Source: Lunularia cruciata
Lineage: Eukaryota; Streptophyta; Marchantiopsida; Lunulariales; Lunulariaceae
NCBI GenBank assembly: GCA_948567375.1
Contig: OX419760.1
Coordinates: 9,796,001-9,860,000 of the forward strand
Direction: 5' to 3'
DNA: 64,000 nt
This document shows, piece by piece, positions 1-64,000 of the stretch. Position 1 is the first letter of the stretch; every line of letters starts with the position of its first letter. The translations under genes were made by a program, and so were the position numbers. The notes under the pieces are model-generated. The model ran no database searches. It was not told where the DNA came from and worked only from the letters and a program-made list of their open reading frames with translations.

Positions 1-2
1 CT

Positions 3-1298
3 AAGGACCGAAGAAAGGCCCCCGCATTTGGACGATCTAATATGTGGTGCACCGCCTGTGGAAAATCCGGCCACACCAACACAGAATGCAATACTCGTAA
101 TGCATTCCCGGTGCAGCAAATTGATTGGGTTCCGGGATGGGACCAAGACGATGACGAAGAGGCGGTGTATCAAACTCAGGAGGTACAACCTCAACCAAGC
201 ACATCATATCAAGGTCCGAGGTTGGGACCCAGGGAGTATAACCCCAATGCTCCTGCACGAAGACCACCGATGAGCAACCAAAATTGCCCTCAGAATGTTG
301 CGCCCGGAGCCTGTTATAATTGTGGCTCGATGGGACATTGGTCTCCAAATTGTCCCGAGCCAAGAAGGCAAATTGGGTACGTTCCCCTGTGTGGAAATTG
401 TAAAGGATCGGGGCATACGGGCAACCAATGCCCTCACCCGCCGAACCCGAAGCCTCTTGTAAAATATGTACAGGCCCCCGCTGAGCGTGCAGCACTTCAG
501 CCGAAGGGGGATACGAATGTGAATTGTATAACTCTTGAGGAAGAAAGACCTCATGAAGGGAGTCCGGCCTCAGAAGGAGAATGGCCAGACCTTGAAATTT
601 TGAAAGTTGAGACACGCTCCACCAAGAAGAAGCGTGATCCCAAAGAACTGAGTACGACCTCGTCGTCTTCCCGAAAGGCGAAGAGACAGCGCCCAAAAGC
701 AATTCTTTCGGCCAAGGAGGAAAAGATCCTTGCAAAAGCTAAAGCTAAAGCCTTGCAAAAAGAATTAACGGAGGCATTACTCAGGACTCGGGAACTAAGT
801 TTGGACGAAGAGACGAAGACGAAGTCTCCAATTTTTCCAGCGGACATCCAATCCGAAGTAAAGGGTCTGATTCAAGCCGAGGTAGGCCAACCCGAGGAAG
901 CTCGGGTTAAGGCCATCAGCAAGCCCGTCACCATTTTGAAGTGTCCTGACGTCAAAAGGGAGCATGGAGAGTCCTCGGACTCAAAGCCGAAGACGAAGAC
1001 GGTCAAATTGGGAGGAGTTCCCCAATATGATATTATAGCCGACTTGGCCACCACAAATGCCAATGTTACATTTAAGCAATTGTGGGAAGATAACAAGCTG
1101 TACAAGAGACAGCTTAACTCGGCCCTCAAGAAGGTGAGGTTGATGTCAAAAAAGGACATGCCTGCTATCTATCGTATTGAACAAGAAGATTTGGGATCTC
1201 CTGAGGTAGACGCGGAGATTGCAGGTTGCATGATCACATCGATACCCATTGACTCTGGGTCCGGTGTGAATGTCATGACTAAAGATACTGCAAATTGA
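3..1298 (+). pseudogene. Element A gag C-terminus (three zinc knuckles) and start of protease
   Basis: The frame is open from the window edge, so the true start lies upstream. Three CCHC zinc knuckles are visible (CTACGKSGHTNTEC near 45-85, CYNCGSMGHWSPNC near 310-355, CGNCKGSGHTGNQC near 390-435). They would bind genomic RNA in the nucleocapsid. A charged, Lys/Glu-rich linker of about 250 residues follows. The retropepsin active-site motif IDSGSG lies at about 1248-1265. The frame ends at TGA 1296-1298, inside the protease: the fold continues in the same frame beyond it, with the flap/C-terminal motif 'LLIGRPWL' near 1468. The TGA sits where an Arg codon would be expected and fits a CGA-to-TGA change. 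Confidence 0.9.
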
Positions 1299-2600
1299 CT
1301 CGGGTATCATACGTTTGAACCAACACCCCGAGTTTTGAAGTTTGCAGACCAAACCAGGAGACGGCCCTTGGGCATGCTGTCGAACATTACCACGATCATT
1401 GGAGGGGTACCCTTCAAGTTGAATTACATCGTGTTGCGGCCTGTGACAAAAACTGGTTACCCTCTGTTGATCGGCAGACCCTGGTTGTATAGTGCCCAAG
1501 TTGTAGTAGATTGGCATCAGCAGAAGTTAAGATTCAAGGACATTTCGTCCAAGGATCAGAAGCTGGTGACTATGAGTTGGACGAAGGTTCCCCATCTCGG
1601 GGAAACAAGTTTGTCAGAAGAGGAGGACGAGTCCGAAGATTCATTGTCTTTGTCTTCAGACGAATCCGAAGAAGAAGTCCAAGTTAATTACTTGGAATGC
1701 TACGAGGTAGAGGCTGACGACAAAGATCCATATGACCTCGCCTCGGGTGAACCTGACTTGGAGGGAGGGGGTTTGATGGCCGCTCGCCTCGGGATAAGCC
1801 GAGTAAGCCACGTTGAAGGAGTCATCAACCCCGATGACTGTCAAGAGGTGTTAGTCACTGAAGGAAAATTTTTAAAAATCTCGAAGACAGTTACTTCGGA
1901 GGAGTTGGCAAGATACACTGCCCTGTTTATAGAATTCCAGGATATATTCGCCTGGTCGATTGATCAAATGCCGGGTATTCCACGAGAATTTGGAGAACAC
2001 CGGATTGATTTGATTGAAGGTGCAGTTCCGGTTCGGCAGCGACAATACCGCTTGAACCCAAAGTACTCGCTCTTGGTAAAAGATGAAATCGATAAGTACT
2101 TAGGGGCCGGAATCATCTTCCCTGTCTTAAGCAGTGAATGGATCTCCCCCATTGTCATTGTCCCAAAGAAGAAAACAGGGAAGATCCGAGTGTGCCAAGA
2201 CTTTCGAAAATTGAACGCAGTCACAAGGAAAGATCATCATCCCTTGCCTTTCACCGATACAATCTTATACCAGGTGGCTGGGCATCATTGTTATAGTTTT
2301 CTTGATGGATTTTTAGGGTACAATCAAGTATCCATTCGGGAAGAAGACAAGGATAAAACTACATTCACGACCAATTGGGGCACTTTCGCTTACAATCAAA
2401 TGCCCTTTGGGTTGTGTAATGCTCCCGCTACTTTCCAGCGGATGATGAATTCGATCTTTAAAGATTTCCTGCGTAAATTTGTCGAAGTTTTTATTGATGA
2501 CTTTTGTGTGTTTGGACGACGGGATGTACATAGAGATTACCTTTGCCAAATGTTTGAAAGGTGTCGTTTTGCCGGCTTGTCATTACACCCGGAGAAATGA
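1299..2600 (+). pseudogene. Element A rest of protease and reverse transcriptase
   Basis: Same frame as the gag part. Protease remainder to about 1560, acidic Ser/Glu-rich linker to about 1720, then RT from about 1870 to 2600. RT motifs are in order: 'SEWISPIVIVPKK', 'RVCQDFRKLN', 'SFLDGFLGYNQV', 'MPFGLCNAPATFQR' and the catalytic box FIDD (2490-2501, the YxDD equivalent). These copy element RNA into cDNA. The frame stops at TGA 2598-2600, right after 'LHPEK', where pol normally continues ('FFAMKEGILLGH' follows in the same frame). The catalytic aspartates are intact, so loss of function comes from stops, not active-site decay. Confidence 0.93.
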
Positions 2601-2609
2601 TTCTTCGCA

Positions 2610-3290
2610 ATGAAGGAGGGAATTCTTCTGGGGCATCGGGTGTCAAGCCGAGGTATTGAAGTTGATGTTGAGAAGGTTAAAATAATTGCAGCTTTGGAAT
2701 CCCCGAAGAACATCCGGGAGCTGAGAGCCTTCTTGGGACATGTCGGATATTACAGACGCTTCGTGTCAAACTATGCAGTGCTTGCTGCACCACTTACAAA
2801 GCTTTTGAAGAAATCCGAAGACTATCTGTGGGAAGCACATCAAGAAGAAGCCTTCCAGGTGTTGAAGAAGAAACTGGTTGAAGCACCAGTCATGAGGGCC
2901 CCGAATTGGGACGTCCCTTTTCATGTGTATGTGGATACTTCGTCCATGGCCATCGGGGTTGTCTTAAGTCAAAAGGACGAGAAGAAGGAAGATTACCCGG
3001 TGTATTACGCCAGCTGACAACTTTCAGTTTCTGAAAAGAATTATTCAACGACAGAAAGAGAAGCACTCGGAATGGTGTATGCCTGCAAGAAATTTCGGCA
3101 TTATTTGTTGGGGTATGAGTTTGTCTTCTATGTTGACCATTATGCATTGCAACATCTGGTCAAGAAGGCAGATTTATCGGGACTCTTGTTATTACAAGAG
3201 TTCACGTATACTGTACAAGTAAGGAAGGGAGCTTCACATTTGAATGCGGATTTCCTGTCCAGGTTAGACACTCAAGACCAGGAGTGGGAA
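2610..3290 (+). pseudogene. Element A RT connection and RNase H
   Basis: In frame with the RT. It begins with the RT thumb/connection ('RAFLGHVGYYRRFV', about 2727-2768). The RNase H follows with VDTS (about 2932), TERE (about 3054), a third acidic motif 'YVDHYALQHL' (about 3130) and 'LNADFLSRL' (about 3240). These give the D-E-D-D set that degrades the RNA strand of RNA:DNA hybrids. A TGA at 3015-3017 interrupts the domain between the first and second acidic motifs and is compatible with CGA-to-TGA decay. Otherwise the domain looks complete. Confidence 0.88.
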
Positions 3291-4654
3291 ATTGACGATC
3301 GGTTCCCTGACGAAGAGTTGTATCACTTATCAGCAATGAGAAGTACGAGGTATGCAGATGAATATAATTATCTGAATACTCTCCATTGTCCTGAGGGGAT
3401 GGATCCGGAACAGTGGGCAGTCTTTCTCCGGAAAATGGGGCCGTACCAGCTTAAACACTGCATTTTATTTAAGATGGGCGAAGATGAAGTACTTCGGCGA
3501 TGCTTGGAGTCATACGAAGTAGGAGGAGTAATTGAATCTTTACACTCCGAGGCATTGGGAGGACACTATGCTCTGAAGAATACTGTAAAGAAAATTCTTT
3601 CGGCAGGGTATTGGTGGCCTACAATGTACAAAGATGTACATGCTCATATTCAAAGCTGTGATGCGTGTCAGAGAACGGGGAAGCCGACGGCCACTTCTCA
3701 ATGGCCTTTGAAACCAATTTTGCCTTTGGCCCCTTTGAGAAATGGGGTATTGATTTTGTGGGTCCCATTCAACCAGTAACCCGAGTCACAAGAAAGCGAT
3801 ATATTTTGGTTTGCACTGATTACGCTACCAAGATGGTTGAAGCGGAAGCAACTCGCAGAGATGATGCTGAAACTGTGGCGGAATTTTTCTTTCGAAACAT
3901 CATCTCCCGATATGGGTGTCCTCTGGAATTGGACAGTGACCGAGGAACACATTTTTTGAACTCTGTAATGGAGGAGTTAACCAAGTATTTTCAGATTAAA
4001 CATCGGAAGACGACTCCTTATAACCCAAAAGCGAATGGCTTAACGGAAAAAGCGAATGGGTTACTTTGTAAAATTTTGAATAAGGTGACTGTCAATTATG
4101 CCTATGACTGGGATACAAAATTACCAGCGGCGTTATGGGCCTATCGGACAACAAAGAAGATTACAACCAAACAAACTCCATACTTCTTGACATATGGCTT
4201 GCACCCCATACTGCCAGTTGAATTTGAAGTTCCGACTTATCGAGTCCTGTGCGAAGAACGAATGTCGGAAGAGGAAAGTCAGGATCTTTGGATTCAACAA
4301 CTGATGTGGTTACAAGAGAAAAGAGACAATGCAATGCAAACCACGAAAGAAGTACAAGCACAGCGGAAAGTCAGGCACGATCAGAGAATCAAGCTTGTGA
4401 CTGTACGAGAAGGGGATTTGGTTTTGTTATATGATAATTGCCAAATATTTTTTCCAGGCAAGTTGCATTTGCGATGGATGGGTCCCTATCGAGTTCATCA
4501 TCTTTACGAAAATGGATCCCTACAACTCGTCGATTTGGAAGGTAATCCTTTTGCCACTCGAGTAAACGGGTGGAGAGTTCGGAGATATTGGACCATAGAA
4601 TCGGAAGTTTCTAAGACACCCGAGGTCTATGTTTGCGGGGACGCTCACATTTGA
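3291..4654 (+). pseudogene. Element A integrase
   Basis: The HHCC zinc-binding N-terminus is at about 3535-3680 (ends 'CDACQRTGKP'). The catalytic core starts 'WGIDFVGP' (first Asp near 3753), has 'DSDRGTHF' (second Asp near 3940) and the Glu within 'GLTEKANGLL' (about 4037-4066), so the DDE triad is kept. A frameshift lies at about 3727-3742: the upstream part reads in frame 3 and the core in frame 2. The C-terminal part has an SH3-like segment 'LRWMGPYRVHHLYENG' and ends with 'RVRRYW' plus a short tail to TGA 4652-4654. No chromodomain. The stop overlaps the polypurine tract. Confidence 0.92.
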
Positions 4655-4665
4655 GGGAGGGGGTA
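4651..4665 (+). promoter_or_regulatory. Polypurine tract of element A
   Basis: The purine-rich string TTGAGGGAGGGGGTA lies directly before the TG that starts the 3' LTR at 4666. In LTR elements this RNase H-resistant tract primes plus-strand DNA synthesis. Its position independently fixes the LTR start found by comparison with solo LTRs E and F. Confidence 0.85.
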
Positions 4666-5054
4666 TGTGGTGCCCACATTTTTTGTTTTTTTCAAAATAA
4701 AGCCGAAGAAGTGTATAGAGAAGTCGGATTGCGCCTGGTTGGCCGAAGAAGACGACGAAAACTGTCTTCGGGGTGAAACCCGAAGTAAAGTGACCTCGGG
4801 TCATAAGGCGAAGTACTCTGAAACGCCGTGTCAGCAAACGATACGAAGTAAATTGTCTTTGGATCGGGGAGAGGAGCTCAACCCGAGGCAGAGACAGTCT
4901 AACAACCTTTCGTCGGGGCGAGAAATTCAAGAAGAGGCGGTTTCGAAATTGGCGGCTCATACGCATGAAGGTGAGGCGATAGTAATGGGTGCATGCAGGA
5001 GGTGTGATTTCTCTGTAGAAACTCAAAGTGACGGAAGACGAAGAAGTGCAACTC

Positions 5055-5062
5055 TATAAAAA
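5055..5062 (+). promoter_or_regulatory. TATA box in LTR A
   Basis: TATAAAAA lies 165 bp upstream of the conserved ATG at 5220. TATA boxes occur at the equivalent place in copies D (20145-20152, minus), E (24960-24967) and F (29592-29598). Conservation across diverged copies supports a real promoter. If so, transcription starts near 5085-5095 and the reading frame lies in R. Confidence 0.65.
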
Positions 5063-5219
5063 TCGAAATTGCAACGACAAAATGTCGAGCAATTTTCCTT
5101 CGCCGTTGAGGAGTCGTCTTGCAGGTGATCGGGGAAAGGGACATAGGGTTGGCCTCGGGTTAGTGTGTAAGGGAGAAGTCGAGAGAGAGAAATCGAGAGA
5201 CCGAAAGAAAGCAGAAGAG

Positions 5220-7655
5220 ATGGGAGGAGGAAAGAAGAACTCCAAATTTGCAGTGAGAAATCATGCAATTCGGAGATTAGATGTAGTAGCGAGGATCAAA
5301 GTCTTGAGCCAACTTCGGATCACCTTTCTGGCATGGAATTGGAACATAAGTTTTCCAGGATTCATGACAGAAATCATTGAGAGTAGATGTCTCGATGGTC
5401 CCGAGGAAGAAGGGAAGAGAGGAAATCCGGCTCGCTGGACAGAGTCGGATTGGAGACTCGTACTCGGGAAGGAGGCAGGCTCGGAGCAGGGGGCCACGTT
5501 CTTGGGGAAAGGGGAGATAGCCCAAGAAACTCAGGAGGTGAGAGATGCCTTCTCGTTGAAGAGAACGAAGAATGGGTACAAGGTATAAAGTTACAAAGAC
5601 CCTATCAAGAGAGGAATTGTGAGTGCTTTGATGGCAATCCTGAAGCTGGAGAGAACTACCTATGTGATGAAACACCAAGCGGTGTTCTTTCACAAATTGT
5701 TTGCAGGAGAACCAATTAATTGGGCAAGGTGTTTTCACGGGAGAACGAGGCAGATGGTGTGGAATCTGCGGGATAAGTCCCCTCCACATTATATTGTGCC
5801 GTTTGCAGCGGATTTCTATCTCGGGCTCAATTTGCTAAACTCGGCAGAGCGGAATCGGATGGTGTCGCACTTCCATCCGGATGTGCGAAAGGAAGTTGAC
5901 GCGGAGGAGCAGCAATACATTCTCCAAATCCAGAGCGCAGACGACTACTACTCGAAGACAGGGAAGAACGTGGAGGTCATTGAAAGTACCCCGACGAAGA
6001 AGAGAACTTGGCAAGCAGACGCCGAAGAAAACAAGAAACCTCGGAAGATGCAGAGAAATAACCCAAGGCGAGGAATGGTGGTGATTGAGTTGGAAGATAA
6101 AGACTCAGAAGGCAAAGCCGAGCTCAAGACGGAGGACTCGGAACCTGAGGAGGAACCTGAGCTGACACTACAGAGTGGAGATACAAGCAATGATAGTGAA
6201 GTCGGTGGAGAAATGACCTCGGCACCAACGCCTGAAGAATACGAAGAAGAAATTCAAGCCGAGGTAAAAGCCAAAGACAATGCAGCGCTGGAAGACAAAG
6301 TACCGGTGCTCAAGGAGAAGAAGATCGCAGTACAGCGAGGAATTTGCTCGAGACGTAAGGCAAAGGGGGAAGCGGGACCAAGTAGAGTGACAGAAGAAGT
6401 AGAAGGAAGCTTGGGCAGTGAAGCATCAATTCCGATACGAAGACTGTAGAGAAGAAGGCAAGTATCGGATGAACACGAAGTACAAAGAGAAGTAGCCGCA
6501 CAAGAAGAAGTAATCCCGAGTGATGGAGTGGAGTACCTACGGGAAGTGGTGTGTCCGTTGTTAGTAAAGTTAGAACATAAGAAGAAGGAGATGCAGTCCA
6601 CATGTCCGGAGGTAAAGACTGTATTGCAGGTGTTGGCAAGATTAGAAGAAGAAAACTTGGAGTTGAAGAAGAGTATGACCCGAGGTGAGAAGGAGAGAGA
6701 AGTACTGCAATTGGAGGCAGTGGAGAGAAGTCAGGTAATCAAAGACCTGAGGAGAGAATTGAGCTATCGAGAGGATCTTGCGAGGAAGAGTGATGTTGTA
6801 AGGGAGCGACAAGTAGCTGAATTTGAAATCTTGAAGCAGCAGTTTGCTGATTCAAGAGTAGAGCTCATCCATGCTATGGCGAGAGTAGCATCGAAGGATC
6901 AAGAGCTCGATCAAGTGATGGAGAGTATGGAGGAGAAGAAGCAACTCTGGCAGCGAGAGTTGGCTGCAAGATATGGAGAAGAAGAGAGATTACGAGACTT
7001 ACTTTGTAATCAGGAAGAAAAGGTTGCACAGAAGGAGAAAGAGAAGGACGCGGTGAAGGCCGAATTCGAAGAAGAGTTGGCGATGTACAGAGAGGAATGG
7101 CTTGCAGATCGGGAACAAGAAAGGAAGACAAGATTAGAGCCATTGCAAGAGATAGTCCTCAGAGTAAATGCGATGCTAAGTACAGAGGCCAGCGTTCGAA
7201 TTGAAGAAACACGTCTGCACGAGTTGAAGCTGTTAGTGCAGGAGACGAGGCGAAGGCAAGCGAAAGATACAGATCTGAATGCCTTGTTGATTAAGTTGAG
7301 AACTCGTGTAGATAGGAAGATCTTAGAAGTAGAAGACAATATTGCGATTAGATTAGACTTAGTAAGAATAGAGTTAGAAAAGCTTCGGCAGGATGTTAAA
7401 GCAAAACCCGACGTAGATAACATCAGGATCCAAATGTCTTCGGAGTTGGCCTCAGGAACAGTAGAGAAGAGTGGGTCGAAAGATGAAGAGTTAGATAGAT
7501 TACCTGCTAGAGCAATTTCAGATCAGGAAAGAGAATTGCTGGATTTGGTAGAAGATGTAGGAGTTGTGAAACCCGAGGACAGAATAGTAGGAAGTAAGAT
7601 TACTTCGGGTTCAGGGTTGAAAGACGAGGAAGAAGTAGACATCGGATTGGATTAG
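5220..7655 (+). pseudogene. LTR-encoded protein of family 1, copy A (about 811 codons, two stops)
   Basis: A single frame from ATG 5220 (MGGGKKNSKF, same start in copy D) to TAG 7653-7655, interrupted by TAA 5586-5588 and TAG 6447-6449. Residues about 12-230 form a conserved globular part seen in D, E and F, with blocks 'RLDVVARIKVL', 'ITFLAWNWN', 'WTESDWRLVLG', 'GEPINWARCFHGRTRQMVW' and 'MVSHFHPD'. Residues about 230-430 are acidic and low-complexity. Residues about 437-811 are a long heptad-rich coiled coil ending 'EEEVDIGLD'. I do not recognise the family. There are no zinc, protease, transmembrane or catalytic motifs. The constant frame and conserved start and end across copies indicate a genuine protein, perhaps structural or RNP-associated. 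Confidence 0.8.
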
Positions 7656-8448
7656 TAACCGATTTGAGATTTGAAGGGGCAGATATGAAGAGGTGCATTG
7701 TCATTTCGGATCTGCAGGTTAGAACAGTTGTTGTAGAAACGGTATAGTTGTTAGAACTGTCGATTGCTTCACTACTTAAGAGTGGCATTCGCAGGAAATT
7801 GTTGTTCAGTGCTCATTATTTCTGAGAATAGATAAAGCGAAGTGCTGTGAAGTAGTGCTCGTCGCTTAAGCTTGATTCCGAGTATCAACTTTGTAATTGT
7901 GTTTGTGAATGTTTGGAGAAATTCAAAGTGCAAGTCAGTGTGCTTGTTGGATGTTGGATTCCACAGCCTTGATCTTCATTCTGTGTGTTTGATCCTGAGT
8001 GAAGTGCAATCGAAGCAATGCCTTGACAGATCTGAGAGGAATTGTAGTGTTGGTAGTATTCTACAGTTGTGAGTGTTGTGCGAACTTGATGTGAAGCAAT
8101 TTTGATCGAGGAAGTTGTGCCTTCAGTGGAAGGGTGGAACACAATTCTGAGGCGAAGTCGTTTTGTAGTGAAGTGCCGTTTTTAGGAGAGCCTGAATCAT
8201 CACAAATCAAGATTGTTTGGAAAGATTTGATGGAGTTGTGATTTTGGAGTGTTAATTTGTGACAAGACTGCAAGTCAGTGCTTGTTACTCTCTTCTGGGT
8301 GTGGTTTCTACCTGAGAGACTAAAGAAGAACTCAAGAAGAACTGAAATTGTTACTTTGCTTTGTATTTGGACATTTCTGACTCGTATCTCTACGGGAACG
8401 AACTTTACTTACCCGATTACCGCAAAAGTGAAATTTGCCGGGTTGTCA

Positions 8449-10330
8449 CAAGCATTACACAACCCAAAGGGCATTTGATTATAAGAAAATGTTCCCCAAT
8501 ATGTAGTAAATGTGGTCTTTTCCTTGTCTTCTTCTTGGATGAATACTTGATTATAGCTTGAAAATCCATTGAGAAAACTAAAGCAAGGGTGACCAGCTAC
8601 ATGGTCCAAACTAGTATCTATAAAAGGCAAAGGATGATGATCCTTTCTTGTGATTGCATTAAGTTTGCAAAAGTCTTGGCACACTCAAATTTTCCTAGTC
8701 TTCTTCTTTCAAACAATGACAATGGGAGAAACCCATTCACTACTCAAGATTGGAAAAGTCTTTTTGGCCCCCAAGTACTTGTTAATTTCATCTTTCATCA
8801 AGAGTGAGTACTTTGGGTTCATTTTGCACTATTGCTGACAAACTGGAATTGCATCTTCAACAAGATCAATCTGATGTTCACCAAGTTGTCTAGGAATTCT
8901 TGGCATTTGATCAATAGACCAGGGAAATGCATCATGTACTCAATAAACAAGGGTGTGTATTCTGCCAAAGTGACTTTTTTCAAAATTTTCCAAGTTTTGC
9001 CTTTGGATAAGACTACATCTTAACAGTCATTGGGGTTGATTACTCCTCCAAAATGACTGACTCAACTTAACTCAAGTTGTATAAATTTCAAACCTCCTTC
9101 CTCCAACTCTTTGAAAGACAAAGATGATGAATTTTCAGATTCATCTTTGTCTTTTGATGAAGGGGTTTCATTGAGGTGAGAAACCTTTATCCAACTCATT
9201 GTCACCAGTTTTGGTCTTTGAATGAAATGTCCTTGAACCTCAACTTTTGTTGATTCCAATCCACAACAACTTGAGCACTATACAACCAAGGTTGTCCATT
9301 CAATAGTGGATAACCAATTTTGGTCACTTTTCTCAACATGATGTAATTCAACTTGAAGGGGCCTCCTCAAATGATCATGATAATGTTAGATGACATGCCC
9401 AAAAGTCATCTCTTGGTTTGATCCACAAACTTCAAAATTCAAGGTGTGGGTTCAAATGTGTGATGCCCCAATCAATGTGCAGTATCCTCTATCATAACAT
9501 TCATACCAAAACCCCAAATAAATAAGTACCAATGTGATCATGCAACCCATGAACTTTGCATTGGCTTTCAGAGATCTCAAATCTTCTTGTTTGATACAAT
9601 GTATGGCTGACAATTCCTTCGTGGTCATGGGCTTGACTTTCTTGAAAGCCAAACTTAGTTGCTTCTTGTATAGCTGATTGTCCTCCTACAATTGCTTGAA
9701 TGTAATGTTTGCTTGGGTATATGCCAAATGTGCCACAATATCATATTGTCGTACTCCTTCCAACCTCACCTTCTTCTACTTTGTCTTTGTATTTGAAGTT
9801 TCTCCCCACTCTGACCTTACTTTGGGTCACTTCAGAATGGTGACCAAAGTACCAATGGTCTGATTCTGAGGTAATTTGGGCTTACCTACCTTGGCTTGTA
9901 TCAGATCCTCTACTTTGGATCATATGTCCACCAAAAAAATATGAGGTTTTGTCGTCAAATCTACCTCGAAGCTCATTTTTTGAGTTTGTTGCACTAACTC
10001 TTGTATTTCTTTTTGAAAAGCTTTGGCCTTAGCTTTAGCCAAGACCTTCTCCTCCTTTATAGATAAGATTTCTTTAGGCCAAATTCATTTTGCCTTTCTT
10101 GAGGACAAAGAAGTAGTGCTTACTTCTTTGGGATCATGCTTCTTCTTCCTTGAGCATATTTCAACTTGCAACCATTCAAGATCTGGTGAGTCCTCTTTAG
10201 GAGCTAGACTCCCTCCTTGAGGCCTCTGTTCCTCCAAAGTTAAATAATTTATAGTGGCATCTCCTTTGAACTGCAGCAAAGCATGTTGAACCGGAGTCTA
10301 TACATATTTCATTGAAGGCTTCAGGTTGGG
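8449..10330 (-). mobile_element. Element B: degraded sister of A (gag to RT part), disrupted by A
   Basis: On the minus strand, 10330 to 8449 follows A's 440-2410 in order. It has the gag linker (10085-10279, nearly matching A's 'TLEEERPHEGS...STTSSSSRKAK' block), the region before protease (about 9452-9652, protease Asp motif no longer clean), an acidic linker (9062-9259) and RT up to 'MPFGLCNA' (8684-8455). It ends abruptly where LTR A ends (8448). The rest of its RT should lie left of A, outside the window. Many stops and frameshifts make it non-functional. Homology to A fades at about 10330. Confidence 0.85.
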
Positions 10331-11380
10331 CAGTGTCGTGGGGAATGTTTGGTCTTGAGAGTGCGCCAAGCACATGGCTGCTTGTGCTTAGTTTTCCTTA
10401 CTGTCTTTCTTTTGGATTTTCCCATAAACTGACATTCCTTCCCTACTCCTAGATTGTCAGGATTTTGTCTCTATATGAACTTGTTGTTTCAGTTACCCTG
10501 AGGTTAGCTCTCCCTGAAGGTTTTGTTTTATCCTTGACTTTCACAAAACTAATCTTGTCATGCAAGTCTGGTGTTATGGTTTCTACCTCTGCCTGGTCTC
10601 ATATTCTATTTTCACGTCAAGTTCAAGCTATGGTTCGGGATCTGGCAGTTCATAGACCTAGGTCATGTGGCCCTTTGATAAAATAAAATAAACGACAACT
10701 GAGTGATCTAACTGAACATAAACCTGGGCACCCAGATCATTTAATTATGCTATTCACCTGGACCGGACTTAGAGCTCCTAGAATGGAGTTTTCCTCAACT
10801 CTAGTCACAATTCATAACAAAAATCCGCTTCCAAGACTCATCATTCACAAGAATTTCAACAACAAAGTTCACAAGTTTGGATAAGTCAAATAGTTCTAGT
10901 CAAGGCAATGCCTGCCCCTAAGGTTGCAGCTGTTCATCAACTCAGCCCGGCACTTCACATATACAGACAAGGCAACTCACCCTTCAAACCTCTTCATTCT
11001 CTTATGCCTTTTTTTGCAGATCAGATTCACTCCATTCAGACAGGCCAACTAACTTCAAATATTTTCTTGCACTTGCTCCATATGAACTGATCCACTTCAA
11101 AATTCTCCTCCTCTTCTTCCTGACTTTGGGAGATATCCTTCGGCAACTTCTGCAGCAAATCCCCTTCAGACTTGCAAAAATTCTCTACTGTCTGAATCTC
11201 CTGTCCTCTTGCTTCCCTACAAAATTTTGTTCTCTTCAACTTCTGTCCAAACCCCTTCAGACTTGCAAAAATTTCTCTTCTGTCCAAGCACTTCCTCTCC
11301 TGCACATTGTTCATTCCTTCAAGAGAAAACCCTTTTTCTCCCCTACACTTTCAAGCACTGCCTGCAGCATCTCAAAAATC
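10331..11380. other. Unassigned spacer between element B and the minisatellite
   Basis: There is no convincing coding signal. The longest open frame (10465-10686, 73 codons) resembles nothing I know. From about 11100 on, imperfect copies of the downstream 80-bp minisatellite motif ('cccttcagacttgcaaaaa', 'ctcaaaaatc') appear, so the right part is probably decayed minisatellite. The rest could be the remaining non-coding part of a retroelement. Confidence 0.4.
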
Positions 11381-12445
11381 TTTCAGCCCTAAGACTCTCC
11401 TGCAAACTTCAAAAATTCACCCTCTGGTCCCATCTCAGACCTCAGGCATCTCAAAAATCCTTCCCTTGGTCGAAGCACAGCTTACAGCAGTTCAAAAATC
11501 TTTCAGCCCTCAACACTCTCTCAGATTTCAAAATTGCATCTCTTGGTCCAAGCACAGCCCTAAGGCATCTCGAAAAATCTTCAGCCTTCAAGACACTCAC
11601 TCAGATTTTGAAATTTCCTCTCCTGGTCCAAGCACAGCCTAAGGCATCTCCAAAATCCTTCAGCCTTCAAGACACTCACTCAGATTTCAAAATTGCATCT
11701 CTTGGTCCAAGCACAGCCCTAAGACATCTCCAAAATCCTTCAGCCTTCAAGACACTCACACAGATTTTGAAATAGCATCTCCTGGTCCAAGCACAGCCCT
11801 AAGACATCTCCAAAATCCTTCAGCCTTCAAGACACTCACTCAGATTTTGAAATTTGCTTCTCCTGGTCCAAGCACAGCCCTAAGACATCTCCAAAATCCT
11901 TCAGCCTTCAAGACACTCACTCAGATTTTGAAATTTCCTCTCCTGGTCCAAGCTCAGCCTAAGGCATCTCCAAAATCCTTCAGCCTTCAAGACACTCACT
12001 CAGATTTTGAAATAGCATCTCTTGGTCCAAGCACAGCCCTAAGACATCTCCAAAATCCTTCAGCCTTCAAGACACTCACTCAGATTTTGAAATAGCATCT
12101 CCTGGTCCAAGCACAGCCCTAAGACATCTCCAAAATCCTTTAGCCTTCAAGACACTCACTCAGATTTCGAAATTTGCTTCTCCTGGTCCAAGCACAGCCC
12201 TAAGACATCTCCAAAATCCTTCAGCCTTCAAGACACTCACTCAGATTTCGAAATTTCCTCTCTTGGTCCAAGCACAGCCTAAGACCTCTCCAAAATCCTT
12301 CAGCCTTCAAGACACTCACTCATATTTTGAAATTTGCTTCTCCTGGTCCAAGCGCAGCCCTAAGACATCTCCAAAATCCTTCAGCTTTCAAGACACTCAC
12401 TCAGATTTCAAAATTTCCTCTCCTGGTCCAAGCATAGCCTAAGGC
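11381..12445. repeat. 80-bp minisatellite with higher-order structure
   Basis: Units contain 'ttcagccttcaagacactc', 'cctggtccaagcacagcc' and 'catctccaaaatcc'. Unit starts: 11581, 11660, 11740, 11820, 11901, 11980, 12060, 12140, 12221, 12300, 12381, with degenerate units upstream from about 11381. Unit lengths run 79, 80, 80, 81, 79, 80, 80, 81, 79, 81. Variants repeat in the same order (A: 'aaatttcctct', one C fewer in 'agcct'; B: 'gcatctcttgg'; C: 'agcatctcctgg'; D: 'aaatttgcttct'). This makes a 320-bp A-B-C-D higher-order unit, present twice, then A-D-A. Open frames across it are by-products because unit length is not a multiple of three. Confidence 0.95.
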
Positions 12446-12610
12446 ATCTCAACTCTTTCCTCAAAGCCAAACACCTAGGAATAATACCAAGTCAACACAC
12501 TAGAATCCAAAATAGTGATGCTCATCTTTTCCACTTCCTCTAAAGTAACGTCCCATCTATCTTAGCTATGACTAACTTTAGCTAATCATGACTAATGTAG
12601 AACCATCCTT
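12445..12610 (-). repeat. LTR fragment of family C, inverted relative to 16620-16795
   Basis: This is the reverse complement of 16620-16795 with few differences. Shared strings include 'acacctaggaataataccaa', 'actagaatccaaaatagtg' and 'tagtcatgattagc' (as reverse complement). It is cut on the left by the minisatellite and on the right by a junction to the integrase gene. Confidence 0.85.
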
Positions 12611-12644
12611 TATCTCTATTTTGATTGCACTTCTGTGATACCTC

Positions 12645-13400
12645 TCACCAGATATGAAAGTGAATAGGTAAGGTAGACTCAATACCATATACCAATTGAA
12701 ATGGAGAATATCCGGTGGAAGTCTTCATGGTTGTCCTATACTCCCACAAAACTGCATGAATCCTCTTGTCCTTATGATGTTTTTCCCCCTCCATTTCAGC
12801 ATCTTTGGCCAACATCAAGCACAAGGTCTGATTGGTTCTCTCTGCCAAGCCATTGGAATTTGGCTTATAGGATGTTGTTACTCTATGTGTGATAGAGAAA
12901 TGTTGTAGCATGGCTGTAGTGGTGTTTCTTATAAACTCTCCACCTCTACTAAAAACTAACTCCAAAGGGTATCCAAACCTAGTGATAATGCGTTTATAAA
13001 GAAATCTACCAACTTCATCTTCATTCTTGTCACTCAATGGTCTAGCCTCAACTCACTAGGTAAGATAATTAGTAACTACCACAATATACCAATTTTCCTT
13101 GGGGTTTTATTGAGAGGACCTACAAAATCAATTCCCCACTTCTCAAAAGGTCCTAGCAATAGAATTGATCTAAGTGGTGTAGTGGAAGTAGATTTTCTAG
13201 CAAAAGCTTGACAAACATGACAAGTTTTGCAATAATCAAGCAATCCTTGAAAATCACTCTCCAATGGTAACTTGCATCTAGAATCTTGAAAGCAGTCACC
13301 TTTCTTGCAAAGTGTCCTCCACACACTAAACCTTCATGAAACTCCTTTATAGGTAGAATAGACTCTTCCTTACCCACTGCTCTTTGAAGTAGACCATTTG
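12645..13400 (-). pseudogene. Element C integrase (fragments)
   Basis: The HHCC motif is split between two frames: the His part (about 13345-13290) lies in the frame of the 13153-13872 ORF, and the Cys part 'CKTCHVCQ' near 13220 in another, so a frameshift lies at about 13265. The core begins 'WGIDFVGPL' (about 13140). The second catalytic position reads 'VFSRGGEF' where family members have Asp before Arg-Gly, so the second Asp appears to be lost. The Glu motif 'GLAERTNQTL' is kept (about 12850). The protein breaks off after 'LPIHFHIW', before any C-terminal domain. Confidence 0.85.
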
Positions 13401-14300
13401 CTCCTTGGTGAAAAAGAATATCCTCCACCATTGTGTAAGGTGTAGATCTTGCTGCAAGGGCCTTCCTCTCCCTAGCATGCATCCCTTCTGGATAGTTACC
13501 TCTTGTCACAAAATCCACAATCTCCTTGTACTCCATTAGAACCTCTTGAGTGACTGAGATTGTCATGAGCTCCTCATCTGGGAAGAAATCATCTAGTGGC
13601 TCATCTTCATCATGATCATAGGCTCTAGATAACAAATCAGCATGTTTCTTTCCTAGCCTATCCTCAATAGGTTTATACTCAAACAAGAGTATCATCCACC
13701 TTGCTAGTCTCCCTTCAACATCATGCTTGTTGAAGATGTACTTCAAAGCCTTGTGATCCGTGACAATGGTGGCTTTCCCTCCAATCAAGTAGTTTTCAAA
13801 CTTCTTGAGACCAAAGATCACTACCAACCCTTCTCTCTCCATGATAGAGTAGTTCTTTTTTTCTGAAACCATCTACCCACTAGCATAAGCTATTGGATTA
13901 GCATGCCCATCTTGGTCTAATTGATTAAGAGTGCATCCTATAGCTACATTAGAAGCATCAGTGTAGAGGATGAAAGGTTTACTCCAATCAGGTTTAGCAA
14001 GAATTGGAGCTACAACAAGGGATTGCTTGAGCTCCTCAAAAGTTCTGAGAGCCTCATTGTCCTCCAAAATCACCATGTAATCTACACCCTTTGTCATGTA
14101 GATGGTCAATGCATAAGCCTTGTTGGAAAATGAGATGATGGACCTCCTTTAGTATCAATAATCCCCAAGAATTGGCGTTACTTTGTCAAACTTGGAGGGA
14201 ATGGAAGGTCTGAGATTTTCCTCACCTTCTCAAGATCAATTGCTATTCCATCCTTGGAGATGGTGTGTCCCAAAAGTAGACCTTCTTCACATCCAAAAAT
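13401..14300 (-). pseudogene. Element C RT connection and RNase H
   Basis: Two open pieces (14109-13873 and 13872 leftwards) lie in different frames. The first acidic motif is 'ILYTDASNVAIG' (about 13980). The second region has 'YSIMEREGLVVIF' (about 13845) and 'VTDHKALKYIF' (about 13760), followed by 'KHADLLSRA' (about 13635). These are the D-E-D-D residues of RNase H. The frame change at 13872/13873 between 'IAYASG' and 'SEKKNYS' shows a short indel. Confidence 0.85.
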
Positions 14301-15093
14301 TCACTTCTTTGGGTTGAGTGATGCATTTGCCTCATCCAAGCGTTGCAAGACCTTGACTAGGTGCTCAAAGTGCTCCTCCTTGCTCCCATAGATACAAAAG
14401 TCATCAAAGAAGTCTCTCACAAATTTCCCAATGAAAGGTTCAAATACCTTGTTCATGAACCATTGGAATGTGGCTGGAGCATTGCAAAGCCCAGAAAGCA
14501 TGACCTTGAAAGCGTAAGTTCCCCAAGGTGTGGTGAATGGGATGAGTTGTTGATGCTCTAGTGCAATCTTGATTTGGTTATATCCACTATAACCATCTCT
14601 AAAACTCTACCGCTCATAACATGCAACCTCCTCCAAGATCTCATCAATGAATGGCAATAGGTAGTAGTCCTTCTTGGTAATAGCAATGAGCTTCTTGTAA
14701 TCCACACATACCTAAAGCTTGCCATTCTCTTTCTTCACAATAATTGGAGACACCCATTAATCCGGCTAATAATTTTAAGTTCTCCACCTCAAAGATAAAT
14801 CCGGCTTCCTTGAGCTTATCAATTTCCTCCTTCACAACCAAAGATATTTGTGGGCTAATGCAATGTTGCTCTTGGCGGATTGGTCTTGCATGTGACTCCA
14901 CCTCTATCTTGTGCTCCTCCAAGGTGACTTCCTTCAAATCCTTGTAATTGAAAGCAAACACATGGATGAACCTGCAGAAAATCTCCTCAAATCTCACCAT
15001 CTCCTCCTTGGTAACATTTGGGCCATACTTGAGGGTAGCTAACCTTCTCTCTACCTCCTCAAGTGTCAATAGTGATTTATCTGGGTCCTTCAA
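14301..15093 (-). pseudogene. Element C reverse transcriptase (fragments)
   Basis: The N-terminal part (15093-14760) has the pre-RT region with 'EEMVRFEEIFCRF' and 'VVKEEIDKLKEAGFI'. The middle (about 14760-14510) is frameshifted. The C-terminal part (14501-14301) has 'LCNAPATFQWFMN' and the catalytic box FFDD ('DFFDDFCIYG'), a YxDD variant, then 'ASLNPKK'. It is non-functional through frameshifts. Confidence 0.85.
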
Positions 15094-15096
15094 AAC

Positions 15097-16161
15097 CTAT
15101 GGCTTAGGTGCAAAATCCATAGCACACAAGGGATACACATCTGAATCCAGTTCAGATTCATCCTCCTCCATAGAAGTCTCCTTCTCCATGCTTGTGTCCA
15201 CACTTGAAGCTCCTTCTTCAGAATCTGATTCACAATAATCAGAAGAAGGTGTATCTGAATGTGAAGTGTTTGTGATGTTAGTCATAATAATTATGACTCT
15301 TTGGTTTGATGGCCCAATCCTCAAGTACCCTTTGTGCCATCTATCCATTGTGCATGCTGCTCTCAATCATGGACTCCCAAGAAGTAAGTCATAGCTTGAA
15401 TCCTTCAAGACTTGGAAAATCATAAGATTTTGAGCTCCCATAACTGGAACTATCACCTAACATCACCCCTACAAGTCCAACTTGTTGCTTGTTTGCCATG
15501 CTCACCAAGAATGTTGAAGGTCTTGAGGGTATCATACCCAACTTCTTCATCAACCTTTCTAACATGGCATTCAATGCTGATCCTCCATCAACAAGTGCAT
15601 CCTTGATGTTGTGACCATTCACTCTCACATCAATCTTGGAGGCATATTCACAAGCCTCCCATGGTGCTGGCTTGGCATCCACCACCCCTATTGATACTAG
15701 AGATTTTTCCTTCTTCTTCCTCTTACTCCTTGTAGAACTCAAACCACCTCTAAGCTCCTTTTTCAAGGTAGGGTTCAAAGCAATCAATTGGCCCATTGTG
15801 ATGTTAGCCTTGTGACTACCAACATCCTCCAACACATTGTAGTTCCATTGTTGCTTTGAAATCAAGAAATCCTCCATCTCCAACTTCTTCCTTGGAGTAG
15901 TTGTTGTTGATAGTGTTAATGTGCAAGTGCTCCTAGTAGACATAGGAGTATCCTTGCTTGAAGTAAATCCTTGAGAAGAGTGAATATCCTCTTCAAAATG
16001 AGCTCTCTTCTTCTCTTGTGCCAAAAGCTCCAAATTAAGACCCTTGGAGTTTGAGCACTCTCCCTTCTCCCATAGTTACACCACATTGATTTTGAGATCT
16101 GCAAGTTGTTCTGTGATGGTTTGAAATGGATCCTTTTGTGGAGGTGCAAGAACTGGAGCAA
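15097..16161 (-). pseudogene. Element C protease, acidic linker and gag end
   Basis: The 16033-15389 frame contains 'ITMGQLIALNP', a Lys/Arg-rich stretch, and a retropepsin active-site-like motif 'ALVDGGSALNAM' (about 15595) with Asp-Gly-Gly in place of Asp-Ser/Thr-Gly. It runs on to 'SLEGFKL'. A second open piece (15366-15097) holds an acidic Ser/Asp/Glu linker before RT. Upstream, 16161-15916 may be the gag C-terminus in a different frame. No zinc knuckle is visible here. Confidence 0.75.
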
Positions 16162-16224
16162 CTAGTACTTGTGGTGCAACCCTTGCCACTAAAGTATTAG
16201 AAGTTCCACCATACTTGTAGCCTT

Positions 16225-16414
16225 AATTTTGGATTCTAGTGTATTGACTTGGGATTATTCCTAGGTGTTATTCTACCTAAGAGATTAAAGATGCAACCAA
16301 AAAGAACTACATTATGACATTGGACTTTGTATTTGACCAATTTTGACTAGTATCTCTGCGGAAACAAACCTTACTTACTTGATTACCGCAAAAGTGATAT
16401 TTGTCGGGTTGTCA
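16225..16414 (+). repeat. Junction of LTR scraps: family C piece (16225-16262) and family 1 LTR end (16263-16414)
   Basis: 16225-16262 repeats the family C LTR string also at 16723-16765 ('ttggattctagtgt...cctaggtgtt'). From 16263 the sequence switches to the last ~150 bp of the family 1 LTR ('ctacctaagagattaaag' ... 'gattaccgcaaaagtgatat' ... 'gtcgggttgtca'), ending in CA at 16414. It lies in plus orientation, while the nearby LTR copy D lies in minus orientation and lacks exactly this end. Confidence 0.8.
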
Positions 16415-16539
16415 TGGATCTCAAGGAGTTAGGAGGAAGACACTTTGATAGGATTAACCATGAGAAGTTGAAGATGTAACATAGAAGGTAGAGAGACCTT
16501 CACTTTGAGGACAAAGTGAAAACTTAGTCCGGGGGTAAA
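16415..16539 (+). other. 3' end of a family C internal region with polypurine tract
   Basis: It translates at first as the end of an integrase ('FDRINHEKLKM' then stop near 16480). It then reaches the purine-rich AGTCCGGGGGTAAA (16526-16539) directly before TGTTACACCC. This is the classical order pol end, polypurine tract, LTR. Orientation is plus, opposite to the body of element C. Confidence 0.7.
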
Positions 16540-17232
16540 TGTTACACCCATTTGTGCATGTGTGTGGTATTGTGATATTTAGCTTGGTATTACAAGTACT
16601 TGAGAGATATTATTTACATAGAGATAAAGGATGGTTCTACATTAGTCATGATTAGCTAAAATTAGTCATAGCTAAGATAGAGGGAACCTTACTTTAGAGG
16701 AAGTGGAAAAGATGAGCACCACTATTTTGGATTCTAGTGTGTTGACTTGGTATTATTCCTAGGTGTTTGGCTTTGAGGAAAGAGTTGAGAACTCTTGGGC
16801 CCACAAGCCTTTTTGTTTTGGATTCTTCTATAGTCCAAGGATAGCCCATGTGAAGGAATCCTTGACTTAGTGGTTGGGTCAAGATAAGATCACATGCTAA
16901 TGGAATATGTCCATGTGAGTGAATATTCCTTTTACTTTTTGACTTTACTTGACTTTTAGTCTAGTAACTTGGTTACTTGGTTACTATGGTTATTAGTAAC
17001 TTTGGTACGTAACCATTTCACAAGTTTATCAACAAGGGATGAGGAAGTTCTCATCATCCTTTCATTTGCAACTCATTTGCATCCTTTCTCATTGAGCTCT
17101 CTTGTGAGCAATGTCTTGAGTCTTGGAGTGTTAGCCTTGGAGGAGTATGATGGATCCTTGCCTTCTTAGTCCATGGTGTGCTACCATAATAGCCATCAGA
17201 GGTTCATCTTGAGTGAGAGATAGACCGGCTCA
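16540..17232 (+). repeat. 3' LTR of family C, right end truncated
   Basis: It begins TGTTACACCCATTTG, a common Ty3/gypsy LTR start, right after a polypurine tract. It shares 16620-16795 with the inverted fragment at 12445-12610. It runs without coding potential to about 17232, where sequence of LTR D (minus strand) begins. The terminal CA was not found, so the right end is probably deleted. Confidence 0.75.
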
Positions 17233-17553
17233 TAGATCAAGGTTGCGGAATCCAACATCCAACAAACATACTGACTTGCACTTCAGAATTCTCCAAACAC
17301 TCACAGACACACACACAACGCTGATACTTGAAATCAAGCTTAAGTGATGAGTATTTAATTCAACACTTTGCTTTATCTATTTTTAGAAATAATGAGCACT
17401 AAACCACACAACACCATGAATGCCTCCTTTAAATAGACAAAGCTCTTCAGTAGTTATTATCAACTATATCGTTCTACAACAACTTTTCCTACCTACAGAC
17501 TGAAATGACAATGCACCTCTTCATATCTGCCTCTTCAAATCTCAAAATTATTA

Positions 17554-19963
17554 CTACTCTGATCTGATGTCTACTTCTTCTTGAGCTTCCAATCCCAAAG
17601 TAACCTCACATACTACTCTATCCCCGAGTTTCACAACTACTAACTCTTCTACCAATTCTACTACTTCTTCACTCTGATCTACAATTCCCGTCATGGGTAA
17701 CCTACATACATCTTCTCCTTGCAACCCACTTTTCTCTAATATCTCCAATGGCAACTTTGAAGATATTTGTAATCCTATCTCTTCTACTTTAGGTTTCTCT
17801 TTGACATCCTTCCAAAGTTTATCTATCTCTAACTTAACTAAATCTAATCTAATTTTGATATTGTATTCCATTTCCAATATCTTCCTATCTACATGGGCTT
17901 TGAGACTAATCAACAAAGCATTTAAATCCTTATCCTTCATATTTCTCCTCCTCGTCTCTTGCACTAACAATTTTAACTCGTGTAGCCTCATTTCTTCAAT
18001 CCTTCCATTGGCTTTTGTACTCAACATTACATTCATCTTCACTACTGTCTCCTTCAATGGCTCAAGTTGCATTCTTCTCTCATGTCCCAATCCGCATGCC
18101 AGCCTTCCCGATACATTGCTAGCTCCACCTCAAATTTGGCCTTCACAATCTCCTTCTCCTTCTCTTTCTGCACTACCTTCTCTTCCAAATTACAAAGTAA
18201 CACCCTTAACCTTTCTTCTTCTCTATACCTCACTGTTAACTCTCTTTGCCAAAGCTGCTTCTTCTCTTCCACACTCTACATCACTCTATCAAGCTCTTGC
18301 TCCTTCTCTGCTACTCTTGTTATGGCATGGATGATCTCTAATTGTGAATCAGCAAGTCGTTTCAAGATTTCATACTCAGCTATTTGTCTTTCCTTGGCTA
18401 GGACATTTTTCTCTATTACTCTCTCTTTACTTCCCACTTCTATCTTTAAGTTCTCTATTACTTGATTTTTTACTATTGCATCTCCTTGTAGTACCTCCCT
18501 CTGCTCCTCTCCTCGGGTTATACTCTTCTTCAACTTTGAGTTTTCTACTTCTAACCTCACCAACACCTGCCACACAGTCTTTACCTTTGGATACTCCGAT
18601 TGCATCTGTTTCTTCTTCTCCTCCAACTTTATTAGCAATGGGCATACAATCTCTCACAAATACTCCACCCTTCCGCTCTGATTCACTTCTACTTGCAGGC
18701 TTTTCTCCTTCTTTGCTTCTTCTTCACCTAACCCTCTTCTCCTTAGCCAAAGTCACCTTATTGGGATGGATTGCTTGCTCCCCAAACTTTCACTCCCCAT
18801 TTCTCTTCTTCTACTTGACCCCGCCTCATGCATTGCATTTCTTTTGGAGTGGACATCTCTCTAAATGATAATCCGCTTCTCTTCTTTCTCTAGAATTTTG
18901 TCTTTTGACTTCGGGTTATCTTCTTCTGCCATTTCCAACTTTCCGCCTTCTTCCTTTGGTACCAATTGCATCTCCACTCCATCTTTACTCTTGCTACTCA
19001 CTTCACCACTCTGCAAAGTGAGTTCAGGTTCTTCTTCTCCCTCCCAGTCTTCTAACTTGTACTCGGCTTCACCTTCTGATTATTCTCCCGACAATGCGAT
19101 TACCACCAGGTCCTTCTTCGGGTTTACTTTCCTGGCCTTCCAAGGTCTCATTGCTGCTACTACTCCTTCTTCTGGTTGACTGGCCTTCTTTGACTTTGGA
19201 GCATTCACTGCCAACCGCATGCTTTGCCCCGTCTGCATGTAGTACTCTTCATTGCTCTTGATCTGAAGAATGTATTACTGCTCCTCCGTATCAGCATCTC
19301 TTCTTAAGTTGAGGTGGAAGTGTGATACCATCTTGTGTTGTTCTACTATGTTCAACAAATTTAATCCCAAATAGAAGTGGGCTGCAAATGGCACAATGTA
19401 ATGTGGAGACGACTTGTCCCGCAAATTTCACACTATTTGTCTTGTGCTCTAATGGAAGCACTTTGCCCAATTGATTGGTTCCCCTGCAAACATCTTATGG
19501 AAAAACACCGCATGATATTTCATCACATAAGTGGTTTGCTCCGGCTTGAAGATAACCATCATTGCTCCTACAATGCCTCTCCTCACAAGGTCCTTGTAAC
19601 TCTTGACTTTATAACCATTCTTTGTACGTTTTGAATACTCTTGCACTTCTTGGGTTCCTTTAGCTACTTCTCCTTTCCCCAAGAATGTGGCTCCATGCTC
19701 CTCACTTGCCTCTCTTTTGAGTACTAACCTTCAATCTAACTTTGTCCATTGAGCCAGATTTCCTCTCTTACCCTCTGCTTTGGGTCTGTCCAAACATTTA
19801 CTCTCAATATCTTGGTCATGAAACCTGGAAAGCTAAGGTTCTAGTTCCATGCCAGAAATGTGATCCAAAGCTTGCTCAAGACTTTGATTCTTGTGATCAA
19901 ATCTAACCTCCAAATTGCATGATTTCTCACTACAAATTCTGAGTTCTTCTTTCCACCTCCCAT
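17554..19963 (-). pseudogene. LTR-encoded protein of family 1, copy D
   Basis: Starts ATG 19963-19961 (MGGGKKNSEF, as in copy A) and ends at the stop 17556-17554 after 'EEVDIRSE', the same endpoint as copy A. Conserved blocks include 'YHAVFFHKMFAGEPINWAKCFH' (two adjacent blocks, about 19515-19450) and the coiled coil 18638-17554 ('EEKKQLWQREL', 'LHELKLLVQETRRR', 'DRKILEMEYNI'). It is split by several stops and frameshifts (open pieces 19682-19449, 18638-18276, 18272-18054, 18090-17554). The acidic middle shows many Glu codons. Confidence 0.78.
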
Positions 19964-20144
19964 CTTACTCTCCTCCACTCTGGGTTGGTAACTATTCTTC
20001 CACTAGACTCCCATACTAACTCTTCTTACTTCCTCTCGATGCACAAGCACGTCTCTTACTACACTCCCTTTTCCCTGATCTCCCTTAGGACGACTCTGTA
20101 ATGGCAATGGGAAATTACTTGTCATCTCTTTGTCTCTATCCCAA

Positions 20145-20152
20145 ATTTTATA
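20145..20152 (-). promoter_or_regulatory. TATA box in LTR D
   Basis: TATAAAAT on the minus strand, 189 bp before the conserved ATG, at the same relative place as in copies A, E and F. Confidence 0.55.
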
Positions 20153-20534
20153 GTGGCACATCTACTCAGATTTTCTTCACTTCAAGCTTCTACCACGAAA
20201 TCACACCTTCTGCATGCTCTTGTCAATGTCAAATTTCCCCCGCTCATAGGCTAGCCATTTTTATGTGCAGTACCTTCTTGAATGTCCAACCCCAAAGAAA
20301 ATTTGTTACATTGTCCTTGCCTTGAGTTGATCACCCCCGAGACAAAGTCTCCTTACTTTAGGTTGAATGCTGATAGGACCCATCTGAGTACTTTGTCTTC
20401 TGACACAAAGTCACTTTACCTTGGGCTACAACCCACAAACACCATTCTTTGCCTTATGCTGCCATACATGTGCAATACATCTTTGTTTGTACACTTCTTC
20501 TTCATAAGAAAAAAACAAAAATGTGTGTACCACA

Positions 20535-22524
20535 CTAAGGTATCTGATCCATCTCTAGGATTGTGTAGGGTATCACGGTGAATCATTAAGAGATAGGGTT
20601 TGCTATTCAAAAGTCAAATTTACTATGTTTTTCTAGTTTTGCTAGTTTTGTCCAAACCAACATGTTTTGACAAGGTTTCATGCAAGTTTCACTAGGTTTT
20701 TATTCAGATTGATACTTCTCAGCAGATTTGCATGCCCATTTTGCTAGGGTTTGCTTTTCAAAAGGTGATGTTTAGGGTTTTGCTTGTGGGAGGTTTAGGT
20801 GTCTTGGAGATTTTGTGCAACATCTAGCTAGAAAATTCTACAATTTCAAGTTGAAGCAAATAAAAACTCAAGGATGCTTACATGTAAGCATAGGTGATGT
20901 TTCCAATTGCCACTTTCATTTTGAGTGAATCCAAGTTTGTTTCTTGAATTGCATGCGTTGATTGTCAAATCTGGTTTTGATCCAACCAAGCCCACTTGAC
21001 GAATGTCATGCTATCCGCCATGGATTTTGGGTTTCCAATCAACCAACCATCCTCTTGGAAATCTTCCATGTTGTTCATGTCCCACACCCTCTCATACTCA
21101 TAAGCATTACCAAACTGTGCAGTAAATGTGATTTGGGTCTACTTCTTTCCTCTTGGTACATCCTCTCTTGCAAAGAATTGTGCTTGTCCTCTCCTATTGC
21201 TTGCAAAAATCTGTGCGTAGAAATGGATGTGTGCAAAAATGTATTTACCTCTATATGCTCTCCTTCTTTCTTCATTTTTCAAGAATGGGTGTATCATGCA
21301 AAACTATTTGTCTAGAAAGGAATTCCTCTCTACTTCTTCTCATCTTGATGTTTTATTATGGGTCTCTTATGAGGCTGCCAAGCAAACTCTCTCACTCTAC
21401 ACCTTTTCCTCATCAAAATTTTGGAACTCCATTTCCCAAATAAAAAACTGCATGACCAAAGTACCAAAGATAGATTCCTCATTTAAACAATCTTTGTTTC
21501 CCAAACAAACTCAAGTATCTTTTATAAATTCATCAATAAAATAGAAGTCACTAAATCTTATAAAGGGGAAACAACAATGGTCACTAAATCTTAAAGAAGG
21601 AAAGAGTCATTTTGATGATGACTCTTCACCTTCATGCAATGACACCCTTCTCCATATAACTTTTGAAACTTCTTTTATATATTAAATCAATCATTTCTAA
21701 AGCTTCTCTCAATCTTTATAGCACTAAAGGTACTAACTTTTACTATTAGAAGTGTTTTGATAGATATAAAATACCTTAGATGATATTAAAGTTAATTTTC
21801 ATCCATTTACATAGAAATTGATGGAACTTCAAACATAATTTTCAAATTGCGTGATAGATAATAATTGAAAAGAATATAAGGGAACTACAAAAATACTTTC
21901 AGATGTTCAATTTTAGATAGTTACATAGTTTTTTTTGGCTTATAAAGATAGATCTACCAAGGTATCTTTATGAGAAAAGCGATGAAATGTATTTTGAACT
22001 AGATTCTAAAACTGAGATTGACTTTTTACTTTCCTAAATTCATCTATATATTTGAAACTATGACATTTGTGAAATAGTGAAAAGGTATCTAAAATCTTTA
22101 CTTTGGCAACCTTAAATTTCTTTTAAATATTACCATTTTAAAATAGAAAAATATTTAATTAAGTAATTAAAAGAGAATTATATCTTCAAGCTCCATGACT
22201 TTATACAAAATACCCATAAACCAAGATTTTTGACCAAGACATGATCTCAAAAAGGTAAAAAGGTTGAATTTAAAATTTCATTCTATCTTTTAATTAATGT
22301 CTATGTTAAATCCATGTTACACTTCTTATGAAAATTATCCCATGCATTTAAAAATTCTTTATAATTTTCCTCAAAAATTTTGAGCTTGTAAAATTCAAGT
22401 AATTTAAAGTTTAACTTGGATGTTAAATAATAAATAACAAGCATTACCGGATTACTAAATGACAACCATTAGTGGAAAGGGAAGTACTACCCAATCTAAA
22501 AAAGGTAACTTTAGTGGGAGTGGG
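20535..22524. other. Unassigned intergenic DNA
   Basis: No recognisable element. Three overlapping open frames at 20962-21544 (up to 117 codons) have no motifs I know and are Ser/Leu-rich by composition. From about 21540 the DNA is AT-rich (roughly 70 percent or more by eye) with no coding signal. Confidence 0.5.
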
Positions 22525-24430
22525 TCTTCTTATAGGTAGATGTTGAGAATGCTTTTAATATCATCTCTCAAGCATCCATCTTTAGAGAGCTTAGGGAGGC
22601 GAACGGATCCTTGGCAAGCCTCATTCCTTTTGTGTACTTGTTTTATGGCTCTCTTGTTTCCCTTTACTACCAGCATGGTTGGTTGTATCAGGAGGGAGTC
22701 ACCATCTTGGAATTAATTGTTGGCACACAATAGGGAGATACTTTAAGAGGACCTTTGTTTACCATAGCTCACTTTAGAGCTCTCTTATCTACTACTTTGG
22801 CCATGCCAAGTTGTGTATTTCTCTCCTTGGCAGATGATACACACATTGTGTCCCTTGTAGATCAGATTAGAGAGATCTTTGATCACTTGACTATTGAGCT
22901 CCATCTTGTAGGCTTGAGAGTTAAGGTGTCAAAGTGCAAAACATGGTCCCCTTCAAGTATCACTCTGCACCTTGAGCTTCTAGAGGGGTGTGTCATATCT
23001 ACAAATGGACTACATATGCTTGGAGTGTCAACATGATCCAAGGGTTTTTTCATATGCTTCTTAGATGTTGCCCTTGCAAAGGATATTATCCATGTAGATG
23101 ACCTTGCTCTACTAGGAGATCTGTAAGTAGTATTTAGTATATTCTCCTCTAGTATTGCTTGTTGATTGACTTACTTTCTCTACATAGTTCTCCCTTCCTT
23201 GACTTGACTATCACATCTAAGAGCTTTTGATAGGAGGATTATGGGAGTCTTTGGTGATATCATTGGACCAAGACACTTGACCAAGAGCATGTAGACAAAC
23301 ATCTCTGTCAATCTTGTATGGAGTGGTAGCCCTGTTATTTATAAAGGAGATGGCACCTAAAACATTTTTGGGTAGTTGGGCTCTCTTGGTATCCCTACAT
23401 TCCTCCAATTTTGTGGTTGCTGATAGACCAGTTTTGGAGACATATGTGACCAAGGACGAGGAAGGATCCTTTCTCTCCAAGTGTTATTGTGGTAGACAAG
23501 AGATGGTCTATTCCATGGGCATAGGAGCACCTTTCATCCTTTGCTTCACTACCATTAGATTGGATTAGACGGTTGTAGTCTTCCTTGATGGAGCAACAAT
23601 GTCCACATATGCTCCATTCTCTCTAAGTTGACTTGTCCATTCATTGGGCCACTAGAGCATGTCTTTGCTCTTGCTCTAGCAAGGGTGCATGCTCTTGGAT
23701 CCTAGCTCAACCATGCATTAGGGCATTTAGACTTGCACCAACCACCTTCTCTATAGTGATGAAGTTCCACCTAGGTTTGGTCCACCTATCTACATCTTTG
23801 TTTCTCACTTATGAGTGGGGTTCTACATTAGATGCAACAATGGTCCATATGACACAATTTCCTTCTAGAGGACAGAGGATAGCTACCTATGATTCCATCA
23901 AGTATATAGTGTTTGCTATGGTACAAGAGAGTGGATACCCTGCTTGGAGGAAGCATTTTTATGCATTGCAAACAATAGGTGTCAAAGCAAAACTTATACT
24001 TGGTCCAAGATGATCAGGTGATAGTCATGGATGTTTTGGTTTGAGACTCTGTGCATGATGCAATTTTGGAACGTGTGATTACTCATACTCTTGGATGCAA
24101 AACAAGTGGAGTATTAGCATGCAAGGTCTCCAACAAATGTGGTGTGCAATGAGGTCACCTCTTTCTCCTAGCCTTGGAGTTATATGGAGCTATGAACATG
24201 GGATTTGACACATTTGTCAAGGAGCATAGGAGAGCTTATCATTGTAGATGTCAAGGGGTACCACTCTCACTCTCATACTTTGTAGCATACTTTAGATAGC
24301 ATGTTTCCATTTCTCTACATAGAGCATTGGCTAGTGCAATCCATAGGAGAGCAATCATACTAGGTGATGCTTCTTTGGATGCGCTTGTAGTTTGTAGACA
24401 TTACAATTTGCATAGCTTGGATATCTTAGG
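22525..24430 (+). pseudogene. LINE (non-LTR retrotransposon) relic, RT and C-terminal region
   Basis: The fragment begins inside RT with 'VDVENAFN' and 'FVYLFYGS', continues with a decayed GTRQGDP-type motif (about 22720, with an internal stop) and 'GPLFTIAHFRAL', and has the catalytic-site motif 'LADDTHIV' (about 22826), then 'LVGLRVKVSKCKTWSP' (about 22908). These are non-LTR RT features: ADD box followed by the KC..WSP motif. Downstream (about 23630-24010) lies a region with 'QFPSRGQRIATYDSIKYIVF' that resembles the C-terminal domain of plant-type LINEs as I remember it. Frameshifts and stops are throughout. No poly(A) tail or target-site duplication was found. Confidence 0.75.
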
Positions 24431-24959
24431 TGCAATAGGCCAGATTTCTCATAGCAATATTATTGGAGCCTAGCCCTATATTGATACCTCTTTTATCTCT
24501 ACCTTCTATGTCTTAATGGGGTCTTCCCATCCTTCATTTTTTCTACATGGTTGTTGTTTTCCCACTTTAGTGTGTGTGGTATCTGCATTTTTTGGTTTTG
24601 TTATATTTTGAAGAAGAATTGTACAATCAAAGTCAGATTGAACCCAAATGGCAACAAAAGAAGAAGAATTGTGTTTTTGGGTTAAACTCAAAGTAATTTA
24701 CTTTGTGTCAAGAAATGAAGAACTCATATTGGAAACTTGTTACTGGAGAATACCCGAAGTAAGAAGACCACCTCAGGGTAATCAACTCGATGTGAAGACA
24801 ACATAACAACTTTTCTTTGGGTTTGCCAGCCAAGAACATACAATCAAGAAAGCAACCAAGGCATGAGCGGGATAAAATTGACACTGATAGGAGGAATGCA
24901 TGCAAGATGGGTGATTATGAAGTGAAGAGTGATTGAAGAATGACCATGCAATGAAGAAG

Positions 24960-24967
24960 TATAAAAT
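24960..24967 (+). promoter_or_regulatory. TATA box in LTR E
   Basis: TATAAAAT 204 bp before the homologous ATG at 25164, in register with copies A, D and F. Confidence 0.55.
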
Positions 24968-25163
24968 TGGGACTTTGTCAAGGGAATTTTGAAATTTCAT
25001 GCAAGTATCTTAAGCCACTAAGTACTCTATCTGTGTAGTGCCTATTACAAAGCTAGCTAAGAAGAGTTTGATGTTCATGAATCCTGAGGGAGTTAGAATT
25101 TTGCCCATGGGAGATGGAAGAATTATCTTCCAGCTACCACAAGTGAGAGATTGTATGGTGCCA

Positions 25164-27642
25164 ATGAGGGGAAGAAAGAAAAGCCTCTCACTCATAGTGA
25201 GGAATCCTGGAATTTGGAGGTTAGATGTCATAGCAAGGATTGAAGTCTTCAGTAAACTTTGGATCACGTTTTTAGCTTGGAATTGGAACTTTAGTTTTCT
25301 AAGTTTCATGGCAAAAGTAGTGGTGAGTAATTGTGAGGAGGGTCTGGAGGCAAAAGGGAAGAGAGGCAATCTGGCTTGATGGATAGAGTAACATTGGAGA
25401 TTTGTCCTAGGGAGAGAGGTTGGTGAGGAAACCATAACAACATTCATTGGGAAGGGAGAGTTTGTAGAAGAGATTACAAAAATATGTAATTTCTTTAGTG
25501 CTCTACATATGAAGAACAAGTATAAAGTGGTTACCTATTGAGACTTGGTAAGGTAAAAAATTGTTGGGGTGATGATGAGAATCTTCAAGCTGGTGTGAAC
25601 CATTTATGTAATGAAGCACCAGGCTATGTTCTTTTAACAGATGTTTGCAAGAGAACCGGTGAATTGGGCAAAGTGTTTACACCTACAAACAAGGCAAATG
25701 GTCTAGAATTGGAGAGATCAATCACCACCTCACTACTCAATGCCATTTGCAGTGCATTTTCTGCTGAGTGCAGAAGAGAGGCAGAAGATGGTGTCACACT
25801 TCCATCTAGACCTCAAAAGAGAGGTGGATGTAGAAGAGTAGCATTACATTCACCAAATCCAAAGTAGCAATGAGCACTTTGCCAAGACAAGCCAACACAA
25901 GAGAGTGGAAGTGAAGATCCCAGAGACAAAGAAGCAAAGTTGACCAGAGGAGATGGTGCTCCTAGTAAAGCTAAGAAAAACAAGAAAGTTCATGTTGAAG
26001 TACGAGGTTGTTGTAAGAGACCAATTGTTGGGAGAAGAATCAAAAGGAGAAGCCAATGACAAGTCAGAGGACTTGGTGGAAGAAAAAGAAGCAAAATGCA
26101 CATTTCATGGTGAGGAGATGACCACTAGGAGTGATGGAGAACCCAAGGTGCAGCAGCCATTGGAGGAAGTGGCTAAGGAGGAAGATTGGAGTTCCATGAA
26201 GCAATCAATCACATGGAAGGAGGCGACATACCGTGTTTGGAGTTGCTTGCAGTGGAAATGGAAGAGCAGAAAGATAAAGAGCCAAGGTTGGCATTTCTCC
26301 AAGGGACCAGAAGGACAAAGAAGAGTGGGAACTTGGCCTTAGCAAGACCAAGTAATGTGCCAGATGAAGATGCCAATTTGAAGGAGGTTACTCTGAAGGT
26401 GCGAAGGTCAAGACTTTGGAGTAAGGTGCCAATTGAAGATGCACAAATGCAAGGCATGAGGAAAGGCAAAGACAATGCTGAAGAAGAAGATTTTGGTGAA
26501 GTAGCATACTTAGCCAAGATTGACTGTCCCTTGCTGATGATGTTGAAGAAGAAGAAGGAAGAGCTAAAGAAAGATCATCTGGAGGTAAAGGATGAACTGC
26601 AGGTGGTGAAGTATTTGAGCAAAGATATAGTATAGTTGAAGGATAAGTAAAGAAGCAATGGCAAGAAGCAAGTGGAGGAGCTTTGGGTTGACAAAGTCTT
26701 GAAACAAAAGAGAGTTGTATCTTATGATTGTATCTTAAGGCTTGTTATATCTTTTGAGATGCAAGGAGTTGAGCTTGAAATGCAAGCTGAAGAGTTGAGG
26801 AAGCAGAAGACAATTTGGGAGAAGTTGAAGGGAGAGTGTGATGAAATGCGCATCAAGGCTACACATTTGAAGGCAATTGCTGTTGTGATGGATCTGGAGT
26901 TGGAGAGTTTGAAGATGATGGTAGCATAGAAGGATGAAGCCTGGCAGCAAGACTTAGCAGGAAGAAATAAAGAAGAAGAATGTTTGAGAGGACTCATCAT
27001 TAATGTGGAAGCCCAACTTGCCCAATACATGGAGGAGAAGGAAGAATTGAAAGTCAAGTTTGAGGATGCATTAAAGATGAACTATGAAGAGTTGCAAGTG
27101 GAGAGAGCTGAAGATCATACATCGGAGCAAGTAGGAGTAGTAGAGAGTTTCAATGCGATTTTGAAAGCCAAAGCCAAATTGAAGGTAAAAGAAGTATGCC
27201 TGCACAAGTTAAAGTTGTTGGTACAAGAGATGAGGCAGAGAAAAGGCAAAGGATATAGATTTGAACAATCTTTTGTTAAGCTTGAGAGATAGAGTAGATA
27301 GGAAAATTAGTGAAGTAGAAGACAATGATTGTCTTAGATTAGATTTAGTGAAATCTAAGTTAGAGCAGATTCAAAGTGGTGGGAAGTTAGGAACCCAAGG
27401 CAAAGTATCAGAGATAGGAGTGCAAGTGTCTTTGGGTGAGTTACTTGAGATATTAGAGAAGAGTGGGTCAAAAGATAAGAAGGTAGATAGAATACCCATG
27501 AGTTCAATTGCAGTTTCAGATTGAAGAAATTAGAGAAATAGCCAAAGATGTAGAAGTTGATAGAGCCAAAGTGCAAGAAGCAAAGAAAGCTACATCAAGT
27601 CCAGTAGAAGAGGAAGAGGTAGGCATTGGATTGGATTCATAA
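25164..27642 (+). pseudogene. LTR-encoded protein of family 1, copy E
   Basis: The homologous start is ATG 25164 (MRGRKKSLSL), and the upstream in-frame ATGs are probably not used. Conserved blocks: 'RLDVIARIEVF', 'ITFLAWNWNFSF', 'GKRGNLA' (then TGA), 'PVNWAKC' and 'MVSHFHLDLK'. Then come the acidic linker, the coiled coil (about 26480-27520; 'RDRVDRKISEVEDN', 'EKSGSKDKKVDRIP') and the end 'EEEEVGIGLDS' at TAA 27640-27642. Many stops and several frameshifts break it, but protein-level similarity to A, D and F stays obvious. Confidence 0.78.
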
Positions 27643-28423
27643 CTGATTTGAGATTTGATTCAACAAATATGAAGAGTGGGTTGTCATTTCGGATCTGGAG
27701 ATTGTTAAGAAATAGTATTTTAGTTAGTAATTATCAAAGGGCTTCACCTATTTAAAGGAAGCATTCATAGTGTGTTGATGTTTAGTATTTGTATTTTTGA
27801 AGCTTAGCAAAGCAAAGTGTTGTATCTTAGTGCTCGTCATTTTAGCTTAATTCCAAGTATTAATCCCATGTGTGTGTTTGTGAGTGTTTGGAGAATTTTG
27901 AAGTGCAAGCCAGTGAGATTGTTGGATGTTGGAGTTTGCGGTTTTGATTTCATTCTATGTGTTCAATCTTGAATGGATAGCAATCAAAGCAATGTCTTGA
28001 TAGATTTGTGAGGAATTGTAGTGTTGGTTGTATTCTACATTGGTGAATGCAATACGGAATTGATGCAAAGCAATTTTGATCAAGGAAGTTGTGCATTTAG
28101 TGAAAAGGTGGAACAAAATTCTGAGGTGAGATAGTTTTGTAGAGAAGTAGCCTTCTTTGGAAGAATTTGAATCATCATAATCAAAGTTAATTTGGAAAGA
28201 TTGATAGAATTGTGATTTTGAAGTGTTAATTTGTGACAAGATTGTGAGTCAATGCTTGGTACACTCTTTTGGGTGTGGTTTCTACTGGAGAGATTAAAAA
28301 TGCAACTAAGAGAACTACATTGTTATTGTTTTGCTTTGTATTGGACCCTTTTCTAACTTGTATCTCTATGGGAATGAACTTTACTTATTGATTACTACAA
28401 AAGTGATACTTGTCGGGTTGTCA

Positions 28424-29191
28424 TAGTGTGCAACTAATAGATCTTTTTGCAAATTATATAAATTTAGCTATCTTATTTAACTATATTTGATATTAGTTAA
28501 ATAAATAAATAAATAAATTTCTTTTTTTAACATTCAAAGTATCTAATTTAAGAGCGACTAAATAAAATTGTATGAATCTTTAAGTATATTTAAATAAGTG
28601 CACTTAAATAACCTAAATTTAACTTAAATTTAACTTTAGTCAGGTCTATTGAAGCTACAAATCATCAAATAAGTAGAGTTGCAAATCCAAATCTAAAACA
28701 TCCTTTGATTTAGATAGATACTCAAAAAATCTATTACTAATTTGGAGTAGCACATAGAGCCCTAGCCTTGACAAGATGTGAAGAGGAGAAAATTATCACT
28801 GACAACTTCTTCTTACATGATCCATTTTTTTTCATTTTTGCAATTTTAGAATGTTATAGCTAGTACAAGAAGCACCAAGATAGTCATCCATAGGACAAAA
28901 TGATTAGTTTGGGCTTATTCCTTTACAAAGTTGTATGTCAGACCATGCCACAAAGAAAATTCTATCACTTACATGATTAAAAATTAAAGATATGCATCCT
29001 CATACTTGTGAATGGAAGACATGGGGTTGTATTGTAGCAACTATTGTACTAAATGCCTATCCCAATAATGTGTATGATACAAGTTGGCTTATGAAGAGTT
29101 AAATGAATTTATTGAGCTGCTTTGCAAGAGTTGTGGTACAACAAAATTCTGTCAAAATAATGTTTTGATAGTTTCTGTTGTCATTTCAAAA
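28424..29191. other. Spacer between solo LTRs E and F
   Basis: AT-rich with an (AAAT)n run at about 28497-28520. No coding signal or element was recognised. Confidence 0.5.
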
Positions 29192-29591
29192 TGTAGTACC
29201 CACATTTTTACATTTTTTTAATGTTTTGTTCTATTTTGAAGAAGAAGTGTATAGACAAAGTTGTATTGAACCCAAATAGCATTGGAAGGAGAAGAATTGT
29301 GTCTTTGCTTTGTAACCCAAAGAAAAGTGACTTTGTGTCAGATGCAAAGTACTCGGATTGGATCTATCAGAGTTAAATCCAAAGTAAGGAGACTTTGCTT
29401 TGGAGTGATCAACCCGATGCAAAGACAGAGTAATAGATTTCCTTTGGGTTGGAAATTCAAGAAAGGTACTGCACACAAAAAAATGGCTAAGGCACAAGCG
29501 GGAAAAAATTGATAGGGACAGGAGAATTGCATGTAGAAGGTGTGATTTCTTGATAGACAATCTTTCAAAGAATGATTGAGAAACGTCGGAC

Positions 29592-29598
29592 TATAAAG
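29592..29598 (+). promoter_or_regulatory. TATA box in LTR F
   Basis: TATAAAG 185 bp before the homologous ATG at 29777, matching the position in copies A, D and E. Confidence 0.55.
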
Positions 29599-29776
29599 TC
29601 AGGTTTCAAATCAAGACTGATATGAATAAAAAGTGAATTTCCTTTGCCTTTTCAGAGTTGTCCTAAGGGAGACTAGGGTAGAGGAGTGGTAGTGAGTGAA
29701 GTTGTGAAGAATTGAGAGTTGCATGTCCAGAAGACAAAAAATTGTCTGGTAGAAGCACATCACAAAGGAGAATAGA

Positions 29777-32500
29777 ATGACAAGAATGAGGAACCCTACA
29801 CTGGCAACAAGAAACCCAGTGATTAGGAGGTTAGATGTGATGGCTCGCATCAAAGTTCTCATTAAACTTTGCATCACTTTCCTTGCATGGAATTGGAACT
29901 TGAGTTTTCCAAATTTCATGGTAGAGATCATGGCTAGTAAATGTGTAGATGGAATAACGACAATGGGGAAGAGAGGCAATCCAGCTTGATGGACAGAGTC
30001 AGATTGGAGGTTGGTGTTAGGAAGAAAGTGGAGAAAAGCATGGAGCCACGTTCTTGGGGAAGGGAGAAGTAGTAGAAGAAACCCAAGAGATCAGAGATTC
30101 TTTCACCTCAAAGCGCACAAAGAATAGGTACAAGGTGGAGACGTGTCAAGACCCAATGCAAAGAAGCATTGTAGGCGCTATGATGGCCTTGCTCAAATCT
30201 AAGCGTACCACCTATGTGATAAAGCAGCAGGCGGTGTTCTTCCACAAGATGTTTGCAAGAGAACCGATCAACTGGATGAAGTGCTTTTATCAACAAATGA
30301 GGCAGATGGTGATGAATTGGAGGATGGTGACACCACCAAATTACTTTGTGGCTTTTGTAGCACACTTCTACCTTGGGTTGAACCTGTTAAGCAGTGAGGA
30401 GAAGAAGAAGATTGTCTCACATTTCCATCCCGATCTGTGACAAGAAGCCAATGACGGGAGCGATATTACATTTGGCAATTGAGAAGTAATGACGATCATT
30501 ATGAAAGAATGGGACATGATCCAAAGATGGTTGTGCCTTTGCTAGGCAAGAAGAAGAGAAGTAGAACCAAGGTGGAGAGCTTGCAAGTGCAGCCCCCAAA
30601 ATTATGAAGAATTGGGCAGAGAGAAGGGAAGCAAGTCTAACGGATTGCACCTGCAAAGGAAGTCAAGTTGGAAGAAGAAGTAGAGTTTGCATTGGAGGGA
30701 TTGGAGGGATTGGAGGAAGAAGAGGTGGAGTTAACCCTATGAAGTGAAGAGTCTAGTGAAGAGAGCGAGTGTGAACCCGAGGTGCAGCAAGATCAAGAGA
30801 AGGAGATGTCTCTACAAGAAGAAATTGAGCGGCAAGATGGTTGTGCCTTTACTAGGCAAGAAGAAGAGAGGTAGAACCAAGGTGGGGAGCTTGCCAGTGC
30901 AGCCCCTAAAATTATGAAGAATTGGGCAGAGAGAAGGGAATCAAGTCTAACGGATTGCACCTACAAAGGAAGTCAAGTTGGAAGAAGAAGCAGAGTTTGC
31001 ATCGGAGGGATTGGAGGAAAAAGAGGTGGATTTAACCCTATGAAGTGAAGAGTCTAGTGAACAAAGTGAGGGTGAACTCAAGGTGCAGCAAGATCAAGAG
31101 AAGGAGATGTCTCTACAAGAAGGAATTGAGCAGCAGGATGTAGAAGAAGAAATTATGGCCGAGTTAGCAATTGAGGCAAAAGAAATAGTGGTGGCGGAGC
31201 TAAGGCAGTACACACTAGAAGGAGAAGGTGCAAAGGCGGCCTGGCAGATCATCAATTTGGATGATGAAGAAAGTTCAGAGGATGAGGGGTCACTAACAAT
31301 ACAAAGATCTTGACTTTGTATTAAGACCTTGGGCTCAAAAGGAAGGCATCCAATCGCTGCAATCACTAAAGAGAAGGTAGTAGAAGAAGCAAGATGTGAG
31401 GGAGTAGAGTAACTTTGGGATGTGGTATTTCTGTTGTTGTTGCAGATGGAGAAGAAGAAGAAGAAGATACAAAGCAGACATCCCGACGTACAGACAATGT
31501 TGCAGGTGTTGGAGAGATTAGAGACTAAAAATCAGAATTTGCAAGAGAACATGAGTAGAGGAGAAGAGGAAAGGAAATCTTGCAAATAGATAGAGAAGAA
31601 GATCAACAAGAATGTGCAAGAGAAGTTGAGAAGCAAGGGAGAGAGTTGGTGATGAAAGTGAAGGAGGTTATGCACAAAAGAATCTGGGTGGAGAAGTTAC
31701 AAGCCGAAGTGAAGGCGGAACAAGAAAAGGGCAAAGAAATAGTGGAAGCTAAGGAAGAAGAGCTCAATGCATTTTGACAGAAGGTAGAAGAGAAGAGAGC
31801 AACCTGGCAGCGGGAATTGGCTAAGCAAGATCAAGAAGAAGGAAGGCTAAGAGATTTGGTGCAGATGTTAGAGGCAAAGATTGACTAGTACATGAAGGAA
31901 TTGGAGGATTGCACAGTGGAGTATGAGGAGGAGTTGAAACTCAACCAAGTTGTGATAGAGGAAGAACAACAAAGGAATCAATTGGAGGACTCACTTGAAG
32001 GAGAGATCATGGAATTGAAGGTGAAGTTAACCACGGAAGCCAAGGTGAGAATAGAGGAATCATGGTTCCACAAATTGTGATTGCTAGTGTAGGAGATGTG
32101 TAGTAAGAATGTAAAGAACAAGGACTTGAATGCCTTGTTGATCAGTCTAAGGACTTGGGTTGATAGGGGGATATTAGATGTAGAGAATAACATTTTTATC
32201 AGATTTGGGGTGATTAATTTAGAGTTAGAAAGTCTTTGGAATATTGTGCATATCAGACCTAAAGTAACAAAGATAGGAGTGCAAGTGTCTTCAAAATTGA
32301 CATTTGACACTTTAGAGATGAGTGGATCAAGAGAAAACAAGTTAGATAGGATACCCACCAGTACAATTGTACTCTGTAGTGAAGAGATAGTAGAAATAGC
32401 AAAGGAATTAGTATAATTAGATAGACCCTACATACAGGAGATGAAGGGACTTTCCTTGGGTTTGGAAGCCAAAATGGAAGTAAACATTGGATCGGATTAG
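29777..32500 (+). pseudogene. LTR-encoded protein of family 1, copy F
   Basis: Starts ATG 29777 (MTRMRNPTLATRNP) and ends TAG 32498-32500 after 'MEVNIGSD'. The conserved N-terminal domain is well kept: 'RRLDVMARIKVL', 'ITFLAWNWNLSFP', 'WTESDWRLVLG', and in the 30054-30440 open piece 'AVFFHKMFAREPINWMKCF' and 'FYLGLNLLSSEEKKK'. The linker is expanded and shifted in frame by a tandem duplication (30526-31136). The coiled coil (about 31430-32400) keeps 'NKDLNALLISLRTWVDRGILDVENNI'-like blocks. Stops occur throughout. Confidence 0.78.
30526..31136 (+). repeat. 310-bp tandem duplication inside LTR F
   Basis: Copy 1 is 30526-30835 and copy 2 is 30836-about 31136 (slightly shorter, one 'ggagggatt' unit fewer). 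Both start GATGGTTGTGCCTTT and contain 'agaattgggcagagagaagg'. The 310-bp period is not a multiple of three, so it disrupts the LTR frame. Confidence 0.93.
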
Positions 32501-33195
32501 GACAATTTTGAGATAGGAAGAAGCAAATAGCCTTCCAAATCTTATGTTGTTTAGTGCTGAAAATTTTGAGAATAAATAAAGTGAAGTTTTGTGAAGCAGT
32601 GCTCGTTGCTTCAGCTTAATTCCAAGTATCAACTGTGTGTTTGTGTTTTTTAATATAGAGAGAATTTTGAAATGCAAGTCAGTGTGTTTGTTGGATGTTG
32701 GATTCCACAATCGTGATATTCATTCTCTATGTTTGATCTTGAGTGAAGTGCAATCAAAGCAATGCCTTGACAGATCTGAGAAGAATTGGAGTGTTGGTAG
32801 TATTTTGCATTTGTGAGTGCAACGTTGAGTTGATTTGAAGCAATTTTGATCAAGGAAGTTGTGCCTTCATTGGAGGGGTGGGACATAATTCTGAGGCAAA
32901 TTTGTTTTACAATGAAGTAGCCCATTTTTGGGAGAGACTGAATGATCACAATCAAGATAGTTTGGAAAGATGTGATGGATTTGTGATTAAGAAGTGTTAA
33001 TTTGTGATGAGACTATGAGCAATGCTTGTTACTCTCTTCTAGATGTGGTTTCTACCTGAGAGATTAAGACACAACCAAGAAGAACTAAGCTTGTTACTAT
33101 TTGTCTTTGTATTTGGATATTTTTGACTTGTATCTATGCGGGAACAAACTTTACTTACTGATTACCGCAAAGTGATATTATTTGCTGGGTTGTCA

Positions 33196-35287
33196 TAAAA
33201 AATCTCCCAAAAAAAGATCTTTGTGCACATTGCAAAAGAACCATTTGTGACTATTTCTCATCAGGAGTTCAAACATGGATCATTTTATTGGAACTCTTTA
33301 CCAAGCATTGCAATAGCCAAAGAATGATTGGTGGTATTAGTCATTCTTTGGCAAAGAGTCACTTTTCACTTTTTATTCTTCTTGTGTAAGAAAATTCTCC
33401 AACATCCATAAAAAATGCACTATGGTAAACTTGAGTGAAAAATCATGAGTGTGTGGAGGTGTGAGTAACAAGAATGTGTCTATCACATGAAGGCTGAGCA
33501 ATGGCAGAATGAGTGATGGAAGTACAAACCAAAGCCAAGCAACTAAAACTGATTGAGATCATTTGCAAGCAGCCAAAATTGTATGAGGGGGGATTGGATT
33601 GTAAGAAAAATACTTAAGAAGCACGAACTTAGAATTCATTCTATGGATTGGAGCCTAACGATGTCTCTTTACTAGAAGAAATTAGGAATAGCATTTATAC
33701 GTTAGAGAATTTGTTAGAGGAAATCCAATTCCATGGATAGAGGACCACTAGCAGTGGGCCTTAAGAGAGAAGTGTGCACAATTTGATTAGATGTATATTA
33801 GTTCTCCCAATGGTCAGCCAATCAAGAATTTGAAAGCCAAGATTGATGATTTTTTTGTTGGAAGGAAGTCCAAAAATGAACACAAGATAGAATTTTTGAA
33901 GGATCCTATTCGGTGAGTCATAATAGATTCAATGATGAAACTATTTTGATCAAAATGAACCGCCTATATGAACCTAAATCAAGCCATCTTTTTCCAACTT
34001 CTACACAAGCTGTGTAGAAGTTGTGAAAGCTTGTGAGTTGGGGGTGGATGTTCTACAAATTAGTCAACTAGCTCTTGGAGGACATGGCCAAAGGAGCAAG
34101 CCATCATAGCTTCCTTAATTATACATTTTTACTTATGAATGAATCTATTGACAAAGGAGAGAAACTTCACAAGCACTTCCACCATCTAGCTTACTTTAGT
34201 GGACATCACGACCTTCTAGAAGAAATCACCAAATCCCATGAGACAAGAAAAGAGTATGCTCATAACAAAAAAATTTTAATGTTGATAAGATGTACAATGA
34301 AATCACTATTCATAAGAAGGAGCGAACCACAAGACCCACAATTATGGCTTCCAAAAAGTGGAAACAAACTCAAGTGATCAACATATCATCAAAAGGAAGT
34401 AGTAGTGGAGGAGAGTCTAAAGGACAAGGTAGAAATGATGACTCAACAAATGAAGAAGGTCATTCCGTTCTCAAATGATGATAGACAAGGGAAAGGATAT
34501 CTCATGAAATGAGGATAAGTCCAGAAATGATGACTGATTTACCCTCATTTTCATCAAAGATGTAATAATATGGAGTTAGTAGATGAGTTAGCAAAGGCTA
34601 ATGAGTTAGTAAAATAAGCCAAATATAACTAGGAATTCTAATAATGTTCTAGAAGCACTTAGGAAACTTCTTGGTGAGAAGCTCTTAGGTACCTTTCAGG
34701 GATTGGGTAACTTGCACACCAAGTTAACGGCTAGGTTACTTGTATGCCAAGTAAGTAACTCCAAGAAGGAAGCTTTCTTGGATGCTTCTTGGGTAGCTTA
34801 GCTTAGCTTGCACTCCAAGAAGATTACTTTGAGAGGGAAGCTTCTCAAGAGCCTTGTATTTCTTCACTACAAACACCAAAGCCCACGCTTATGCTAAACA
34901 ATGAGAGTTTCCTTCACTTGAGCATTTTCCAATGTGATATTCTATTTTCCCATTTGTCTTTTTAGTCATGTACATTGGCATCATAGCAAGAATAAGATGG
35001 ATGGAATCTATGGACCACCAAATCCATTTCTCCCAAACCATTGGGATTCTTTTGTCCATGTACTACCAAAGCATCATTTCACCTTTTAGGTAGAATTTTA
35101 TGAATGCAATCACCTTGTCCAATGAACTATTGATCCTTCTAATTGTAACTTATGGAGTGTGGTGGGCGTGTTGCATCTACAATTTAACTTAGATAATTGC
35201 AAGTAGGTGGTTGGTAGAGTAGTAGTCATGGTAGCAATGCCCAAAGTTATCATTGTTATGTAACAACATATCAAACACCTTACTATA
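33196..35287. other. Unassigned DNA, possibly a decayed gag or LTR
   Basis: A short perfect hairpin lies at 33316-33352 (12-bp stem 'gccaaagaatga'). An open frame at 34075-34377 (100 codons, 'LHKHFHHLAYFSGHHDLLEE') and an overlapping one to 34478 show no family I recognise. 34650-34900 is rich in 'ggtaac/gttac' and 'agcttctt' repeats, like LTR U3 DNA. Nothing here is well supported. Confidence 0.4.
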
Positions 35288-35770
35288 TTGTTGGAAGAGA
35301 GAGATAGGGAGAGATCTATACAAGAGCATGTAGAGAGAGTAGTATTCAAACACAAAGAAGAGCAAGTCCAATTTCTATATCCAAAGGTATTTGACAGCAA
35401 GAATCTAATCAGCAATGTAATGGAGAATTTTGTATTTGATTGCAAGTCTTATCTTGAAGTCACAAATCTTTTTTCTGAACAAAGATAGATTCTCTTGGCT
35501 TTGAGCCAAATAGATGGAGTGACCAAGTTATAGTGGAAATTATGGGTAGAGAAAGCTGCATGGCAGTTTATCGCTCCAATCTTGACATGAGAAGAATTCA
35601 AGAGAGCAATATAAACACCATAATGCAAATTCTAGAGATACAAGAAGGTGAAGCTCTGGATCAATTTGTGAGGGACTTGAAATCATGCACCAAATGGGAA
35701 GTAACCATGCACAAGCGCAACACTTGGAAGAAGCCAAACAATTGGTTGAGCAATTTGATATTATAATTGA
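35288..35770 (+). pseudogene. Ty3/gypsy gag relic (retrotransposon gag domain)
   Basis: Two frames together read like a retrotransposon gag core. 35288-35488 has 'VFDSKNLISN' and 'CKSYLEVTNLFSEQR', and 35533-35766 has 'EIQEGEALDQFVRDLKSC'. The spacing of Trp-rich and 'FVRDL' motifs matches plant gag proteins. At least two frameshifts and stops are present. No zinc knuckle, protease or RT follows: AT-rich DNA begins at about 35770. I cannot assign it to family 1, 2 or C. Confidence 0.65.
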
Positions 35771-37827
35771 AATTGAATATATTATAGTTGATAATTCTCA
35801 TGTACAATACAAATGATAACACATTAATGTAAAGTAGATCTCAATTATAATCATCAAGGATTATTAAGCTAAAAGATAAATTAAATACTAAATCAGCCAA
35901 TTGATCAAACTTCAAGAAAAGTTTCTTTATTTTGAGATATAATCATTAAGATGGCTGACTATCTCATATTTATAATACTATGTCTACACCTTCTATTCAA
36001 AGATCCTTGTATATATGCATCCTTATTCTATAATATATATAATGGTAGAGATTTTTCTCTATATGAATTTAAGAAAATGAACTTCTAATCTGAGTCAAGA
36101 ATCTACAAATGAATTTAACTTATACCAAATAATATTGATTTTTATACTGTAATTGGAGTTTTTAACCATGAGTTCTTATCATGGATAATTAATTCCTTTT
36201 AGTCTACTATCTCATCTAGTCAATTCATCAAGTATAACTATCTAGTTAGTTCATCATTTCAATGCCTAGATGTCAAAAGTTGACATATGTTTTATATTTA
36301 TTATACTAATCAATGAATCAATATGCTGCATAAAAACATATTATCAACTATATTCTACCCATTAAATTTTTTATATGATATCATATCTTATGTCAATAAC
36401 AAGTACATCTTTTCTGTATCCTTAATCCAGTTTTTATAATTGAATGAAATTAAAAACTAGAAATAAATTGATTTTTTTAAATTAATATTCTAAAGAAGAA
36501 GGTACAAATAAAATAAAATTACTATAGATATATAATAGTAGTACTTTATTAAAAAACTATTGTATTTTTTCCTAAATTTTCAATATGTAACACGACCAGA
36601 TATATAAGTTGATGAACACTGCCTCTTTGGTCAGGTTACAATACTAAAACCTATAGTTATACACATATCCACAATTTTTACTATGTACTTGTTTACAAAA
36701 CCAACAAAGGCCTTTTCACTTGTAACTTGGTCATATAGTTAGAGGTTAAAATTTCATTTATTACATATTGTATGTAAAGATACCTTTGCTTGAAGTTTAG
36801 AAGTAATTATCTGAAAATTTATACAAGCATATCTTTTATAAAAATTATTAATTTAAACGCTTTTTATTACTGAAATTTTAGCATGATTCCTAAATTGGAC
36901 TAAATTCCAACGAGTTTATCGAAAGCAAATTCAAGTCTTATTCAAACAAGCAAGCCACTCCATCGGTTGAATTTACCATCAAAAGCGCACGAGATAAAAT
37001 GCCATTCAGCAAAATCATCACACCTTTACAAATATCTGTAATAACTATTCATGATATGATCATACATTGAATAATAATCTATAAGTGGATTTCATATTTT
37101 TCAAGTTGTTCGTCCATCCAAATATGTAAATAGCTTTGTTCTTATAGTGATGCACAATTATGTAAGATTCTATTTCTTTGTGAATTCCTCTAGAACTATT
37201 AAAATGATTTTAAAGCTAGTGTGCACATTAAAAAGATATTAGTTTAGTATACATAAGTCTTACATACATGCCGTATACTTGATTAAGTAATGTCATATTG
37301 ATATTCGTCTACTGCTCTTTGATATAAATGTAAAAATTTCATCTTATCATCCGTATATAATTTATACATTATTAAAAATGAATTTTTCGTCGAGGCAAAT
37401 AAATGATTACTACTACGATATGAGTTTATCAACTATCTACTATATATTATATAATATGACACAAAAATCTCATTATATTTGAAAAATTAAGATACAACAC
37501 TTAAAAAAAACTGATATTTTAAACATCTAGTGATGACACTGGGAGAGGAGGAAATCACCACGAAGTTGTTGCAGAACTAGGGATCATTCCGCAATGTAGA
37601 CTGTAATTTAGGGTTTCGACACGACGAGATTAATACTACTAAAACATGATCGTTTGTTATATTTTTCCACACACAAGTGCAGGAGCATCGAAACCAGTGT
37701 ACTCAACTTTGAGATGGAAATGACTGGATTTTTCATCATCATAGATGATATTTAAATATTATAAAAGTCTTCATGAGCAAAGTTTTGCTTACCTTCTGCG
37801 TATGAGAAAACTGAAACAAAAAAGAGC
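35771..37827. other. AT-rich non-coding DNA
   Basis: No open frame above 60 codons, no repeats longer than microsatellites, and no element recognised. Confidence 0.5.
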
Positions 37828-37873
37828 ACTTATCTGACATGAGTTTGAAAATTTAAACTCATGTCAGATAAGT
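37828..37873. repeat. Perfect 19-bp inverted repeat with 8-nt loop
   Basis: Arms 37828-37846 (acttatctgacatgagttt) and 37855-37873 are exact reverse complements around GAAAATTT. It would fold into a strong hairpin in RNA or a cruciform in DNA. Confidence 0.9.
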
Positions 37874-37950
37874 TTGAAATTTAAGAATGTGTAAATAGTG
37901 AATCTGCAGGTCCTGGACTTCATCGCCCAACCTCAACCCCAATATCCACA

Positions 37951-38530
37951 ATTGATCTAAAAGTTCCAAAACTAGTTAACATGGAGTGATCATAAAAGCC
38001 TACTTTTACGGCTGAACTATCTATGCGAAGAAAAGTAATCCAGAAGGTTGAGAATATATCTTAAGGCTACAAGATCAGGATGTACTGAAATTACAGCACC
38101 AGAAAACATCATAACGTATACTTTACCATTCATCGCATTAAGAAATGTAATTTCCATTGACCTGAAAGTTCCAAAACTAGTTAACATGGAGTGATCATAA
38201 AAGCCTACTTTTACGGCTGAACTATCTATGCGAAGAAAAGTAATCCAGAAGGTTGAGAATATATCTTAAGGCTACAAGATCAGGATGTACTGAAATTCCA
38301 GCACCAGAAAACATCATAACGTATACTTTACCATTCATCGCATTAAGAAATGTAATTTCCATTGACCTGAAAGTTCCAAAACTAGTTAACATGGAGTGAT
38401 CATAAAAAACCCACGTTTGCGACAGAACTCTCTATTCAAAGAAATAACACAGAAAGTCGAGATTGTCCTTTAAGGCTACAAGATCCCGATGTACTGAAAT
38501 TCGAGCACCAGAAATCATCATAGGTTATTA
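37951..38530. repeat. 205-bp tandem repeat, three copies
   Basis: Unit anchors ('aagttccaaaactagttaac') sit at 37961, 38166 and 38371, exactly 205 bp apart. Copies 1 and 2 differ by about one base in the core (aaattaca/aaattcca). Copy 3 diverges after 'gtgatcataaaa' and fades at about 38530. Copies 1-2 look recent and copy 3 old. Confidence 0.95.
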
Positions 38531-40784
38531 TAGTATTAGGTCAAGTCCACATGAGCTGCACAGTACGAAGCTTCAAGTATGATCAAAGTTTAGTCTCCTG
38601 AGGTGCAGGTGGACGGTCCTCAGCTGGAAGTTAGCAACTTAAGGCCACTGGAAGTTGAGATGCACAACATTTCAGGTGTTAGCGAAAAGAAGAAGTATTG
38701 GACTAGATATAAACGGTTTGCAGAAGCCGTCAGAGTTCGTCTGAGTCTGATCTTAAAAACGATGCAAGTCTTGGAGCATAAATGAGCAAGAGGCAAGAAA
38801 ACCCTCAGATACCATTAATAGATATGCACCGGTTCAAAGTGGCAAGGCACTCGAGGGGAAGTCGACCACCACCTGCTTTACGACCTCTAAAACTACTAAA
38901 CAGATCATTTTTATTCTGGACAATAGGAAATTCCTATTAGTTAAGCTACCCATCCACCAGACTAAATTGTCTTTCCGTATATAGCATAGCCATGATTCGG
39001 AAAGTTGATATCCCTGTCCTCAAGAAGGGCTGCAAGACCCGGATGATAGAATTAAGTCGAACTACTCAGACACTTTTTGGACAGCTAAGTATCCTGATCT
39101 GTACCGTTCAAGCCAAGATGTGCTGTAACTGTCAAGAATTCGAAATAAAACGAGCCAATTAAAGACGACCACATGCTCAAGACCAGTCAGGTCAGAGATA
39201 CACCATATTGACTCTTTTGATTCTACCACCGTACAAAAGTGGATCACATAATCAGGAGAGATCTCTCTTCCGATCGTTGGGCTCAGGTAAGTACGGTCCT
39301 CGACCATGATCACGTAATCTGATTGATAACGCGACCAGTCAGATTAAGTAACTGCATCAAGAACCATTGCTAAGGTAAATAACAAGCCCACGAAACGGGA
39401 CTGGTCCTCTTTGAAACAATGGATGTTTGGTGGTTACCTATCCACGCAGCGCAACGCCCGAGAGAATATTTACTTCAGTATAGAGTTTTTTAAATGCGAA
39501 GATCACGACAATCGTACAATTTATAAATATTAGGATCTTTTAAGCTGTCGACAAAATTTCGACTAGCGAGTAATTTCTTTTGGTCATGATCCAGAAAGTG
39601 ATTTTGAATTCTACACAGTAGATGAAGGGATAACGATTAAAAAGCCCCAACAATGGATATGCTTTCAGTGTGTTGTAGAACAAAGAAGCCTATTTGGTTC
39701 ATGGCCTAGGCTAGCTGTACAGTTAACGAAGATAAACACCTAGTTACATGAAGAGACATTCAGCTTCGGAGGATCATGAAATTTCCGTATCAAAGTCAGT
39801 AGCTCTAGTCTAGCGAAAAAGGATTAAACAGCTTTGCCTGTCACTTTTACTTGACCTCTTACTTTTAGAATCCTCGTACTGGTTACTAATTTCCTACTGA
39901 TTTACCCGATCAATTGCTCAACATCACAACCTTGTCGTCCTGGGACGAACAATCCAGAGTGTATACCTATAGGTGTTTCATAATTCAGTGTTCCCCGCAA
40001 AATTGGCAACTGTCTTGGATTCTCCCGTTCATCTGCTTCTGAAATCTCTCGATTTCCACCTTGCCCAGTCGACAACAAGAACCGTTGAAAATACTTCTTT
40101 TATCCACTGGTAGCTCAACTCGCTACCATGTAGAATTCTTCGCAGCCAGTCTTCTCCACGCGCAGTACCAGGCAGACTACCACTAGAAACCTGTGTTTTA
40201 TTTTCTCAGTTCAAGCTGACACCTCTGAGTGTCCTAGTTTTACTCCATATGCTCCTGATATCCAGCCACCCACTTCAAGCCATGACCAAACTCATCTCGC
40301 AAATCCAGGCAGACTGCCATAATCACATCGTGGTGTTGTTTGTTTTGACCACATGCCTCACATCTATATACATATATATTTCCCGAAGATTACTCTTTTC
40401 AGCTTCCATGAGAAAATAGCGGACAATTTCAATCAGAATGTAGACAATGAAGTTGTCAACATTTTCAGCTGGTGCCGTCTGCTGGAGCCACCATTTTTAC
40501 CCCACAGATAGGCAAATTGTTTCTTTCCCGTTTCCTGAATGTATCGTCTTTACGAGCACAATCGAAGAGGTGGAAGAGGGTACCCACTCGTATTTGGCTC
40601 GTGGATATGCGCAAGACCATTCTTAATCGTCCTGAAGGGGAAAAAGGCGACCGCGTAGAGAACACGAGGATGGAAACTCCATGGGATAGAGAACCCCATC
40701 AAGCCGTACAAGGAGATACCAAAAAGTCAAAATGGGACTGGTCCCAGAAAGTCAAAATGGATTGGTTTCGATAAAATTTATATA
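38531..40784. other. Non-coding DNA, nothing recognised
   Basis: Mid-GC DNA without family similarity. The longest open frame is 40472-40774 (100 codons, basic), overlapped by a minus-strand frame. It has no motif and no neighbours that would support a gene. Confidence 0.45.
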
Positions 40785-41290
40785 ATGAATACATTTTTAA
40801 TCGTCCTAAAATATATTTGCCATGACAGAGTAGATTAAAATCTCGAGAAAAAATGTTAATTTATAATTTTTTCATGTTTGTGTATCGGGTAAATATTATA
40901 ATAATAAAAATAAAAATAGATTTTAATTTTAATAAAATAATAATTTATTATGGAATTTAAATATTGTCGAATTATAAATTAAATTAAATTTTAAAATGTT
41001 ATAAAGAAAAAATATAAATTTTTTTTTTAAGATTATTAAAATAAAAATAATATATAATTATATATATATATCTAGATATATTAATTAATTTAATAAAAAT
41101 TTAAAATTAAATTGAAAAATAATTTAATAAAATATTTAAATTAAAATTTAAAAAAATAAAAAATAATTTTTAGATAAAAATAATTTTAAATAAAATTTTT
41201 TATAATTTATTTTAATTTTAATAAAAATATAATATAAAATTTTTTAATTTTCTCATATCAATCTTTAGTGAATATACTTTATTTAAACTA
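40785..41290. other. Extremely AT-rich island
   Basis: About 500 bp consisting almost only of A and T, with runs such as 'atataattatatatatatat' and many TAAAA/TTTTA strings. It has sharp borders to mid-GC DNA on both sides. No coding capacity. Confidence 0.85.
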
Positions 41291-41369
41291 TCTTTTTGAA
41301 TTTCCATTTTAATATTTTGATAATATATTTTTCTTCACTCATCTCTTTGATTTGCTCGTCTCAAAAGAA

Positions 41370-41700
41370 TGAATGTGTCCTGTGTAAACTTAAAGAATAT
41401 ACTTTTCTTGACTCATCATTATGAACTTTGAAGAATATACTTTTCTTGACTTATGAACTTTGAAAATTGTGGTTTGACCCCATTTTACCTTTTTCACTTC
41501 TCCCTTGAACGGGCTTGATGGGCCTTCCCATCCTTCATTTTCTCTAGGCGGTCGTCCTTTCCACTTTGAACTTCCCATTTCAGTGCATCGTTGCAAACGT
41601 GCAGAATATACCTTTCTTAGCCCCTCACTTTGAACTTCCCGTTTCCTGTACAAACGTGAAGAATATCCTTTTCTTAGCCCATCACTTTGAACTTGCAGCT
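41370..41700. repeat. Degenerate short tandem repeat
   Basis: Recurring 'gaatatacttttcttgac', 'cactttgaacttccc' and 'acgtgaagaatat' strings, spaced about 45-85 bp apart. The part 41510-41590 ('cttcccatccttcattttct') also occurs at 24524-24572, next to solo LTR E. Confidence 0.7.
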
Positions 41701-41879
41701 CCGAGCTCGCGGTACAATACTTTGCAACGATAACCATAAACAGCGAGATCCAGTTTCGTCAAGGAGAAAGGAAGAGACCGGGTGAAATTGAAACTGGAGG
41801 ATATTGTGATCGTTACAGAAGGGGCAGTATAAATAAAACGCAAAAATGACATTCACTGGCTCGGAATGGTTGTAATTGT

Positions 41880-42145
41880 TCTCGAATCCGAAGAGAAGCA
41901 TTCTGAAACCAATCTCAACCCTATCACGATTCTGACTATGACTGTGGAATCAGAAAGAAAGCCTTCGGAAACGGATATCATCCCTAGTACGATTATGATT
42001 GTAACTGATCACGAATAAGAAGAAAAGCCTTTTGAAACGATTATGACTGTAAGGATCACGAATCAAAAGTAGAAACCTTGTGAAACCGGGATACACCCTC
42101 CTGCGATTAGGACTGTAAATGGTCACGAATCAGATAAGAAGGGTG
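41880..42145. repeat. Degenerate ~64-bp tandem repeat, about 4.5 units
   Basis: Units start near 41881, 41944, 42009, 42056 and 42123. Each has 'cacgaatcagaagaaaagcc', 'tgaaacc' and 'cgattatgactgtaa' variants. The third unit carries an internal deletion. Sequence identity between units is roughly 70-80 percent by eye. Confidence 0.8.
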
Positions 42146-45100
42146 CGGTGCCCCTGACGTCAAGTCGAAATGAACCCTTTCACGGTTTATACCATTCTTA
42201 CCTACTCACTTGGTAAGCACCTAGATTTTTCCAGCAGCCTCAAGATCTCGTCAGGTGTACGGGTTCCCTGGTTGTGGCAAGAGCAGCTTCTCAACCTTGA
42301 CGTATTCTTCAGCGGTCACCTAATCTCCGTGGAATCCGATATGTGTAGATTCCTACAAGACACTGTCGTAATAGGTATTCAAACCTGCGACTCCACGGAA
42401 TAGAGATTTGCGGCCGCTGAAAATGTCAGTCACCTCTTAATCCTGGGCCTTCAAGCGTGAAACTCTGTTTCCTCGCTGTTTCTCAAGAAGTCGCATGAGT
42501 TCAGTGGACTGTGCTGTCAGTTCTTATACACGCTAGAAATCCAACCGGGATGCAAAGAGCATTCAATAGACAATCCACCAAAAATCTCCTATTTGAACCA
42601 AGAAATCATGAACCTCGTCGCTGCACTTCACTAAGACTCAGATCTCATGCAAACAGGGAAGATAAGAAATGTGATATTATAGCATAAATCAGGGGCCTAG
42701 AGGTTACACATTCCACGAATTAGGGCATTAGTAATGACCCAAGAATCCATGTCTCTGTTCATAGGCTTAGATGCGCCACTACCGCACTACAGAATTATGA
42801 TGACCATGGCCATGGCAGATATCACGCCAAGCCTCACTAGAAGGGCTTGAATTTTTCTTTATGTTAATGGTTGAACTTCTAGCACTACACGATTCCTCCG
42901 CGTTCACATAGTACAGGAGACGTCTATGTAGACACTCAGAGTCTTGTCTATGCACTCCATGCCATCTCAACGTGTGACAGTTATCAAGAAAGCTCCGGTT
43001 GGACCTATGAACTGATCAGTTTTCTATGTACTCGATAAACGAATTGTATACACGTTCATGTGCACAATGAGCCGTCATCCTTACCATCTACTGGAGTACG
43101 CTCGAAGACCTTACATTTGCTTCCACAGCCAGTGCCTGATCACCGCAAGGCATTGATGCAACGAATCTCATCTTTCTGCTTCTGCGAATACTGTTTTCTG
43201 CTGTCGTGCAAATTCTCCAAGATCGTAAAAATGCTTTCTCTGTGTAGCTAGTAGAGACACATTAAAGTTCCTTCCGCCCTGCCTCAACTGAAATAATCTT
43301 CTAGACCACATATACAGAGCTCTCTTGCATCGAGAGGACCCGGATTGTACCACATTCTCAGTGCCTGCGCTCGATAAATTGCTAGTAATGGCAACATTCC
43401 ATGTGCATGCATAGGCCACTATTTCGACCAGCACCATTTCTCTTGCTAGAGGCTCCCCAACCTTACGAGCGGAGGAGTGCGTGCAATCCTGGTAAGGTTG
43501 AAGAGCCTCCGGCAGGGCAAGTGATTCTGGCTTACTCAACTGCAGCAGCTAACCTTCGCCCAAGAAGTAGTAGTGGAAGCCTTGGGCAGGTATCGCAGCC
43601 GGAGATGTGACCGCCAGCGCTAAGCTTGAAATTCGGTCGGTGACTAACCTAAACGATAGGGTCCACCCGTCGAATACTCCATTGGCTTAAAACCAGCATT
43701 CTCGAAAAAAAGGTTAGAGAACAGGGACGGTATCTTGTGGTATATACCGGTATCTCCTGGGACATGCGGAAAAATCTCTTCAACCTGCCACTAATTATAG
43801 ATATTAGCCCATATCATGTTTGATAATCACGAGAGCCGCTCGAAACCGCCTATCTGTCGGGACAACTTTCGTAGTATCTTGTAGAATCTGACCCAGAATC
43901 TGTCCTATTACCTTCTATGGTTGGGCAGATTCTTTTGCATGCGTGCTGAGATGGCTTTTTCGACTAGATAACGGATCATTCCCTTGGTTTATGGTCAAAG
44001 TAAGTGCTAGTTGAGTTTGCAAACTAGCAGAACTCAAGATTGGGCTCCTGCGTCACATTTCGCCTCGGCTTAATTCAGCTTTAATTCACATTGCTTTACC
44101 CTGATACTCGCTAAACCCTTGAAGTGCGAAAGCACGAGACGGATTGTGTTGCTTAAGTTGCGTAAGCTAGATACTGCATGGATTCAAACTAAATGACAAA
44201 CTCGGTACTCGGTAGGCTGAGAAGTAAGAATCTCTTCCTCAGAAAGAACATCTGGGATTTACGAAGTACAGTACTCTTACTGTCTGCTGGTCACGACGAG
44301 AAGAGAAAATTTCGCAAGGAAGCAAGACAATAGGTCAAATAGACAGCGACCAAGAGAATTTTCTACTAAATATCAGGAGGACTCAGATGCAACGCTACCG
44401 ACTGGCCTTTCAATAGGTTTGCGACATTTATTACTGTCCTTGGTGCCATTGCTAATTCGCTGGGCGAATACCGCAAGTGACTTGTCAGACACACCAACAA
44501 CGTGTTGAGATTCAACGTTCACAAGAACCATTCCTGCGCTTTACAGTCTGTGTTCTTTCCAGAGAAGCGAGTGTACTAACATTGGCTACCAGGCGCAAGA
44601 AACGAGAATCGGCAAGTCTATCATTACATACTAGTCAGGTTGATTCAACAACGTCAGAGGCACGGAATACATCCTGTCAGAAACCAACCCGATTGTTCAG
44701 TGTGTGCTCTAACGTCTAGCTATGTCCTATGCTCTTTGACTTGAAGACTCTTGTATCATGAACAGCTTCACGGGACAGAATGTCATCTCTGCCTCATTCA
44801 CTTTAATGAAGTTGACCCAGTGGACAGGCTTGTGTAGTCCCTTCAACATCCTGGAAGCCTTGTCCGTTGAAGTCACCTTTGACGCTTGGTCCTTGCGGTA
44901 TGCAATATATTTGGACAGGGGTGATCTCTCTCGTAAGCATGTCGGGTTTCATGAATAAAAACTTCACTACACAATTAGAGAGTTGTACTGTGTTTGTCAA
45001 TTATAATACCCTGAAAATGACTTCTTCGTCAAAGTTCTTATGGTGTTCAGGATCAATTAGGCTTACAAATCGAATCTCACTTCCCTGGATGAGTCTAAAT

Positions 45101-48100
45101 TTCATACCTGAATTTATATATCCGAGTATGACATTTGTAAGCCCAAGTCATCGAGCTATAGGGCAGCGTATTTCGAGGGTATGTCTGGGCTAGACTAGCA
45201 CGACTGATGTGGAGTCCTCGCTTTGTTCCTCTAAGTCAATGAACTTCATCTGTCTAGAACTGTACCGATCTTTAATTGATAGATCATGACAAACGCGGGG
45301 TTCTCACTTCTGGGTGCAAATTACTCCGAGATTCAAAACTGTAGCTCAGAGTATTTGAAATGTCCTAGACATGTTATCTTCTGTACGGATAGCAACACTC
45401 TCTATTGATTTTAAACAACTTTATTACATGGTTCGCAGAAGAGCATTTCTCTACCTACCTTTGTGAGGATGGGCTATGACTTTGAAGATTTAACTAAACC
45501 TTAACTTATTCAGATGGGTAAGATACTGATATCGTCGTGATGAACTTCACATCTTAAGAGAAGTTTAAAAGATGAAGTGAAGTTTATAATATTAGGAAGT
45601 ACTGACAAAACGTGCGGTGTATGTGGTATCTAGATCAAGGGGCAAATCGTATCAATATAACATCGTTTTGTACAGCAGCATCCCGCATTTGAATCATGCT
45701 TCCTGGCAAAGGAGATGAACTATTGCTTTATCGAGGAGAAGACTTCCACAACTTCAAACGTGGTCGGGGAAGTTTTGGAATCATCAGTAGTAGTAGACTG
45801 AGTACAAAAATTGGAGAGAACCTCAATACTTTCTAATATTTTCTATTCCTTCTCAAGCAAATTAATCTCACTTTTAGAAAATATTAGTTTGTAAACACGG
45901 AAGCATCAGATTCTAATGGCACCGACTGAAAGCAAGATTCGTAGATGTTAACGCTGAATAAGAGCTTCTAGAACATTGAACAGCCAGATTTGTTTTCGGT
46001 AGCTGCTGTGTATGAACTGAAATACCAGAGTATGAGAGACTAGCTGTGTAGTTTCTACCAGTCATACTAGATCACTTGTAGCTCTCAAATTTCTAAACTT
46101 AAGTTTCCAGAATAAAAGTTCATCCCATGCCCAGTTGATGGTTCCCCACAGAGGTAGTTATGTATCAGTTGAACGATTGTCTCGAAATGGGGAACGAAAA
46201 CGGTTCTCTCATCCTCTTTGAACCATGATCCAAATGTACTGTCTGTAGTACACTGAGGATCCTGTATGTAAACCTGACCTTCCTATCCGTCAATTACAGT
46301 TGGTCATGATGCCTCGTTTCGGTAGACTTTGGATGCGGTAAGTTTTCTTAGATCCTTTTCCTGACTGTTTTGATGAGGGACAATTTGTCGTCTTTGGAAT
46401 TTACGATGATTGCATCATTGTGAGGAATGAAGTTCTGAATGAAATTGTACAGAAAGGGTTTCTCTAGTCTTGTGATTTATTACCCGGTCCGGTACAACCA
46501 ACGACGTGATCAATAGGTATGAACGTATTGATCACACGTCGCTGACAACTCGCCAAACGACATGCTTTCCGATATGAGATATCCATCAATCGTTACTGTA
46601 AATCAGCAAGAGCCAATGGACTCGTTATTATCCAACCAAATTTAGTAGGTATTACATTAGTTTCCAATTTGCCTGCATTTTCTTCCATCGTCACTGGAAA
46701 GATAGAAATTGTCTTACAGTAGTGAATGTTTTGTCACTTTAACCATGTTTCCAGCGTCTTGAAACCTAGGAGTCCCTAGAAGGAGAATATCAACCCATGG
46801 CTTCCGTATAATTACTAGACTAAGTCCTGTACTAGCAAGCAGCTGATGTATAGCAGATGGCAACGGGGTCGCATGTTCGATACCTGAAAGAGGGCTAGAA
46901 CAGAGAATATTAAACGAGTTTTCCAGTATTAGAACTCGTAGTATGAAATTTTTTGGAAATACTATACAACGGGGCATCTATAGATCTAAATATTCCAGAT
47001 TTGACATGAGTGATTCAGTTCTACTTCAAATTTTGTGACTGAATATTTTGCTATACATAACTGATACGGAAGTATATATTTCCTCCTTGTTCAGCACAAA
47101 TGCAAACAGACTTACGGACTGAGTAGACGTAATGATGCTGTGTACATGTGAGGTACTAATACTCTCGCTACATATGAACTCTTGTTAGCCATGCACTGAA
47201 CGCAGATTGCGCTTTACATACATGCAGTTGACCTTTCTGCAACGAAACGAGTCATCCGAGGTTGTTCAAATGTCTTAGTTGAAATATATTTTGGCAGCAT
47301 AATCATTCCCACTAGATTCAACATGTTCTCCAGCGATTGTGATGCTGTCGACATCATGAAGTAAAGTGGATTAGCCTACTATAACATCGTATCGGTGATA
47401 TTTTTCTGCTTAGAAGGTTTTGAGAATCCGTGATGTCAGAAAGATCCCAATGCACTGACAAGGCAGCCATACTTACTACGTGGAATCTACCTTGCCAAAC
47501 ATAAATTATCTATATAATTGCACTCACTGTTCAAGAAGGTCCAAAATAGAGTATCTCGTGGTTAAGACATCGTGTAAACTTTCTTGGATCGTCTTAACAC
47601 CTGGACTGGCTCGTGGATGGCATGTGGCTATTTCTTAGGATATTGTTCGTTACAAGAGTAGGGGTCCTCAGGAGTATATTTAGTCTGCAGAATGTCTACT
47701 TTATCCATGCAATAACTCTTGCAGCACCGGCTTGTTCCTGTCCCTCGCCTCCTTGTGAATTATGGTTGAAATAAGTACTTTGCTGGCATCTAATGCCCAT
47801 CATCAGCTTATCTATTGCTTGATTCAGATCTGGCTATCTTGACAAACAGGAACTCAAATTACCACCTCACTTGCAACGGACGATAACATCTTCCAGACTC
47901 TCTAAATGGGTCTTTCCTTATTGATCAAATGTGAATTCTAAGATAAGTTTTACCTCGTTTTCGCAATCGAATCTTTGAGAGTAGGATCAGATTCATGTTC
48001 CTAGCCTCTCCACATGACTCTTTTTCTGTGTTCACCGAACTACGGTAAATAGACGGCGGTCTAAAGGATATCGACAGAATTTACAGTCATGAAAAATTAT

Positions 48101-49279
48101 ATATTACTCTTATTACCTGGACTGAGTGACTAATATGTTAGGTTCCAGCACCTATCCAGGACCTTAGTCTTGACTGCTTTGAACAGGTATTACATTGGAC
48201 AATGTTGCAGACGGCATGCATGCGCAGAGGCCCACTGCGTGTTGACCCAGAGAATGCGCTCGCGCTTTTGTGCAAATTTAGGTAGTATCGCAGCACTTTG
48301 AGAAGCCATTATGTCCGCACTCAAACCGTTGGCTTTACCGGTCGGCATATACTCTTGGATATGCTGTTGGATGCCGAGTGCCTTGGCTGTCAATTCTGTG
48401 GGGTACTTGTCCCTACTGTCCCCACTTGAAGTGGCCGAATCCTGAGCTGATGAGACGGCATGCAATGGCAATCAGCTCAGTAGGAATCTCTCTAAAGTCC
48501 GTCTCTAGATCTTAACACGAAGTGGAAACCTGTACACCAGCCTCCACCCCCCGTCAACTTCATAAGAGCTTGCAGGGATAACCGTACTGCAGAATTCGAA
48601 TTACAAGGGTCTCCTAGTTTAGGCCATTTGAGCATCAAGCCGAGTAGTTCACTTGCGGTTACTAGATGTATGTTTAGCTCTAAACCGCTACACTCTATCA
48701 AGACACAACCAGCTCATTGTAGACTGATACAATGGGTAATCAACTGCACTAGCCTCTGCTTGAATCCTTTCTCGCAGTGCTCAAAAGTTTGATAGAAGAA
48801 TATTGATTTTTTGGAAAAACTGTCACAGTTTCTCCAAAAACCTGTGACAGTGTGAGCCTTCGCATGGGAAATATAGAACGCTCTCGGACATCACTCACAA
48901 GCAAGACTCTCCTGCCTATACAGCAGCTTGCTTTAAGTCCTCAATTTAGACCGTTAGCTTCTAAGATAGTGTGTCCATTGCAGTCTGCAAGGTACCGAAC
49001 TGTGTTGGAAACTACTGTGAAACTGATGCCAATTTGCTAGCAATCACAAACACAAGGAACACTAAAAGATACTCGAAGCACTTTACATATTTCCTTTTAT
49101 TGCAAATCTAGTTACCTGAATGAAGAATGGAATACCTTCAGGCTAGTATGTAGGTTCTAAGCACTCTGCTTCTCCATAAGCAATGTGAGATTTGTCTTTC
49201 CCACAAATCAATTCATATTCTACAAAGATAGTGAGGATGATCCTAGATCCATAATAGACACAAGGATCAAAAAGTGATG
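42146..49279. other. Long mid-GC segment without recognisable features
   Basis: No open frame exceeds 123 codons (43168-43539, minus, no motif). No TE domain, LTR or tRNA was recognised. Two short palindromes are present: 46502-46542 (arms around 'gtgatcaata') and 48819-48851 (10-bp stem 'actgtcacag'). It looks like old decayed intergenic DNA. Introns of a large gene cannot be excluded. Confidence 0.45.
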
Positions 49280-49560
49280 GTTGCAACCAATACCTCAATA
49301 AGAAGTTGTCAAAATTCCTATTCCAATTTTTTTATCTTACTTGAAGCAATAAAGGCTCTTCAACAATCTACAAACTCTCTTCTTTTTTCCAATACTTCAT
49401 ATCCTTCATATCTCCATCTAAATTTCTCATGCAGATCTCCATTAAGAAAAGTTATTTTGATGTCAAATTGAGTTATCTCCATATGTTTCACTATTGCTAA
49501 TGAAAGAATAGATCAAATAGAATCAAACCTGACTATTGGAGCAAATGTTGTGAAGCGTGG
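49280..49560 (-). pseudogene. Ty1/copia reverse transcriptase relic
   Basis: The minus strand reads 'TFAPIVRFDSI', then (after a TAG) 'SILSLAIVKHMEITQFDIK' and 'FLNGDLHEKF'. This is the copia RT block (consensus F.PV.R....R..L.LA......Q.DVK.AFLNG). A stop and a missing downstream part make it a fragment. Confidence 0.82.
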
Positions 49561-50143
49561 AGTTTGATTAATAATAGAATACTCTATGGGATAATTATCA
49601 CGAGAATGTTGAAGAGTTAGTACATCATCAGATCCTCACATTACAGGATTCCATTTATGAGAGTGAACAAAGTTCAAGTCAGGACCCATATTTTTGGGAA
49701 CATAGATGCAGATGAGGCATGTCTTATCTCACTAGAAGTGTCTTATAGACACCAAGATCATGGGACTTGCAGGCATGGGATCTACACGCATGGCTTCAAA
49801 ATGGGCATGGGACTTGCAGGATGGCTCCAAGACTATGGGACCTGTGGGAAGGCTACTCGCATGGCCTCCTCCACTCGTGAAATTGAGTGAGATGATGTGT
49901 ACCAATTAGTACTAGACATCTAGGGTTTAGATATGGGATCAATCTGCACCACATATTCCAAAACTAGATGAGGTTGGTCTTCAAGTGCAAGACTATGAAT
50001 ATGTGTAGAGTTGACAATATGCAGAAAAAGACTTCAATAATTTGCCAAAAAAGACTTCAATAATTCTTGTTTTATAGTTCTAGATTGACTATTCAAGAGC
50101 AAAATCAAAATCCTATGCAACTGTGGATGTAGGCAAATGTTGG
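49561..50143. other. Spacer between the two copia relics
   Basis: Holds short imperfect repeats ('catgggacttgcagg', 'aagacttcaataattt'). A 77-codon open frame (49657-49890) is built from these repeats and is not considered real. Confidence 0.45.
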
Positions 50144-50410
50144 TTAAAACACATGAAATTTGGCATAATTTCTGTGCATGCTTTTCTTGACCAGATTGAT
50201 GAATGATTTTTGCTCCATCTCATAGCCAGATTTGGATTCCAATTGCACTCTCAAATTCCTAGTTGCAATTTTTCTCCCAACAAATACCTCCTCATAGTCA
50301 ATTCCTACAAGTTGTGAATATCTCTTGGCTACATCTCTTGTGCCTTGGAATGTTGCCTTTAGCATCAACCTTTGTTCTATAAACCCACTTAAATTTTATT
50401 GTTTTCTCTC
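50144..50410 (-). pseudogene. Ty1/copia RT N-terminal relic
   Basis: The minus strand reads 'KWVYRTKVDAKGN' near 50400, then in another frame 'VAKRYSQLVGIDYEEVF' (about 50320). This matches the copia RT entry block (W.Y..K.......KARLVAKGY.Q..GIDY.E.F.P). The continuation toward 'F.PV.R' is lost here but present at 49560-49280, so both may be pieces of one copia element separated by a ~600-bp insertion or rearrangement. Confidence 0.72.
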
Positions 50411-50489
50411 TTTTTGCATGATTTAAGCTTGCACATCTTGTTTTACTTCAATTACTTTAATTTTTCATCCATCATCTTCACCCACTTCT

Positions 50490-51760
50490 CCTCCTTCTCT
50501 AGAACTTCATCTTCTCATCTTGGGTTATACTCTTTTGCCATCTCTAGCTTTTCTTCTTCCTCCTCTGGTACCGGCTTCATCTCCATGCCATCTTCACTCT
50601 CGCTGCTTGCTTCACCACTCTGCAACGTGAGTTCTGGTTCTTCCTCCTTCTCCAAGTCTTCTGACTTGCACTTGGCTTCCTCTTGATTCTTCACCTGACA
50701 ACATGATTACCACCAGGTCTTTCCTCAAGTTTACCTTCCTGGTCTTCTGAGGTCTTGTCATCGCTACTTCTTCTTCTTCTTCTCGTCAACTCCTCTTCTT
50801 TGACTTTGGAGTATTCACCTTCAACTGCACACTTTGCCCCATCTGCACGTAGTACTCATTGCTGCTTCTAATCTGCAAAATGTACTGCTGCTCCTCCGCA
50901 TCAACTTCTTTTCTTAAGTTGGGATGGAAGTGTGACATCATCTTGTGTCTCTATGTTGCATTCAGCAAATTCAATCCCAAGTAGAAGTGTGTTGCAAATG
51001 GCACAATGTAGTGTGGAGGCGACTTGTCCCGCAAGTTCCACACCATTTGTCTAGTACGCTGATGGAAGCTAAAATTATATAACAAGAAAGATTATAAATT
51101 ATAGCAAGAATATCTTTCTCTCAACTTTCATGTGCTCTCTACTTCTTGGTCTCTCACAAATTAAACCCGTGACTCAGCCTGGAATTCTAACCTCCTAAAG
51201 ACAACTACTCAGAGGCATAGGATATCTCTTCAACATGTTAAAGCTTCCGCAACAAAGTCTCAACCTTATATTATTTTGACGTGCGGTCATTCTTTAGTTG
51301 ATCCTTAGTTGAAACTCATGCCAATTGCATGATTTATTTCTATCACTCTCAATTTTATCCTTCATATGAAGTAGTTATTTTTGCTGAATGTACCTTCTTG
51401 ATTGGTATGGCCTGAGGAAAACTTTTCAAGGTTTCTTCAGATTGGGTTGATCATTCCAGTGCAAAATATCCTTACATCAAGTATACCACCCTTCCAATCT
51501 GATCTGAGTCCTTCATCTTCTAACATGAAGTTGACCTTCTCAAGGTTTAGGGTTTAGGGTCATGCTGCAAAATATCCTTACATCAAGTATACCACCCTTC
51601 CAATCTGATCTGAGTCCTTCATCTTCTAACATGAATTTGACCTTCTCAAGGTTTAGGGTTTAGGGTCATGCTGCTCTTCTTGCTTTCATTTGGCTTCAAT
51701 TTCCCTTCAACAATACACTTCTTCTCTCAAAACAAAAAAAATATAAATTTGTGTACCACA
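50490..51760 (-). repeat. LTR fragment G of family 1
   Basis: On the minus strand it starts TGTGGTACACAAATTTATA at 51760 and matches the first ~400 bp of the LTR to about 51340. It is then replaced by ~270 bp of unrelated DNA (51068-51340) and resumes with the middle of the LTR reading frame (51067-50490: 'TRQMVWNLRDKSPPHYIVPF', 'MSHFHPNLRKE'). The left side is cut off by the copia relic. It is inserted in element H, whose frame resumes at 51761. Confidence 0.82.
51461..51672. repeat. 106-bp tandem duplication with telomere-like TTTAGGG
   Basis: Copies 51461-51566 and 51567-51672, near-identical, starting GCAAAATATCCTTACATC and ending 'ggtttagggtttagggtcat'. Each copy holds two adjacent TTTAGGG units, the plant telomere repeat. 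It lies in the U3-like part of LTR fragment G; the other LTR copies show no such duplication. Confidence 0.92.
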
Positions 51761-52830
51761 ACTAGCATGGCCATAACTTAGAGGATATCAGATTTGGGTG
51801 TTGAGGCTGCCACCTCTTGTGCTAGTGATAGAGACATCTTGGACTTCATGTGTGGAGTAGCACAGGTGGATGCATTTACCATAGTGACTAGGAGTGAAAT
51901 ATGTGCTCCAAAGCCTAGAGGAGTATTAGTGGAGTTGGAACCACAAAGAGTAAAGGTTGGTACACATGTCAAACTCCCCCAATCTTTAACACTCTTTGAG
52001 GGACTAGATGACATCCATAGCTCCTAGATGTCTTAGTGCAAGTGCGGTAGGTGGTGGTGGAGTGCATGTTAGACGAGATCCTAGTCAGCCACCTACTACT
52101 ACACAAATTGAGTCTAGCATGACATTGGGGACGGCTCAGATGATTATGCGCTTTTCTTTGTTTTCAACTAGTGATATGTTTACCTTGGAAGTTGACCCAA
52201 CTCCAATGTTTTGGTTGGCTGCCATAGTTTGTGAGAGTAGGGATGATGGGGTTCCCACTTCTAGAGCAAAGGAGGTTGAAAGTGTAGTTGACTTGGTTGA
52301 GAAGCATAGGATTCACTATCAAAGCAACCAATGGTTTTTGGCAAGCTACAATAGCTTGGTTGGAAGAGTTACTAACTAGATTTGCCTATGAGCTAGCTTG
52401 GTTCACACCTAGAGTTGTCTTATTGAATAACCAAAGGGGGATTTTCTATTTGGTGGGACTTTAAGGGAAGGTCTATACCCACAAAGGGTCTTATTAGAAT
52501 TTTGTGTGTAGCCTCTTATGTGGGGGAAAGGCTACAATTATTGGTTTGGAGCTATGGAAGACCAATGTGGAGAGGTGTCTATTTCAGATCCAAACATCTC
52601 TAGGGGTGTTTCTATACAATACATAACATGTGAAGCTCATTGTCCAAATTCAGCCTAGTCATCCAATTGATAGCTCTATGGTGAGAGCTTAGCACATTAC
52701 AACAATAACAGAGTCATATAGTGTGCTAGTTGGTGGAGCAATGTTATACCCCATGGGTTTTAATTCTGACTATTGGGAGGAGACAACCTCCTATAGACCA
52801 AGTTGGCAGTTAGGTAAGGGTCAAGTATGT
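51761..52830 (+). pseudogene. Element H linker and protease relic
   Basis: Open pieces 51794-52027 and 52008-52379 match the Pol/Gag linker of element I ('MFTLEVDPTPMFWLAAIVCESRD' equals I's 'MFTLGVDPAPVFWLAATLCESRD' with few changes; each quoted in part). The retropepsin active-site codons at about 52497-52505 have changed and no longer give Asp-Ser-Gly. The end of the protease, 'SYSVLVGGAMLYPMGF', is recognisable near 52715-52760. Confidence 0.78.
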
Positions 52831-53189
52831 TGCCTACCAATATGCTTAGTAATGATAGTCTTGGCTCACTATTGTCAAGGACCATGACATCAATTTTAGC
52901 TTTCAATATTTTAATTACTTGGTTTGGGACTTATTCGAGTGGAACACCCATGCAAAGGATACTCCAATGCCTGAGAAGATCACTTGGATTGGGAGTACAA
53001 GTGAGATTGTTCCATCCACCTTGGATGTTCCATTGCGGAGTTCTAAGGAGGCATCCCAAGAGCATGCGGATCAGTTGGTACAACGGGCTCGGAGTGGATC
53101 CTTTGTACCACTACAAGACCAATGTAAGGATGAGTATCCAAAATCTATTCCCTTGTCACCTTTGGATACCACACTCATTGCTTGGTAGT

Positions 53190-54170
53190 ATCCAATAGAT
53201 GGAGTTTGTCTATTGGAGTTGTTTGGTGGGATTAGCATTGGACTAGTTGTGGTATTATAGATAGGTATATGAGTATAGAGGTACTTGTGTGTGAAGAGAG
53301 ATGAGATTGCTAGGCGAGTCTCTTTACATCATGTGGCACACTTGGCCTATTGGTATCTTGAGTTATTACTAATGTTAGTAGTTAGGGGTAACCATAAGAC
53401 CCTCATAGTAAAGATTTCCTTGATGGGGCATTGGATTTGGAGAGACATAGTCATATTCATTTGGTGATTTTTGGATAGCCATGTCAAGGACATACCCATA
53501 CTGGCCAAGGTCAAGGTCTTTAAGATCCCCATTCAAGTGTGTTTTGAGAGCTAATACATATACTATGACATCTCTAAGTTCATCAATCCATTTCTCTAGC
53601 CTACATTTTGGAGAACATTTGTTTGATAGGTGATTCTTGTACTTGAGTGGTGGTGAGTACACATCAGGTCCATTCTTGGATGGGACCTTCCATGTTGTTA
53701 GATGCAACCAGAGTGAGATCATAGGCTTATTGTCTTGGCCTTTGGTAGATGAATCTCTAACCTATAATGGGATTCAACAACTAGACCACCTTATTGTTAA
53801 TGATATCTTGGATGATGGGCGCCAATCCTAGACAATGATAGTGGATGAAAGGTCACTTATGGTATTGGTGAACCTTGTTGGACAGCCTACAACTGCTCTA
53901 CCCACACTTTTGAGTTTCCCAAGCTCCCATGCTTTTTGAGAGGGAAGTCTTGGACTTGTTTGGGACTCATAATTACAATAGTTGGTGGAGTCTAGCACTA
54001 ATAAGAGGGAGTAGGTGATGGGTTTTTGAACCAATATTATTGCTATTACAGCAAATGTTAGAGGCATCTAAGCATTAGATGTTAGGTTAGCTATGGACTT
54101 GAATTTTTTTTGACTTGGATTATGAGCCTTGGCTTTGCAAAGCAGCATAGGATGTGCTTGGTAGGTATCA
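53190..54170 (+). pseudogene. Element H DNA cytosine-5 methyltransferase relic
   Basis: Homologous to the methyltransferase of element I throughout. Motif I 'CLLELFGGIS' is at about 53211-53240; 'RRVSLHHVAHLAYW' follows near 53305-53350. The catalytic Pro-Cys-Gln-Gly codons survive near 53478-53489 but are preceded by a TAG in place of Trp. The ENV-motif codons read 'LENI' near 53608. Motif X remnants lie at about 53940-54130. Many stops and frameshifts mean it cannot be active. That two copies share this domain shows it belongs to the family and is not a chance insertion. Confidence 0.8.
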
Positions 54171-54273
54171 AAACTTGAACACTTGTGTGCTCTATGCCTA
54201 TCAAGACAACTTGACCTATAGCTAGTTCATCATTTATGTGGTATGGATTGTAGACAACAACTAACAATGGGGA

Positions 54274-55633
54274 CGTCACACCATTTGTAGTGCCGCATCT
54301 AGATGCTCGGACACTGGAGTTTTAGTGATAGTAGTAAGAGTTATTTCAGTAGTTTCTCAATGACTACTTTCCGACGGTTAGATTTTGTGTTTGGGGTACT
54401 GACTTCATGGTGGGGCCCACCATCACTTTGCACCATTTGCACCATCGAGTGTGCCGTCAGCGGGACTGTTAGGGTTTCAGAGCTAGCTCAAGTCCAGGGG
54501 GTTTAGTTTTGAAGTGAGCTCCAAAGAGCTCACTTCTTTGATGTTGAGCCTTCGAGTTCCTGGCTATGGTGGACAAAGGCCGGCGAGCGTCACCTGGATT
54601 CTCTATGCTTGAGTGGGTGTGGCTTGACTGTAATCAGTGCCCGGTTGTTGGCAATTTATAGAGTGACAGATCAAGTACTGATCTGAGTTGAGTTGAGTTG
54701 AGAATTGTAAGCAATCTGATTACATCAAATAAGTGAAGTCAGGGGGAAATCGGGTGCAAGAACTGTGAGTGTTGGTGGTATCTCCAAGCTCAGTGGATCG
54801 TTGGTAGCTCGATTCAAGTTTAGTGTTTCCCTAGTGTGTAGAAGCTCAATTGATTGATGCAGATTCGGCAGTTAGGCGGACGGTGTGCAGAAGCACTGGC
54901 CAAATTTTAAGCAAAGAAGGAGCAAATTTTGAGCCATGGTTGTGATTTTGAGCTCAAGAGGTGACGGCAGGACCAATTTGCTGCAAGTTGAGCTCAGAAA
55001 GTCAAATTGAAGGTGGAGTTGGGAAGCTTTTCTCATGAAATTGTGATTTGGAAAAACCTGTTTTGTCAATTTAGCTTGAGTGGAAAGTTAGTGGGGGATT
55101 TGGCAGACATCCAACTTTAGGGTTTACATCAGATTTTGGTTGGGATTTACGTCAAATTTTGGCCAGAATTGGAGGAGTTTTTGCTGTTTGGCCAGATTTG
55201 GAGGAGTTTCACTTGTTTGGAGAACTTTCACAGATTTGGAGAAGTTTTGCCAATTTTAGAGGAGGTTCAAAGAGGCCTCATTTGGCTGAATTTGAGGCAT
55301 TGAGGCATAGGGCTATGGGCTATGAGAGGCTACGAAGGCCTAGAAGGGCCAGCAAGCCAGCTTGCTGGCATGAGGCTAGCTAGTTTAGAGTAGATCTTGG
55401 TCATTGGTTGGCAAAATCTACCTTTCTTGCTAGATTGTGCGTAACAGGGTTTGACCCTTAAATCTCTTGTTCCTAGACTGGTGCTCTAGCCAACTGGTCC
55501 ACCCTCACTTGTTGTCATAGTGATTGTGCCATTGTTAACTATACACATGTAGCTTTGGCTAGGAGAGGCAATTTGATCCCATTCTTGGTGATCCTGGTAG
55601 CTTAGGACTTAGATACAAACTTCTCTTATGTCA
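54274..55633 (+). repeat. 5' LTR of element I (shared with the end of H; first ~115 bp missing)
   Basis: 54274-54620 matches the 3' LTR of I (63653-64000) at roughly 94 percent by eye. The start (63539-63652 equivalent) is absent because of the H deletion. The right end is taken as CA at 55632-55633, a few bases before the primer-binding site. Full length would be about 1.47 kb. A tRNA-like stretch lies at 55440-55512 on the minus strand. A 74-codon open frame (55159-55383) is not conserved evidence of coding. Confidence 0.78.
55440..55512 (-). other. tRNA-like sequence (A- and B-box-like) inside the LTR
   Basis: On the minus strand, 'gaccagttggctagagcacc' resembles a tRNA D-arm/A box (TAGCTCAGTTGGTAGAGCA type) and 'gggtcaaaccc' resembles a T-arm/B box (GGTTCGAATCC type) at normal spacing. 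The acceptor stem does not pair and the anticodon arm is poor, so it is a tRNA relic or SINE-head-like sequence, not a working tRNA gene. Confidence 0.45.
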
Positions 55634-55641
55634 ATGGGAAA

Positions 55642-55659
55642 TGGTGGCAGAGTCAGTCC
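55642..55659 (+). promoter_or_regulatory. Probable primer-binding site of element I
   Basis: TGGTGGCAGAGTCAGTCC resembles TGGTATCAGAGCCAGG, the site complementary to plant initiator tRNA-Met (about 12 of 16 positions). It lies 8 nt after the LTR end, as expected for minus-strand priming. Confidence 0.6.
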
Positions 55660-56039
55660 CGTGTTGTGTTATGAGATGGAGGTTTTTTGTTTAGATTTCT
55701 TGTAATTGGACGCCTTCCATTCTCTGCTTCCTGTTTGTGCACCACATTTGTGTGAGGTGCCCTGACTTTTGAGCGTTGGTGCTCTGGTGTACTCTTGGTG
55801 GTGAGGCTGGAGTGATGACTAGTCAGACTATCTTTGTTTCTCTCCGGTGAGGTAGGAAGTGATGACCTGCAGACCGTGAGAGTGCGTGTTATGATAGCAG
55901 GTTATAGGTTGCCCTTTCCCCTAGTGTAGTTATCTCGCTTAGAGTTACATTAGTGGGTGGTGCTTGGTGGTGTTGGCACTTGGTGGAGCACTTGCGGTTG
56001 CAGTAGGTGGTTCGGGTTTGCGGTTGTGGTTACTTTGTC

Positions 56040-57400
56040 ATGACGGAGTTCTTTGGAAATTTTAGAGGAGTTGGCCCTACAATACGTAGTGGGTTTACTC
56101 GGAGTGGTGCTCGGTATCAGCCTGTATCTCAGGTCCTAGTGAGGGAGGAGATTGACTCTGAGTTGGAGTTTGACACAGGAGCTGATTCAGTTGAGAGTGC
56201 ACTAGGTGTGTCCGCACCGTTGTTGTGGGACATGGATGAGATTTATAGGGCCTCCAAAGGCCCTAGGTGTTACTCTGGTATAGTGGGTACCATTGAGTTG
56301 GATGACTTCATCCAAGAGTTTGATAGTTGGTGTGATCTACAGCAGATGTGGAACCCGACTTTGTTCACACCCTTCATGGCATGGAAGAGGTTGTTTCAGC
56401 ACTTGGAAGGTCCATCAATGGATGACTACCATGAGTTCAAGAGAGCTCATTTGGAGGAGATTGAGTTATGGAGACTGTATTGGTCTCCACACTATGTCTC
56501 CACACTATGTCTCCATCACTTCAAGCTCGGTGGCCAGGAGTAGATTGACTGTACCCACGAGTTCTAGCTCGAGTAGTGATGGTGGAGCTAGTGGAGGTGC
56601 ACTAGCTGGAGATAGTGCTACTACGAGTGGAGGTACCGCTGTAGGAGGTGGTGTGGTACCGGGGTTTAACCCCATGGTGGAGTTCTTTCTATGTTTGAGG
56701 CAGAACTACCAGGGAGTGCGGATTGACAAGCTGAGGAGCTTGCAGGAGTTCCAGCAAAAGGCTGGAGAGAGCCTACGTGAGGCATACACTTGCATGAGGC
56801 GGCTGATCAGTTTCACTCAGGGAGTTACTGAGACCCAGGCAGTCTAGTTTGGTATGGGATACTGGACAAGGAGTTGCGACGTAGAGTTCGTGATGCTACG
56901 TTGTTGCAAGCTACTTCGCCCACTTTGGTAATAGTCTTTGGTTTGGCTGAGCATATTGAGCTCAACATGGTGGAGGAGAGAGTGGTGATATTTGGATTTG
57001 GTAGGGAGACCTCATCCACGGTTGTGACTTCTTTTAGAGTGCAACAGAGTGCACCACGCCCAATTGGCTTTTGAGGACAGGGTGGACAGCCCAGATCCTA
57101 TTGAGCGAGTGGAGGGCCTAGTGGAGTTAGACCCTTACCCTCATTTTCAAGTCAGCAACAGCCAGTGAGTGGTGGTGTTGCTTGTTGGACTTGTGGTGGA
57201 CCGCACCATAGGAGGGAGTGTACTCAGGGCAGTGGACCTGATATCTCTGGTGCATCACAGCCAACACAAAGGCAGTGTGAGCATTGCCATAGATTTGGTC
57301 ACACTAGTGACCGGTGTTTTGACCTACACCCAGAGTTACAGAATGGTAGGGCTGCTATGGCTGGTAGTCGAGGAGCTCCAGTTCATGGAGGACGAGGTGG
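56040..57400 (+). pseudogene. Element I gag with two zinc knuckles
   Basis: ATG 56040 (MTEFFGNFRGVGP) is the likely start; an in-frame ATG at 56007 precedes it. The N-terminal part is acidic with 'ELDDFIQEFDSWCDLQQMW'. A 13-bp duplication (tctccacactatg twice, 56486-56511) throws the frame out. The gag core 'REAYTCMRRLISFTQGV' continues in the next frame to 56847, and the original frame resumes at about 56850-56874. Zinc knuckles: CWTCGGPHHRREC (57183-57221, CX2CX3HX4C) and CEHCHRFGHTSDRC (57276-57317, CX2CX4HX4C). It forms the particle and binds RNA. Confidence 0.85.
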
Positions 57401-58560
57401 TGGAGGTGGTGGTAGAGGACCTACACCTAGTAGGGGTGCAGTACCTGCCCTTACTTCTGACACAACTATGGCTACTCGGATTGAGCAGTTGGAGCAGAGA
57501 TTAACTAGTATGGCTATTGCTCAGAGGAGATCAAATTCGGGTGTTGAGGCTTCCACCTCATATGTTGGTGATAGAGATGCTTTGGACTTCATGTGCAGAG
57601 CAACACAGATGGATGCATCTACAGCAATCACTAGGAGTGCAGTACGTGCTCCTGAGCCTAGAGGAGCATCCATGGAGTTGGACCCACAGAGAGGAGAGGT
57701 TGGGAGACAGGCCAGACTTCCCCAATCTTTCATGCTATCTGAGGCATTACAAACAACATCCATGGTTCCTAGACGTCCTAGTGTAGGTGTGGTAGGTGGT
57801 GATGGAATACATGATGGACTACCTGCTAGTCAGCCACCTGCTACTACAGAGACTGAGTCTAGCATGATGTTGGGAGCGGCTCAGCTTATTATGCGGCGTC
57901 CTTTGTTTTTGGCCAGTGATATGTTTACATTGGGAGTTGACCCAGCCCCAGTATTCTGGTTGGCTGCCACATTGTGTGAGAGTAGGGATGGTGCAGTTCC
58001 TACTACTAGAGCACAGGTGGTTGGTAGTGGAGCTGACTTGGTTGAGGAGCATGGGATCCGTTCAGCAACTAGTGGTTTATGGCAGGCAGCAGCGGCTAGA
58101 CTAGAGGAGTTGCCAGCTAGACCGGCCTTTGAGAGAGCACGGTTCACACCTGGTGTTGTCCTATTGGATAACCAGAGGGGGATTTTTTGTTTGGTGGGAC
58201 CTTCAAGGAAGGTCTATACACCACAGAGAGTCTTGTTAGACTCTGGTGCGTAGCCTCTTATGTTGGGGAAGGCTGCAATTGTCGGTCTGGAGTTACGGAA
58301 GACCGATATGGAGAGGTGTCCATTTCAGATCTAGACATCTCTAGGTGGTAGTTTGATACCGTACATCACACGTGGAGAGCTTGTTGTCTAGGTTCAGCTT
58401 GGTCATCCGACCGATAGCTTGGTGGTGAGAGCTCAGGCTATTGCGACGATAGCTGAGTCATATGATGTGCTAGTTGGGGGAGCAATGTTATACTCCATGG
58501 GTTTCAGCATTGACCATTGGGAGGAGACAACCTCTTATAGACCTGGTTGGTAGTCTTGTG
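57401..58560 (+). pseudogene. Element I linker and retropepsin-type protease
   Basis: A Gly-rich stretch and a short helical piece 'RIEQLEQRLTSMAIAQRR' follow the zinc knuckles. A ~200-residue linker then runs to 'RVLLDSGA' (active-site Asp-Ser-Gly, about 58233-58250). A TAG at 58251-58253 follows immediately. The protease fold continues in the same frame ('PLMLGKAAIVGLELRKTD', 'SYDVLVGGAMLYSMGF' about 58459-58506) with further TAGs at Gln-like positions. The Gag-Pro linker is long for Ty3/gypsy and is conserved in copy H, so it may have a function I cannot name. Confidence 0.82.
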
Positions 58561-58839
58561 AGGGACGGGTATGTCGCCTACCAGTACACTTCAGTAGTGG
58601 CAGTCTTGGCTCATTACAGTCCAGGACCATGGCAACATCAGTTTTAGCTTTTAGTGGTGCAGTTACTTGGCCTAGTGACTTGTTGGAGGGGAACGCCCAT
58701 GCAGAGAATACTCCAGTACCAGAAGAGATCACTTGGCTTTGGAGAACGAGTGGGATTGTTCCATCCACCGTGGATGTTCCATTGTGGAGTTTAGAGGAGG
58801 CATTGCAGCAATATGCAGATCAGTTGGTGCAGTAGGCTT

Positions 58840-59940
58840 GGAGTGGAGCCTTCGTACCATCAGGAGATGAGTGTGAGGATGAGCCTCCAGAGGCAATTGC
58901 TTTGACACCTCTGGATACCACACTCATTGCTTGGCAGTATCTAGTAGAGGAGATATGCTTATTGGAGTTGTTTGGTGGGATCAGCACCAGACTAGCTACG
59001 GTGTTACAAGCGGGTATACGAATACAGAGGTACTTGTATGTAGAGAGAGATAAGACTGCTAGGCGAGTCTCTCTACATCATGTGGCACACTTGGCCTATC
59101 AGTATCCGGAGTTATTACCGATGTCAACAATCGGAGGTTACCAGAAGGCCCTACCAGGAGACATTTCCTTACTAGCGGCGCATGATCTAGAGAGACATGG
59201 GCCTATTCACTTGGTGTTTTCTAGATGGCCATGTCAAGGACATACACATGCAGGTAGAGGATTGGGTCTTCAAGATCCTCGTTCTGGTGTGTTTTGGGAG
59301 ATGTTACGGATACTACGACATCTCCAGGTTCATCAGTCTGTTTCTCCAGCTTACCTTCTGGAGAACGTTCCTTTGTTGGGTGATTCTCGCACCAGAGTGG
59401 TGGCAAGTACACATCAGGTCCATTCTTGGATGGGACCTGCTATATTGTTAGATGCAGCCAGAGTGGGATCACGGGCTCATCATCTTCATCTTTGGTGGAT
59501 GAACCTCTTACCCAGAGAGGTTCTACAGTGCGCTTATGATGGGATTCAACAACTTGACCACATCCTTGTTGATGATATCTTGGATGCTGGGCGTCAGTCT
59601 CAGAAAGTGGTAGTGGTTGATAGGTCACCTATGGCAATGGTGAACCTAGTTGGACAGCCTAGAGCCGCATTTCCCACACTCATGAGTTTCCCAAGCTCTC
59701 ATGCTTTTTGAGAGGAAGGACATGGACTTGTTTGGGACTCACAGTTACAACAGTTGGTGGAGCCCAATGCTGATGAGAGAGAGAGCGGGCGATGGGTTTT
59801 TGCACCGGTATTACCGCTGTTCTAGCAGTGTCAAAGGCCTTCAGGTATCAAGTGTTAGGTCAGGCTATGGACCTGAACTATTTGACCTAGATTGTGAGCC
59901 TTGGCTTTGCAGAGCAGTGTAGGATGTGCTTGATAGGCAT
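58840..59940 (+). pseudogene. Element I DNA (cytosine-5) methyltransferase domain
   Basis: The open piece 58902-59711 contains, in order: motif I 'LLELFGGIST' (SAM binding, residues 20-29); acidic motif 'YVERDKTARR' (46-55); motif IV 'RWPCQGHTHAGRG' with catalytic Cys111 at 59232-59234; 'GLQDPRSGVFWEMLRILRHL' (motif V region); motif VI 'YLLENVP' (151-157); motif VIII-like 'RAHHLHLWWMNLLP'; and 'AFPTLMSFPSSHAF' (motif IX-like). After TGA 59709 the C-terminus continues; a GA-repeat slippage near 59778-59790 shifts the frame. Motif X appears as 'AMGFCTGIT' and 'QVLGQAMDLNYLT' (to about 59890). The PCQ/ENV set and 'GLxDPRS' resemble the DNMT3/DRM side of the family. It would transfer methyl groups from SAM to cytosine C5. 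It lies between protease and RT, inside pol. Confidence 0.88.
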
Positions 59941-60329
59941 CACCACTCAGACACTTGTGAGCCCTGTGCCTATCGAGACAATTCAGGCACATGCTGGGGG
60001 CGATGGACAAAGTGGACATGGTATTCTTGGGACACATCCAGTAGCTACTAGGGAGAGTGGGCTACTTGGAGTCCATCCAGGTGAGCGTGGGCTACTTGGA
60101 TTACACCCTTGATCCACATGGGATGCAGCTAGAGGACGTGTGGAGCTTGCAGCTAGAGTGGAGGGAGTTTTTCACACAGAGGTTGGGACCTCTAGTGGTT
60201 GGGAGTATGACACTATTGCTCCCAAGGGCCCATTGTAGCAGCCAATCAGTACATCTTCCACTCCTACTACAGTTACAAAGGATACTTGGGAGCTAGATCT
60301 TGGACCCAAGCTTACTAGAGAGGAAAGAC
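59941..60329 (+). other. Linker between methyltransferase and RT of element I
   Basis: Contains short repeats ('gtgggctacttgga' twice, 60057-60104). It translates without a recognisable domain. Stops are present in all frames. It probably encoded a flexible polyprotein linker. Confidence 0.5.
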
Positions 60330-61190
60330 GGAGGGTTTGGAGGTTGTTGAGGAGTCACACAAGTTGTTTTGCCTTTAGTATGAAGGATTCTGAAGGGACC
60401 TAGTATACGGATTGAGCTGACTAGCAACACACCAGTTTTCCGACGTCCTTATCAATATAGTGATATGGAGAGGACATTGATTCAAAGCCAGAGTAGTGAC
60501 CTTTTTGAGGCTGGTTTGGTGGAGATTTCACATGGAGAGTATGCATCAGCGATAGTGATGCTAGCCAAGAAGGATATGCATGGCAACTATACAGATAGGC
60601 GGATGTGTGGAGATTACCGTCCTATCAATTGACATACCAAGGCTGATCGGTATGCCATGCCTACACCGGAGGATATTTTTGATGCGATTGGGCATGCAAA
60701 GATCTTCAGTACTTTGGGTCTTTGAGCGGGATATCATCAGTTGCCAATCAGGGAGGAGGAGAAGTCCAAGACAACATTTTGGGCTATTGATCCTCACGGC
60801 AAGGATGTGTTATATCAATGGATGTTCTTACCATTTGGGTTGAAGAACGCTCCTGCTGAGTTCCAAAGGGTCATGGATAGGATCCTAATTGGACTGGATT
60901 TTACCCGGTGCTATATTGATGACATTTTGGTTTATAGCACTACTGTGGAGGAGCATGAGAGACAGTTGTTGGAGGTGTTTGAGAGGTTGAGATCTCATGG
61001 ACTCAAACTACATCCTGGGAAGTGTAGGTTCTTCCACGAGCAGGTTGAGTATTTGGGTCACACTATCTACCACGGAGGACTTGGTGTTCAGCAAACCAAG
61101 GTGGAGGCTATTGCACGTATTCCTTGGCCTACGGATGTGAGCAGAGTGCGAGCATTCCTTGGGTTGGCAAACTTCTATCGCCACTATGTT
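60330..61190 (+). pseudogene. Element I reverse transcriptase
   Basis: The pre-RT part 'RREERRRVWRLLRSH'-like region starts near 60318. RT motifs: 'SHGEYASAIVMLAKKD' (about 60528-60575), 'MCGDYRPIN' then TGA (60630-60632), 'IFSTLGL' then TGA (about 60722), 'FLPFGLKNAPAEFQRVMD' (about 60828-60880), catalytic YIDD (60912-60923), 'HGLKLHPGKCRFF' and 'VRAFLGLANFYRHYVRRF'. The two TGAs sit at conserved Arg positions and fit CGA-to-TGA change. The fold is otherwise complete and the catalytic box intact. Confidence 0.93.
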
Positions 61191-61720
61191 AGAAGATTTA
61201 GTGCCATTACCAAGGCCTTGACAAAGCTGACCAAGCTTACACAGGAGTGGTGTTGGGGAGATGAGCGGGAGAGAGCTTTTGTAGAGCTCAAGGAGAGGTT
61301 GACATCTGCTCCTATTTTGAGGAGACCAATCAAGGGACGACTATTTCAGGTTCACACTGATTGGAGTATGTTGGGGCTTGGAGCGGTGCTCACCCAACAT
61401 GATGATGAGGATAAGGAGTTTGTGGTGGCCTATGCTAGTTGCTCCAACAATTCAGCGGAGGCAAAGTATAGTTCATATGAGGGAGAGTGATTGGAAGCAG
61501 TTTGGGCAGTAGCACATTTCCAATGTTACCTATTTGGTAACCCCTTCACTCCCATCACTGATCATCAGCCGCTGAAGTGGTTGATGGAGTCCGACAAGCT
61601 TTCAAGGAAGCTTGCACGATGGGCTCTGATTTTACAAGAGTATGATTTCACGGTTGTTCACGGACCTGGAGTGGTGAAACGTGATGCAGATGGGTTGATT
61701 AGAAACTCATGTCCCAGCCA
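61191..61720 (+). pseudogene. Element I RNase H
   Basis: 'FQVHTDWSMLGLGAVL' gives the first Asp (about 61355). The Glu motif 'YSSYEGE' (about 61470) is followed by TGA 61488-61490 in place of an expected residue. 'PITDHQPLKWLM' gives the third acidic residue (about 61556) and 'VVKRDADGLIRN' the fourth (about 61680). All D-E-D-D positions are identifiable. In frame with RT and integrase. Confidence 0.9.
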
Positions 61721-63170
61721 ACAGGATCAGACCGGAGCACGTTGGCATGGTGAGACAGATGAGGAGATGGTGCTAGGTTGGCATGCATCGGCCTTTCTGT
61801 ATATATTTGCAAAGGCTTTGGTGGTATCTCTCTCAGCGCATACAGGAGGAGTTATTGAGGTCATAGATCCAGAGAGCAAAGATATGGGTACAGTTCAGCA
61901 AGACATTCATGATGATGTCTTGGTGATGGACTATCTTTGCACAAGTGTTGTGGGTGGCACAATTGGGGCCAAGGAGAGAGACCGTGTTCTTCAGCAAGCC
62001 AGACGGTTCAGATTGGAGGGTAGACACCTTTTGCGTGTATGGGAGAATGGTAGAGTGCAAGTAGTACCACTTCCATCACAGAGACCACAGTTGGTCCGTC
62101 ATGCTCATGAGGAGCTAGGACATTTTGGAGTAAAGCGTACGTATAGCTTACTCCAAAGTCATTATTGGTGGCACGGTATGCAGACCAAGGTACAGCAGTT
62201 TGTTGCCAGTTGTATGGTTTGTGACCGAGTTAGAGCATCATTTAATGCTCCTATGCCACAGTTACACCCATTACCTATCATTGGATTGGGTTACTGTTGG
62301 AGTTTGGACTTTGGGGGACCTTTACCACTGATTGTGAGACATCATTGGTATGTTTTGGTGATGGTGGAGCACTTCTCCAAGTGGATTGAGTTGGTGGCAC
62401 TTCCTGAAAAGTCTAGTGAAGGGACAACTTACTTGTTCCTAGATCGAGTTCTTAGTCATTTTGGTGCACCAGCTGAGGTTTTGACTGATCAGGGTACAGA
62501 GTTCTTGGGGGAGTTTTAGGTCTTGTGTGACAAGGCTTTGATTGATCATCATACTACATCCTGAGATCACCCTGAGGCAGATGGCTTAGCAGAGAGAGTG
62601 GTTCAGACGGTGAAGAGAGGATTGCAAAAGTATGGTTTGCAGAGAGGCCACTTGGGAGATTGGGATCTCTAATTACCTTGGTTGGCCATGGGCTATCGGT
62701 TCAGCCGGCAAGCCTCCTTAGCATCCTTCTCTCCATACTTTCTACTCTATGGACAAGATCTAGATTTACCTGTAGCCATTCGTCAAGATGCTCTTGTAGT
62801 TTTGGACTTGGATGGCCCTGATGTATGGATGAGCACATGTTCTCAGCGGGTAGAGATCTTTCGGAGAGTGATGCCGATGGCCTTTGAGAACTTGGCGATT
62901 GCTCAGCATAGAGATACTTTACGCTATGCTACCATTTGAGGAGAAGGTTATAGACCCTCGATCTATCGATTTCATCCATGCGACTATGTATATCTACAGC
63001 AGATAGCACTGACAACACTTGATGTTTCTATAGGCCATACTATCTTGAGAGTGCGTGAGGTTTTGCCATCTGGAGTCCTTGTGTTAGAAGGACGTGATGG
63101 TGTTGTTTGGAAGGATCATGTGCGCAATTGTGCGCCATGCCACCTTCCAAACATTGATGGTACTATGGAC
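61721..63170 (+). pseudogene. Element I integrase
   Basis: After a ~110-residue spacer the HHCC domain reads 'HAHEELGHFGVKRTY' and 'CMVCDRVRASFN' (about 62098-62240). Core: 'WSLDFGGPLPL' (first Asp about 62310), 'VLTDQGTEF' (second Asp about 62487), 'DGLAERVVQTVKRGL' with Glu (about 62578-62622). Stops at TAG 62517-62519, TGA 62562-62564, TAA near 62670 and TGA 62938-62940. The C-terminal domain has 'DYVYLQQIALTTLDVS' and 'GVLVLEGRDGVVWKDHVRNCAPCHLP' (quoted in part), ending near 63155. No chromodomain; a PHD finger follows. Confidence 0.92.
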
Positions 63171-63203
63171 CCAAGCTTGGCACTTGTACGTGCAGGCTTG
63201 AGG

Positions 63204-63363
63204 TGTATGTTATGTGGATGTTATGTGTTATGTTATATGGGCTCTTCTGGTGGAGCTGCTACTGTGTTAGTGTGTGATAGCTATTTTGAGAGGATGGCAT
63301 ATGGCATGTATGACTCTTCCTCTCATGGTGGTTCCTCACGGACAGTGGTTATGTCCTTGATGT
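63204..63363 (+). pseudogene. PHD finger at the C-terminus of element I pol, frameshifted
   Basis: Frame 3 gives 'CMLCG' (Cys at 63204 and 63213) and 'AATVLVCDSY' (Cys 63273), where the next Cys is Tyr. After a frameshift near 63280-63289 the other frame gives 'RGWHMACMTLP' (His 63298, Cys 63307) and 'GQWLCP' (Cys 63352), then TGA and Cys 63361. Spacing matches the Cys4-His-Cys3 PHD pattern with the typical GWH..C and W.CP.C ends; seven of eight zinc ligands are visible. PHD fingers read histone H3 tails. Here it would sit behind the integrase, where other Ty3/gypsy elements carry chromodomains. Confidence 0.75.
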
Positions 63364-63520
63364 ACTTGACCTATAGCTAGTTCATTCTTTATATGGTATA
63401 GATTGCAGATAGGCGACTAACGATAAGGCTCCATAGCACCCAGCTTCCTGATCTTTGCCTATTAGAGGGTATACCATATACTTAGAGTAGATGGCTATCT
63501 GGAGTTAGAGGGACCTAACC
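63364..63520 (+). other. 3' untranslated part of element I
   Basis: Non-coding stretch between the PHD finger and the polypurine tract. Its first 60 bp are kept in element H (54212-54270), which helps define the H deletion. Confidence 0.6.
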
Positions 63521-63538
63521 GCCAGCTAGGGGGGCGAT
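63521..63538 (+). promoter_or_regulatory. Polypurine tract of element I
   Basis: GCCAGCTAGGGGGGCGAT lies directly before TGTGGCACTTTAG at 63539. The G-run is the probable plus-strand primer. Confidence 0.7.
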
Positions 63539-64000
63539 TGTGGCACTTTAGAGTCTATGTATGACTTATGTGTTAGTTGTGCTTTTATAGTGTATGATGT
63601 TGACAACAATGTATGTTGTGTAGTGATGTATATACGCATGACAGCTGTCACACCATTTGTAGTGCCGCATCTAGATGCTCAGACATTGGAGTTCCAGTGA
63701 TAGTAGTTAGAGTTATTTCAACAGTTTCTCAATGACTACTTTCCAATGGTTAGATTTTGTGTTTGGGGTACTGACTTCACGATGGGGCCCACCGTCACTT
63801 TGTGAGTGTGTTGTCGAGTGTGCTGTCAGCGGGACCGTTAGGGTTTCAGAGCTAGCTCAAGTCCAGGGGGTATAGTTTTGAAGTGAGCTCCAGAGAGCTC
63901 ACTTCTTTGATGTTGAGCCTTTGAGTTCCTAGCTATGGTGGACAAAGGGCGGCAAGCGTCACCTGGATTCTTTATGCTTGAGTGGGTGTGGCTTGACTGT
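63539..64000 (+). repeat. 3' LTR of element I, running off the window
   Basis: Starts TGTGGCACTTTAGAGTC. From 63653 on it matches 54274-54620 (5' LTR). The right end and target-site duplication lie outside the window. Confidence 0.85.

What the first reader, a model, noticed from the sequence alone, without database searches (positions are those of the whole stretch)
58840..59940. Ty3/gypsy retrotransposon carrying a DNA cytosine-5 methyltransferase inside pol
Between protease and RT of element I there is a domain with the C5-methyltransferase motifs in order: LELFGG, an acidic motif, the PCQG catalytic loop, LENVP, and C-terminal motifs IX/X. Established knowledge: retrotransposons with captured DNMTs have been described in dinoflagellates (copia type) and charophytes (Ty3/gypsy), with de novo CG methylation shown. 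Inference: this is a land-plant version or relative. Such an element could methylate its own cDNA or neighbourhood and so modulate its silencing.
Basis: partly seen in the sequence, partly recalled or inferred. Interest (0 to 1): 0.95.

Follow-up and report, generated by a model that had tools for sequence, protein, structure and literature searches.

The report
Jumping gene carrying a DNA methyltransferase
This plant DNA holds an LTR retrotransposon that carries its own DNA-methylating enzyme between its protease and its reverse transcriptase; the same gene order recurs in many copies in this genome and in relatives in other liverworts, which matters because such elements were described in algae and said to be missing from land plants.

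Summary
Window 58950-59923 encodes a DNMT3-like cytosine-5 methyltransferase (PF00145 E=1.4e-6, over the cut-off) between protease and reverse transcriptase of a Ty3/gypsy element that starts near 54275 and runs past the window's end. This copy is dead (stops, a frameshift). It is no accident of one copy: 21 of 22 further regions fetched from the same genome hold the element with its domains in the order Gag-protease-DNMT-RT-RNase H-integrase-PHD finger (Gag seen in 18, protease in 20); 134 of 134 scored places, the window's included, match the DNMT at 89-100%. Relatives lie in Marchantia, Riccia, Calypogeia and Sphagnum. So the DNMT should be made and packed with Gag (inferred). Over deep time the DNMT keeps its sequence better than the protease. 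Known kind: KnitGypsy-Dnmt3 of Klebsormidium (PMC5890265). New here: land-plant family, recoding site, PHD finger. Methylation of its own cDNA is inferred.

The parts
54275..55630 (+). 5' LTR of element I, its first ~110 nt missing (inferred); right end inferred
   Evidence: 54275-54631 matches 63647-64000 at 91%, K2P 0.076 over 352 sites; right end set by the PBS-like site
55642..55654 (+). primer-binding-site-like stretch, initiator-Met tRNA type
   Evidence: 10 of 13 letters match a recalled iMet PBS; weak, other recalled primers reach 8-10 elsewhere in the stretch
56040..57350 (+). gag, decayed; zinc-knuckle-like C-H-C stretches about 57180-57330 (read by eye, no Pfam match)
   Evidence: ORFs; tblastn with L001 Gag
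58130..58520 (+). retropepsin-type protease (LLDSGA 58233-58250)
   Evidence: tblastn with L001 ORF1 covers it
58950..59923 (+). DNMT3-like cytosine-5 methyltransferase domain (motif X after a frameshift)
   Evidence: PF00145 E=1.4e-6; PDB DNMT3A; tblastn
60236..60244 (+). UAG-CAG-CCA, stop in leaky-type context, in frame with the start of the RT ORF
   Evidence: same place and context in most genome copies and in L001
60281..61100 (+). reverse transcriptase
   Evidence: PF00078 E=4.2e-24; 60% identity to L001 ORF2
61190..61650 (+). RNase H
   Evidence: PF17919, PF17917
61900..63180 (+). integrase: H2C2 zinc-binding, DDE core and C-terminal part
   Evidence: PF17921 E=7.8e-19, PF00665 E=2.2e-9; tblastn to L001 ORF2
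63224..63363 (+). PHD finger at the integrase C-terminus, decayed (one frameshift, one stop)
   Evidence: tblastn to the L001 PHD finger, two pieces; PF00628 in L001 E=4.3e-10
63528..63536 (+). polypurine tract
   Evidence: read directly, set beside L001 ~6938-6947 by eye
63539..64000 (+). 3' LTR, cut by the end of the window
   Evidence: 63647-64000 matches the 5' LTR; start inferred from the polypurine tract
51760..54268 (+). older copy: gag end, protease, DNMT; RT to integrase missing; runs into the LTR of element I
   Evidence: 51760-54209 is 77.6% identical to 57503-59981, 54209-54268 matches 63364-63424

Best explanation
A member of an old green-plant lineage of Ty3/gypsy retrotransposons that captured a DNMT3-like enzyme and kept it. 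SHOWN by sequence: ORF1 encodes Gag, protease and DNMT; a conserved UAG follows; in the same frame come RT, RNase H, integrase and a PHD finger. The catalytic residues of the DNMT are kept across copies and lineages. INFERRED: most ribosomes stop at the UAG and make Gag-PR-DNMT, a few read through and add RT-IN-PHD, so the DNMT is made in Gag-like amounts and packed in the virus-like particle. There, or on arrival in the nucleus, it methylates the new double-stranded cDNA (probably at CG), so the copy integrates already marked; the PHD finger reads histone tails and biases where integration happens. The element gains by dampening its own later expression and harm, or by looking like methylated host DNA. 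The window's copy itself is a decayed pseudogene.
For: Domain and order. Same genome: 21 of 22 fetched regions are the element, its domains in order in 21 of 21, all seven found in 18; W-PCQG and LENV in 21 of 21; 134 of 134 scored places, the window's included, at 89-100% identity over all 291 residues, 10 of 134 in open frames of at least 1400 aa without a stop in the match (rows chosen by score, so biased to good copies). UAG in the RT frame behind the DNMT in 20 of 21 copies; UAG-CAR-YYA in the spacer of 19 of 21, L033 out of the RT frame as aligned, L016 and L018 one letter off, and in the window itself; UAG-CAA-UCA in L001. Relatives with parts of the order: P0097, P0104 and P0127 protease-DNMT, P0093 Riccia and P0130 Marchantia DNMT-RT, P0131, P0135. 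Catalytic Cys in 162 of 164 aligned sequences, Glu of ENV in 150 of 159. Selection: L001 against 4 of the 21 copies: DNMT pN 0.33-0.35 with pS 0.73-0.74; protease pN 0.44-0.45; RT 0.23-0.25; integrase 0.20-0.23. PHD finger in 21 of 21 copies. Published: retrotransposon DNMTs methylate CG de novo (PMC5890265 abstract).
Against: No enzyme activity, readthrough, packaging or methylome was measured. Among genome copies dN/dS of the DNMT (0.45, 16 of 21 copies used) is no lower than in one shifted frame (0.42) and higher than RT (0.32), and differences are spread almost evenly over codon positions (0.34, 0.30, 0.36), so recent copies show no clear constraint; the two window copies likewise (0.45 against 0.34 in a shifted frame). 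CpG depletion is not special to the element (0.35 and 0.105 against window bins of 0.09-0.98). DNMT3 rather than bacterial or phage dcm origin is not settled by the trees. 19 of the 21 copies have at least one stop inside the DNMT stretch. The UAG-CAR-YYA rule is recalled.
Confidence: 0.6

Rival explanations
1. The DNMT acts in trans on host chromatin: the many copies supply a de novo CG methylase that reshapes the host methylome or counters host non-CG silencing, and cDNA methylation is secondary.
For: At least 134 scored copies, many with long open frames; PMC5890265 raises accidental host effects.
Against: The DNMT is fused behind Gag-protease, upstream of the stop, which points to the particle. 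K. nitens has such elements and a methylome similar to land plants. No methylome was seen here.
Confidence: 0.2
2. The domain lost its catalytic role and serves as a nucleic-acid-binding or structural part of the polyprotein.
For: 31 of 165 aligned sequences have Glu for the Pro before the catalytic Cys, and 2 of 164 (P0188, P0195) lack the Cys.
Against: Cys in 162 of 164, Glu of ENV in 150 of 159, AdoMet-motif Phe in 139 of 142; W-PCQG in 21 of 21; deep conservation.
Confidence: 0.12
3. A recent, local capture of the host's own DNMT3 gene, or a mis-assembly that joins a host gene to a transposon.
For: Host DNMT3-like exons do exist in this genome (L005, L008, class read by eye).
Against: 19 retro-DNMTs group together (95/99) apart from host DNMT3, DRM, CMT/MET1 type and phage dcm; the same junctions recur in 21 copies on eight contigs and in other species.
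Confidence: 0.02

Closest known systems
KnitGypsy-Dnmt3 of Klebsormidium nitens (de Mendoza et al. 2018, PMC5890265)
   Same: LTR Gypsy element with a DNMT3-like domain in its polyprotein, catalytic residues kept, purifying selection (paper).
   Different: Paper: charophyte, DNMT called part of the Pol ORF, repeats arranged like DIRS; its main text holds no PHD, chromodomain, protease or retropepsin. Here: land plant, DNMT in the Gag-protease ORF before a UAG, ordinary LTRs, PHD finger. No row listed or 55 (120 of 295 listed there) names K. nitens, so common descent is untested.
SymbioDIRS-Dnmt3 and SymbioLINE-Dnmt of Symbiodinium (PMC5890265)
   Same: Retrotransposon with a cytosine-5 methyltransferase, many copies.
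   Different: DIRS (tyrosine recombinase) and LINE elements, not LTR Ty3/gypsy with DDE integrase.
Ty3/gypsy with DNMT between RNase H and integrase (here: P0137, P0184, P0194 and others; a Volvox protein, P0188, fits though cut before RT)
   Same: Integrase with PHD finger, related DNMT, other side of one branch in the integrase tree.
   Different: DNMT sits behind RNase H instead of before RT; catalytic motif often EC for PC.
Chromoviruses (Ty3/gypsy with integrase chromodomain; recalled)
   Same: Chromatin-reading domain behind the integrase.
   Different: PHD finger instead of chromodomain; a DNMT besides.

Membership tests
Ty3/gypsy LTR retrotransposon | order protease-RT-RNase H-integrase, DDE integrase with H2C2 | tested here: met
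Ty3/gypsy LTR retrotransposon | direct LTRs, primer site, polypurine tract | tested here: inconclusive
   LTR pair 91% and polypurine tract found; 5' LTR truncated, 3' LTR cut by the window, primer site weak
cytosine-5 DNA methyltransferase (PF00145) | profile match above cut-off, motifs I, IV, VI, VIII, IX, X in order | tested here: met
   motif X after a frameshift, motif VIII arginines lost in this copy
DNMT3 class | closest to DNMT3, motif order not rearranged as in DRM | tested here: inconclusive
   Profile A2: DNMT3A 60 bits, DNMT3B 53, 4onj (named only DNA methyltransferase; recalled as a DRM) 34.6, DRM2 27, HaeIII 27, HhaI 26.5, DNMT2 24; order not rearranged; but phage dcm scores 57-67 against 74 for the DNMT3A fragment and 48 for a host DNMT3 exon, forks weak
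DNMT3 class | de novo CG methylation | not testable with these tools
   needs an enzyme assay
KnitGypsy-Dnmt3 | position of the DNMT in the Gypsy polyprotein | tested here: inconclusive
   between protease and RT in the window; the position in K. nitens is in a figure that is not held
KnitGypsy-Dnmt3 | common descent with the K. nitens elements | not tested
   no K. nitens sequence obtained

The most novel reading that the evidence does not exclude
A land-plant retrotransposon family makes its DNMT at Gag level through a leaky UAG, pre-methylates its own cDNA inside the particle and steers integration with a PHD finger, and this self-marking let it multiply to the point of being a main cause of its host's genome growth (the genome is 566 Mb; if it is Lunularia cruciata, the published Ty3/gypsy bursts that enlarged that genome would be, at least in part, these elements).
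Probability: 0.25. Interest if true: 0.92.

Novelty: new variant of a known kind. Interest (0 to 1): 0.76.

Why it matters
Transposons are usually victims of DNA methylation; here one carries the enzyme. [quoted passage not shown] this family sits in liverworts and mosses, including Marchantia, a laboratory plant (recalled). That makes a question left open in 2018 testable: what does an element gain from methylating DNA? The UAG site and the PHD finger give separate handles on dosage, packaging and targeting.

Tried and rejected
dN/dS among 12-20 of the 21 genome copies (by domain) and between the two window copies: not decisive, shifted-frame controls give similar values. CpG depletion: not specific. 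IMG/VR scans for relatives: none confirmed. A phage origin of the DNMT: 389 phage records match, all under 60% identity, place in the tree unresolved. tRNA and Rfam scans of the window: nothing. Host genes elsewhere in the window: of the 20 ORFs scanned (18 outside element I) only transposon-type domains passed their cut-offs. Genome-wide counts by an exact catalytic-loop pattern and by the RT ORF: not completed, so no copy number is given; 12,594 first-look candidates are not a count. Fold search: not completed; the model of relative P0001 (mean pLDDT 74.8, pTM 0.81) was therefore not compared with solved structures. Host identity: size (565.8 Mb) and the eight contigs of 60-85 Mb that I saw fit Lunularia cruciata (580 Mb, PMC9985172 passage), inference only.

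Full report
CHECK. The ORF 58836-59711 (+) is a cytosine-5 methyltransferase: PF00145 E=1.4e-6, 28.4 bits over a cut-off of 22; in the PDB the best hits are DNMT3A (3.4e-5). The motifs stand in linear order I, IV, VI, VIII, IX; motif X continues in another frame to 59923. The flanks are a retropepsin (LLDSGA) upstream and RT, RNase H and integrase downstream. The copy is dead: stops split the reading frame, and motif VIII reads H at both arginines that most relatives keep (R in 137 of 156 and 138 of 151).

ELEMENT. LTRs pair 54275-54631 with 63647-64000 at 91% (K2P 0.076 over 352 sites, about 4-19 million years for assumed rates of 1e-8 to 2e-9). The polypurine tract near 63530 and relative L001 suggest that the 3' LTR begins at about 63539, so the 5' LTR has lost its first ~110 nt (by eye). 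An older copy lies just upstream (51760-54268): it has gag end, protease and DNMT at 77.6% identity, and jumps from behind the DNMT to the element's 3' end.

SAME GENOME. The window is part of contig C10 of a 565.8 Mb assembly. A PF00145 search gave 123 scored matches out of 2161 candidates, host genes included. With the window's DNMT as query, 134 of 134 scored places (the window's own among them) match all 291 residues at 89-100%; 12,594 candidates passed the first look, which is not a copy number. I fetched 22 regions of 10 kb, rows 9-30 of the PF00145 ranking, so well-kept copies are favoured; rows 1-8 came as shorter loci and were not counted. 21 of 22 are the element; L019 is not. In these 21: Gag found in 18, protease in 20, DNMT, RT, RNase H, integrase and PHD finger in 21, always in this order, 18 with all seven. 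Copies are 93-98% identical to each other (median 96.7); the window's element is 91.6-93.9% identical to them. W-PCQG and LENV stand in 21 of 21. 19 of 21 have at least one stop inside the DNMT stretch, while 10 of 134 scored places lie in open frames of at least 1400 aa without a stop in the match.

RECODING SITE. L001, a 9285-base contig binned with a desert-crust cyanobacterial MAG but a retroelement by content, was the only confirmed hit of the genome-contig scan. Its ends overlap by 127 nt. It has ORF1 = Gag-protease-DNMT and ORF2 = RT-RNase H-integrase-PHD in the same frame, separated by one UAG followed by CAA UCA. In the window's genome a UAG in the RT frame stands behind the DNMT at the matching place in 20 of 21 copies. 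UAG-CAR-YYA is found in the DNMT-RT spacer of 19 of 21 copies (in L033 out of the RT frame as aligned); L016 and L018 differ by one letter; the window itself has UAG-CAG-CCA at 60236-60244, in frame with the start of the RT ORF. That pattern is the tobacco-mosaic-virus type leaky context (recalled). The two lineages share 51-53% of DNMT residues and synonymous sites are near saturation, so the site is probably kept by selection (inference). Database ORF1 proteins P0108-P0113 end behind the DNMT with tails like that of L001. Other members (P0131, P0135, P0153) run on from DNMT to RT without a stop.

PHD FINGER. L001 ORF2 ends in a PHD finger (PF00628 E=4.3e-10). The window keeps it in two frames at 63224-63363, the 21 copies have it. 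A search with the L001 integrase end gave 295 proteins at E<=1e-20, of which the best 120 are listed; of these I count 118 with PF00628 (all but P0179 and P0247), among them Volvox and Haematococcus proteins. So the PHD finger is old in this clade.

RELATIVES AND TREES. Named holders of the DNMT: Marchantia polymorpha, M. paleacea, Riccia sorocarpa, Calypogeia fissa, Sphagnum troendelagicum, S. tenellum, and a Closterium protein with Gag knuckles, protease and a partial DNMT. P0093 (Riccia) and P0130 (Marchantia) run from DNMT into RT; P0097 and P0104 from protease into DNMT. A second architecture puts the DNMT between RNase H and integrase (P0137: RNase H 398-502, DNMT 592-918, H2C2 1074). 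Of the 120 listed proteins, 4 have the DNMT before RT, 45 have it elsewhere or are cut before RT, 71 show none, which does not mean that the element lacks it, since many such proteins start at RT. In the DNMT tree of 56 rows the second architecture is one clade (100/100) and the window falls with Calypogeia, Marchantia and unnamed rows (95/86). In the integrase tree of 60 rows the second architecture is again one side of a branch (100/91). With host DNMT3, DRM and CMT/MET1-type exons of this genome, a DNMT3A fragment and three phage enzymes, the 19 retro-DNMTs form one group (95/99; 26 rows). One capture followed by one relocation is the simplest reading; the donor is not settled, and the outgroups are short or few.

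CLASS. A profile of 29 sequences finds DNMT3A (60 bits), DNMT3B (53), 4onj (34.6, named DNA methyltransferase, recalled as a DRM), DRM2 (27), HaeIII (27), HhaI (26.5), DNMT2 (24) and no DNMT1 or CMT among 54 sequences at E<=0.01. In a home-made profile phage dcm enzymes score 57-67 bits against 74 for the DNMT3A fragment and 48 for a host DNMT3 exon, lengths differing. DNMT3-like is the best label, not proven descent.

SELECTION. Between L001 and 4 of the 21 copies (L013, L015, L025, L031): DNMT pN 0.33-0.35, pS 0.73-0.74; protease pN 0.44-0.45, pS 0.82-0.85; RT 0.23-0.25; RNase H 0.24-0.27; integrase 0.20-0.23. The DNMT is thus held better than the protease and less well than RT; pS is saturated, so ratios are only lower-bound evidence of constraint. 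Among young copies the signal is unclear: pooled dN/dS 0.45 for DNMT (16 copies), 0.32 RT (17), 0.35 RNase H (20), 0.53 integrase (12), copies with incomplete hits left out, with shifted-frame values of 0.42 and 0.79 for DNMT.

MECHANISM. Shown: architecture, conserved active site, conserved UAG, PHD finger, copy abundance. Inferred: leaky termination gives much Gag-PR-DNMT and little Gag-PR-DNMT-RT-IN; the enzyme enters the particle and methylates the cDNA; the PHD finger biases integration. PMC5890265 reports de novo CG methylation by retrotransposon DNMTs and proposes self-methylation of cDNA (abstract, parts 1-2 of 7 of the text, section 9 and passages seen).

LITERATURE. PMC5890265 describes the Klebsormidium Gypsy elements; its main text does not hold the words Marchantia, Physcomitrella, moss, Sphagnum or liverwort. 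PMC6338049 (passages) says transposon methylases are not present in land plants such as tracheophytes. PMC12344493 (passages) cites DNMT3 in LTR Copia and DIRS elements of streptophytes and dinoflagellates. PMC6453930 (passages) deals with host DNMT3. PMC9985172 (passages): L. cruciata 580 Mb, Ty3/gypsy bursts, no mention of methyltransferase. PMC13182070 (passages): Blasia 377-390 Mb. In the listings and passages of ten searches of the open-licence library I saw no report of such elements in land plants, nor of this PHD finger or UAG; most listed papers were not opened, and subscription papers, preprints and Repbase were not searchable.

VERDICT. A real, widespread and abundant land-plant branch of a known kind, with two features that I found no report of and that bear directly on how it works.

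Noticed in passing
proteins (P0131, P0135, P0137, P0184, P0217 and others): 31 of 165 retro-DNMTs have Glu instead of Pro before the catalytic Cys (EC for PC); three (P0131, P0135, P0139) are not of the RNase H-DNMT-integrase architecture, the others have it or are cut before RT, and some members of that architecture keep PC.
   Followed up: partly
P0137, P0142, P0184, P0194, P0202 and others: Second architecture: DNMT between RNase H and integrase, with PHD finger; a Volvox protein, P0188, fits but lacks the catalytic Cys.
   Followed up: partly
window 51760-54275: Older DNMT copy without RT to integrase that runs directly into the LTR of element I; a possible deletion derivative sharing an LTR.
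   Followed up: partly
window 1-7700: Another Ty3/gypsy-type element with long open frames and little CpG depletion (o/e 0.83), seemingly young.
   Followed up: no
window about 37500-47500: Stretch with high CpG o/e (0.75-0.98 in four 2.5 kb bins) against 0.1-0.3 in most bins before it, with a 205-base tandem pair at 37951-38360.
   Followed up: no
window 11526-12465: Direct repeats spaced 80 and 240 bases.
   Followed up: no
L001 (CADCWO010000201.1) and P0048: Retroelement-type sequence filed under bacterial MAGs (a cyanobacterium; Candidatus Obscuribacterales), probably eukaryote contamination; L001 ends overlap by 127 nt.
   Followed up: partly
L005, L006, L007, L008: Exons of the host's own DNMT3-like, DRM and CMT/MET1-type genes in the same genome; class names read by eye from motifs.
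   Followed up: partly
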